Shown here one piece after another: positions 1-64,000 of a stretch of 64,000 nucleotides of DNA. This stretch comes from Tubiluchus corallicola. Its lineage: Eukaryota; Priapulida; Priapulimorpha; Priapulimorphida; Tubiluchidae. Location of the stretch: contig JAQGDQ010000217.1 in NCBI GenBank assembly GCA_030141605.1, forward strand, positions 186,001-250,000, read 5' to 3'. The notes beneath the pieces are model-generated. The model searched no databases and had not been told where the DNA came from. It worked only from the letters and a program-made list of their open reading frames with translations. The translations under genes were made by a program, and so were the position numbers. Every line of letters begins with the position of its first letter. Positions within the stretch are counted from its first letter, which is position 1.

Positions 1-116
1 CTCGCAACTTACTACGTTATTCAATTCATAATTCGCATTTGATGTTAAAATTTGGAAATCCTTGCCCTCTGCACTACTTTGTTGAAGTATTCTGCAACAT
101 CTTAATTTTAATACAG

Positions 117-761
117 ATGTCCCGGTCAAGGTCAGATGAAGCCACACCCAAATCAATCGCAGCCAGTCGATCTGAGGGAGGGTGCCACCAAAGCTTATTA
201 TGTATTGAAAGAGGTAAATTTTTTTGATTTTTCTTGCCAGCTAAGCTGTTTGTCGGCTCTGCAGTGCTGACAGTGAATACTAAAAGCATGACAGCTTTGC
301 CATTTAACATAGAAAAGCTAAATTTTTGCCTAGCAGTACTCAATAGATTAAGATCTTTCTCAAACATATGTACTTTGTTATGAGAGCCTGAAAGATCTAA
401 TTTTTTCTGTCTCATTAGCACTTTTCTTCCTTCTTTCCATATCAAAAATATCTAAGCTGTATTTCATTCTAGCTCTGATCATCATGAATTGTGTAAAAAG
501 TTGAATGTTCTTTTTCAGGGCATCGGGGAAACAGCTAAAGCCATTGTTCAAGTTGCGACTGAAGAACATGAGCACAAGGGCATGTCGGGTGCAGTGGGCG
601 GTGTCTTGAGGCAGATTCCACCGACTGTAGTCAAGCCGGTCATCTTTGCAAGTGAGGCTACCTCAAATGTTCTCGGTGGGATGAGGAATCAGCTGGTGCC
701 AGATGCTCGCAAGGAGGCTGTGGAAAAATGGAAGCAGAAAAAAGATTATCCTCATCAATGA
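117..761 (+). CDS. ATG2: ATG2 autophagy protein, C-terminal two exons (partial)
   Basis: Exons 117-213 and 519-761 (stop 759-761), joined by a GT-AG intron at 214-518. Base 117 completes a codon from an exon left of the window. Reading from 118, the first exon ends PVDLREGATKAYYVLKE; the second opens GIGETAKAIVQVATEEHEHK and carries LRQIPPTVVKPVIFASEA then TSNVLGGMRNQLVPDARKE. These match the conserved C-terminus of animal ATG2A/ATG2B. ATG2 is a rod-shaped lipid-transfer protein that bridges ER and growing phagophore, working with WIPI/Atg18 and ATG9. About 112 residues are visible of a family protein that usually has roughly 1,900 to 2,100, so this is only the tail. The frame is intact. It is tail-to-tail with SOS, about 3.9 kb away. 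Identification is firm from the conserved block; A/B paralogue status cannot be assigned. Confidence 0.93.
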
Positions 762-3700
762 TGTATGCTTATGCATAGGTATTTTCAAATATTGAGCACT
801 CTTCGGTTGTTGATAAATTTTATATGAGCGGCCTTCATTTTTAAGATTTTATCAATTTTGCTGATGAATTTCCAGGACTTTGAGGTTTCTGTTTCTTTAT
901 CAGGATTTGTTGGTATTTTTTGCCTATGTAGACAGATCACTGACATAACAGTTGCTGTAACCAAAAAAATTATGTAACTTACGTATTTTTATGAAAGCCA
1001 CAATTTAAAATCCTGGAGGAAAATGCCAACAGAAGTAACAATGGTACCTTTAAATCCTATTGTTTATGTCTACAAGCAACATTTATTGTAATTATATAAG
1101 TTGCTATTTGGTTACTAAAACCCTTGACACCAGGCAGTAGTCAAACAATTTTCTGTGTACAGTACAATTATTCTGTATAACTTATATCTTGTGCTTCTGG
1201 AAAAGTTCGTAATAATTGTAACAGTATTATTGTAATAAAATAACATGTTATTTGTTATGTGGTTCATAAATTCAAATAGCTGAATCAAATATTTGTAGTT
1301 AAGTATAATAACAAAAGATAACTCTTTTGTTTTTCATTAATAAACTTTTTTTTGTAATTGTGGTTTGCCTTTTTTCTGCTCATTGTAGTTTTAAAATGAT
1401 TTTGCTCATTTCTGATGCTAGAGATAGCACAAACGTATTTATTTTATCATTTGACAACAATACACTAAACTACTTAAAATGATCTTTAAATGTTATCTAT
1501 GTTTGCCAACTTTTATAGTATAGCACTATATCAATAGATCACATCGCATTAATTTTTTTGTCAATTCCTTATGCTTAGTACCAGTGTGTAAGAAGGTATA
1601 ACAAGCAAAGACATCAAAGTAGTAGTGAAATTATTGCTTCATTTCTTTTGTACAGAAAAGATTGTTTGATATTGTGTTTTGTGTAAATAATATGTGTATA
1701 ACTTTGTAAATATTATTGATTACACACGTCACTGGTTTTTGTCTACAGTTTTCTTATTTTGCTCTTATATTTTACCTTCATGTGACTTAGCCAGCTTATA
1801 GCCTTGTTATAATATAACAAGTTTCTGTATAACAGGTTTCTGTATAAGTTTTATGAATATGTATTTGACATTGGAAACTATTACTTGAATTTTTTTTTAT
1901 CCAAAAGTCCAAGGCTTTCAGATAATATTACATACATATATACATAAAACTTAATTTCTTCTGCAAGTAATATTGATCAATTCTGCTGTGTGGATAATGT
2001 TGTCCTATGGAAACAAGTGATTTTGTCAAATAATATTGACTGGTTAAATATTATGACAAGCTAAATTATTCTGACTAATTTTATAACATTGGCATAGTTC
2101 ACTGTATGTTATAAACAAGTAGCTATACATATTTCTGTGACCCTTCACCACCCAGCTGTGTATTTATTATTAATTATAGCATATAATTTTTTTGTAACTT
2201 GAGAGAAAAAATAAATTTATAGAATACAGCATCAATACATTGTGATGTCCACATTTGCAACATTTGTTCCACTGCCTATACTTGAATTCATCACAATTTG
2301 ATACGTGACATGTCTTGATGTTGTGTGGACTGTGATTCCCTATTGTTGGACCTCTAGTGTGACTTACAGAAGAAAATTTCTGGATCTGAAAAGTTGAGCT
2401 ATTGTAATGTAATGATTAGTATAGTGCCTTGAAAATAAATGGTCTTGAGTTCGAGTCTTAGTGGGGGGTGTAAAACTTTTAGACTTTCTAATTTACTATT
2501 TCTTGCATTTATAAAGCACTACATTATCTCTGTGCATCCATGGAAGTTTCAACAACAATAGTTCAATCACCCAGTTTCAAGCTGTTGCTCCGCATTCGGT
2601 CATTGGCGAATTTAAGAAATTTTGGATGAACACGCAATTTGACCATTCTTTCAGCCATTATTGTTTAGCTCTTAAGAGTGTAAACAGACTTTAATAAAAA
2701 TTACTTGCTAGTGGTATTTTTACAAAATGCTTAGCTAGCGATAAATGCACCATGGGTAATTTGTAAAACAAAACTTTAAAAAAAGAACACGATCATGTTG
2801 TCAATCAGAATTTTCCAGAATGTTGATCAACTTTTTGACCGATTTTGGGGAAGTCCTTGACAAAAGGCAATGCAGAGCATTTTAAACCTCACCTAAGTAC
2901 AGAATCTATAGCACTGACATCCGTTTTGTTTATAATCATAATCTTTTATGGAGAAAAACAATTTGAATTTCATACAGATGATCATATAGCAGAAATTATC
3001 CTAGAAGTAATATTTTTGAAATCAGTCTGTGTTGTTACAACTGACATGTCAAAGACATGAACTGTATTACCCTTGTTGAAATAAAATTATCCTCATCGTT
3101 GATTATTTTACATCATGTAAATTCATAGTGAAAAATATTGTACAATAAATACTGATGACAACAGCTGATGCTGTATTTCCCTTTGCTATTGTAAGACATG
3201 TCATATTTGTACATTAAACACCCCATGCTATTTTAACATTTAAACTATTGAATAGCCTAATACTTAACATCGATGTGTTTATTTCACGGTGACATTTTCA
3301 AACTTTTTAGTAGCAGCAATTATACACAAATAACAAGTGGTTTTCTGGCCTATATTGTACCAAAGTTATGTACATTGATCACATTTGACTCAATATTGTC
3401 ATTATGATAATGCTCATAACAATATAACCTACTATATTTAGCAAGTCGATAGCTAACTTGTAATTTGAAAGTTTGCCATACAAAATGCAAATAACATGTT
3501 ACACGGCTGCAGCCTGGTTTTTCATGTGCATTGGAACTGCGCACCAATGACTGTACAAACTGTTGATAATTCCTCAAAGTGTTCTTCTAAAAATGGCAGC
3601 ATATACAAATAATCATCAAGAGCAATACATTTGCAAATGAGACAATAGCTTGTCAGTGTTAAAGAAGAACAGTGATCACTGCAAGCATGATTTCTTTTGG

Positions 3701-4647
3701 TATAATCGACAGACAGTCATGATATCAACTCTTGACTGTAAATCACTAACAGTTTGTACAAGATCACGCTGCCAAGTTAAGACAGAAAAATTTCATTTCG
3801 AGCAAATTTCTGTAGCAACTAATTCCTAAAACATGCCAACAACAAAAACAATATAGATTCCAACACTAAATCTTTAGAACATATGCGATATGACTAGCAC
3901 CATTCTGAAATAACTACATGGAATTGTCTCACAGTTACTAAGGATCATATTAATTTACAAATATTTTATTTTAACATACTGCATTGGGGGTTAGAAAATC
4001 AGGTTAGTAACAACAAACTGATAAATGTTCTTAAATGGCTAATTGCATGAATGCGCCGCACTGGTCTGCAGGTTTTGATTTTGCTGAAAAGATTCTGCAG
4101 TTGTCTTTGATTTGCCTCGCAATATTCAACAAATGTCAGTTTCCCAAAGAGAGAAATCACATAACTGATTCTCTGACAATCATCTGACATGTGCAACCCT
4201 TATAAAAACATTTTACAATCGACTTCTGCACTACAGTATGCAGACATTATATACATGTCTCACTTTCTTATTTCACATATCTCAATTTTTTGATTAACAT
4301 ACATACAGGGAGCAGATAGATCCACCCACTATTATTCTACTTACACTAATATCACATGAAACATTTCACTGTAACGCAATTTAAGAATGTTCAGTCCCAC
4401 CTGGGTAGTTAAAAGGTGTCCATCATTACCTGCTTGCTGTTTTAACTCTAACCAATACGATACTGGCTGAGAACACGGCAAAATGCAATCCACTTTGCAC
4501 GTTACATAAACATGTTTCGCAAAATCCGATTTCTACATGCTACACATCATAATTTTTATTAACTATTTACACGCACACATTTTTGATGACAATTTCTAGC
4601 TCTGAGAGTTTGATTGAAGCATATATGAACCGGGTTTCACGCGGATT
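762..4647. other. Spacer between ATG2 and SOS 3' ends
   Basis: This AT-rich stretch must hold the 3' UTRs of the two convergent genes. An AATAAA at about 1234-1239 is a plausible ATG2 polyadenylation signal, and AATAAA on the minus strand near 4554-4559 is plausible for SOS. I see no convincing exon. Short open frames here show no recognisable domain. A weak tRNA-like segment near 2405-2475 is listed separately. Confidence 0.6.
2405..2475 (+). repeat. Possible tRNA-derived SINE remnant
   Basis: A box-A-like segment (ATTAGTATAGTGCC) is followed about 25 bases later by a box-B-like GAGTTCGAGTC. This is the internal promoter layout of tRNA genes and tRNA-derived SINEs. The stems do not fold convincingly as a functional tRNA, and no target duplication is visible. 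Tentative. Confidence 0.25.
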
Positions 4648-7600
4648 CTAACTACTGTGGCTAATATTTTGGTTAACATCATTGTCCTTTTCACTGGCCT
4701 CTGGTAGTTGACCATGACAGCAGTTTTTCTGCTGCATACGATGATGGTCCGTATCCTGATTGCTAGTACCAGGATTTTCTTGCTGAAGCTCTTGAATACA
4801 GCTAAATTTATTCATTGGCTGATTAGTCAAGCTCGTAGCCGGTTCTCCGCCACTGGGACCATGATTTATGGGCGGCTGTGGCTGTTGATCAAAGCTAGTA
4901 ATTTGATTTTTACATCGATCAGTACACGGCGGCGAATTTAACTGTTCACTGCTATGTTGCCTCTCTTGCTGACTCAACCGGTATGTTTTAGGTGGCAGTT
5001 CAGGTACACATTCGGGCAGAGCTTGATCTGGCGACGAACCATTTGTGGTACTCGTTATCGACTGTCCTCGAGGTAGAGTAGCACTGCGTGGCAGGTCTGG
5101 TCGGGGGCGCTGATTGTGCGACCGTGGTAATGTACTTGAGCTCTCCCTTCGTGGTGGTATAGGTGGTCGAGCACTTTCCCTCCTTGAGGGTATGGGTGGT
5201 GCGTCGGATGCCTGTCTCACTCGATTTGGAGACAGTTCACCAACTGATGGCATACGCCGACCGACACGTGGTGGAATAGGCGGAGGCTGAGGTTGCGTTG
5301 GAGAATGAAGAGGAGTTGAACTTGAACAAGCAGCTGCTGGCATGCTGCTGGATGCCACTGAAAATAAATGTTTATACTTTTATTTGAGGTGCAAACAATT
5401 GAATAGCAAATTGTTCAGGTTCAGTGTTAACAGTGTGTGTGCCATAGAAAGAATTTCAAAACCTGTCTTGTTGAAGGGCCAGTCAGTCAAACCTGCTAAT
5501 ATTTGCAACTTTTGGCCTAGTACAGATTTAAAGAACTACTATTGCCTTCATCTTACACTAAAACCAACTTTTATTTCTATAAACATCAGCAGATGGAGAG
5601 ATTATGTAAGTTTCAAAGTAATAGCTATAATAACATACTGACATTATGATGATGCAGTGATTTCAGACAAGTGATGAATATCGCACAAACTACAACGGGT
5701 TACAAGAAACACTGCACAAGGCAGTTAATTTCAATTTTGAATGTAATGTTAACACTACTGTAACTACTGTAATTATGCAAATTAAATGATAACTGGAGAG
5801 ACTTTGCCTTAGCTCCAGAAAATGGTAAATTTTGGAAAATGGCAATGTAGACTGATATGATCATTCCTAAAATCATTACCACAAGCAAAACTCATTACCT
5901 GGTGGGTTGTTTCCAATTAGTACAGGTGCCCACACGCTTGTATCGTGGGTGGGTGTAAGGGGCGTGGTTGGAGTGAGGGGAGACCTAGGTGACGTGGCTT
6001 CACCATCTTCATCGTGAGCACGCTGAAAACTCATCCGAGGCTCCATGGACAGTGGAATAGGGTTGGCACGACTTGACAAGCGTGGCTTTACACCCGGAGA
6101 TTTGAGAGAAAACTGACTTTTTCTAGGCTGCAGAAATAAAATGAATTATGATTCAAGTCGGTACAATCATCCATGTCAGTAACTGGAATACGCTTTAAAT
6201 GTTTGGAAATACAAAAATATCAATGAAACGTGAATTCACATTCTACAAAAGTGCTGTTCTACAAAAATCTTTTTTTTTCTAATAAACTAAACCAATGAGT
6301 TAAACTAACACAACTACACAAAAATAATATAAATTAAATGGATGTCGGGGGGAAAAATTGTATGCAAGGTATCAGTAAACAAGCTCTGATTGCTTAACAA
6401 CGACAACCATGCATAAGTAACGCGGCGGAAAATACTTAAAAAGATAACTCAGCAATACTCAATTTTACTTACAAATTTTGGAGGAGCCTTACTATTCCTT
6501 GGCTCGATTTCAAGCGACTTGTTGTACAAGTAGTCATTGAATTCCTTCTCTGTCATATCATCTAGTGGATTTAAGTTGTCCAAGAAAGCCTAAAAAAGAA
6601 ACGTATCCCTCAAAATACGTCACAGAAGTACAATATCCAAAATAGTATCTTTTTGCAGAAAATCACTTTTCACAACACGTAATTAACAAGTTAAAAATAC
6701 AGTCATTTTATACGTGACTTTCTTTCCATACCTACTGCAGCATTTATATCAACCAGTATACATTCACAACAAGTTAGTTAACTGAATTGTGACAGGCTGA
6801 AAGTTGAAAATTTCAAACTAGCTGCAGTATTTGCCTGGAATCAGTATCCTGAAAACTCAATTAACCCGAAAGCAGCAACATTTCACTATTCCATGCTTCT
6901 AATCTATCTAATTTCTAAATCTAATGTAGCGATTTTTGGTCCTTGTTATCACTTATCAATAGTAAGTATAAATCTGACGGTTTGAGCTTAAAACATGCAT
7001 ACACTGAGCATATATTGTAAAAACTCCAATGCTATTCTAAACTTCAACTGCACCCACTCACCCTTATATCATTCTCAACTGTCAGCAGATAAGGTTGATT
7101 CTGATACTGTTGAATTTCGCTGGTAATCTCCGCCACTTTCCGCCGTTTGGCGAAATTGATTATTCCCTCAGGATAATTTGGAAGAAAATCTGGATTGCCT
7201 TCTTCAATGAGGAAGATGTAATTTAAGTACATTCCTGCAAGTAAAGCACCATTAGATAGTATTCTGCAAATCAACTTTAGTGATAGAAACATTCACTATC
7301 TTAACATACTAGTGCCAGCTAACACAGTGGAAAAGAGCAAAGCATAAAAGTTTAGCGTTTAATTGTAATAAAGTATACAGTGCGTCAATTAACTACATGC
7401 CTCCTTATGAACTACACTGCAACCAGAATGACAATAATTGCTGCTAACTGCAAATTATTTATGACAATTTCTCACAACGTTGCGTGGCTGCAAAAATCTA
7501 ATGGCACACAAACATTGCATTTTGTTAAATACCGTTTTTGAAATTAAAAACAGATTTTAAAAATAGTACCTAAAAATGGCACACAGGGTGGATCGATTGA

Positions 7601-10600
7601 GCGTAGTTTCTCCATGTATTTCTTAAAGTGATCAGAGTTAAGCTCCTTTGCTTCATCTAATAATTTGACTAGTTTGCTAGGAACTTCCTGCAAAAAACAT
7701 AAAATCTTCAATTATTTACAGACTGATTTCAAAGAAGAATAAGGTACTGCAATTGATCTAGGAATGATCTGATAAAACCCCCCACCTCACCCCAGCAATC
7801 ACTAACTGGTTGATTCTGACATTTTGGCTAGTTTTGTAAATTTCTGCAATTACTTCAGTTTTTCTACCATAAGCAGCATGAAACATTTCTGCTATCTTTT
7901 TACCTTGACAGCTATGGCTTAGCAGCAATCACTTTGTCAAGGCTGTATGAAGAAAAACAAATTAAGCGTACACTGGCAAAATAGCCTTGGCAGCAACAAA
8001 ATCTAAAGAGTATCACTTCTTTTTCATCACGACAAAGCACAAGGTTAGTTTGAAAATGAGGAAACGCTCATGTTACAAAGAAACAATGTCTTATTTAACA
8101 TGACAAAAACAAAATAGAGACAAAAGATTATTATAATTAATTTTTACTAGTAAGGCATTAAACTACAAAATCCAGATTTAAATTATGAAGACAACATTTG
8201 TAATGGCTTGTCTACAATTACAAAGAACTTAACAACTACTGTCCGCAAATTCCCTGAATTTACCAAAGAAAAAGCCACAATTATTCTCCAAGTACTATAT
8301 TACACCACTCAAGTGTTGTCCACTTACCCTGAATGTATGTTCTAGTCTGTGAACAGCTGCTGAGTTCATTGCACTGACTATCTCTAAAACACCATTAAAG
8401 TTATTCAGCTCTAGACAGACTTGCATAATTTCTAGTGCACGAGAAACAACCGCTACTCTTTCCTCGATATTTTCCGCCTCTACGATACACTTTTCTAACC
8501 ACAACGTAAACTGAAAATACCAATGCTTGCATTTATTATACACAAACAGAATAAAACAGAATTCAGGTGCCAAAAAATGTTACACGCTTTTATTCACAAA
8601 TTGTAACTGCTTCCAAAAAATTCACAGCTTCCAAAACACAATTTTATCTTAAACCAAAAAGTGAGAAATCAGAGATGTAATGATATTTAATTTCAGGTAA
8701 TGATACGAAAAAGAATATTGTGTCATAAAATTTGTTCATTCGCTGTGTTTAATAAATTAACAAGCAATTTTGAAGAGATCTGCAAAATAGTAACTTAGCC
8801 TAAAAAATTATACAGCAATTATGATTTTGAAGCAAGGCTTATAGTCGAGAGGATGTGCACTTAGTTGCAAAATTAAAAAGACGACTAACTGTGTGAATGA
8901 ATTAGGTTTTGGAGAATGGTAGTGCTGAAAAAGTCTTTGAAGCCAAACCAGCCCAGTCTCGTGTCTGGTTATTCAGAGGTTAAGTTGAGTTTCAAGTTTG
9001 TAAGTTTAAAACCACGAGTCTGAGTTGAGCTGCAAGTCTTTTCATTTTTCTATGCTAGAGTTTAAAGTTACAGGTTGTGTCCGCAAAAATTGGGACTCGA
9101 ATCAATGACTCTAGTACTCCAGCACTTGTGGATGCACATATCATAGTACTATACTGCTACAATGAGAAAGAATGTGTATGCATCCAAACATGTCAAAACT
9201 GGCTACAAAAGCACCGAACATGAAACGTAATGTTCATTTAAACACAAAAAATATATATTATTTGTTATTTACAAAAATAATGTGTTATGCAGCTTTTGAC
9301 AGAAAAAAAATCCATTATACAGGTAACATTGTTACTAGTGATATGCTACTACTCGATGCTCTTCGGAAGACAAACATCGCAATTCTAGAAACACACTTAC
9401 ATCAGTAGAAAGATGGATCATTTTTAATAAATTTGGAGAGCGTTTCTCTTTGTCCTTTTTCGTCCATGCTGTTCCGACGAGCTCTGACGGCTTCACAGCA
9501 CGGTACAAGTCAAATTCTAGCAGCGTTAGTTGTCGAGCTAACTCCACTGGATGCAACTAAAAAATAAAATGCAGTTTGTAATTTTTCAGCAGCTAGAAAG
9601 TGTAACAGAGAAAATGCAATTTTTCAAAGTCACGCGCAACCTAACCTTTAAACATTACATATGTACTGCTGATTAACATTACTATACTTTTACATAAGCT
9701 TAATTAATTTGATTATTAGTTAGTTTGCAAATAATTAGGTTCCTGTTGAGTTAGTATTTAATACTACATTAACCATAAACTTAGCTAGATGATAAGCAGC
9801 CATACATACCGTCATCAGGCCAAATTGCTCAGGACTTCTGGCGAAATGCCATTCAATTGGCGGCGGTTTTGTCTCAAAAGTAATCTCACGCTGCAGTTCA
9901 CTGCTGTCCATCTAACGAAAAGCATATTACTTTAACAATTATAGGCTCACAATGCAGTACAAAGTTTTCCATGCTCTCATTTTGGATGTTTATCAAACAT
10001 TGAAATTTCAGAATAGTATCTAATGAGTGGAACCTCTCAAGAACATTTTTAAGCATACTTTATCACGTAGGCACTGATAATTAGTTCGAAATGATATTTA
10101 TATGCATCGCCATTTATTAACAAATCCCTGCACAAAAACTTGTAACAAAATGGTCCATCTCAAACAGCAAAAGGGTTCCGAGCCTCACAAAAATCTAGTT
10201 GCACAATTTTTTTTGCTTTATCAAAGTTTATAAACCCTTAAGATACTGTCGACCGATTTTGTTACTAAATCAAAGAGTTACAGTTTATGTCCGTATTTAG
10301 TAATTACATCAACAAAATACTCACCCGTCTCTGTATAATCTTTGTAATGGATTCAACCCACTTTTTCATGCTCTTGCCCGAAACAGAGTCAATAAATTTG
10401 TTGAGTTTAGTCAAAAGGGCCAAATCTCTTTCAAAATCATAAAAGTGTTGGTCCACCCAGTGCCGCAATACATTTAATACTCTAAAGAATAACAAGATCG
10501 TGAAGCAAATAATAAAACTATCTAATATTGTCTAAGATTTAAATTAAAAGTGGCTGTCTATACCAAAGACTTTAATCAAAAACTCTTTAAAGTAATGAAA

Positions 10601-13600
10601 TTCTAAAACGATGAAGTAAAATGCAATGTCCTGGAAAGGTAGATAATTTGTGTGGATGTATGTATGTGTAAAATAGCACAACAACACATGTAAGCCCAGT
10701 CACATATATAAACTTAGATTATTTATAAAAATATTTCACAGCAAAGTAATTAAACAGCTCACATTAATGATCATTAAAACTGAACTAAGGCACAAAGAAA
10801 AAGGGCAGGAATGTCTAAGATATCGACCTGATTTATCACACAATATTTACAGTATGGAATTTGCTATATACAATATTTTTAATGGCAAATAAAACTAGGG
10901 TGCTTTTAAGAATCTCCATTTTCATCTCGAATTGTACTCAAAATGCTCTGTTATAATGTAAAAGTGGTTGAAAAGAGAAATGTACCTAAACTGGACAGGT
11001 TGTGCATACTCCTTCCTGAACCTCTTCAGATCCTCTCTCACTTGGGTTTCTGCGTCTCCGTCTGGGCAGTTCGGTTCAAGCGCCACCGGTTCGGGAATGT
11101 CAAACGTAAATTTAGGCTAAGGAACTTGAAAAGACTTATGTCCATTTGTAAAAAAGCAAATTTTGCAAAAACTCTAGCATCAAGTTTAGACTTATTTTCA
11201 GTTTCGAAAAGCTGCAATTCAAATAAAAGTAAAACTTATGTATTTTTAAATCAAGGTAACCATTTTTCCAAAACAGAAACACATCCCTATCAACTGTCAA
11301 CACCTGATGAAGGTAGCAGTGTTTTCTGAAACACTGTTATTATTAATAAACTTTGTTGTTGTAACTATCTATCTGTTTATTTTTACTCATGGACACAACA
11401 CTACTCATTAATTTTTAAACTATCAACAAGTCAATGAAAAACTACGACTAAAGGATATCTTTCAATGAGTAGATCCAGTAACTCCGAAGGCTGACAGAAG
11501 GACCTGTATGTAGTCAGAAATGTTCCGAGAAATTTCGGATCAGCATACATGTGATACGTCAGCCGTTCCACCAGTTTCAGTAGCAAGCCTCCTTTTATAA
11601 CAGGCGCAGCTGCATTAGACTGTGATGAGTCCTCAAACACAATATTTTCATCGCTGTCCTCCACACCAAACCTAAAATTTGTGTTCAGATTACTGAGAGA
11701 TTACAGGCAACATAATAATGAGCCAATTTGATTTATTTCACATAAATTTCACAGGAAAAACAAAATCAGATGAAAGCGAACTAGCATGCAAATTTCTAAT
11801 ACAATGTAATACAATGTATTATGCATGTATTTCATATGTCAAAGGAAGCTAGTGTCAAATAATAATGCTAGTTTCAATGTATATGATCACATTACAGAAA
11901 TGATCTTTGCCATAACAGTTCTGCATCAGATCTTTAATCATATGTAATTATAACAGAAAAAGTGACAAGATTCGCTCCAGATTGGAGTACTTATCCCAAG
12001 CACGATTGGAGTTTCAAACCATCACGAAAAACAATAAGCACTCGGCAGTTATGCTCTTGAATTAAAGAATAAAAGCCCAATGTCTTGCTAGTTGTTACAC
12101 AGACTACATACCTATAAACATCTGCTGACGGCAACTGCAATGGATGTTTCTTTTCTTCTTCACTGAGTTTTGAGTCTAACATTCGTTCCAACATGCTGCA
12201 GCAAAACAAATCACACTTCGTAATAAATTACTGGCAAAAATACTACAGCTAAATAAAAAATTAGGTTGTAATCATCAGCAAAGATGATTTTCTAAGAGGA
12301 GACAATAAACAGGTTGAAGTGGCAGCCTTGTTTGGATTTATACGACAGAATGGCAGATAAAGCTGCTTAAAAACGGATGTCTTAAGAGTAACCAATCCAT
12401 TTACTAGCTAGGCTTGGTATTGCTCAAATTCAGTTGCCATTATGGTTGCTTTGCTTAATTACTCAGCTAATGTGCACCTATATGATTTTTAATGATAAAA
12501 TGTCAACATGTTTCAAAAATCGATACGCAATATGATATTAGCACATCAAAGTTTCAAACATACAGTTCGTAAACACATTACATCAAAATATACCTGCGTG
12601 TGTTCAGCATGACTAAGGCTGCCATCCAGTTGTTTTTCTCTTCCTGGTTACGGCAAAATAGAACAACGTGTGGCTGATCTCGAGGCGAAATCTCAAATGA
12701 ATACTTGAGTTCTGCAAATCATAGATTAATATTTGTATTTTGCTTAAATAAAAGACATTTTCAAATACTTAACTTTCAATTACACAAACTTGTTTTTAAC
12801 ATTTGACAATAGCAACAGTACAAAAAAAATCAATAACCATGACATGACAACACTTAATTTTAAAATGAACTAAATAAGAGTGCAAGTTATTTTTAATAAT
12901 ATACATAAAAGATAAATAATATGTTAATGCCTGAAGCAACTATGTTGACTGCAAAACTGACTTTCTATAAGTGAGATGGTTATAGCTAAAAAGTTCATTT
13001 TAGATAGTTTTCTTTCTAACTTTTCAAAATGCTAGCAAGTTACAAAATAATTATTGTATTGTTTATTTCTCAGCTATAAGTCTGTAAGGATTGTGCAATG
13101 CCCAGTAACAATTTAATGTAAGAAATGTTTGTAGCTTTAAAAAGTATTCACAACTTTAATTTGTAACACAAAATTTCTTAGAAACCTACCATCTGTATCC
13201 TCCCTGTCAACGATCTCAATCTTACGTATGAAAAATTTTTCCTTCAGACGGTATTCTCCGACAGGACCCGTTACCGATGAACGTCGAATATTTTGTTTAC
13301 ATAACACAATTAAACCGTCAAACAAGAAAACATGCCTTTCCGTCATTCGCCTCCCAACTTTACTTAGAAGACCCTCTGCAAGATAAGAATATAATTATGT
13401 GCTAAAAGCAAATGTGCCATGAAATAATTAACGAACGTATTGGGTTTCACTTTAGCATTCCAAAAGCTTTTAATGCTAAATAATTAACAAATGTCTTGTT
13501 GTTTATAGCATTTTTTAAGCTATATATAGTTAACAAAAGTATTATGCTTTAGTTTAGCATTTCTCAAATCTCTCAAGCTATATAATTAGCAAAAGTAACA

Positions 13601-16600
13601 TATTTTGCCAACTAAATATGCATTTTACAGTTAATTAAAGGAAAATCACTTTTTGTGTTGAGATGAGAAGGTTGCATTTATTAACTGGAAAAATAACAAA
13701 AAAACTAGTAATTAACACCAAAGATACTTTTCATTTTGTATAATTGTTACTCTGTTCTGCAGTCAGTAATGTCATACCCATAATAAACTCATTGCAATTT
13801 TGTCCAATATCTTTTCCTTCCCAGCCGTCAATAGCTTTCTGGAGTTCGTTCATCTTAGCTAGTGCAGCACGTCGACTCGTCCTGCCATGAAACCGCAAAG
13901 ACGTTTCACTGTAAAATATTCAAATTTTATGCTTTTGAAGAGACAAGTGCATTATATACAACATCCACAGCTTATGAATGGCATGAAGAATTGCACAGGG
14001 ATGCAGAAGCAAAAAAATGATAATTATAATAATAATAACATTAAGAGCAAATCATTAGTTGCACAATGCAGAATGAAGGAGGAAAACAATATTATAATAT
14101 TGACATAATTTTTTTTCACTTTCCATCAAATATCCAAACAAGGAGGTAATTATTACTTGCTGAACGTTAAGTTTTAAACTGGATTTGTCAAATCTATTAA
14201 TAATTTAGCTACTTGTGTTAACTTTTTGACATGAACATGGGTTTTTTTACACATTAGAGGGGTGCATTGTTGAGTTGTCACCACTGCCAAAATTAAATTA
14301 AGAAGTTGCTCGTTGCTCCAACATCATTTTGTGAATGTTACACATCATTCTGCGTGGATTATTTCTTGCAATTTTTCTGTTGCATGCCATTTCAATGGCT
14401 GTCCCATTAAAGCCCATATTTATAATTCACAAAATAAAAATGATTTGCTTTCTCATTCTTCAGTCGATCTTTATCAAAATCGAAGTGATTATTCACTCTT
14501 TAACCTTAACCCATCCCTCCACCAAATTTCATTGAAATTTAACAAAAATGTTTATGATATCTTGCAGGTATAATTTTTATTCATCAAATATAAGTATATT
14601 ACAACTAATCCTCTCTTAACGATGCTAATGTGTTCCAGCAAAACATGTCATTAAATGAAACGTCGTTATACAAAATAATGCCTTCCAAAGAAAACAATGT
14701 AAAAGCATTAAGTTGTGTGCCCTACCCAAAGATCAATAATGCATGGCCTACATAAGAATGCTCACTAAGTTACCCTGCAGGATGAAAATCAATAATGCCT
14801 GGCTATGCAAATCTCTAAGTTGTTTTGTTGGACACAAATTAATAATGCTTGGATCACAAATCAAAAACTTTATGACGTTTATTCCTGATAATTTTTAACT
14901 AAAAGCTAAAGAAACTAAACTTTGCAGTGAAAATTCAAATTTGAAACATAGACTTTTTTCTTACATATACATATCTTGCATCTATGCTTGTTTTTTTACA
15001 AAAAAAATCTAGCGATGATTGCTCAAGCTTTCTCTTTTCTGTTAAAACTTCTTTTCAACAATGAAAAGCATTAGCAACATCTTGTAACACTTTTGAACTT
15101 TGCTCTCTATGTGGGTTATTTTCACAGAAACATTCAAGTCTAGTGCCAATACTATATTTTTAGAAGCTTTTTTGCATATGTTTAACGCTAGCCACTTCTG
15201 ACTAATGCCCCTAAGAATATCTCTGACAACATAAATGCAAATGAGATGAACTCAGCAATAAGTAACCCAATATGTAATATGAAAGATTTTTAACAGAGGA
15301 CCTTCATCAAAGTGCTACAGCAATTAGTGGGTGGTCAGCAATGAAACACAGCTGCCGGCCTCTGACTGATTAGTGCAACAAATTATTATAGTGATTTCTG
15401 TTAATACGACAAGTGCAGCAAACAAAAGTACGGAACTTGAAAGCTGAAAAATCATCATTAAAATGAGACATCGGTTGTTAAGTAAATAAAAGGTGTCGTA
15501 AGTGGTAATATTATATGAAATTTTGTTTTCATTTTAAAACATTAAAAAAATTAGTCAACCCTCCCTGTCGCCGAAACAACCATGCTTTGAAATTTTACTG
15601 AAATTCATTCCCAAGTTTTTGAGATATCATCTTGACAAACAAATATATGACCAGTGAACACAGAACTTTCTTGATATTTCTTGGTAGACGCAATTACTAA
15701 GAACTAAACTTCACTCTACGAATTTCATATATACGAACACATACTCTGGCTTTTTCTTAGGAAGGCTGCCTTTTGTTAACCGGTCTAAAACTACTTGTAG
15801 AGGATACATTGCACTATCAGCTTGTTCTAGAGTCTCCTTGTCTTCAGGGTCCGGAGATAACTTCAATAATTGCTGTAAAAATTATTAACTTATAAAACAA
15901 CAAGCTCTGTGCAATCCAACAAAGAACTGAAATATTACTATAAATAACTGCTTTGTTTTTATGGCACTAATTTAGTTAAGGCCTAAATGTTACGTCATTC
16001 ATAGTAGTTTTTAGGAGAATTGTAACTTCTTTATTGAAATTAATTTAATAATTATTTTGATTAATTTTCTTAAAAATGTATACTGCCAGAACTAGTGTAA
16101 TTTAAGCATTAATAAGCATAAGCTCCTATGTCACATAAACATTTTATCGTTCCACTTTACGATCACATTTTTAGGAAGACATGCAAAACAAATAAAAAGC
16201 CAAACCTTAATCCTTTCAAAATATTGCAGGCAGTGATATACAGGTCCAAGTAATAACTTTGGCAGTACATACTTAACAGTGGAAGTGAACCCTTGGCCAG
16301 CAGACTGTAAAAAATGAAAAAATAAATAAATAAGTGAAATTATTTGATTTTCCTCATGGCACATTTTCACAAAAACTTGTATTTGATAAAAAAAAACAAT
16401 GTGTGATGAACTAAACGATGTATTCAAAATCGTTCCATTAACAGCAACGTACCCCTAGCGAACGTAGAACATCAGGCCTCTGTAGTAATGTGTTGAGCCG
16501 ATCTCGACCATTTGGCTTTAGAATTTCTACAGTATAGCTTTCATAGACCATCCATTCTGCCGTCTTTAAAGTACAAACACACAAAAGTAAAATTAAAAAC

Positions 16601-19600
16601 TTCAGATATAGCTATTCCGCTTGCCCATTTCCAATATCAACATGAATACCATAACAGTATATGTATTTATAATCACTGCTAGAATAATCAAAATGGCTAC
16701 TAAAATCTTAATTGGTCTACCTCAGCCATTTCCTCAAAGCAGCTGCCGACTGTCGCACAACTACTATCATCGGTCATCTCAAGGGTGTCTTCTATTAGAC
16801 CAAGGAATGTGACAGACGCGCGATGCACATCAACTATGTTACTAAATATCACATCTATGTCCTGCAAGGAAACATACACAAAGTGAAACATGTCTCTGAA
16901 AGTAATAAAACAATGCAAATAATAAGTGGCTATAAACTACAAACATACTTACGTAGTATATTTTTGTATAGTAATTTAGATATTATATAATTGACATCTA
17001 TTCATCCTCACAAATAACACAATGCTCAAAACAAAATTATGACAATTATAATTACTTCCGAAAGTTCACACTAAGACTAAAGTGCTCAACTTATATCATA
17101 ATGCTTTGCTCAGATTAGTAATAAATAAACCTTTTATAATACTTGGGGTCAATTTAGCAATACACAGTATACATTACACAGTTCAATTTCAAAATTATTA
17201 CTTAAATTACTGTTCAGCATAATGCATCAATGTATTACGACATGTTGCTTTATAACTGTTCAACCCATGTTTCAAAACATTCATTTATTTATATTATTTA
17301 CAATTTAAAGGGGAATAGGACACAATTTTAAGCTACAGCTGTAAATAACCTAATGTATAAAACATTGAAAGAGAACATAATAGTTTGTAAGAGTGATTTA
17401 GGGTTGATTACTACCATGGAAGTTTAACTTCATGTTCGTATAGTGTTACATGCATTTCGCCATTCAATAGTTAGATGGAAACAGCATCTATACCGCGGAA
17501 ATGCAATGTACAGAAAATAGGTGCTGTATCTCTCAGTTCAGTTCTAACGTATCACTTTTGCAAACACATGCAATGCCCTCACAGAATATTTGAGCTATTG
17601 CAAAATTATGTTCAGTTCTGAAGTCATGGTTTGCTGCTCTCACTGGCCAGTAATCAAGTTTTTAAGTTATTACTTAATTATCAGAACCACTTTAGCATTA
17701 TTTTAGATGTTAAAATGTATACCTTTACCATACTTCAAAATAGACTTCTTTTCCTTTAAGCAATTCATAAAGACAGTTTATTTAAATGTTCTTGTTCAGA
17801 TCAACAAAAAAATATTAGGAGTCAAAATTTTAAATTAATATCCGTGCTAATCTTTCATTTAGATACTTATTAAGATTGAGACAGTTAAAAAGAAAGTGCT
17901 AATCACAGATTCAGGGGAAAACAAAGGTTATTCACAATACTGAAACGCACGATACTAATTTTGGTTTGAACTTTGTAAATTAATAGAAAATATAGATGTT
18001 TAAAGGAAAAAAACAATCCTTGGGCAACATTTATTGCATTTAAGCAATTAAAAAATTTGAAATCACCTCGTAATACGTGCATAAAAGTGCCTTGCTTAAA
18101 AATGCAAGATAAAAATAAATTTAAATATTTCTTATCCCGCCAAGCGAACATCATTGCTGGCATATTTGAAAATGATTTAAGCTGGTGCCTGCTGGGAAAC
18201 ACGAATGCCATGAAGGCAAGCTGTGGTGAAAGTACGCAATGCAAAATTTCTACAGTTCACTCAGAAGTTCTGTTATTCTAGTGGTGTGTTTAACAGCGTT
18301 TATGTAAAACTTAGTCATTGGATCAATTATGACGCAATTTAAAGTAGTTACATAGTTTTAATCCACAGAATTATACCTTAAAAATTTATTAATTGTTTAT
18401 TAATTGTGTAAATAATTAATTTACAAAATTCTGCTGACTTTCAGATGTGCATTCAAACACATGATGCTATGTTTCGTTCAAAATAAGCAAGCCCAAAAGT
18501 GAAGTGATCGCGACTTCAAATTGATTTTACTAATTAGGCGAGATGTCCATCACAATTTCATTGCTGAAACTTTGTAACATTTTTCGCAAATATTAAAATA
18601 AGCTCAACTTTCCTAAAGATTGACTTTTGCTTTAAACACAAATCTGAGTCAAGTTGCTGACCCTTTTAAGAGCAGTATCACCTAATGCACACAACTTGTT
18701 GATACTATAAAAACATACAATCTTGAAATATAAAATAAGCACTTTCTATAAAGGCTGTTAATTACTCTTAACATAGAAGTTTTAATCATTACTGATTTTA
18801 TTAACCCATCCAATTACCTGATCTAACAACAGTTTGAAAATTTTGCATTGTTGGCAAACTTAATGTTAAAAAGCTATGTTTTCACAACTCACAAATGAAA
18901 AACCTTGTCAGTCATATGGTACATATTTTTCAGAAGGCCTAAGTAAAATTGCCACTTGATCAAGTTATTGGAGAACTATGATGGTGATTCTTCCTGCAAT
19001 TCATTGCTAATAGCAGGGAAGAATTTTTTGACTGGAACAAAACTTAATTTTTTCAGAAAATAAAAAGGACTCACTTTGCTTCGTGGAAACAAGTCTACAA
19101 ATGGAGCTCGAAAAACTTTGACAATCATGTTCAAATCTCGGATGTACTGAGTCTCTTCGTGAATCATGTCTTTGATGGCCTCACTGTATGTTAATGACAC
19201 CCGATTGGTAGGCTCCTCTTCCACGGACAGCAGAACGTCATCATCCTGATGAAACATGTCCATGAGGACCTACAACGACAAGATCAAAATCCAAATGTAG
19301 CACTCTTCATCAACAGTGCAACCATTGACCTTTAATAGTACATAATGTAATGTATTCTATTCAGTGTTAGGGAGGTGTTCAACTCATAAGAGAAATAAGA
19401 CATGTGCAAGCTTGTTCAGTAAATTTTGAATCAGTAAAATCAGTGACAATCACTTAGTCCACATGTTATAAAACCACAAGATCACAAGCCAACATTTTGG
19501 TAACAAACTAACAATCACTATAGCAACATAAATCACTATAGTCATTTATTTTGAACAGACCATGGTCTGAGATATTAGCATTATTCTTTGACATAGCACT

Positions 19601-22246
19601 CAAGGTAAAATTTAATGCATTATATTGTTTGAGCCATTTTATAGACATAAAGGTTATTATCTCTTACATATGTTTTGTCACTTATATTTCATATTGCACT
19701 TTGCATTTTGCTGTATATGTGTGGTTTCGTTATAAGGCCAATAAAGCTATATTGTTGTACAATTAAATTGCTTTAGTAATGATTCAGTAAGCCATCAAAG
19801 GTCACATTAATTAAATAAGTACTTCTTTGAGACAGAGTACACAGGAACAACAATAAGTACCTTGTCAGCACACATTGCTACTCTGATATCTTGACAGGTG
19901 ATTTCATCATGTCGAATATTTTTTACGTAGTTTCCTGCAAGCTGAAAACAACCAAAAGTTGTTAGGTAAATTTGGCATAAAATGTTTAATTGAATATAAT
20001 ACAATAGCAAAGTCTTAATAAATTGTCAAAATGAAGATACCCGAGAGGGGAAAAAACATGCAAATATGTCATGCGTGCAAATGCTTCAGCACTTTAAGAA
20101 CAAATTACTGGATAAGCTGTGCAGGAAAATACCTTTAGGATGTCTGCTGAAATATATTCTAACACAGCCACGATGTAAAGTGTTGTACTATAGTCGACCT
20201 TATATTGTAACACTTCCTGTAAGTAAAAAAATAAATAAATACATGAACAACAAATTTAATAAGATCAGTTCTAAAAAGTCAGTCAAAATTTTCGATTTCT
20301 TCATGACAACTGCTGATGTTACAAACTGCATAGCTGAAACTAATGTTCAGAATGACGGAAAACTTTAGTACAGTGGTGAGTGACACAGTCCACAAGCAAT
20401 GACTTTTACGCGACCGTGAAACTGAAATGTGCAAATATTTAAACAAAACAGCTGACCTTTTGTAGAAGTGGGTGAATTTTGTCTACAGGCAGTACCAAGG
20501 GACATTTCTTTTTCCCTTTTTGCACTGCTTCCTGAGCATCTTTCATTGCCCACTTGTCTATCGGATTGGGAAAAGTTTTACTAACTCTTTCTTCAACGTC
20601 CTGCAAAAATAGTAAACATTTTTAATAAGTAAATTAATTAGTTACATTTAAAATCATCCAAATAGTTTTCCAGTATGTTGCGACATTCGTAGGTTGCCGT
20701 CGGTTTTAGCAAAAACGAAGCTGATGATGATCTATGAGGGTTAAAATATACAGAAAAATTATGTGGATGATTTGCATGAAAGTGCTGCGAAATTACAAGT
20801 CCAGAGACCATGAAAAACAATTGAACAGGCGCCTGACAACAGATTAAGGCAGACTCTTAGATGTGATTTTAAGAAACCAATTAATAATGCTCCTACAGAG
20901 GAACAAATGCTAGTCCATATAAATCAAAGAACCTCTAGAAATATTATATGGAAAATCTGATATCTTTTTATATAGGCAAAAAGTGTCGTTACCTATTAAC
21001 AGAATTCAAAAGAAAGAGCATATAAGTGAATATAGTAACCCTGTGATAAATCTTAAGAATTCTTGCTCTTCGCAACACCTAATCGATATCACAGCCAATT
21101 AACCAATTATCAGCTATGTACATTTACCTGATATGTGTGCGGCTGTGATGCACATAACATTCCAAGTAACTTAAGTATAAGGCTTTCAATGTATTCAAGA
21201 GCATCTTGCTTTGAACTCAAGTAATGGTGTACTTGTCGCTGTACCTGCACAATCAAATAATATTCATTCAACAACCACAAATTTTGAAACATAAAACATT
21301 ATTAAAACCAGTTACAAATAAAGGAATATTATAGTTCACAGCTGGATAAAACGTTAAAGTGCTGTATAAATTTGCAAATAAATTACACAGTTTGTGAAAC
21401 TGTCACACTTACAAAGTCACAATTCAAGGTTCTATATAACCTCATTTGGAGTACTGTAGTCTACAGCACCAGGCTGGTGTTTCAGATTGTTACCTTATAC
21501 CACTTGGCAGAATGTAAAATCATGTTGTCAGTCTGGTCGGGTCTGACTACTGTCTTTATTCTCTTTCATCACCTCACCACCCATTATTCATTATTCGTTT
21601 TATTGTATTATATGTTATATCATTGTACGATAGTCTAGTCTGAATGTAAACTAAATTGTTTGATTCATAACTTTTGCTGTGAACGAATTCAACTGATCCG
21701 CATTTTCCAGAACGTGATGCCCACAAGGAAAAGTCACAAAGAATAAAATTGTTTACATGTACAAATCAACATAATTAATGAAGCTGTTAATGTAACAAAG
21801 TGCTTGGATTAATAACTCTAATAAAACATTGTTTTGTCGATCAACAGCATTAAAAATAGGCACAACAATAACAGGATCAAAATAACTTAAATTAGACTTG
21901 ACCTAATGACAAAACTATAGAAAATCTTTATATATATATATTAAGTGACAATGATGCTAAATTGGCCTCAAAATAAACCACAGTGTAGTACTTGTCAAAA
22001 TAGGTTAAGTAAGAGGAAAAGTTTGTGCTGCACTTAAAGATATCATAATCAGTTTTGAGTGCAGTAAATCGTTAAATAACGACTAACTAGGAATGTGAAT
22101 AGTGACTAATTAGGGATGCTGCAACACTGCATGATTTGGGCAATACACGCCTTACAACTAACCTTTTGCAGCGACTCCAGAAAGAGCCCTTTCCATTTTG
22201 CAACATTATCATCCGAAGTAAAATCGTACGGTTGCAAATCTGGCAT
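4648..22246 (-). CDS. SOS: Son of sevenless, Ras/Rac guanine nucleotide exchange factor (complete)
   Basis: Coding exons in transcript order: 22246-22163, 21244-21128, 20600-20457, 20216-20133, 19941-19861, 19269-19075, 16861-16721, 16563-16453, 16304-16206, 15872-15745, 13908-13778, 13375-13190, 12711-12594, 12195-12112, 11671-11449, 11116-10986, 10481-10325, 9911-9810, 9556-9401, 8510-8328, 7687-7570, 7234-7062, 6589-6473, 6127-5899, 5357-4648. Phases all agree: 4,002 nt, 1,333 aa. The ATG at 22246 sits in a good context (ACCATGC). Domains by approximate residue: histone folds 1-190 ([15 protein letters not shown]), DH 200-400 ([29 protein letters not shown]), PH 435-545 ([12 protein letters not shown]), REM 590-740 ([20 protein letters not shown]), CDC25 770-1015 ([37 protein letters not shown]), then a proline-rich tail with Grb2/Drk SH3-type sites ([20 protein letters not shown]). 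SOS loads GTP on Ras downstream of receptor tyrosine kinases. A single gene is seen, so vertebrate SOS1/2 naming does not apply. Confidence 0.96.
9068..9155 (-). repeat. Possible tRNA-derived SINE remnant in a SOS intron
   Basis: On the minus strand this reads a box-A-like TAGCAGTATAGTA, a segment resembling an anticodon arm, then GATTCGAGTCCC, a good match to the tRNA box B. It lies in the SOS intron 8511-9400. Neither a complete cloverleaf nor a target-site duplication could be established. It may share ancestry with the segment at 2405-2475, but the two differ greatly. Confidence 0.3.
14612..15497. mobile_element. Decayed MITE-like element in a SOS intron (same family as 61269-62130)
   Basis: It shares ordered blocks with the better-preserved copy at 61269-62130: TTCCAGCAAAACATG near the left end, AATTAATAATGCTTGG and TTTGAAACATA inside, a block resembling ATGCAAATGAGATGAACTCA, and a right end with ATTAAAATGAGACATCGG then GTTGTTAAG. 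Terminal repeats are degraded, so the borders are approximate. It fills much of SOS intron 13909-15744 and has no coding capacity. Confidence 0.6.
16862..19074 (-). other. Largest SOS intron, nothing recognised
   Basis: Intron between the exon ending in PRSK and the exon starting [10 protein letters not shown], 2.2 kb and AT-rich. I looked for a small extra exon, because the join is slightly shorter than vertebrate SOS here. None is required, since the reading frame continues directly. Confidence 0.6.
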
Positions 22247-22660
22247 GGTATTACTTGTTAATTTTTGCTAATTTATGTTGCAAAACCTGCGCGTGTGTTA
22301 TCACCATCTAATACAGACGACCCGTATTTACATAATATTACACAAATTCTTGTAGTTTCTGCCCTTTCAGCAAGCTGAAGTTGGCGAAAAAAACAAAATC
22401 AAGATGGCAGTTTTAAACGGACATCGCGTTTTCTTCTTAATAAACTAGAAACGGAGCCGACAATTATTAATCGTTGGCAGATTTCTCAATTTTGAAAGAA
22501 AGCCTATGTAACAGAAGACACTCGAGTCATTATTTCACTAACAAAATCACGGAAATCTAGCTTATTATTATAAAATTTCGATAACAGGACCTCGCGTTTA
22601 GCCCTATAATTTTCACACGATGTGTTCGCCATCTAGTGTGGAATTAAGATAAGTTCAGGA
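22247..22660 (-). promoter_or_regulatory. Presumed SOS 5' UTR and promoter region
   Basis: This is the region immediately upstream of the SOS start codon. It contains AAGATGGC near 22401 on the plus strand and CGCCATC near 22629, which resemble YY1-type promoter motifs seen at many animal housekeeping promoters. No TATA box stands out. The assignment rests mainly on position. Confidence 0.3.
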
Positions 22661-23679
22661 AAGTTAATTTAATCGTGTTTCGTTTTTCTGCACATTGTCC
22701 GCATTCTGTGATTTCTGTACAGTGCAAAACTGTACACAACGTACAGTGCTGGCGCACAGGATCTATAGTTACTCTATAAATGCAAAAATAAAAGGCAGTA
22801 AATAAAGGCAAATTATTACTTTTGAGAAAAAATGCAATCAAAGTTTGCAGTCCTGCCCCCAAATCATTATATCGTCATTATAATAGCAAGAAAAAGTGCC
22901 ATCCATTTGGTACGAACGCATCAAAATCTTAATTTTGTTAGCTGTTACTTACTACTGCCTCTTATAATAGGCCCAAGTAAGCCGAAATTATAGTATACAT
23001 GTTCAACATGTTTGAAGGACGTGTATTAGAACCATTTTGCTTGTAAAATTCGTTTGCTTTTGGCCTGGCAGTGTAAGTTTTTCAATTCGCTTTGTTTTAC
23101 ATGACAAAATTCTGGCTATAAAAGCATGCGTTTGTAATAATGCATGCCCACGGATTTAAATAACGCACTTGCACATAGAGTGTGCATATCTGACTGATAT
23201 GTATTAAAACTGTACATAATAGTTTTTTGTTTTACAATGGCTTGCTTAGTTTTACTGCAATTAATAATGATCGATGTAAAACTCATTTGCAAATTTGTTG
23301 TATATGCTGAGTAAACAGTTCTTGGCAGTGATGCTGTTATCCATCAAGCAAACATTGTCTGCATACGTCACATACAAGGACAGTACCCTTCCCTGATGGA
23401 ATCTATACTTTTTACATGAAAATGAGCGTGGATATAATCACCCTAATCTACACTTAATATCTGATTAACATAAAAATTGCTTATACACATATACAAAGCT
23501 ATATACTGAAATATATATAGCCACATATATATATTTAGAAATACAATGTATATATTGTATAGCTAGGCACGGGGCTGTTCACATGAGCATTGCTTTCTGA
23601 GAAAAAAACGGTTAACATGTCCCAGAGATGAAAATTGTTAGTTAGAGGCACTCATTCGCACTTTACAGTGTGTGGTTCC

Positions 23680-23740
23680 ATACATACATACATACATACA
23701 TACATACATACATACATACATACATACATACATACATACA
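23680..23740. repeat. (CATA)n microsatellite
   Basis: About 15 uninterrupted CATA units. The tetranucleotide repeat makes an open frame of repeated TYIH residues that is not a gene. Confidence 0.95.
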
Positions 23741-24241
23741 AGTATTATAATTATTACGGTTATTGTAACTTGATCTGTCAATTGAGTGATTATAAGATGA
23801 AATTTAACTCTAAACCTGTTAATAACAATTCAGAATATTATAGCGAATCTTGGATGTTGTTCTTGTATGCTGTTATCTAAGTTGAGATTATGATGTCAGA
23901 AACACAGATGTAATGTTTCATGGATTCAAGGTTAGCAGTTAGAGCATATTCCTGAGATGTATGTCTTCTGATGATTGTACTTTTCCAAAAAACCTTCTTC
24001 ATATAAGCAAGACGGTTTTTTCAGATACATGCCGATATTGTCTACTCTATATATCCGTCATTACGAGCCATAATAAATGATTGTAATTAAAACAACCACG
24101 TGATACAACAAAACAACTCGTTTTCGATTTCCCAACTATTGGTAGTTACAATAGTTACAGAATTTAGAAAATTTTCAGTTTACTAAGAGTGTAAAATACT
24201 TTATAAACAGCCATTGTCAACTGACTGAACATGCCTCTTTC

Positions 24242-25015
24242 CTAAAAACAGCAACTATATATATTTATAAAATTGTCTGCAACTGTTTTGATTGCAAAAA
24301 TTTGGTTGGCACAATGGTACCCTTTTCGGAACCCTAATTGTTTATTAGTTAATAATTTCTGTTCTTCACGGTAACTTTGAATACGTTCATTATAAACTGT
24401 TGCGAACAGTTTACTCAGGCAGCTAGATACAGCGATACATCTGTAATTACTACGCATATCTGCGTCATCAGTTTTATAAATAGGCACAATATGGCTCTCA
24501 GACAAAATGCGTGGATATACACCAGTTGAATAAATCAGATTATATAATTTACATAAACTAGGTCCTATTAGAACTACTGACGATTTTAAAATTTCATTTG
24601 TTATAAAATAGTCTGTGCAAGACTTGTTATTGTTTAATCTGTTTACACTCTTATTGATTTCCTGTACAGTGAATATATAGTCAAGCTCAGAAAAACAGTG
24701 AGGTTCTTTCTTGAAAGTTTCTTCAATTTGAGGTATAAGCATCATTGGCAATATTGCTGTTCATAAGACTTTTAAAATAATTTAGCCATTCAGTAGGTTC
24801 AAATGGGGTTTTGTTATGTTTTGAATTTTTCTTCAGTTGTGAAATAGTATCCCAAAAGGCAGCAGGATTAGATTTTTCTAGATTTTTTAGCTGCCCGATT
24901 ACAGTTGATGTATATCGTCTCATAGTGGAACGTTGCAATTTCCTAAGTCTTTTTTTTAATAGCTGTTCTCTTAAAGCTCTATGGAAGGAATTTCTGGACA
25001 GCTTTTCATTTTAAG
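24242..25015 (-). pseudogene. Non-LTR retrotransposon fragment: linker and N-terminal reverse transcriptase
   Basis: Minus-strand frames encode a linker-like segment (NPAAFWDTISQLKKNSK) followed, after a frame change near 24735, by reverse transcriptase fingers: ILKSSVVLIGPSLCKLYNLI, then SNYRCIAVSSCLSKLF (the NYRPIA-type motif) and QLGFRKGYHCANQIF. The element stops before the catalytic palm, so no YADD motif is present, and no endonuclease domain is seen upstream. It is therefore a dead, truncated and frameshifted LINE. The clade was not determined. Related but non-overlapping RT pieces occur at 36183-36480 and 56750-57490. Confidence 0.85.
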
Positions 25016-27324
25016 TTTTTCATTATCTTTAATACTGCCTCGCAGTTCTTAGTAACCTAGAGTGTTTTATTTTTCAACATATTTTAACTTAGAGCGCCTT
25101 ACATGACCTAATCTAAGCAGTTTTGGGTTTTCAACCCTAATACAATGTTGATAAATTTCATTGATATTAAAACATGCCTCATCAACAATTCAACACCAAT
25201 TTTTTGCAATAGTTTTTAGTCATTTCTTGGGTATAATTACCGCTTAAAATGGTGGTACCTTTGCTTTGGCATTTCAAATTTTTTCAAGTCAGACCCCATT
25301 TAATTTGTGCAGGCCATAATGGTGCAGTCACCGACTGTTCGCCGTAACAGTGTGGGCGCAAACATTGCGTAGAAAAACGAAGATGACTGAAAAATTACAT
25401 TATTGCGCATATGTGCCCGACCATTTTACTTTCTGAAAACACTTTTACTTAAACTTATGTTAAATTTTGTACTTTTGCTGATTTTTATTTAAAGATAAAA
25501 AATAAATCGTGCAGAGGCCTAATCTCATTCTCGCGATTGTTGTTTTTACTCTTATTGTTTCTACCCATTTGAACGAAATGAGAAGTGAAAGTCGGACAAA
25601 TCTGAAGATGGAAGTTGCCCTGTGAGGTACCGACCAGTTTTTAAATTACTCATTTATAACTAGTCAGCAAGGAGTGTCAGTCAAATTATTGCGCCAATAT
25701 GCAGACGTGCATTGTCGTCTATTGGACTAACCTGTTCGATTAAAATGGGAGTATGAAAAAATAGCAACAACGAAGCATTGAAAGAAGTAGTTACAGCCTG
25801 ATTTTCAAAGATTATATTATTATGCATATTTGATGCCTGCAATGTTTGACTATTTATTGCAAGAAGTTCACTTTAACTAACCAACGTCTGTGCAGCACGC
25901 CTACACAAATTGTTTAGTTGATTGATTGAATGGAGTAGAGAAAATCAGCATATTCTTTTATAAACAAAATAAAAATCTCGGATGTCAAGCTAAAACTGAC
26001 AAACAAGTTTGATGAAAAAACTCATCGCCTAAATGGCCTTTAAGATAGAGTGCTGACAGGTGTCACTTTCTATTGATTTGTACAATTGCACATGTCTTAA
26101 ACGTGTGGCATTCCTGATTTGGTATGGCAGCGAGTTTTGCTGTGTTTACTAATAGTAATACTGTTAAGTATTAGTAATATTAGTAATAGTAATAATAAAA
26201 GTACGGAAACTTTGATGCGTTTGTGCTTACTAAATTCCTAAGTGCCGTGAATTTTTTCCCAAAATCAAATAAAATAAATGTGTGAGCACTTGCAAACCAA
26301 AACTGTCCACATGTTAGCATAGCTAAATAAAAGTGCGTTATGGTGCTTCAAAGTAGAATGCATCAAAAATTGGGTAAAATGTCAATTTTTTACAAAAATA
26401 ATTGCTAAATACATTGGCCTTTTATGGTCTGGCTGAATTAGTTTTTTTTATAACTTCTTATCTGCATTTTGTCAAAAATTAAACTCGCATTTTCAAACTC
26501 CAATAGTTGTTCGTGGTGGAAGCAGTCATTTTGCTTGACTTTTTTCCAATGTCAAGTCCAGGTCTTTGTTTGGAAGTGCCAACTATAGGATTTAAATGTA
26601 ACTTCATTGAGCTTTTGCAAAGCAAGCATCTGTTCATACAGTTGCTACGTGTTTTTGTAGAAGTGCGACAAAGAACAATGGCAAACTTTAACAGCGATTT
26701 TCTTAAGGATTATATTTTTCAGTGTGCTGCCTGAAGTGCAAATGCAATGTGGTCTATATCTGACAGGTAGAAATAACATAGGGCAGTGCACTTCGGGCCA
26801 GAATTTCAACGCGAATCCCTGAATCCATTCACGCCAATGCCCATTACCACGAATGTCATTAGATTCGCAGAGGTTTTATCTGGATGTTGAAAAATAAACT
26901 AAATACTGGCACTAATGTGACTTTTTCGGTTTTAGCCTAGTGCTAGCTTGTATGTTGCCATATTGCGCTTGGGAGCTTACTTAGTTACTTCACAAGTATG
27001 TTTGGTGCACTGCACTTAAATTGTAGGGATCTACTGTCATTTTTAAACCAACAAGAATGCAGACTCCAGGTTGACAGTGTAAAGTTTGGAAATGGCAGAT
27101 TTGTCAAGTTATTAGTAAAATTTTGCATGTTTCGCTTAAATTTTGAGCAGTAATTGTTCCAAATGCTTGTTATGTACACACTTCTTGATGAAGAAAATGA
27201 TGATTGTGATTCACTGACAAACAGCAGAATCGACAAACTTCTAAATGGCTTGCAGACTGAATCAGGAAATGTTAGGTCTCATTCTGAAAAAAAAGTCACT
27301 ACTTATAGTGATTAATTCTTATTA

Positions 27325-27714
27325 TACACTCATATCTCGGTTTGCTGGACCTCGCTTTTATGGATATCAGAAGAATCAGACAAAATCTTGACTACTAACA
27401 AGTCTGGCATACTACGGACACAGTCCGTTGTTTCGTAAGCGGACCACTAGTTGGTCGCCTGTCACTTTGTTTACGTCATGTAGAAAAAATGTAGAGTCAA
27501 TTATGCAGAGTTATTTGAGTTAATTACTGATAGCTTTCATATACTCTTGCGTAGTATGTATTTTGCCCATACTAGACGTTTTTGGGACAATTAGGCGATT
27601 GATTCTACATTACCGTGTGTGTAATATATGTCGCTTACTGTATTAGCTTAGTATGGGTAATTACGGACAATCGACAAATTCGGAAAATGTCTAGCAAACC
27701 GAGATATGAATGTA
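27325..27714. mobile_element. TA-flanked MITE with about 24-bp terminal inverted repeats
   Basis: The left end TACACTCATATCTCGGTTTG is mirrored by the right end, whose reverse complement reads TACATTCATATCTCGGTTTG; both continue with GCT. TA is at both edges, as expected for Tc1/mariner-type insertion. The element is 390 bp and non-coding. A partial relative lies at 60510-60660. Confidence 0.88.
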
Positions 27715-28238
27715 AATGATTTTATATGAAATTCAGTCTTCATTGTTTCAATAATTATAATTCATTGTTCTTGAACTATGTAATTTAGACTTTGATTCTC
27801 TGGATTCTCATAAAAAGTCACGGCGAGAATCTGCTTATACTATGGCAAAATATAATGAAATTCTAGTCCTGAACTTGTATCAAAACGATCCTCGTGAAAC
27901 AGATATTCAGGATATGTGAGTAACTAAAAGGTTAACTGCTGATTTCCGGACGGTTGGTGCTGTGTAAGCACACAAGTTAGTGTTGTGAAATCATGTTATT
28001 TTCATTATTTTGGATATTGCTAATATACTTATTAATTGCGGCAAAAGCAGGTCAATACCAATACAATTAAATGCATACAGTGTCAGTACCAGTGTTATAG
28101 TTATCTATAGAACCCCATATCTAATGTTGGGTATCGTACAACACTGGTAACTTGGATGTATTTTCATTTTACAAGGCATTAGATGGTAATGAATTTTACA
28201 TTCATTTCACTAATTTTATTTCATTTGTTTGTTTACAG

Positions 28239-28314
28239 GAAACTATTCATATGAATTACCAAAATTTATAGACAAAGCTGAGCTATTAGTTTTACCAGTG
28301 CTAGCAATTCAATC
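28239..28314 (+). other. Probable spliced 5' UTR segment of the MBD/F-box gene
   Basis: A good 3' splice site (TTGTTTGTTTACAG) ends at 28238, just upstream of the ATG at 28315. This suggests that the first coding exon begins here after a non-coding upstream exon. The upstream exon and promoter were not found. Confidence 0.5.
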
Positions 28315-31300
28315 ATGGAACAAGGAAAAATTTTGCCACTTTTAGATTCTAATCATGGAAGTGCCACTTCTAGTGAAGAGCAAGTTAAATTATTAGATGT
28401 TAGTAATAAAATCAGGCAACCAGAGATTGAACAAATTAAGCTTCTAGATGCTTTTGCATTGCCCACGGTAAATGGTGAAAAGGAATCTACTAAAGCTGAA
28501 ATACAAGATTCTGACATTCCTAGGCCTGTGGCTGTTAATTTTCTATCACGAAAAGTTACGAATGAATTGTCACAAGAAGAAGATAACAGTGGTAAAAAAA
28601 GTCGGTCTGTCAATGGCACAGCATCTAGTGACAAAGTGGTGGATAGGTGCAATCCTAAAGCAGTGGAAACTGATGATATTGTGCCGGTAACAGCAGATGC
28701 CAGTGACAATATTAATACATCTAGTGAAACCGAAAAGTTGACAGTAGATGATGACAGCGTGTCAGAGAAGTCTTTGGTAATTAACATGAGTGATGATGAG
28801 GAATCGCCTGATAATAAGGATGAGTCACTTAATAACAAGGAAGAAATTGATGCTGCAAATGAGAATAGAACGGAAGTTGTTGATACTGTAGATGGAAACG
28901 AGCAGGGAGATAAGGAAAACAGAATGGAATGTGCTAGTAGCTGTCTAGATGACGAAAATAAAAGTGAAAATGCAGCAGTTGTCGGTTCTCGGAGTACATG
29001 TGAAGATGGTGATAAAAAAGAAATGACACCAAATGTTGGCATTAATAAAGATAGCGCAAGCAGTTTTGCTACTGAAAAACAATCAAAACAGTTGCCCAGT
29101 GATTTCGCTGATAAATTAACAAAAGATATTTCAGACATTTTAAAAGGTGTTGGTAAACCCGGTAACAATAACGCTGCTGCCCAAGGTCTTTCTTTATCTG
29201 CAAAAGCGGACATTGAAGCTACGACTTGTGATCTTGAAATTAAAGAACAAGATGTGTGGTCAATTGGATCATTACCGTCTTTGAGTAAGATCAAGAAACC
29301 AAAAGGTATTATATACATATATATATTTTCAGTCTTATGTAGTATATTGTATACATGTATAGTAATATATGTGTATTATATCACTCTCAGTAAGGTCGAC
29401 CACAAAAAATTTCTATCTTACCTCATAAGCTCAAAAATGTCAGTAAGCAGGGAGAAATTTTTTTTAAAGCTTTATGAATGTTTAAAGCTAAAGCGTTTGT
29501 TTCCCACTGGCTAACAGTAATGTTTTAAATTTTTCAGTGCACTAATTTTATCGATTATCGCATTGTTTCTTTTTTATATTGTATGAGCATATGGTCTGAT
29601 AATTATGGTGTAAACGGCAACACTACTCTGCAGTTAATACGATAATTTGGCATAAAATATGATAATTTTTAACCTTCAATATGATAATCGGCATCATACA
29701 AAATGGCAACCTTTTTTAAGAGTTAGCTGTAGAAAAACATGGCTGCTCTTGCGGAAACAATGATGTTATAATAATTACTGCATTTTATATTTTAAATTAA
29801 AAAAGTATGCTCTGATATGACTGCACCAGGTAAGTATCCGAACATATGAAAAAAATATGTTAAAATTTCACATAAATTTGCAAATTTTGCTGATGCGTAT
29901 TTTCAGTTGTGGATAAATGAAAAAGAGATAACCTTGTGTCACTGCAGGCCCAATTATTAAAAGTTACGTTAAATTTAATTTTCATAAGAATAATTTGCAA
30001 ACTTGTACGTGGTGATTTATAAAGTGTCGGTGAATTGCATCCAAGATGTGTATCAGCATCTATTACCGTATACTTTCTCGCACTGAACTAATTGTAATTT
30101 AATATTTATTTGTTTCACCAACACATAAAATAATTACAATCAAGGTAACAAAGCTTACAGTACAATATCGTAGAATACAATAGCAAAATAGTTTTAACGT
30201 ATTATGTCAATAATGCCAGACAAACATTTAAGTTTTTAATAGAAAGATAGTAATGGACCTTTTCCCGTTAATTGTAATGATATGTGACGTCTTGCAGTGG
30301 CCTCAGAAAGCCGAAGCTTACAGAAAAGACCTGACAGTGAAACAGAAATTAGTTAGTACAAAAGAGGTGAAGGTGAAGTTGTCCCTAAGTAGTGACTGCG
30401 AAAAGAGGAGGACAGAAGGGGGAGAGGGAAAGATGATGCTATGTGATGTAACTAAGATTAAAATTAGCAGAGAAGTGCAGCATGAGACTTGCTGCAAAAA
30501 CAGAAGAAGATTAGCCTCACTTTGCATAATAGGAATAAGTGACAGGTATCACATGGATATTATTATACCGGTCTATTATTTCTTCCAGTATTTTTATGCT
30601 ATTCTCTTATTTATAGGAACTAAGGATATTCCTTTTAATACATCATTGAAAGCAAAACTACTTTTAGTTTCCTTAGCTAATTGTTGTATATCATTTCATG
30701 TTTTTGAGCCCTGGTATTTTATGAATATTAGTAATTTTTTCAATATTCATTCTACATAATGATATATAGAATTAATTGTACCTTGTGCTATAGCATAGAT
30801 TGTGACGGTTTTATTGGACTGTTACAAAAACTGTTATTATAACGAGCTTATACATATAAATAAGTAACTTAATTTTTACTATGTCATCCATGTTATAGCA
30901 CATTATGATTTCAATGATTAGTGTAGGCACTTGAATGTGTATAAACTGTCCCTGATGAGATCTTTATCATATAAATGTTTTGTAGCCAATCTGGATGTTC
31001 ATTTAAGATGACCTCTAAAAATGAACATCTAGATTGAGCAACTGGAGGCAAATATACTCTGCCGGACCCAATGCAAGTTTTTAGCTTTTTACAAAATTAG
31101 AGTCGGGTGAGGACAGGAAAATGCTTGCAATTACTCTACATGTTTATAATAGTAGAAAATAATGGTTTCACCTGTATTTTGCTTGTGAAATAACTAATAA
31201 TTCATATTCAGTGTTTCCTAGATTTCAATCATATGGCCTTTTCCAACATTGGTTCAAGTGGCAATGTCTTTCAAACTTTTGGCACTAGCAATTTCATTTT

Positions 31301-34300
31301 TTTGCTGTATGTTTCCAAAGCTTCAAGGCAATAGTATATGATTCATGTATTCTAGGGCAATGGCTGTTCTCATCTGTTATTTCTTTCCCACTACAAATGT
31401 TCACCGCACATGGTTTTTCGTTTACCACTCACTGATGGCCCACAAATGATCTGACTGGTCCCAAAAACTTCATCGAATATAATTCAACCTGCGTTTTCCA
31501 ATGATACTGCTAGCAAGGAGCAAGTTCATACTAGTGCAGATACCTATTGCTTAGTTTTTGTTAATAAGTTGTTACTTTGGTTCCAAAAGAGTGCTCTGTC
31601 AGGCACCTTCCAGGCCAGCCAGTTCTAGTACAGAAAACTTGGATACCACCTACTGGTTGAGGCACTGGGTTCATACATAGTACAATTGTAAAGCCCTTGC
31701 TGAAATCGCTTGACCATCATCATTTGTTTCAGTTTCATTTTTTCTAGCTCCTGTCTGACTTCTGAGTATCCCAAGTTCTCTCAGATCCTTAGTAATCTGT
31801 CCGGGTTATTGTTCACTGTTTAATAATTGAAGAGATGTAGCCACTTTTAGCTTTATTGGTTTTGCCCAAATTCTAAAATCCCGTCAAGCTGCATATGCAA
31901 TGCATTTTCTCGATGTTAACCATCATGGGCTATGATGCCTCAAAACCACAGATTTCAGTTGTAAACCCAAATCTTTCCCCATAAACACTTATTTACAGTA
32001 CTTTGTTCAGCAAAAAACATTAATCTGGCTCAGTTCAGCAAAATTATGTACTAATAATGTCTGGACTATTATTGTTGTATAGACTTTCTTACTTTCAAAA
32101 AGTTGCACACTAGTTGCACTATACCTTTCCCTTGGTTCTCTGACTTATTACATATCTATGCTAAACTAGGAGACAATTCAAAAATTATAAACTTTAATAC
32201 TATGAAGGTAGTCTTGCCATATCAGTCCAGTGCCCAGGTCACGTAGACTTGATTTTTGCCTTGATCTATAAACAATATCACTTAAAACCCAGAAATTTGT
32301 TCAGTCCTCACCGATTATATTGCAACAGATAAAGCAAGCACGCAGAATTTCGTAGCTTGACTTACTAACATTTTTGTGTGATGTTGTACAGGCCAACAAC
32401 AGTGGTGACGTTAACTAATATAAGTATTGCTATATTTCGCTAGGCCCTGCGAGACCCATAACTGTTACTTTATAAAATAGTTGAAGCACACACAACTCAA
32501 ATGTTTGTATAACCCTCTAACTGACATGCTTACAAACTCGAGATTTTAAATGATGATTGATGGTGATTTGTAACTACACTGTACCTATATCTAACTTCTC
32601 ATTCATAAAAAAGTTGTATGTGTTAGACTTGCCTCATTATAAATGTATGTGATATGATTGATATCCCTTTTTGATGTAGCTTTTGTAAACTCCATCATCT
32701 AGATAAAAATGATCAACACCTCTTATTTTGAGTATTTTTCAGCAAAGATAGTGGGTATAACAGACCTGTTTAAATGTATTTAAAAATATGCGTATCTTTT
32801 ATTTATTTTTTGGCAAAACTAGTCTAGACACTGTACTATGGGACTGCACATGTACTTAGAAAGTATTAACTATGCAACTCTTAGTTTCAAAATAACTGAA
32901 TGTACATGCATAATTATTGCAGCCAAGAAATCTTTTTCGCCATCTTCTCCTGCTTTAAATACCAGTGCTGATAGTCATGATGTCCAAGACTTTCCTAAAA
33001 CGAAGAAGCTTCGGACCGCAAGTCCAGTACCTGTAAGGCCAAGGCAGCAGGATGGATTTACCCCGGAACAAACTGCCTTACTCAAAGTACCCCTTGATCG
33101 GGGTGAGTATTATTACCTTGACTAAAAATTTTCTTTATGCTTTGATTAAGCAGCTCAGTTGTCCTTATCGTGGCCACTTTTGAGCAAATGAAAATAAGAA
33201 GGTATTTTGATATTCTAGAAAATCTCTCTAATATCAAAGTACCTCCTTATTTTGTTATTTAAAAAAATAATCAAGTCGAATTGTGAACTCTTAAAATATC
33301 ATGTTGTGCATTAATGCTCGAATAATCATTCAGTGCTTTCTTAACGTTTCAGTAAAAAACTTGTTGAATCTCCCTCAGTGCAGATATCGTGTTGCCCTGT
33401 AATACTGACCTGCATTGAAGATGAATAATCTCACCAAACTAAACTTTGCTGACATGATCATGAGCAATTTATGCACACTTTTCTGCGTGAAAGGACTGAC
33501 AGACAGAGAGAAACAAAACATACTTGATTTTGTCCTTTTGTCTTTTATTTATACATGTGTTAGCAAAACCTGGCGAGCTTCTGCCTCCTTCCTTCCCTCC
33601 CCTTGCATCTCTTTCTTCTCTCTTTCTCTCTCTCTATCTCTTTTTTCTCTTTCTCTCTCGCTCTCTCTCACTCATGTGTGTGTCTTTCTCTCTCACTTTC
33701 TGCCTTTTCTCTCTCTCACCTAAATGTATAGGCATTTTTTGGGATTTTCAGAAGACCTTCCACAGTGTATGGATGCCCTGCATGTTTTCAGTATGTGTAC
33801 AGAAATTGATGCAAATGATAATAAAGTTAAATATTAGTATGCCAGTAACAGTGTGTGTGAGGTTATTAGAAATTGTATTGAAGTGGTACTGTGACCGATT
33901 ACATTCCTGATGTTTGCTTTGAATATGAGTTATAAATTTTGCAGTGCAGACAAAACAGAACTGAGGTTATTGTTTTCAAAAGTGACCTCTAAGATGATGC
34001 TAGTTTACCTAATTTCCAGAGCTAATATTTTTTAATATCATATACTTCTTAAGCTTATAAAGGCCCACTTTTTTAGCTTAATTATAGGTAATAAAAATAA
34101 TAATATCATTTTGTTAGCATCGCATTTGAATTTTGCCTCTGGGCAGGTGAGATGTTTGCCTCTTCAAACATTCTCTACAGTTGCGACGTAGGAGCTGATG
34201 AGCCAGTTACTTACCTCCTACGTGTAAGTGCTGCTGCTTAGGTTTTACCTCCTAATTATGTTCTATAGTATTTATACTGTACTGTACGGGTTCTTTGTAG

Positions 34301-37300
34301 TGTGTTTAATTGCCCTTTCTAAGCCTTAAAACCTGCTGATCGAAGTTTACAGCTTGTGAAATGTTTATTTTCTAGTGTTTCCCATTCTAACCCATGCACA
34401 TTACATGAATTGTACATAATTATTATAGTTCATACATGATTTAGCTGGCCTATCAGTACAGTTTCATACAGTTTTTGAATCTGTATAAATCGGACAATAC
34501 CAGTAATTTGCAGACTGTTTTTTACGGGGATTCGGATTTTTGTGGACACCGAAGGAAAGTTTGAATTTTTGGATGTAAGCTTCAAAGCTAAAAGAGTCGA
34601 TATCATTACTGACCATTCAGTCAAGTTCTACCAATTCCGGCATAAATGGACGATCGAAGTCGCTAGGGAGCTTCGGGATCACACCTCGTTCCTTATCAAT
34701 TCCATCACAACAATATATGAACGCGCAGACTTTATCCTGTTGCAAGCGGCTCATAGCATGCGCTGTGATCAGCTTCGCAGGGCTATTTCCAATGTTCTTG
34801 TAATGATAGAGATCCTCCAAACATCCATGAGGAGCAGCAAAGACATCGGAGTACACTTGGTATTTGTGGACACAAAGACTGAAACCTGTAAACTTGTGAA
34901 CACGTTTTTTTACTTGTACACAAAAATCCACAAAGAAGGTGACCCCTGAAAAAAGATGTCCACAAATCCGTTTTGGCGTCCACAAAAATCAAGCACCCCG
35001 TTTTTACTCACGAGCAGTTTTACTGACACTTGTTTTTAAATCGAGAACAATCTTTGTGATCTTGATTCTGATTTTGCCAGCAAAAATAGTATTAGAATAT
35101 AGTTTTATAATAATAAAACTATAACACTATTGTCAAGATAAAAAATTCAAATTCTTAGATTATTAGATCACTGAATTATATTATTATTGTACATGGCAGA
35201 TAAAATAGTGTTAAACGCAGCTTCTTCAAACGCCACAACAATTTACAAGGAACCGACCGAAAAAAAGAAACTCGCCTAAAATAATTATAATTTCACGTAT
35301 CATGAAGCTCAGTGCTATACTTAGGTTACCCATTTAACGCACTTGTTTTCCAAATATTTGTCGCATACGCGGTAGTGCACGTGCGGTATATGGGATTGTG
35401 TGCTTAACCGCGCCAACCGGAATTTGGAAATGTTCTTGAAAGTGGCAACTCTGACGGTCGCCTTAGCAACGCTATCGAATGTGATAACTCGGTGGAAACC
35501 TTTTTGAAGTTGTGAAACCATCTAGTAAAATTTTTGTGATTGGTCAACGTTTTTCGTTTTCGCCAGTTATGATGCCCCTTTTATAATTATCAGACACTTG
35601 TTTTAAGACAACGGCCCAAGTTTCTGCTAGTGAATGTCTAGGCAAATTTCGCGGTTTTGTAAGGTTCGTGTGCGAACGTTTTGAGGTGAAATAATTGTGT
35701 TTTTTCTCTTATATATTTTTTGGAAGCTTGATAAACTTTAGCGTAAAACAAAATTAAAGGATACAGTAGTATTTCTAAAATTTCATAAATTCTTTGACAG
35801 CATTTTCTGTTTAACATACTATATTATAAGCTGCTATTTTTTCATAGATCTAAAGTTTCTATTAACTAACCATGTTTAAAAACAAAAAAGACTGTATATG
35901 GTCGAGCAAAGCGCTGTATTAGGCCTAGATTCATATTCATATCCAGTGTTTAAGGCTAGAGGTACATCCTTGGATCACTTATATTTTTTTATAGTTATAA
36001 TGCATGTTCTTCACTGGCATGATCTAGTGTGTGTATGGTACAAAGAATTTTTTGTGATTCCTCTCGCATTTCATATTTCTTTTGAATTAATTTATTGACT
36101 TAAATATTACAGTTTTGCTGCTTAAACCATTGCAGCTGTTGACTCCTCAGTTGCTGAAAGCGCAGTTTGCATACAGTTTGGCTCAGGGTCTGTAGAATTT
36201 ACTAGGATGACCTCTATTAGTAGCTGCATTCCTCAAAACGAAGGATTCCTCATCTAAAACGTTATTGATAATTAGCAAAACCTGAATCATGTCACTTCGT
36301 TGTCGTCTACGTTTTAAAGATGGAATATTTAATTTAGTTTTTTTATTTAATCCAAGTTGCTGAATGATGGAGCCAGCTTGGTAGCCGTTCGTTGAACCTC
36401 TTGTATAAGTTGAGCATCTCTTATAAATCTTGGTCCCCAAACAACATTAGCATATTTAGGTGTGGTCTAATGAGAGTTTTGATTATGTGAACAATCATTT
36501 CTTTTTATCATTTATCACTAAAACTTTTATCATTACTTTTCATGTTTTCATTCTCTAAAGTATGAACAAAAGTTACGAAAATTTGATTGTTAAAAAAGTT
36601 AAATTTCAAATAATTTGTATGTTTATAAAGTGCATTATGCAAATTGTTCCACATGATTTTCATTATTATCGCTGCCTGACACTGGGTCTCCATTATTATC
36701 TACTTCAGGATTCACCACTTCACCATTGTTATTCTCCTTTGCGACTTATTAATCTTATGAATCCGTGTTATAGTTGCTTAAAGCTGTCAGGTCATACATA
36801 ACGCAGTCACATCAAATTAGTCAAGATTATGTACCCGACACGTAAATGGGGTCACCAATATAAGTACGCAAATAAAGAGCTGTGAAAGCTTTTTCAGCCA
36901 ACCAAGAGGTCTATATTACACTCCTTGCCAAAGCAGTGGTGAAAATCTTTAACATATTTTCGTCCACCCCTGTCTCTTCTGATTGTTCAGTGCAAAACTT
37001 TAGGTTCTAGAAAAGTTGATATATGTGTAACATTAAATTATGTTTTGTCATTTCTATCTAATTCTATCTTTTTTGAAGTATATACTGTAAAACAAATTGA
37101 TGCTGCTAATCTGGACAATGTTGAGGAAAAGACAGTGGGCTTTCTTGTTACTGAGAACACTGTCAGCTGCCAAAGGCTTCATTTAGTTATCTTTAGTTAA
37201 AGGCCATTATTATGCTCTTGTCAGGGCTATGTAGAGTTAAAGTAGTAAATGTGCAATTGTTTTAGGTTGGAAGAGAATACTGTCTCATAGGTCTGGGGCA

Positions 37301-40300
37301 GCAGATCCAAAGATCAGAGCTGACGTATATTATTATACTCCACAAAATAAGCAGTTGGTATGTCAATTATGGTTTCGAGTTCTTGTCAGACCTGCAGATA
37401 TCTGATAATAGCAGCGAGTTCCAAAATGGAGCTCTATCTTATTATGACTTTTATAAGTATCGTTATTCTTTTTTTATTTAAGTTTTACGATTTAACTGTG
37501 TGCTTGTTAGGCTGGTCACGAGAATTTGTTTATCGAGCATATGCATCAGCTGAAAATGAAACAGTAGCCCAGGAGTTGAAGCTAAAGAAGGGTTTTGATG
37601 TTTATTATTACACCCCAGACAGAGTGAAATTGGTATAATTTTCAATTTTTTTCTAATTCTTTCTAATGTACTTATGTTTATGCTTTCTAAAATAGTTGCT
37701 TATCTAGCTAACATTGTCCTTTGCATTAAGCATTCTTTGTCTTAATAATTTCTTATGACATTTGTCATTACTAGTTTAATTGTAGAGCTTCTCGTTGGGT
37801 TGTATTATTTCTCCTCACTAAATTTGGAGGTTAACCTTTTTTAGAAGTACTCATTTTTTGCCAATTCTGTTAAAAACACTGATTCTGTTTACTAATAAAT
37901 TTTTGTTACTTTCGTCATGGAATTTTTTGATTGACTTTAACATTGTTTTAATCCAAAAGATTTGCACTGAAAAATAGAAAGTGAAATTTTCTCACTTGCC
38001 ATTACTAACTTGTATTAAGCACTGAACTACTGTTTCGTTTGCTTAACACAAATTCTGCCTATTATTTTTAAACGTGATAGTAATCAAGCCTTAAGGCAGG
38101 TATTGTAATTTCATTACAATACACCTTTTATTTAAGATTTGTAAGTCGCAGTTAAATCGTAAGCTTTATTTTGAAGTATTTTTTTAATTTTAAGCTTACT
38201 AATTTCCAAATATACGTACATGAATGTTCAACTTTCATAATAAAAGAAATTGCAAAAATGTGTTACACGTAAAAAATTTTACATGTAACACATTTTGCAA
38301 TACACACACGCACGTGCACGCACGCACACATGCATACACACACATTATATAATAATATAATACTGTTAGTAGCACCTCATAGTACGATTAATAACAAGTT
38401 TTAGGAATTTTTGCTTCTTTACCTTTTTTGACATTTTTTATTGTGTGTTTGCTCGGCTCTTCAGCTTATTATTCACTTTGGCAATTTTTTACAGTAATTT
38501 TTTTAACCAATTGCTACTACATGTAATTTAGTGATTTCATATAAATACTCTATAGTTGTCACTTGAACTGAAATGCACTTTGACACCAAACATTGAATTG
38601 TTTTTTTTATGTTTACTATTGTAATTGCCATTTTGATGCATTATTATGCTATGAATTACAAACAAGAGGAGTAGTCTGCATTTATTATAAATTTGTTAAA
38701 ACTATTAATATTTTGACTAATGAAATTTATTATATTTGCAGAGGTCCAATGTTCAAGTTGCACAGCATTGTAAGTAGTATATTTACTTTGCTTTTGCAAG
38801 TTCCAAAATTGTAATTCCATTAAAAAGACTTAAATGCACCTTATTAATAATTGTAAATGGAGTTCTATTCCAATGTCATTGTAATTACATATAAATTAAC
38901 TGTAGAGATCATTACACACTCCGCACATGAGAGGCTTCCATGCACAAACACGAGTTACTTAATTGTGTTTGTATTACCTTTTCCATCTTAATATTACTGT
39001 TTGTAATTTTTATAGTGCAAGAGGCTGGTATTACCAATCTAACTGGTGCAAATTTTTCGTATGGAAAATTTTTGATTGGGCATCCAAACGAGACTGAGCG
39101 ACATGCTAATCCTGCTAATAGAGGTGCACCATTAAAAGCACTTGTAAGTCATAATTTGATGTTTGCTTAGTTGCCTATGAAAGAAAATAATGAAGAGAAG
39201 ATTAGTTTCAAAATGATGATCAAATGGCAGTGCTGACGATTGTGGCAGCTTTGTTTTTTTCATGCTTTTGAAAAATAGTTTACCCACAGTTTTTATTTGC
39301 AGCATGCTAAAAACAACAGTACACCTTTGAAGAAATATAAGAAGAAGAAAAAGATGAGTTCTCCGCTGAAATCGCCTACTGCGGCTCAGCAGCAATTACC
39401 TGCAAAATCTGCGAATGATTCTCTTCCTGTCACAGACCACTCATACACTGCTTACACGCCAACTGTGTTTAAAGGTCCTCTTAAAATTAAATTAAAAACT
39501 CCAGGTAGTGCTTCGGCAGTCATTCAAAAATCAGTGCAGCGTAAACCTCCTGCACGAGCAGATGCTAGCATATACCAAAAAGCAACAAAGGCGTCATACA
39601 CCCCATTTACTTCTACAGCTAGTTCAACTCAGTCAAAAAATTTACATGATGCTTCACCGGAAACAATGCGTCCTTTGAAGTTCCAAAAGGCTGTTAAGTC
39701 TTTTCCTAAATCTAAAACAGACGTGACCCAGAAGGCTGTGAAATCCTTTTCGAAGTCTGGAATAGAGATAATACGCCCTAAGACGTTCCAAAATACGCAG
39801 AAAGCCGTAAAATCATTTTCTACTACCCCCGTACAGACCACCAGTTCTTCACATACTAGGTATGTTTGTTTTAACTGAATTTAATTACTCCTATTTTAAT
39901 TTCTTTGCATAACTGATGATTTATGCTATGAATAGATATTAAAGTTATTTTATGTCATCTATTTATGTGCAAATTAACACAGTCGGATTTTTGTCCATTT
40001 TTAAATTACTAATTTATCTACAATTTATTCTTAGTTGACCCTGTTTTGTTTCTGTTTATAATGCATGGCTTTCCTCTGATTGCTTAAACAGAATAAAACC
40101 AGTGGTCATACAATTGATTTGCAATAATGAGCAATGCAGTAAATCACTAGAATCACATATGCTTGCTGGCATCTTTTTGATTTTTATCTAAAACCGGGCG
40201 GTAATGGCACCCGCTAATATGCTTCACAAAAAATTCAGGAAAACTATAAGTGTTGCTGTCACAAAGCTCCACCAGAACCGAGCTTCGAAACGAATCCGAG

Positions 40301-43300
40301 TCGGAGCTTTGATTCGATCCGATTTGTTGAAGCTATTTTATTTCCTAATTGATTTGGTAGAGTTTCTTTTTTAATTTTGCTTAGCTTCGGCTGCAGAGGC
40401 AATTCAGTAGCATTTTGTTACAAAGAATTTTATACAATCTTTCACCCTTTATTTTTCGGAAGTTTTTTGTCCTACTTGAAATATGCCAATGTCACCACTT
40501 TCAGTTTCACCTTGTCTAACTCCTGAAGTCCAAGCACACACCACATTACGAGTTAAACTGCTAGTTTCAACAAAAATGATAAAATTCCTTGTATTACTTT
40601 AACTGAATGCTGCACATAATGTGTTTTACCGAACACGGTTTGATAACTACTCACAGTGTTATTGTAGAATTCTGTCAACCATGCTGCTCAGACTAGAGTA
40701 AAGCTGGACCAATCATTTTATTTATGATTATTCACAGTACATTTTGTCAGTTACTCTCAGTTACAGCAAAATGATCTGTTAGTCACTGGCATTTGTTGCA
40801 AAATAACTAGATCATAGTTTTTTTTATTGCAAATCATGCTGCTTAGATGGGCATCTGTAGAAAAAGCAAAACGTAAAATAATGTCTGCTACATTTCCCTG
40901 TTATAATCCAGGGGCTTCTAATAGTTACATGGTTTCTTGTGTATTTATAGTACAGTGACATGCTTTCTTGCATTTTTATACTACAATGATATTATAAATG
41001 TGTTAGATTCTGTGATTTTTACTACTGTGTTGTTTTTTGCGAATTTTATTTACTCTGTGATTATTTTCATTTGCTTGTATTTTTAGTGAATACCTAGGTA
41101 ACAAACTCCAAACAGAATTAGTATTTTGTGATTGTTGCAGTTTTTGTTTTTCACCTGTTCAAAGGTAATCCATGCTGTGATTGTGATTTGAAATGTCTTG
41201 TACCTTTTTATTTTCTTTACTGTGGCATTTTTTATTAATTGTGGGCCAACATATTCTTGTGTTTAGAAATTATCTCCATGTTAGGAAGACTGTATTTTTG
41301 TTTGTAATTTTTAGGTTAAACACCATAAAGGATGTGTCTTGTAGCATTTCATGTCTTGGACGCAATGGGGCTTTCCCCAGTTTACACTGTGGTATTTGCC
41401 TGGCTTTGTTTCACCCGGAATGTGTAGGCTTAACTGGTAAAGTGCAGCCTGTTTTTGTGTGCGCGGTAAGTGTCTCCAAATTATTGTTGTTACATAAAAA
41501 TAATGTTTGCAGAATCATAGAACTGTTACAGTCAGTTCGATAAGCATATACAAGTAATTATCAAATCCTTTAATTTTTGGTGTCCTAAGTAATTTACCTA
41601 TATAGTTTAAACACATTTAAACACAGTTTTTTCACTTTCAGAAATGTTTACGCGATCATAGTCATGTGGGTGGTAATGTTTCAATGGCAAATAAGTGGAA
41701 TGTTCAGTCAGCCTCCAAACCAGTTTCCACTTCGCCTGTTACGCCGCTTACAAGTGGCCATTTTGCAACAACAGTTGCGGCTCCTGTCTCCCCACTCACC
41801 AACCTTCCGCCTCCTCCACCATTGAAAGTGGGTGCTGCTTTTTCCTTACAGACTGTTAGAACTTCTGGTTCTGTTCATCCAATGAGACCACCAGTTTTGC
41901 AGTCAAGAAACTCTATACCTTCAGCTGTTACATTACAACATGTAAGGCCTCCAGCTCTCACCCAAGCGACAAAACCGCCAATGCTGACATCAGTTACGTC
42001 TCTTGGTTCACCAGTGGTTGCTGAAGCATTACCACAACTGACACCTCGGCCAACTCTTTCCACAATTTCACCAGCTACTTCTCCAAAAGTTGTTTCTGTT
42101 GCGACTTTGAATCAGGTATGATTTTCAGTTCATTATTTTAATTTGCTTCACATAGTTTTTTCTGATTAATTCAAAATCAAATCAAAGGCATAAATATTAA
42201 GTTAAATTTGTATAAATTAAATAAATTTTGTAATTTGTGTTAAGAAAGTGATGTTCTTATATTTTTCAGACTCCAAGGTTTTCTCAGTCGCAGCCAAATT
42301 TTGTCTTGCAGCCTAACCAGAACTATGTGGTTCAAAATGGTAGGGTTATAACGGGAGCAGGAAACATGCCTGGCACTATGTTTTTTTCTAATCCAAATCC
42401 TGTTCGCCCTGCTGTACCGGCGGTAGCATTTTCTCTCCCTTATACACTGGCAACGCCCTCTTTAACTCAAACGGTGCCTGCAACCAATGTCACTTCTAGA
42501 ATACAGACACATATGACGCAACCACAGAGTAGTGCTGTACCATCAATGACTGTCTCTATAAAAGTACCAAGTAATGGACCTGCCACTTCAAAAGCTCTGT
42601 CATCTGTTGCTCAGCAACAAGTGCCTAATTCTAGTGTTAGGCAGAAAGAGAAATTCAGAGCGAAGCGTTTAGGTGTTAACCCAGCTGCATGCCATATACA
42701 GAAGCTACACGCAGGTTACGATGTGCTCCTGCATGTGTTCTATCATTTGAACTATGCTGATCTGTTACGAGCTAGCTGTGTTTGCCGAATATGGCACAAT
42801 GTAATAAAGGATGCTTCTGTGGTAAGATGATTTACGGTTGTTGCAGTTTTGTTCGATTCTAGAGTTAAGGAAACTTACAAAGTAAATTTTAATGTGTTAA
42901 AGTCTCGATTTTTGCTGTACAGCTTAATTGTTGGAATTTTTTTCAAATTAGTTAAGAATGGTACAGTGTACAGCTTAGGATCTCGGTTGTGCATGATTTG
43001 CAAAAACTACGTCTCATATCCAAAAATACAGTTTCGGTCAGTTTAAGACCATTTAAGATCAAAAGTTAGCCTCGGAAAATTTAAAGCCCCCTAATGTCAA
43101 AGTTGCATGGCTGGAGTTATAGAACTTAATCGTCAGAAAAATTGTGCTTTTGCAAAATTTCCCAATTGGAATTACTGCTTCTTTGCACAGTACTTTTTCC
43201 ATTTCAGTGGAGAACAATTCGTTTAAAAGATTCCAGTTTTCGTAGTTGGGGTGGATTACTTAGACGAATGAAGAAGTACAATACAGTTCATTTGGTATGA

Positions 43301-46300
43301 AAGTCGTATATCGTTTATTTGTCATATACATTTGAGTTGCATGCTGTGGTTGTTGCTAGTGCTGATATTATCTTTTAGCTGTAAAAATTCGACAGGTAAA
43401 AAGTTACTAGTTTATTTTCATTTTTAGGATTTCCAAGATGTGAGAATATTGACGAACCCACCTAGCATGCTCTGGCAAGCTGTGCCAGAAATTATAGAAT
43501 CTGCTCTTAGTTTGAAACGCATTAACTTTGGAAAGGTATGTTGCATTCTATAAAGTAAGAGTGTCAAAACTGAGTATCTTTTGTGCTGATGATGTGACCA
43601 TATATTTATAAAATAGGATAGTTGGAATAGAAATCTTTTTCACTATGCTAGCTTGATAGCTTCTAAGTAGGATTTTGCCTTCACTCTGCATTTTCTCATT
43701 TATCAGTTTTACATGGTGGTAGTATGCTTTCGCCTATATTGTAATATATGAGTGTTCTTTCTTGCTTATAATGCAAATTCTAAATGCGGTTGTGGTTTAT
43801 TCATAAATTTAAGTCGCAATTTCAGTTTTTTTAAAGTGGTTTTCATAGTGCCCAATTGTTCTGAATAAATACCAGACTTAGTCGAATTAGTGAATACGGA
43901 ATGGCAACACTTTAATTTGTATTATATCATAGTTGTAAACCAGTGGTTCCAAAACTCATTATCTCGTGACTCAACTTCACTGTGCGAGATGAAACTGCAA
44001 TCCCTTCTGAGTGCACTAACTACACTGATCAAACTAAACATCAAAATGCGTTCATCAAGCTTGATTATCTTTTGTTAACTGTATTTGTTTGCAAAGTTTA
44101 TTTATTACATTAGGGCTTACGTTTAGGAATTAATTTTACAGTTCGTTAATGTGACGAATGGGCTTGCTTATTGCCCGAGACCAGCATAATCGAGTTCAGT
44201 GTTGAACAAAGAGATAATTACAATATGTTTACTTTCCAGTTTCAGTCGCTTTCTCTTAGTTTTCACTGTGCCATCATGGAAAATCCTCTCAACATAGATA
44301 GATAATTTGATGGCTAAGTACTTTCAGCATTTTGATTGCTCTTTTTGACAAATGACTGCAAAACTGCGATCAAATATTTTTTTTCTGACTGGCCAGAAAC
44401 TCCACAAACTATTCACACAACACAGTTTATACAAAGTTAATACTAAACTGAACGAGCAGATTTACACTCGACACATTGTAGATATACAGAATTGCAAACC
44501 TAAGCCTAAGCCTAATAAGTATGAATTTTCTTACTTGGGAGAGCCCTTTGGCTTATTAACTGTAGGACTGTGTTTGATTCGTTTGCACCTTGCCAAGAAG
44601 CATTCGCGAAATGCCAAAGCCGGAAAATGCTACTTCTTGGTTATTTCGGAAAGGCTCACAACTCATTGAAAAGTGCCTTGTAACTTTAGGTTTGCCAACC
44701 ACCATTGTGAATGAGTTACTTGTTAAACATTGATTACGAGTTCGAATACTTGCATTTTTTTATTTTTTTTAATTTGGTAGTTGTGAAAAGTTGAAAGAAT
44801 TGCACAGTTCAAAATGTTATTCATTTTGCAGGTTCCATCGTCAGTTTTGTTGAAATTTGTTTACTCGCCCAGCATATGTAAACAGTTGAAAGAATTGACT
44901 GCAGATGCAATCATAGAAAACCCAGATTCGACAGCAGCTTGGTATGAGCATGTACATTAAGAACGTGTAGTTGTGTGTATTTACGGGAAACTAGCTGAGT
45001 TGAACATACTTTGCTATATAATTTTCATTTAGAACAGCTGGTGCTTTATATCTTACGATTTATAAGATGACTGGTAAAGGTAGAAGGGAGAATGAAAGGG
45101 AGGAGAGTGAGATTGAGGGGTGAGAGAGGCAGTGAGGGTAGGAATGGTGCAAGCAGCAACTTGTGAGTGAATTGCAAGAGGGAAAGATAGACTGCAAGAC
45201 AAAGAGTAATTGTTTACCTGAATAAAATCGTCCAATTGTCCCAATGGTTTTTTTAGGTGTAATGTGATAAAGTTTGATATTGGAAAGTTTAGCAATATGC
45301 AAAACCTGCAGGAGTTGAAAATTCGAGCCCTAACAGGAATGCAGTCCCCTTCTTTCCAATTCAGTGGTGGGATGGAGGTGCTGCCATCTTTAAAGCATCT
45401 ACGAAAATTGGTATGGTGTTACTATGCTGTTCCGCTAATTATGCTTTTGCAAAAAGTGTCAGTGTTTGTGTATTGTCAGTCAAGAATCTTCCATACTTTT
45501 GCTTTATAGATTAGCCACATTTCAAATTTTCATGACAAAATACTAGGGTTTTATTGTAAATTTTTATCTGTTATGTGGCTTGTGACATTATAGGGCTACA
45601 CTTGTGTTATAAAGAAATTAAGGTCATTCTAGTTATTGTTTTTCTGTTGAAATAGATTTTTTGTTTTAATTTTATCCCATTTCAGAATTAAAATAAATTT
45701 GCATTATATTTGTTAATTTATTTATCTGTTTCTCATATTTTATTTTTTTGGAGAGGATGTTTAGTCCATAACTGCAATGTAAATTATATTGTCTTGCTGT
45801 TATCTGCAAATCTATCATGATAGATTTACTACTAACAACCATTTTTTCTGTTCCAGTCACTTACGAATTTAAGAGATATTCGTGAGCAAGAGTTCAGTTT
45901 TCTAGGCGAAATGTTAGAGTTGGAATCACTAGAGCTGGGTGACTGCCGAACATGGAGCTCAGAAGTATGTGAGCTCTTGAACTTTTATCTGATCTGCAGC
46001 TTCTTAAGGCAGTGTTTTTCAACCAGTGTGCCGCGGCACGCTGATGTGCCGTGAAAGATCATCAGGTGTGCCGTGGGAAATTATCTAATATCACCTAATT
46101 AACCATTGTCGGGGGTCTGTGCTGTAATAAACTGTGGCCGATAATGTAAAACTCTTTTATTTCAGTGGGTGGCAGCAGAGAGCGATAAATGCCTGTAAAG
46201 TCAATAGAGTTAGTGTTTATGTACAGCATCATTACTTGAAATATACTTGACTCTCAAAACACTGCGGGATTGAATGATAAACAAGAGAATTATCGCTGTT

Positions 46301-49275
46301 GTATGTTTGCTTAGTAAATTCGTATACAGTTTACTTTGAGCACATAACTGGTTTAGATATACCATAGTTTAGGTTTGCTATATATACAAATGTAAATGTG
46401 TTGCGGGCAATCAACCACAGACAGCTTCATTAATATAGTAAGTTTTCATGCTTCTTTAGAACTATCAATCGACTTGATCAGGCGTAATTGTAGGGCCAAA
46501 GAATTATACAATTTGGAGGCAGGAGACGTGAACGATTATGTGACTAGCCTGCTACGTGAGACTTCAAGATTTCACCACTTTCTGTGCTGACGCATAAGTC
46601 AGAATGGTCACGTGACCGCCTATTGTTTCAACACGCACGTGTCTGTAAATGGTGGTGGTGCCCGAGGATTTTGGAAATGTAAAAAATGTGCCGTGGCTCA
46701 AAAAAGGTTGAAAATCACTGTCTTAACGGGTTGTCCACATACAAGATTTTGGGTCGTTTATAGAGTATTGTAAAAAATTGACAGATGTCTTACAGTGACC
46801 TCATTAGGCAAACGTATCGTTTCCTTTTCTTTTTGAGTAATTCAATAAAGTTCTTGCTGTTGAGCATTCACCATTTTTATTTTATTGTTGTGATGCAGTT
46901 GGCTAAACTCTAGTGTTTTTTGGCTAATTGTTGAATATTCTTACATTTGTACATACTTTAACTAACATGGTTTCTGTACTGTGGCAAGAAAGTTATTTTT
47001 TTAATCAAATTTAGCATTTTTTTGAGGATTAAAATAACGCGGACAGTCTGATAATTTAAAACTATGCGATCTAATTGTAGAAATTGAATCTTATTTTTGT
47101 ATTGAACAAATATTTGTGTTCAAAGTTCAATTTGTTTGTAATTATTTTTCCGATAAATTTGAATTCACAGCAACATTGCGTAACATACACTTTATTTACA
47201 AGCACATGTTATTTCTTTTTGCCCTAGCAGTCAAGCAGTTATCGAAATCATTCTGTAATGACTACAATGTTTAAATTGGATTGTATCTAAACAGCTAGTT
47301 TATTTTATGATTATTGCAAAATTCTGCCTGCTCACTGGTTGCTAGACGTGATCATGTTTCTGTGAACCATCCACCGCATAAGGTTCACCACCAGTTGATT
47401 TTTATAGTGCATAATCAATTTTTTATCACATATTTATTGGGTGATATATCATCTATTATTTATTGTTAGCCACAATCATTTATTGTTTTTTACCAGTAAA
47501 GAGTGAAATGTATAACTGTGAACATTAAAAGTTAAGAGTGGGAAAACATACTTGTGAAACAGCATGTTTAAATTCCTCTTTGGTGGGTGTTACTTTTGTA
47601 GGCTTATAGCAGTTTCTGTGTAAATTTTCATTTGGATTTAACTAGAATTTTTAAGCTTTGCCCGACACTATTTAAATCTCATTTCATAACATTTTAAATG
47701 TTTTGTGTTGTTCCGTTATAGTGTGCATTTGTAAATACATATGCATTCTGAAAAAAATACTTTACACTGATATTTAAGAAATAATTCACTTACTTTTGCA
47801 GACTTATTATGAACTAGGTAAGCTGGTGAAACTCAGGCATCTCCACTTGGAGGCAGGAGGAGAGATTCCTGACGTAGGACTTGCAGATGCCATACACAAC
47901 ATGCATGAGTATGTATCAGAGTCGTCTGATAATCCTCTAAAACACTTACTGTCAGGAGATAAAGGAAAATTATAATATGTAGCATTTTAAGGCAGCTTTT
48001 GGATGTTGAATGTTTGTTTACATGCAAACAGTATCAGGTTAGCAAGCTAACTGAATATTGTGTTCAAGCTTTCATATGTAACTAAACCTTGTACACACCA
48101 ATTTGTAATGAATACAGTGAAATTCGTGTATTGATATTTCAAACAGCTGTTCTATGCACATAACGCACCGAGAACTAAACAAAACAGTACGTCCTCTCAG
48201 TGAGTCTAACTATATATGTTTTGGGAAAATTTCAATTAGACACTAACACTGATTGATATGACAAGAGGCTGTAGGCAAATTTCTTTCGTAAAAATTTTGC
48301 ACTTTTACGCTTGCAGTCAAGTAGGGTAAGGCGCAAATGAGTTGTGCGCTTGATAGAGACACAGTTTTCAGCAATTATCAGTCGAGAGACAAAAACATTA
48401 ATATCGTGCGCAGTTTTATTTTACTAGCGGGATTTTTGAACAGATTAACATAGCAAATAGTATTTTAGTGCTTCATATTAGGCAAAAATGTTGATGTTAA
48501 AGTAAAAACTGCTTTGAGCAAGTCAAAAAAGTCGTATTTAAAATGAAAAAAGTTGGCAAATGTTCAGCCTCGTTGAATTGAAATGTCTCTAAATGGAGTG
48601 TCGTTAAGTGATGACACAGCGCTTTTATTATTTTTTCTATAAATTAAGAGTTGATGTCTTTTCATTCCAGATTAGCGACCCTTGAGCTCATTATGTTTAC
48701 AGTACCAGACACGTTGATATCTGTGCTCCCTCAACTTCCAAATTTGCGTAATCTCAGCATATGGCCCGATGTTGAACAGGTAAGTAATCGCTCAGCGTGT
48801 TCTACTAGATGTAAAATTTAATTATTCTCTTGCCTGATATACATATCTATGTACTGGTAGTTGTTAAAAAAGTTATTGAAAATTGTTTCTCTGCATATTT
48901 TGTGTTGTAGATATGCATTTTTCATGGCATTCAAAAATATTTCATTGATGCTTATTTATAATGTTCATCTATATTTTTCAGGCTGATGTCATTAATACAA
49001 ACGTCTTCTGTCTTGTTATGTGTTTGCCAAAACTGAAACGTTTTGACTGGGGCGTGGCTTGTGAAACCGACAAACTGGGGCAGCAGACAATTACTGCGAT
49101 ACCTTTTCTTCCCTTAAATGAATGGTCTGTTCCAAACATTCCGGGTTTGGCACTTGGCCGGGATGCAACCACGATGTCCGTTACCCAGCTCATGGAAAAT
49201 CTTTGCCCGGTTTTACCGAAGACAAAGATTCGTGTATTGCGAGTTCCAATCGTGAAGTCACCAAAGACGAAATAA
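28315..49275 (+). CDS. MBD-PHD-F-box-LRR protein with alternative MBD exons
   Basis: Exons: 28315-29305, 32923-33102, one of 37266-37357 or 37511-37632, 38742-38769, 39016-39143, 39303-39859, 41315-41465, 41642-42115, 42270-42821, 43208-43294, 43428-43535, 44832-44941, 45257-45410, 45857-45964, 47802-47908, 48671-48779, 48982-49275. Phases agree throughout, giving 1,409 or 1,419 aa. Start context AATCATGG is strong. Order by residue: acidic Ser-rich disordered region 1-330; MBD about 390-450 (DRGWKR, DVYYYTP, RSNVQVAQHLQEAGI); Lys-rich linker with three QKAVKSF repeats; PHD-like C/H finger about 663-713; Pro/Thr/Ser-rich linker; F-box about 1005-1055 (ADLLRASCVCRIWHNVIKDA, then SVWRTIRL); LRR-like repeats to the end. 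F-box proteins recruit targets to SCF ubiquitin ligases; MBDs bind methylated CpG; KDM2/FBXL19 have CXXC-PHD-F-box-LRR. A methyl-CpG-targeted SCF adaptor is my inference. I do not recognise a named orthologue. Confidence 0.87.
29306..32922 (+). other. First large intron of the MBD/F-box gene
   Basis: AT-rich intron without a domain-bearing exon, apart from the candidate 54-nt cassette at 30298-30351. The long open frame at 30253-30759 is not gene-like beyond that short stretch. Confidence 0.5.
30298..30351 (+). other. Candidate in-frame cassette exon (18 codons)
   Basis: Preceded by GTGACGTCTTGCAG and followed by GTTAGT. Read in the phase left by the exon ending at 29305, it encodes ASESRSLQKRPDSETEI flanked by split codons. 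It ends in the phase needed by the exon at 32923. Its length is a multiple of three and it contains no stop, so it could be skipped or included freely. The composition fits the hydrophilic linker. No independent conservation evidence. Confidence 0.4.
33583..33721 (+). repeat. Polypyrimidine (CT)n-rich tract
   Basis: About 140 bases dominated by CT and CTTT units, with a short GT run inside. It gives spurious Ser/Leu/Phe-rich open frames. It is far from any exon in this intron. Confidence 0.85.
34525..35000. mobile_element. TIR element enclosing an unidentified open segment
   Basis: The left end CGGGGATTCGGATTTTTGTG (continuing GACACC) is mirrored by a right end whose reverse complement is CGGGGTGCTTGATTTTTGTG (continuing GACGCC). 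The same TTTTTA is found directly outside both ends (34519-34524 and 35001-35006), a plausible 6-bp target duplication, though low in complexity. The interior is less AT-rich than its surroundings and has long open frames on both strands (34542-34949 plus, 34617-34985 minus) with no domain I recognise. Further GTGGACA-type motifs near the ends suggest subterminal repeats. Confidence 0.55.
36183..36480 (-). pseudogene. Non-LTR retrotransposon RT C-terminal fragment
   Basis: Minus-strand frames, with breaks, read segments typical of the region after the LINE reverse transcriptase palm: an IRPH...ANVVWGP-like stretch, APSIIQQLGL-like residues, then KLNIPSLKRRRQRSDMIQV, matching the common KLNLPSLKYRR-RGDMI-VYKI pattern. 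It is short, frameshifted and without catalytic residues, so a dead fragment inside an intron. Confidence 0.75.
37266..37357 (+). other. Alternative MBD exon a
   Basis: Preceded by GTGCAATTGTTTTAG, followed by GTATGT. Entering in phase 1 from the exon ending at 33102, it reads GWKRILSHRSGAADPKIRAD then VYYYTPQNKQL, and exits in phase 0 to the exon at 38742 (RSNVQVAQH). This is the beta-sheet and L1 half of an MBD. The Arg of GWKR corresponds to MeCP2 Arg111, the Asp and first Tyr of DVY to Asp121 and Tyr123, and the Arg of RSN in the shared exon to Arg133. The DNA-contacting positions are therefore kept. Confidence 0.88.
37511..37632 (+). other. Alternative MBD exon b
   Basis: Preceded by AACTGTGTGCTTGTTAG, followed by GTATAA. 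It also enters in phase 1 and exits in phase 0. It reads GWSREFVYRAYASAENETVA, then QELKLKKGFDVYYYTPDRVK and a final L. It is ten codons longer than exon a, with all the extra length in the L1 loop between the two conserved strands, which contacts DNA in known MBDs. Splicing a to b shifts the frame and reaches a stop within exon b, so the two exons are incompatible in one coding mRNA. Confidence 0.88.
38249..38301. repeat. Near-perfect palindrome (hairpin)
   Basis: The left arm ATTGCAAAAATGTGTTACAC continues GTAAAA. It pairs with a right arm whose reverse complement is ATTGCAAAATGTGTTACATG, continuing TAAAA. There is essentially no loop. The RNA would form a stable stem of about 25 bp with one bulge. 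Confidence 0.85.
38303..38346. repeat. CA/CG-rich microsatellite
   Basis: An alternating purine-pyrimidine run of ACAC, GCAC and ATAC units directly abutting the palindrome. Alternating purine-pyrimidine DNA of this type can adopt Z-form. Confidence 0.85.
39860..41314 (+). other. Intron before the PHD exon
   Basis: 1.5-kb AT-rich intron without a recognised exon or element. A short GATTCG/TCGGAGC-rich patch near 40265-40330 stands out by composition only. Confidence 0.5.
43941..44707. mobile_element. Possible hAT-like element (weak)
   Basis: The left edge CAGTGGTTCCAAAACTC resembles the CAGTGGTTCTCAAAC start common to hAT elements. About 0.77 kb on, GGTTTGCCAACCACCATTG resembles an inverted partner. 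The ends match only partly and I found no 8-bp target duplication. An open frame at 44352-44669 has no recognised domain. It lies in the intron 43536-44831. Confidence 0.3.
45058..45205 (+). repeat. Purine-rich (GA) tract
   Basis: About 150 bases dominated by G and A, ending about 50 bases upstream of the exon at 45257. Low-complexity composition; no coding role seen. Confidence 0.65.
46010..46720. mobile_element. hAT-superfamily non-autonomous element with target duplication
   Basis: The left terminus CAGTGTTTTTCAACC is the inverted partner of the right terminus GGTTGAAAATCACTG, with one mismatch. Immediately outside are TCTTAAGG (46002-46009) and TCTTAACG (46721-46728), an 8-bp duplication with a single difference, the hallmark of hAT transposition. 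Subterminal repeats of the GTGCCG type (GTGTGCCGCGGCAC, GGTGTGCCGTGGGAAATT left; AATGTGCCGTGGCTC right) resemble hAT families known from vertebrates. At 711 bp without a recognisable transposase or BED finger it is non-autonomous. It sits in the intron 45965-47801 of the MBD/F-box gene. Confidence 0.88.
48320..48615 (+). mobile_element. Possible third, partial copy of the 61269-type MITE
   Basis: The right part reads TTGAAATGTCTCTAAATGGA then GTGTCGTTAAGTGATGAC, similar to the right end of the 61269-62130 element. The left part is not alignable by eye, so this is tentative. Confidence 0.3.
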
Positions 49276-52204
49276 ATACATCGTTAATGTATAGCAAAAG
49301 TTTTTAGTTTTTTGAAAAAGTTGAATTGGTTTGCTTGATGCGCTCTTTATGCATTGTTTAAGTGATTTTTATGCATTGTAAAATATTTTGACTTGTGTAA
49401 AATAGAAAGTAGTAAAGTTTTTCAATTTTTGACGCCACGAGTGATTTCATGCTATTGTGCTATAAGCTACATGAATTTTAATATTAACGCATTTCGTTAA
49501 TGGTCAAGAAGTAGAAAAGAAATTGGTAGTTGGGAAGTATATTCTAGTATAGTCTTTATTTAAAAGTTAGACGTACAGAAATTTTAGCCAAGAAATTTCA
49601 AGATAGTCGCATGGAGGCTTGTTAGTTCCAGAAAGTTCAAGAAAAATGTCATCTTTAAATTGATCATGTCTCGCCTGTTGCCTTCGTTTGCTACCCTTAT
49701 TGAAATGGCAATGCTTTCTGGCTCTTTTAGATGCTAATTTACTACTCGTACAGCTACAATAGCAGCCTAAATGACAGTCAGCGGCATTGAATGTTCAGTG
49801 ATTTTTCTTATGACAAAAGCATCTTTGTGAGACCAGTTAAAAAGATTACATTCTCATTCAGACATTTTGCTTTATTGAAATACTCACATAACAGTGACAT
49901 CAGATTAGATATTTTTATGTATGAATATTTGATGTTTCTGCCAGGAAATTGATTTACGCTTAGTCTTGTTATTTAGTCGAGTAGTTGTGGGAGTGGCATG
50001 TGGTCTCATAAACGAATGGTGCATAGCATAACAATAGACTGGCAAAAGATTTGTCAGTATGATGTATTTTTCAAGTAGACATGAAATAACTAACTTATTT
50101 TCAAGTGATTCTGCCTGTGTTTGGTCATCTATGATTGCACTCTTATGATAACTTTCAAATGTATAAATGCCTGTTCCTTAAAAAATGATTAAATGTGATA
50201 TAACTCTTTTTACTCTTTTGATATTGAATAATCTTATTTGTACTGTAAAAAGCAGTATTTACCACCTACCCTGGTACCCCAGTTGTGTAGTTTTAAGACG
50301 CATATATAAGTCATGAAATGCTCTAACTTGTACTAGTAGATATAAGCTGAGTTACAGCACTTATGATGCAGATTAATCCATCTTTTAGTTTTTGTTCACA
50401 GCCACAAAAGGGACCAGTGAATTAATGAAGCCAAATTACAGCAATTTAACATCCCCCCTCCCCCCGCATTGAGTCATCCATACTCTTGATTCTGGCTACA
50501 CAATTACATCAGTAATTGCAGCAGCAAGCATCCTACTTACCCTTGTTCCATTAGAAAAATACTTTGTTTGCCTACTTGTACTTATATTATACCATATTAA
50601 TAATACTTATACCACGATAGTAATGGTCAAGTATTAATAATTATTTTATATCTGTAGTAACTTGTCACTTCAGATTTGATTTCTGCTTTTTGCAGCTTTC
50701 ATTAGCTATTTTTGATCACCCTAAAAGTTTACGGTTATCGATTTGCACATAAGTGATTTGCCCACTGTTAATTTTAATTGATATAGCATAGGGTAAATTG
50801 AAAATAGTGGTGCTCGTTGATCCTAAACAAAGATGAATGGGTCCACAGATGATTTTTTTTATTAAAACAATATTTTGGTAACCGTTAGAGGTGTTCTTCT
50901 CAGATAATACTGATCAGGGCATCCATAAATCCCGTAATGGGTGCAAAAATACTTGTTATAATAAGAAAAGTCATTTGTAGCACTGTGCAATTGTAAGCTT
51001 GCTGTGGAGTGTGAGAAAAACAGTTCTCTTGGTTAGTGATTTATTGGCAGTAAGTGAAAAATAGCAATTAAGTTATTTAATAATTATTGTTATCTGTAAT
51101 TAGAACACAAATGTTTTGCTGTGCAGTATTTTGGTATTTCGTGCAGAGATTTTGATTCATTTTATCTCTAGTAAAGTAAAATTTGTGAATCCCAATTGAT
51201 TAATTAACAAAGTAATACATTTTGTTCAAATGTATTCAGCAATCTAAAAAATTGTAGTCATGTTCTTAAAAGTAGTGCTATGTATTTATAACTACCTAAC
51301 CTGTAATAGGTGTTTTTAAAGTGAGCAAGGTTAAAGCTGAATGAATTGAATCGGCAGCCCAGCCCGGTTTTATTACACGCAGTTCAACATATTATTTACA
51401 TTAATGTCTTCAACAAAGAGAATACATGTAATTATATTTTCTTTGACGTTATGATGTAAATAAAAACTAATCAGCATTGCTATGCTAAATTATATTGTTT
51501 CTGTACCTTTTTCCCTTTATTGCTGTTGCTCACGAGCAGAACACTAGCTATTCCTGATCATGATAATATTCCTGTAGCATAATTCATTAACTACAGATAC
51601 ACGAATAACGATCTGCATTACGTCAATTAAATATAATAATGACATCTAGACCAGTTTATACACAGCAAAAGACGCTTAATAGAATTGCCTTACCTCATCG
51701 AACGAACCTGCTTACATAACGATTAGTGCACTATTATCACTACTTTTGACTAAGATCAGTTCTGTTTGAAAGACAACTTGATTTTTTAATTGCTGCACCA
51801 TTTTATTTTTCCCATTAGGTTGTCAATGGACTCGTCAATTTTATTACTCAAAACTTGCCGATTTTCATACCATATTGAATCTCTAAATGTTTCCCTAATT
51901 TAAAACCACAATTTTAATCATGAAATTGGCTTTTTTAACATGGCACCATTTTTCTCTTCTCAACAAGGTTCTATTTCAGTAGATTTTTTTACTTAAATGA
52001 GATCGTTAGGAGAGCGTTATTGATGCCAATCATACCACGAAAGACAGGCCAGGGCGAAGCCTCTAGCTTATTTTGGGCCACCTATAAAGCACATAAACTT
52101 ATGAAGTGGGAATGACACTGCATAAAAAACAAGTTAGTCTGAAAAATAAAAAAAATCATTTGAATGCTATAAATTAACAATGCCTACTTAACACATGCAC
52201 CACA
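49276..52204. other. Spacer between MBD/F-box gene and ARMT1 3' ends
   Basis: Contains the 3' UTRs of two convergent genes. AT-rich, with a short C-rich run near 50452-50466. I see no further exon, element or RNA gene. Confidence 0.55.
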
Positions 52205-54923
52205 TCACGGAGAACTTGCATCACAAAACTGAATCACTGCAAAATTTCCGCTGGTCATCCAATCTCTTTCCCTTTTCTCAGCATCGCTGTCCTGTCCCGG
52301 CTTTAGCCCCACCACTAAATCTGCTTTAAGTGTCCGTAGCACACAAAGCGGAGCTGGAGCAAAGCCACGCAGCGATTCAGAAAATGGGGTAGTATGCGGC
52401 CACTGCAGATCTTTGGTGAGCTTTCTGTAATTGAGATCACCCTTAAATATGATCAACCCAGACTGTGAAAGGTCAGAAAACAAGTGCGAATCCATAGAAT
52501 TCATTTCATTATAGTCGTGCGGCATAGTCCAGAAATCTTCCTCTGACAAGACGAATGAACCATCTTTCAGACGCTGGTGCCATCTCGTGCCCAACTCTGA
52601 CATCGACTTGTTGTTTGAGGCACGCAAGATTTCTAGTGTCCACCAGAAATCCTGTGCAGTGGAATCTGACACGAACCAAGGTATGATCTTTGCATGCAAG
52701 TGTACCTTGCTGCACAAGTCCATTTTTATTAAAAATTCAGCTAAGCACAAATCGCCAAATAATTCAAAACCAGCATTGTCCAATATGATATCTATACGTT
52801 TTACACTATGCTTATGCTTAGCAGTTGATAAATAATGCCAAATACAGGGAATATCGTCCACAAGTAGATATGGCTGGAGATCGTCTAGCTGTTCTAGCGG
52901 ATCACGCTGTTGATAGTTCTTCTCTCCACCACTTATAGACAAGTCACATCTGTTACCCCACAGCGAAAGCTGAAAGTAAAATCTCCTAATTATCATGTAA
53001 AACTGAAAAAGCACTAGAAAAAATTGCATAGCAATCTATCTCAGCATTTGACATTGCTACCTTACATGACAGCAGGCTTACTGTTAATATGCAGTAGGAC
53101 TCTGTGTCAGTTTTCCACAGGCAATAAACGTTTTTAAACAATTTAACATAGAGTATAATCATGTGAACGCAATACAAAGCTATTTTATCGTATACTATTA
53201 TTATTATATATATTATTTCAAGGTTTTGAAACTCATTCTCTTTTTATACTGGCAAAGAGTCTATAACTAACACTACCATTGACACACCTTTTCTTAGTTA
53301 ATAAAATTACCTGTTAATTAATTTTTACTTTCCAGTATAATACATGTAAATATTGAAAATCAGCTATAAGATACAATTTTCCAAGTACATTACCTCCATT
53401 ATATGTCGAAAATCTTTTTCTACAGTTTCTGAATCACAATGTGCATTATTTGACAGCAAAGTAAGCAGATGTGTACCAAGTACAATCATTGCAGCCTGGG
53501 AACTCATAAAACCACTTCTCTTCTGTTCTTCAAATGGATCGAAATCCTTTAAGAATGAGCTAAAAATACGAGTTTAATCGTATAAGCATTGACATTGTCA
53601 ACTGATACACAAGAAGTTAGTAGCAAAAGAATCTATTAAGAATGAACTTTTTGTTATTATTGAATGATCAATCCACTGAGTTTTAAATGTCACAGCAAAC
53701 AGTGGACTTAATAAATTGACAAAACATATGTTGAGTCCAAAAATTCTTCCAGAAAAAGCACAAATAATGGGGAGGCAGAGGTGATCAATTTAGCTGAGTT
53801 ACCTCAACTGAAGAGCTTCTTGGATGCTCCTGTACATGAAACACTCAACGTAGAGCCAAGAAGCTGTGAACCAGCGTGGTTCAGCTTGCAGGTTGGCTTT
53901 CTCTTTCCTATAGAACTCATTCCACTGTTCAACGTCCCTTCTGCCATCAGTTAGCAGATACAACGGCTTGTTCGTCTGAAGTTCATATCGTAGTTTACTC
54001 ATCCGTCCTACAGTGGACTTAAAATCATCAAAGCCATCCTGAAATTTTAAAATTGTACATATGCAACAAAACACTATGAAGAACAATTAAATTATTTAGG
54101 CTTATTTCTTATGGCATCAATGTGATTATAGTAATAAGATTTAAAGCAAAAAGAAATAGCAAAGCAAGTTAGCTCAGTAATTATCAATATGTAGCATAAG
54201 GCAGACTATCATATTTTTTTAAGGTCATCCCTCATAAATGATAAATATTCTGTTTACAGAACACAGTTTCTTTTTTCAATTAGTTTCTTCACTTGTTTTT
54301 TTTAGTAACTTTGTAGCTTTCAAGGAAAGAAAAATACCTAATCCATTCCAACAACTGAATTATAAGGCAAAATAATTCACTAAATAACTATATTTTCCAC
54401 CAACAAATATATGAATTAAAATTCAAGTAAAATCACTTCTAATATAAGTTTGGATGTAATGCTAGAATGCAAGCTAAATGCTGACACAAATTTTGCACAT
54501 TTAGCCACAGGCAACTTAAACAGTAGAGCACTTATATTCAAAAACATTTAAAATTTCTTGAAGTTCCTTCTTCAACTTCCCCTAAAAAATTCAATATTTA
54601 TTTTTATAAAAAATGTCCATAAACCAATTTAAACAAAATTTAAACCAAATTTTACCATTTCTGAATCCAGATAATGTCAAACTTTGTTTAAACTCTCAGA
54701 ACTGCCAAAGACTCAGGGAAGACAATAAAAAATTTTGAAAATCAAATGACTGCCTTTACTTTTTTCTTTAATTCTGACTTCATAGCTGTTCATTTGATGA
54801 TAGCTAAGTAAGCTTACCTCTCCATATTTCTCACCCAACACATCTTTTTGTCTATATACCGTGTCAATTGCTTTTGTGAGAATTGAAGGAAGTCGGTCTT
54901 TCAGTGTTTTATATGCAAATGAT
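52205..54923 (-). CDS. ARMT1: ARMT1 / DUF89 damage-control phosphatase (first few residues unresolved)
   Basis: Exons in transcript order: 54923-54818, 54038-53803, 53559-53394, 52969-52205, phases consistent, giving 423 codons plus stop. The known family product is about 440 aa, so roughly 15-20 N-terminal residues are missing. Diagnostic blocks: SFAYKTLKDRLPSILTKAID, LRYELQTNKPLYLLTDG, LSLWGNRCDLSISGGE, IILDNAGFELFGDLCLAEFL, IIPWFVSDSTAQDFWW, FKGDLNYRKLTKDLQW, GFAPAPLCVLRTLKAD. The DNAGFE and GDLNYRKL motifs carry the metal-binding Asp/Asn residues of the DUF89 fold. ARMT1 is a metal-dependent phosphatase acting on fructose-1-phosphate and related phosphometabolites; a protein-carboxyl methyltransferase activity towards PCNA has also been reported. 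The start is uncertain: an in-frame ATG at 54943 reads through the putative acceptor, or an upstream exon was missed. Head-to-head with spastin. Confidence 0.93.
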
Positions 54924-55440
54924 CTACAAAACATTTTTAGCATGCAAAGTGAAAATGTTCAAATGTACAAAAATGTTAAAATTTCGGGAATTTATTGTAT
55001 ACACCATTACACAAATGTTTCATATCAGGTCAGTGTTGGTTTTGTTATTTAGACAATAACTGTGTTATGACTGCACACTATGAACAGTAATTCACACTAC
55101 GAACACCTACTATAAATGGCAAAATGCATATTACCATGACAATAACGGCAATAATGAAAACTGATGGTTGTTAGCTTATCACAGGGCCCTCATAGGTTAG
55201 GTATAACAAAGTTTATATTCTTTTAGTAAAATGTGCTGATAATTTATTGGGATGTTGGAGAACAGCTACCAAATTCTTTCCTAACAAATTGTTTACTACA
55301 AGCCTGCAAACACCGCATAGAGCAAATTAAAAGCGACTAACTGCAAAGTGCAAACATTTGAACTATCATTAACATTTTAAATATGCAGAAATGATTTCAG
55401 TAAAGCCATTCAGATCACACACAGTTATTTTGTTTAGTCC

Positions 55441-55817
55441 TTCCAAAACATTCAAACATTCTTTAAAAACCGAAAAACATAGTCAGGCAACGAACAAGCA
55501 ATTATAATTCCGTTGATAACTTCTATCAATTTAAAAGGAGACCCAATAAATTTATCAGAAATGGTTCAGGCAAAACTTCTGTAGACACATCCATGACGTT
55601 TCAATGAATTTCTTGAAAAAAGAACATTCACTTTATTCCAAAACATTCAAACATTTTTTAAAAACTGAAAAACGTAGTCAGGTAACGAACAAGCAATTAT
55701 AATTCTGTTGATAATTTTTGTCAATTTAAAAGCAAACCCAATAAATTTAGCAGAAAGTGGTTCAGGAAAAACTTTTATGGGCGCATCCATGATGTTTTAG
55801 TGAATTTCTAGAAAAAC
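55441..55817. repeat. Tandem duplication, unit about 190 bp
   Basis: Copy 1 runs from 55441 and copy 2 from about 55636. Both share TCCAAAACATTCAAACATT, ACGAACAAGCAATTATAATT, CCCAATAAATTTA and CATCCATGA(C/T)GTTT in the same order, with about 10-15% difference by eye. Non-coding. Confidence 0.88.
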
Positions 55818-56117
55818 GTAAATAAACTATGCACTGTATGCTTTCGCATTTTCATGATTTATCGTCGCCTGTTACAACGACGGTTTTACGGTGCTTCTGA
55901 AGCTTTGACTGGGCGACTGGCGTCGCCGTTCAGGAATGGGCAAACGCCATAATAACAAACAGATAAACATCACCAGAAATCGAATCGAATTTTTGGCTTT
56001 CAAAGCTTATCGTGTTGATAGTATGTTTTATTACTTTAATTGCACGTCATGCAAGTTCTCGACTTCTCGTCCCAAGTCCCAACTGAAGTTCGCTAACCTA
56101 TCATTTATGTCAGAGAT

Positions 56118-56142
56118 TAATAATAATAATAATAATAATAGT
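56118..56142. repeat. (AAT)n microsatellite
   Basis: About eight uninterrupted TAA/AAT units. Confidence 0.85.
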
Positions 56143-56749
56143 TTTGCAAAAAATTTGCAAAGAACTGCCTATAAGGCATAAATTTAAAATATAGTCCTTC
56201 CGAATAGAAGTGGTTACTGCCATTCACTTAAAAATCATGACGCTCGTGACGTAACTGGGATTATAGCTGTATTTACCTGTCTTGAGGGTGGATTTCTTCT
56301 GTTTTGGAATACTGCCTGCCTAATGTTTACAATTGACGTAATGGGCATATGATGATGATGATGGGAGAGACTTCATGACTTTTTGCAAGCGCGCCTTGGC
56401 TTTCCGTAAGCATGCACTGCTTAAACTAATTCAAACTTCTGCAGCTTACCTAATGTTCACGCAAAAAATATTACATTAGAATAAGCATTGGAATTTACAT
56501 TAATGAGCCATGGCAATCAACTGGGCAATGTACAACAGAGGAGGCAACGGGGCACACCTAACAGGTGACGAATTAATTTACTTTCTCTTACTTTTTCCTT
56601 TATTTTTCTTCTTCTACACTTACTTAGATTAGTTACTTTAGAACATAGGCTTGAAAATAATTAGATGTGGAATATATCAGAATTATGGTCTAATACAATA
56701 TCTTTTAACATTTTTTAAAACTTGGAAACAGTGTGCTGATTTTTAATGT

Positions 56750-57490
56750 TGTCAGGTACACTGTAGATAATTCCAAATCAGAGGTCCGAAATCCGGAAGC
56801 AGTTTGTAATCAGCTTTATATACAGAGATTGCTATATTATTGCAAAGTACTACATTATCAGTGGAAAGAATTTTGCACTGCATAAATAGGGATTCATTGA
56901 CAATTGCAAATCTATTTAATCTGAAAAATAAACGGAAAAATTTTCTCTGGAGGGACATTAAAGAATTTAGATTAGTTGTATAAGTAATACCTCAAAGACA
57001 ACTGATATAATTTAGATAGGGATAAATTAAAGAATAATAAAGTGCTTGTAAATGGGAAGCAGACAAACAAAGGCTGATATGAGAAATTATTCCAATATTT
57101 TTAGCACTCAAAACTGACCATTTTAATATGAAAATTCCAATCAAGATGTTCGTGAAGGATTACACCGAGAAGTTTAGTAAACTGAACCCGTTCAATAGAA
57201 ATACCATCAATATACAAGTTAAAATTGGGGAGAATGGGTTTATTTTTAGAAGGAAACAAAATATATTTAGTTTTGCATGCATTTAAAGATAATTTATTAG
57301 CCTTAAAGGCTTAAACCAATTGGAGATATTATCTAAGCTGTTATTTATACTAATTAGATTGAAATTTAAGAAGTCAAAAAACAGAGTGTTATCAAACTGA
57401 ACTATAGTAGGGCAAATAAATTTTTTTTATGTCAATTATATGTATTAAAAAAAGAGGCTTTAAAATAGACCCTTGAGGGACTCTATAAGT
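56750..57490 (-). pseudogene. Non-LTR retrotransposon fragment: RT palm/thumb region
   Basis: Minus-strand frames begin with VPQGSILKPLFLIHIIDI, clearly the VPQGS-LGPLLFLIYINDI motif of LINE reverse transcriptases. After a frame change come QFDNTLFFDFLN, in place of the F/Y-A-D-D catalytic box, then NISNWFK, a LNACKTKYILFPSK segment, a YIDGISIERVQFTKLLGVI segment, and NFHIK. Several frameshifts and the lost catalytic Asp pair show it is dead. It covers the RT half that is missing from 24242-25015, without overlap. Confidence 0.85.
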
Positions 57491-57860
57491 AATTGGTAAT
57501 TAGAAGTGCAGTTATTTCATCTGACACACTGAGTACAATAAAGTAAATAACTACTTTGACTTTGTCATTTATTTGTTACTCTTCGAAAGCCGTAAAAGAA
57601 TGAAATGTAAGCAACAGTCATTTCTATTATATCAAGTGGTTCTAAGAAAAGCCGCGTACACTTGCAAAGAAACTGCGAATATGAGATTCAATTATGAACT
57701 TCGAAGCCCTGGCTGTCGTACTCGTAAGCTGAACTAAACCATTGCCACTCGTATGAAAAAGTCTTGCACATTAAATTTTGTGATTTTGCGCCATAAAGGT
57801 TTGTCGTTTGTAAAGAAGAAAACGATCGGCGTGATTACTCAGTGATTAGCGATCATCTGA

Positions 57861-57884
57861 ATGGCGGCCGAATGCATCGGATAG
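57861..57884 (+). other. Overlapping upstream ORF at the spastin start
   Basis: ATG at 57861 opens a 7-codon frame (MAAECIG, stop TAG 57882-57884) that overlaps the spastin ATG at 57872 in another frame. It matters only if transcription starts upstream of 57861, which the sequence cannot show. Confidence 0.5.
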
Positions 57885-60800
57885 GAAAGGATTCCCCTTT
57901 AAAAAAGAAGACAGACCGTGTAAAACGTGTAATTGAGCCCAAACGAGACAGAAAACCTCCACATAAAAGAAATCTGCGTGTTGTTTCTTATCCAATTGTG
58001 TTAGTGTTTCATTTCGTACAGTTTCTCTTATTCCAGTTCTTCATACACTTGGGTAGAGCGTTAGTTTTCGTTTGGAAACAAACACTAGACTTCTCACTTA
58101 GCGTCGGCAAAAATAAGAAAGACTCCGTGAATGCGCAGAGAGAAATTCCGCGTCATGTACAGTCAGCCAGTGTAACAACAGCTGTGAGTTTTATACTGTA
58201 GTAAATTGAAAGTTTTATTTAATGTAGTTTTTATTTAAAATTAATATGAGAAGGCACCATGCACGAGTTGTACTTGTAGGTCTTGATTTTATTGTAATGA
58301 AGACCATAATAGTTTTATTGTATTGATTTCTTTCTGTCGGTTTAAGGTGTAATAATAATAATACCATGAATAATATTTGGTTGTAAAAACCTGACATATT
58401 AGAAAGATCGAAGTATTTGAATTAAGCAGACATTGTGGAGATCTTTTTGAGGTTTATAAAATATTGGCTAGAAAAGAAAACATTTTGCATAACGATGACT
58501 ATGAATTTAATTTCACACATTAAAAATGCATCATCAGACACGTCAATAAATTTACAATGAAACAATTTGAGTAGTGCGAGGTGAGTGTACGACCATAAGG
58601 TCATTAACAGTAACATACTCACCTTACTTAAATGAAGTAGTTATTATAATGTGCATGATTATAATATGCATGCTTCTGTAGAAGCGTACAGTAAACTTAA
58701 TAATGTAACTGAGGAGGACCTAATAATAGCAATGACATAAGAGCAATAAAACTGTGAAGTTGAGAAAGGAAAACATAATATGTAATTACGACTTTGAGTG
58801 AGCCATGAAGAGTGAAAAAAATTTAAATAGTTACGAATTTGAATTATCTGATTATTTGTCAGCACAGTAACAAGTAGTAATATAACTACGTATTTGTATG
58901 TTAACAAATTTGTATGTATACTGGCAATTGCACATAGTAGTGCCATGATGATCCTTTAAAGCTGACAGTAAGTATGGAGATAGACTTTATAATATTATAA
59001 TTTATGAAATATTCTTTTATCTGCCTGAAAAATTCTTTAATGTAGTTGTAAAACTAGAGGACGTAGTATAAAGCTTTTTAAAGAGTGGTCACATCTTGAC
59101 ATTCATAAATATTCATTTACTATTTAATCTGCCTGTCATGGTAACTCCCGCACCAATCATGGTAAAGTTTAAATCCCCAATTGACAATTATTTTGTGTAA
59201 AAATATGGGGTTTTTATGAGTGTACTCGCTTAACCCCTAATCATAACAGTAGTATAACAGTATGATGTCAAAAATTGTTCGGCGCCATTTACCACACTAG
59301 CCACATACAGCACAATGCTATTCTTGGTTCAGGACAAATAGCGTGCGTATACCACGTGCTGCTCAATAACTGGGCTGCCCAGATACAGTGCTCAGTAGAA
59401 ACTGAGCTGAGTTTACATTAGTAGCAGTGTCCATTCTCCTTGTTTATTTAATAATAATAATTTAACATATCGATATAATTTAAATAGTTAATTAAATACG
59501 TTCGATAAAAAAAATATTATTAATTCTGAGCAGTTTGGTTGAGAATTAATTTAAATTGTCCAGCTTTTTAGGCAATAACAGTTCGTTAGGGTATGTCATT
59601 TTTATTTTGCCTCGCTTCATATGAAGTACAACGGTAAATGATCTGTTTCATTACCTTTTCGTCAAACATTATTTTTCTCTTAAGTGCGGTATAGGGCTAT
59701 TAAGCTCCTAACTGCGGTACGTAGGTTGGTCTCGTGAACCATTTGCCACCTTACTGCAGTATATACTATATAGGCTAGTGAACCAGTTGCCTCTCAAAGT
59801 TTTGTAATACATTACATGTCGCTTAATAGACTCACGTTATGATGGAAGTGTTGTTACCCAATTACCCGACTATTAGCCGACGGGTGTAGCCTATTACTGT
59901 AGAAGTATGAGTCATCACTCATCACCTTAGTATGCATGGCAAAGGCTTTAAATGTCAAAATTCCTATGTGCAATTATTTGAGAATACTAATTTTTATGTG
60001 AATTAATAAAAAAAGAAAATAAAAAAAAATCACACAAATCTGATTATTGCCACCAAAAATAACATGCACGATCGGTTGCTTCATTTCTTCATGAAGAAGT
60101 AGGCTTGTGAAATTCTCGTAATGATAAAAATGTTGAAAATCTGTTGCTGTATACTGTACATATTCACGCAAAACGACTAGTCTCCTAGTGCTTGAGCTAC
60201 AGTTGGTGATGATCTTGTTTCCACTGTGAAAAGCATCCGCAGCTTTAATACGAAGCAAATTGCTGGGCAAGTGATTAAATGTTTAGCTGCCAGAAACAGC
60301 AAGGTTAACTGCAGTGGACGATCTGGTGGCAGATTCAATGCAAAACCAATTAGCACATATGATGAAAGTATTGTACCTGCTTACAAACAAAGCTGTACTT
60401 AACATGACAGTTTCTACATACGTTACAGTTCACAAAATTGTAAAGATAGCATAAAAGCAGTGTAAGCTCTTTGGGGACGCGCAAGTATGTTGTTTTTAGT
60501 ACGCGAAGGAAAAATGTTGAGTCAGTTGTGCGGAGTAATTTCAGTCAATTACCGACAGTTTGAATAGGAGCGGCCTGTACCAGACGTTTTTGAGTCAGTT
60601 AGGCGAGTGTTTCTATTAACCGTGAGTCTAATAAACGGCACCTATTGTATATGGACAATGCTGCTATGTTGTCACCCTCCTACTTTAAAAAAAATATGCT
60701 GTATGCAATATTGCATGGATTAGTAAAATTAATTGTGTAGTGCTTTGCCTTTCCTAAGTGCTAAAAACATGTTTGTTATGTTTCCAGGCTGGCGAGCTGT

Positions 60801-63439
60801 TTGCTTCCTAGTATTTTGCATAAGCTGTGATTACTAAGGGCTTGGTTAGCATCTGTTTCACTTTTAAACTTGTAAATACTTCTGTAATAAGCAGTGTGAT
60901 ATCACCAGTCTCCAATGTGGCATTTGAATTTAGTGCATACATAGTAGCACGGCTATGGTAGAATGTTTAGTGCGGAGAACGGCGCCTAGTAAAAACTGAC
61001 AATGCTCGACACAGCCATACGTGAAAATGTGATATCACTATTAATTACACAAAACCATAATGCATTCTACAGCTAATCACAACTCAATTCGATCATTTGA
61101 TTAGAACTCAAGCACACATAACTATATAAGCACACATAATATTACTTAAGTAGGCTAATGGCAGGTTTGCGTACTGTACAATCATATAATAAGTTTAATA
61201 ATAGAAGGCTATTTCGAGTTAAATTGATCATTCTGGCATGAATTGCTCAGATTTACAATGCTTTAGTACAGTAACTCGTTGCTTAATGACTCCAGCAAAA
61301 CATGCCGTTAAGTGAAACATTGCTAAACGAAGCAATGTTGTCCATATGAAATCAATGGAAAACCATTCAATTGTGTGCCATGAGCAAAAATCAGTAGCTT
61401 TTGGCTATGTAAAAGTGTCCAGTTGTTTACAGGGGGAAAAAACCACCAACGGATAGTTACTTGAAAACTTCCTATTATGTTGCAAGAGAAAAATGAATAA
61501 TGCTTGGTGCATGAATTAAACACTTTATTGCTTACAGACATTAGCATTTGTTTAATTAAAAAGCTAAGGAGTAACCAATGTGTGCAAAAACTAAAATCTA
61601 ATTTTGAAACATAAGCTTTCTCCTCTGGTTGCTCTCCTTTAGCCATTTTATCCCTTTCGTTCCTTTTATTATTTTCATAAAAATCTAGTGTTGGTTGCTT
61701 TAATTTTTCCTTTTTTCAGCCAGCACTTCCTTATCACACTGTATGGCATTTACTATGGCCTGTCTCATCGTTTTCAATGTTATTTTTGTCACAGCTAATA
61801 TGCAAGTGAGGTGAATGCAGCAATTAGCTATGTTAGGTGAGAAGGTTTTATCAAATAGATAATTTTGTTTAAAGGTGGGAAAAATGATTGCGATCTGACT
61901 GCCTGCTATCAGTTTAGTTGGGGAAGTTATTAGGGTCGTATTACCCATACAATGATCTGGGTTAAGTAGTGGGCTTCATTTATGCTGTGCAAGCTCAATA
62001 AACAAGATGTAGTGTTTATAGTAAGGTTAAAAAAATCGTTGTTAAAATGAAACAAAGTGAAAAATATGTGTAAAAAATTAGTGTCATTAAAATGAAATGT
62101 TGCTAAGTGTTGTTAAGCAAGGACTTACTGTATGGTCTGTGAGGCGCCACACTACTGGTTTCAGACATTCCATTTTTTAAATAATAATGCTTCTGAAAAT
62201 GTACCAGGCACATCCTAGTTATCTTGCTAAAGTATATTGATATTGTGCTGCTTTCCGAGTTCTGCACTGAGTTTGCTGTATTGTTAAGTTTATGCAGTTT
62301 TCCAAATCTTAGATTTAGCATCTGTTAAAAATGCCAATTAAATCGGATAATAATATAATAGCTCGAGTTCTGCACTGAGTTTGCCGTATAGTTAAGTTTA
62401 TGCAGTTTTCCAAATCTTAGATTTAGCATCTGTTAAAAATGCCAATTAAATCGGATAATAATAATATAATAGTTCATTAAATGAGATTTTTCTCTAATAG
62501 AGGAGCACATTGTTAATTTCTCAGCCTGTTGGCAGTACAGTTCACTCTTACTGTTTGGCTTCTTTTTTTTCTTTAATTTCGTGCACCTGGCCAGGATCTT
62601 GCCAGCCCGTACTCCAGTAGTTCAATGATTCAATCATGATCCCCTTTGCAGTAGTAGCAAGCAGACATTAAGTGACTGTGAGATAAAATGACACTATTTC
62701 ACTTCTTTCATATCTTTAGTCCTTGTTCTCCTTTTGGTACTCAGCAATGGATTTAAGTGCTACTGATTATTGTTCGTACAGTTTCAATTTCTCCTCGTAT
62801 GTTCCAGTTCTGTGGCATTAACCAAGGGCATAGTCAAATAAATATTCAGAACTCAAATTCAGCTTTACATGTAAGAGAACTCAAATCGTCTTTATTCGAA
62901 TTTTTTTGATTGTGTTTAACTATTAAAATCTTGAAACTGACTTTCAAAGTCTCTCTTTAACTTCCTTAGGAAATTTTAGTGCTTCTAAGTCTTACTTTCT
63001 CCCCAGACAAGATTTAGTACTAAGTGTTTTTATGCCCATGACATGTCTTCAAAAGAAAATCTCAGAGAAGCCATTTACTACTCTGAACATTTATCGGATT
63101 CTGATCCGGCTCTGTGTATCCAGACTTGATTTGGATCCGGCAAAACAAGATCCAGTCATTTCAGTGTTACCCTATTAAGGATGCATTTAAAAGAAGAAGC
63201 TTAGTTATGGCTAATTGATAATGATAAAAGTATTTTGTATAATATTAACGTGAAAATAGTTATTACTTCTGTATGTTCTGTATTAATATATGCGATTATA
63301 TTTTGTTAATAGGCTGTGCCCATGGACAAGGCGGTTAGTAACGAACCAATGGATAAAATCCTAGAGAAACAAAAACAGCATCACAAGAAGGCATTTGATT
63401 ATATTTCACGAGCACTTCACATAGATGAAGATGACCATG
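57872..63439 (+). CDS. SPAST: Spastin, N-terminal two coding exons (partial)
   Basis: Exon 1 57872-58183 and exon 2 63313-63439 join in phase 0; exon 2 ends in phase 1 and the gene continues past 64000. The 146 visible residues show a basic start, then PPHKRNLRVVSYPIVLVFHF, VQFLLFQFFIHLGRALVFVW (about residues 29-69), the spastin membrane hairpin, then the start of the MIT domain, HHKKAFDYISRALHIDEDDH (about 127-146). Spastin is a hexameric AAA ATPase that severs microtubules at the ER, endosomes, lipid droplets and midbody. The hairpin anchors it in membrane and the MIT domain binds ESCRT-III (CHMP1B, IST1). The AAA module lies outside the window. The start ATG has a poor context (C at -3, C at +4). 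Methionines 108 and 117, after the hairpin, could initiate a soluble form, as M87 does in mammals (inference). Confidence 0.93.
60510..60660. mobile_element. Fragment related to the 27325-27714 MITE
   Basis: ATGTTGAGTCAGTTGTGCGG and AGACGTTTTTGAGTCAGTTA, then GGCGAG and AACCGTG, align in order with ATGTAGAGTCAATTATGCAG and AGACGTTTTTGGGACAATTA, GGCGAT and TACCGTG in the complete copy. Terminal repeats are not preserved. Confidence 0.65.
61269..62130. mobile_element. TA-flanked MITE with terminal inverted repeats, 862 bp
   Basis: The left end (TA)CAGTAACTCGTTGCTTAA is mirrored by the right end, whose reverse complement is (TA)CAGTAAGTCCTTGCTTAA. TA dinucleotides at 61267-61268 and 62131-62132 fit Tc1/mariner-type target duplication. 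Inner subterminal blocks also mirror (GTTAAGTGAAACATTGCTAA against a right side reading ATGAAATGTTGCTAAGTG). No transposase is recognisable. An older copy is at 14612-15497. Confidence 0.85.
62256..62472. repeat. Tandem duplication, unit 108 bp
   Basis: CGAGTTCTGCACTGAGTTTG starts at 62256 and again at 62364. The units are nearly identical, including CCAAATCTTAGATTTAGCAT and GCCAATTAAATCGGATAATA. Only a few substitutions and one extra AAT separate them, so the duplication is recent. Confidence 0.93.
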
Positions 63440-64000
63440 GTATGAATTTTTTAATATCGCCTTCCAATAGTCCATAGTTTACAAAAAACAATTGTAGGGC
63501 AGACTGCGACATTCATCAAATTTTCTTAAATTCTAATCGCGTTTTGCTCAGTATCGCATTACTGCGAAACTGATTTCATCAAAAGAGCATTTTTCATTGC
63601 CTGATGTATTTTTAAGCTTTTCGTGCTGAGTTCAGTGAACAATCACAAATGGTTTGCCACAAAGCTCTTTATAGAATGATTGATCTAACATCGTTAACAA
63701 AATTGCTTCCGAATCAACACGTCAGTATCCTGTGTAACTTCAGTGAGAACTGGGCAAGCACCCAGAAGGAAATATTTAAGCCCATATGTTCATGTTTTTC
63801 TGTAGCTTGCTCTTGTACTTGCTTCACAGTACCTTGCTGTTATTTGTATTTAAATGCAAAATCCTGTTTGCTAGTGAGCTTTTGAATTTTGTTTGAAACT
63901 TACGATATAGTTTTTAGTCTCTAGCATAGTTTTAAACTCAGAAGAAATATTCTGTCATTGTGAAAGGAAGTCGCTGTCTTTCATTTACTGAAAACTATGT
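63440..64000 (+). other. Start of spastin intron 2
   Basis: Follows the donor GTATGA after the exon ending at 63439. No further exon is seen before the window ends; the open frame at 63649-63885 does not resemble spastin. Confidence 0.6.

Follow-up and report, generated by a model that had tools for sequence, protein, structure and literature searches.

Tandem-duplicated exons that are spliced in a mutually exclusive manner are described as pairs of neighbouring homologous exons that share a phase and encode the same stretch of one domain (PMC5740500, PMC9741552). Insect Dscam and the exons 3 and Ab of U2AF1 (PMC5224494) are examples, and pairs for which double inclusion breaks the frame form a recognised class among them (PMC5740500). 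The gene presented here likewise has two adjacent homologous exons, A and B, of equal phase and for the same protein region. Judging from the sequence, the pair probably arose by tandem exon duplication and is probably spliced in a mutually exclusive way, so as to swap the DNA-reading half of a methyl-CpG-binding domain (MBD) in a likely SCF-ligase subunit. What sets it apart from the other pairs named is that the exchanged segment would be the part of an MBD that contacts DNA, half of the domain.

In MBD1, alternative exons affect the CXXC fingers. A survey of human mutually exclusive exons names an MBD1 cluster, in a passage that is silent on its place in MBD1 (PMC5740500), and the remark of the earlier note that it knew of no described MBD protein of this build therefore needs care. 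In a review, the splicing events tabulated for the methyl readers MBD1-5 and MeCP2 are skipped exons, retained introns, a flop exon and alternative ends; swapped MBD exons are absent from the table (PMC10968829). The terms "MBD" and "BAZ2" are absent from the main text of PMC9741552.

The window, meaning the whole 64-kb stretch of DNA analysed, holds an MBD gene with 17 exons per transcript and consensus splice sites. Its frame is open with A alone (1409 aa) or B alone (1419 aa). Gene model, frames, domain matches and retained residues were read directly from the DNA, as was the complementarity described further below. The features are:

28315..29305, + strand: exon 1 (coding from ATG), N-terminal part; open frame, donor AAAG/gtatta, phase chain
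32923..33102, + strand: exon 2, shared, leaving in phase 1 at 33102; the MBD has its N-terminal edge at the last residues, LLKVPLDR, which align with LRIPLEYGW in BAZ2B
37266..37357, + strand: exon A, N-terminal half of the MBD, short L1 loop; frames, Pfam MBD, shuffles
37511..37632, + strand: exon B, N-terminal half of the MBD, L1 loop longer by 10 residues, donor and acceptor weak; frames, Pfam MBD, shuffles
38742..38769, + strand: exon 4, shared, entered in phase 0; RSNVQVAQH with the second DNA-contacting Arg; frames, alignment
39016..39143, + strand: exon 5, shared, C-terminal part of the MBD; frames, Pfam MBD
39303..39859, + strand: exon 6, linker; gene model
41315..41465, + strand: exon 7, first part of a PHD-like zinc finger; gene model, Pfam PHD below cut-off
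41642..42115, + strand: exon 8, remainder of the PHD-like finger plus linker; gene model
42270..42821, + strand: exon 9, linker and most of the F-box; F-box-like, E 4.8e-11
43208..49275, + strand: exons 10-17, end of the F-box, leucine-rich repeats, stop TAA; gene model, Pfam
43208-43294, 43428-43535, 44832-44941, 45257-45410, + strand: exons 10-13; gene model
45857-45964, 47802-47908, 48671-48779, 48982-49275, + strand: exons 14-17; gene model

Exon A (92 nt; translation GWKRILSHRSGAADPKIRADVYYYTPQNKQL) and exon B (122 nt; translation GWSREFVYRAYASAENETVAQELKLKKGFDVYYYTPDRVKL) are both entered in phase 1 and left in phase 0, with acceptors and donors at homologous places. Coordinates, phases and motifs agreed with the earlier note for both exons in the frame and gene-model check, as did its statements that each exon works alone, that skipping both breaks the frame, and that the shared exons provide the second Arg (RS, exon 4). 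The ten extra residues in the L1 loop of version B were also recovered, GW and Asp being 19 residues apart in A, as against 29 in version B. Equal phases follow automatically from duplicating an exon with unlike end phases, and are thus not separate evidence for regulation. A search of the window in six frames for a third copy of the exon found none, the next best hit having E 1.2, and by eye no U12-type donor was seen among the sites of the gene.

Both versions matched Pfam MBD above the cut-off of 21 bits (A 44.3 bits, 1.3e-11; B 42.7 bits, 4.5e-11). Either exon with only the ten shared upstream residues was still above it (26.9 bits for A, 25.1 for B). The downstream half of the domain alone gave no Pfam MBD match, nor did any of ten shuffled exons (five of A, five of B). 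The resemblance of both exons to an MBD thus exceeds chance. Among solved structures, the best match of both versions was BAZ2B (TAM domain), followed by MeCP2 for A and MBD3 for B. The Pfam MBD is common to the family (MeCP2, MBD2/3, BAZ2), and alignment with MeCP2 showed that A and B share residues with it: Arg, Asp, Tyr and Arg-Ser are retained in both. In BAZ2B the Asp and Tyr are missing, and its domain reportedly does not favour methylated DNA (PMC10783490). Methylated CpG is read in the MBD by two Arg and one Tyr (PMC5240623), and all three are present in both versions by the MeCP2 alignment. The genome encodes DNMT1, and the CpG observed/expected ratio in the window is 0.61. The interpretation of the earlier note, that splicing could switch CpG recognition, affinity or sequence preference, is thus partly supported, namely as regards a duplicated exon and two complete MBDs with the methyl-CpG-reading residues, in a genome with DNMT1 and a CpG-depleted window. 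The longer L1 loop of B should change or weaken the contact with DNA.

Across the 21 ungapped codons, 12 residues are identical, and 7 of these codons differ only synonymously; the loop, with 10 codons in A and 20 in B, is not part of this count. Differences by codon position were 10/5/11. Constraint on the two copies was assessed by combining identity over these 21 codons, open frame and intact AG/GT, with divergence assumed to be equally shared between them. Neutrality of one copy over its whole branch was improbable (P 0.005 with B dead, 0.003 with A dead), which argues against only one exon being used and the other being a recent relic that still looks intact. The combined P rose to 0.028 and 0.016 when one copy was dead for three quarters of its branch, and to 0.14 and 0.08 for half of it. 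The test weakens if one copy died recently: values for neutrality over half or a quarter of the branch (0.08-0.39) are compatible with such a loss, and the weak donor and acceptor of B also fit a relic. B nevertheless keeps Arg, Asp and Tyr and lies at least as close as A to the paralog encoded in the genome (11/21 for B against 9/21 for A), and we regard a relic as unlikely. A first version of the test, with P 0.00012, was superseded by the branch-fraction test because it allowed the whole divergence to be neutral, which is too generous.

Position weight matrix (PWM) scores differed between the exons, at 4.6 for the donor of B vs 11.7 for that of A, and 0.1 vs 4.2 for the acceptors. The B acceptor at 37511 scored below 14 of the 15 constitutive acceptors, in a matrix built from only 15 introns. 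Two acceptors in the intron between A and B scored clearly above it, 37483 (6.9) and 37415 (6.8). The B-only frame is also open, with a longer exon, from 37412 and 37415. The site at 37483 defines one further feature:

37483..37510, + strand: possible in-frame 5' extension of B from acceptor AAG/37483, which would allow A and B together; acceptor and frame

AAG is a poor acceptor triplet. The pyrimidine tract of 37483 (15/17) was the richest compared, the 15 constitutive acceptors having at most 13. The earlier note held that using both exons runs into a stop. This is true via 37511, but when 13 AG sites were tried as the acceptor of B, with the stated donors, two (37432 and 37483) left A plus B open and in frame, so that "frame-enforced" is too strong a term given the in-frame acceptor at 37483. 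B could then be a cassette added to A, giving tandem N-terminal halves of the MBD of which the second forms the domain. The high score and pyrimidine content of 37483 and its frame with A fit such a cassette, as does the A+B peptide, which reached 60.8 bits summed over two MBD stretches. Set against them are the poor triplet, the homologous acceptor place, which is 37511, and the natural N-terminal edge of the MBD at PLDR of exon 2: joined directly to exon 2, B scored 42.7 bits, and 38.3 with the linker from 37483, 4.4 lower. An unpaired half-domain would also be unusual, and with 332 of the 8010 AG/GT combinations tried in frame and open (~4%), one such path is unsurprising. We consider the cassette quite improbable.

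A role mainly as a productivity switch, in which double inclusion or skipping is unproductive and the two proteins are functionally equivalent, would fit the stops produced by A plus B via 37511 and by double skipping, and also the same reading residues in both exons. The divergence of the exons (12/21 identical, ten additional loop residues) exceeds what a pure switch needs, and this role appears highly improbable. Mutually exclusive splicing of A and B is the preferred reading. Steric exclusion is unlikely to enforce it, since the intron between A and B (153 nt) is longer than the smallest constitutive intron of the gene (133 nt), and some other mechanism would be needed.

A candidate mechanism is pairing of the B acceptor region with the intron downstream of B, as an RNA switch. 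The two are complementary over 14 perfect nt (predicted -27.1 kcal/mol), within a predicted helix of 25 pairs and two bulges that is without covariation support:

37480..37506, + strand: left arm of the predicted long-range helix, over the B acceptor region, perfect core 37485-37498; pairing prediction
38142..38166, + strand: right arm of that predicted helix, located in the intron that follows B, perfect core 38149-38162; pairing prediction

Among seven region pairs, the A-B intron with the downstream intron was the only one outstanding in both length (P 0.0025) and energy (P 0.0035; 2000 shuffles); exon A with the downstream intron gave P 0.01 and 0.45, respectively. For the helix itself, P was 0.0025-0.0035 by two controls and 0.043 by a third, whose background was not matched for G+C. 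At the sensitivity of the search, the region 38060-38240 around the right arm had no match elsewhere in the genome, and thus gave no sign of a repeat. Docking/selector pairing for A was rejected, the best pairing of the downstream intron with the final 1 kb of the upstream one being 11 nt (P 0.10 for energy, 0.60 for length). A separate long-duplex scan of 10 region pairs picked out one, the start of the upstream intron with the start of the intron after B (z -3.1, 0/60 shuffles). The regions of that scan did not include 38141-38199, hence the helix reported above lies outside it.

Within the exons scanned upstream of the PHD-like finger (the end of exon 2, A or B, 4 and 5), the domain found was the MBD. 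Exon 7 matched Pfam PHD with E 0.0046 and 17.4 bits, not reaching the cut-off of 24. The F-box-like match was above its cut-off (E 4.8e-11), LRR_4 passed with 28 bits (cut-off 27), and LRR_14 had 36.5 bits, below its cut-off of 40. The encoded order is thus MBD, PHD-like finger, F-box, leucine-rich repeats. KDM2/FBXL19 proteins carry a DNA-reading CXXC finger, followed by a PHD finger, an F-box and leucine-rich repeats. The order from DNA-reading domain to repeats is the same here, with an MBD at the place of the CXXC finger in the exons scanned. Searched against solved structures with E of 0.01 or less, the F-box/LRR part hit six distinct sequences, five named SKP2 and one named cyclin A/CDK2-associated p19; none of the six was named KDM2. 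The paralog (C1330, L001; 35% identity over the alignment) encodes MBD, PHD-like finger, F-box and LRR in a single ORF; it differs from the A/B gene in that its homologous part is uninterrupted by introns and its MBD comes in one version only. No orthologues were found in one scan each of the prokaryote and viral contig collections.

From these data we infer the splicing, its regulation, a binding difference and a ligase role as follows. A tandem exon duplication would have provided the MBD with two N-terminal halves that can replace each other. Exon 2 would be spliced to A or, through 37511, to B, and either then to exon 4, while transcripts that lack both exons, or carry both via 37511, would meet early stops and be destroyed. 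A is probably the default, because of its stronger splice sites. B would be the one under regulation, its inclusion perhaps being suppressed by pairing of its branch-point region to the downstream intron. Both proteins would keep the residues for reading methylated CpG, with the DNA contact altered or weakened in B by its loop. The F-box points to a role as substrate receptor in an SCF ubiquitin ligase, which would be recruited to methylated chromatin. The more specific idea that the long-range helix over the B branch-point region switches the MBD half of a chromatin-targeted SCF receptor, with A a tight reader and B a weakened or re-aimed one, is doubtful at present.

If both versions are made, one gene would provide two methyl-DNA readers on the same effector body, and a natural matched pair for testing the role of the L1 loop in recognition. 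It would also connect an F-box protein with a methyl-CpG reader, in what is probably an invertebrate animal, and such a reader would go beyond the single MBD2/3 with which invertebrates are described in PMC5240623.

The gene in the window lies on the plus strand, from an ATG at 28315 to a TAA at 49275. It was modelled by hand, with 17 exons per transcript linked by phase and consensus splice sites. The model encodes 1409 aa with exon A and 1419 aa with exon B in its place, and it is open throughout in either case. The two adjacent homologous exons and the neighbouring genes are:

37266-37357, plus strand: exon A, 92 nt
37511-37632, plus strand: exon B, 122 nt
456-761, plus strand: end of the neighbouring ATG2 gene
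11431-11700, minus strand: RasGEF_N exon of a neighbouring gene, SOS-like by eye
52205-53035, minus strand: neighbouring ARMT1-like gene

Reverse-transcriptase-like open frames were seen by eye at 24242-25010 (minus strand), and one of them (24242-24760) had no Pfam match at E 1e-3.

The anatomy of the duplicated exon pair is real. As the earlier note proposed, the frame is preserved with A only or with B only, and both skipping the pair and joining A to B at 37511 lead to stops. The equal phases of A and B arise because the duplicated exon has ends differing in phase. Any duplicate of this kind would show them, so they are no proof of regulation on their own.

With the shared flanks, the Pfam MBD model scored 44.3 bits for the A version and 42.7 bits for the B version (cut-off 21), and each exon with only ten upstream residues scored 26.9 (A) and 25.1 bits (B). 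The shared downstream half by itself gave no Pfam MBD match, and ten true shuffles of the exon portion produced no MBD match, one of them giving an unrelated match (E 0.17). The top solved relative of both versions was the BAZ2B MBD (A 1.6e-6, B 6.9e-4), which lacks the Asp and Tyr that both retain. CpG is read by two arginines, and methyl selectivity comes from a tyrosine (PMC5240623). In an alignment with MeCP2, A and B each have the first Arg as well as the Asp and Tyr; the shared exon supplies the second Arg, as the earlier note had it, and the Ser.

Over 21 ungapped codons, A and B share 12 identical residues, 7 of them with synonymous differences, and differ 10, 5 and 11 times at codon positions 1, 2 and 3. 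Constraint was modelled with one copy freed and the divergence split equally between copies. For a copy unconstrained since duplication, the observed identity alone was reached with P 0.06-0.08; identity combined with no stop and intact AG/GT had P 0.005 if B was the dead copy or 0.003 if A was. The latter values rose to 0.028 or 0.016 for three quarters of the branch, 0.14 or 0.08 for half, and 0.39 or 0.26 for a quarter. A long-dead exon is thus unlikely, one of the two may be recently dead, and both look functional. B matches the paralog, a related gene on another contig, at 11/21 positions and A at 9/21, and B is no more distant than A.

Mutually exclusive splicing of A and B is the best reading of the sequence and a fairly probable one; against it stands an in-frame acceptor at 37483 (AAG before the exon), 28 nt 5' of B. 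This site has pyrimidines at 15/17 positions, above the maximum of 13/17 among the 15 constitutive acceptors. A joined to 37483-37632 is in frame and open; the earlier claim that A plus B breaks the frame holds through 37511 and fails through 37483, and its junction list lacked 37357-37483. Double inclusion through 37483 would give two N-terminal MBD halves linked by FYDLTVCLL, a product scoring 60.8 bits across two MBD stretches. However, the homologous acceptor position is 37511, and the PLDR ending the shared upstream exon 2 is a natural domain edge worth 4.4 bits (42.7 vs 38.3). With the modelled donors, 2 of the 13 AG sites tried for B made A plus B open (37483 and the poor acceptor 37432). 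Open paths made up 332 of the 8010 AG x GT combinations tried for double inclusion, so one such path is unsurprising.

Weight matrices built from the gene's 15 other introns gave exon A stronger sites (donor 11.7, acceptor 4.2) than exon B (4.6 and 0.1). Three acceptors in the A-B intron outscored 37511, namely 37483 (6.9), 37415 (6.8; pyrimidines 7/17) and 37390 (2.5), and exon 2 joined to 37412 or 37415 also stays open via a lengthened B exon. Simple crowding is an unlikely cause of exclusion, because the A-B intron (153 nt) is longer than the gene's smallest (133 nt).

Mutually exclusive splicing may have a candidate switch in the RNA. Positions 37485-37498, just 5' of B, are perfectly complementary over 14 nt to 38149-38162, which lie in the intron following B (P 0.0025 by length and 0.0035 by stacking energy; 2000 dinucleotide shuffles of the region pair, seven region pairs tried). 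The extended duplex (37480-37506/38142-38166) has 25 pairs, two bulges and -27.1 kcal/mol, the strongest among 16 of the 17 gene acceptors, compared likewise, with A's own next (-22.4). Its P was 0.0025 against 800 G+C-matched positions and 0.043 against 1500 unmatched ones. In a fold of 37240-38340, 37489-37498 pair at probability 0.99-1.0, but the pairing is not maintained in the flanks: 37485-37488 form it at only 0.10-0.36, and 37480-37484 and 37501-37505 favour other partners. A genome search with the right-arm stretch returned only the self-match at the sensitivity used. With its arms paired, the helix would hold exon B in a loop and mask the likely branch-point region of B (TTTAAC, picked out by eye). 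RNA structures that compete with one another are known to make splicing mutually exclusive (PMC6071210, PMC8042237), and the helix over the B acceptor region is a lead of this kind. The same intron carries a 20-bp near-perfect hairpin (95%) at 38255-38296.

Searches combining mutually exclusive exons with MBD/BAZ2, and MBD with F-box, found no MBD built in this way among the titles and abstract openings of the matches listed. In the parts consulted, a human survey names a mutually exclusive cluster in MBD1, its position within MBD1 not being stated (PMC5740500), and a review's table of methyl-reader splicing holds no swapped MBD exons (PMC10968829).

The longer B loop noted earlier is confirmed: GW to Asp spans 29 residues in B and 19 in A, compared with 20 for the paralog and 18 for MeCP2. 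Fly MBD2/3, in which a DNA-facing loop carries an insertion of 20 residues, the C-terminal helix has a deletion and two critical residues are altered, is reported as apparently unstructured and unresponsive to DNA (PMC5240623). Its loop is, we infer, the one lengthened in B. By this analogy weaker or altered DNA binding by B is plausible, although B retains the critical residues.

Beyond the MBD follow a PHD-like finger (Pfam PHD E 0.0046, under the cut-off), an F-box (E 4.8e-11) and leucine-rich repeats; the F-box/LRR part matched Skp2 among solved chains (1.7e-4). The layout resembles KDM2 and FBXL19, which carry a CXXC finger where this protein has the MBD. The paralog has the same layout in a single open frame, with 35% identity across the alignment. 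At least five loci in the genome carry an MBD, these two genes included; further MBD exons, by eye, are BAZ2-like (C1923) and MBD2/3-like (C2239). The paralog and the DNMT1 gene lie at:

C1330:127500-132500 (L001), ORF 1159-5001: paralog with MBD, PHD-like finger, F-box and LRR, intron-free in the homologous part
C2195:384500-389500 (L005), ORF 628-4977, minus strand: DNMT1, 1449 aa, single open frame

Ahead of the paralog ORF, inspection by eye showed an acceptor-like TTTCAG together with a C2HC-like finger; the first 87 residues of the ORF had no Pfam match at E 1e-3. It looks like an old retrocopy fused to an upstream exon. Several chromatin genes of this genome seem to lack introns; long single open frames are present in two genes that are, by eye, SETDB1-like (L002, C877; 904 aa in the stretch, in a 1028-aa frame) and DNMT2-like (L007, C714; 414 aa). 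Cytosine methylases at L006 (C1479) and L008 (C2335) lie on contigs that are bacterial or phage-like by eye, probably contaminants or symbionts in the assembly.

The DNMT1 of this genome has RFD, CXXC, two BAH and methylase domains. CpG observed/expected in the window is 0.61 and TpG 1.26, and CpG depletion with TpG excess is the usual trace of CpG methylation. Since DNMT1 is encoded and the window is CpG-depleted, a reader of methyl-CpG would probably find targets in this genome.
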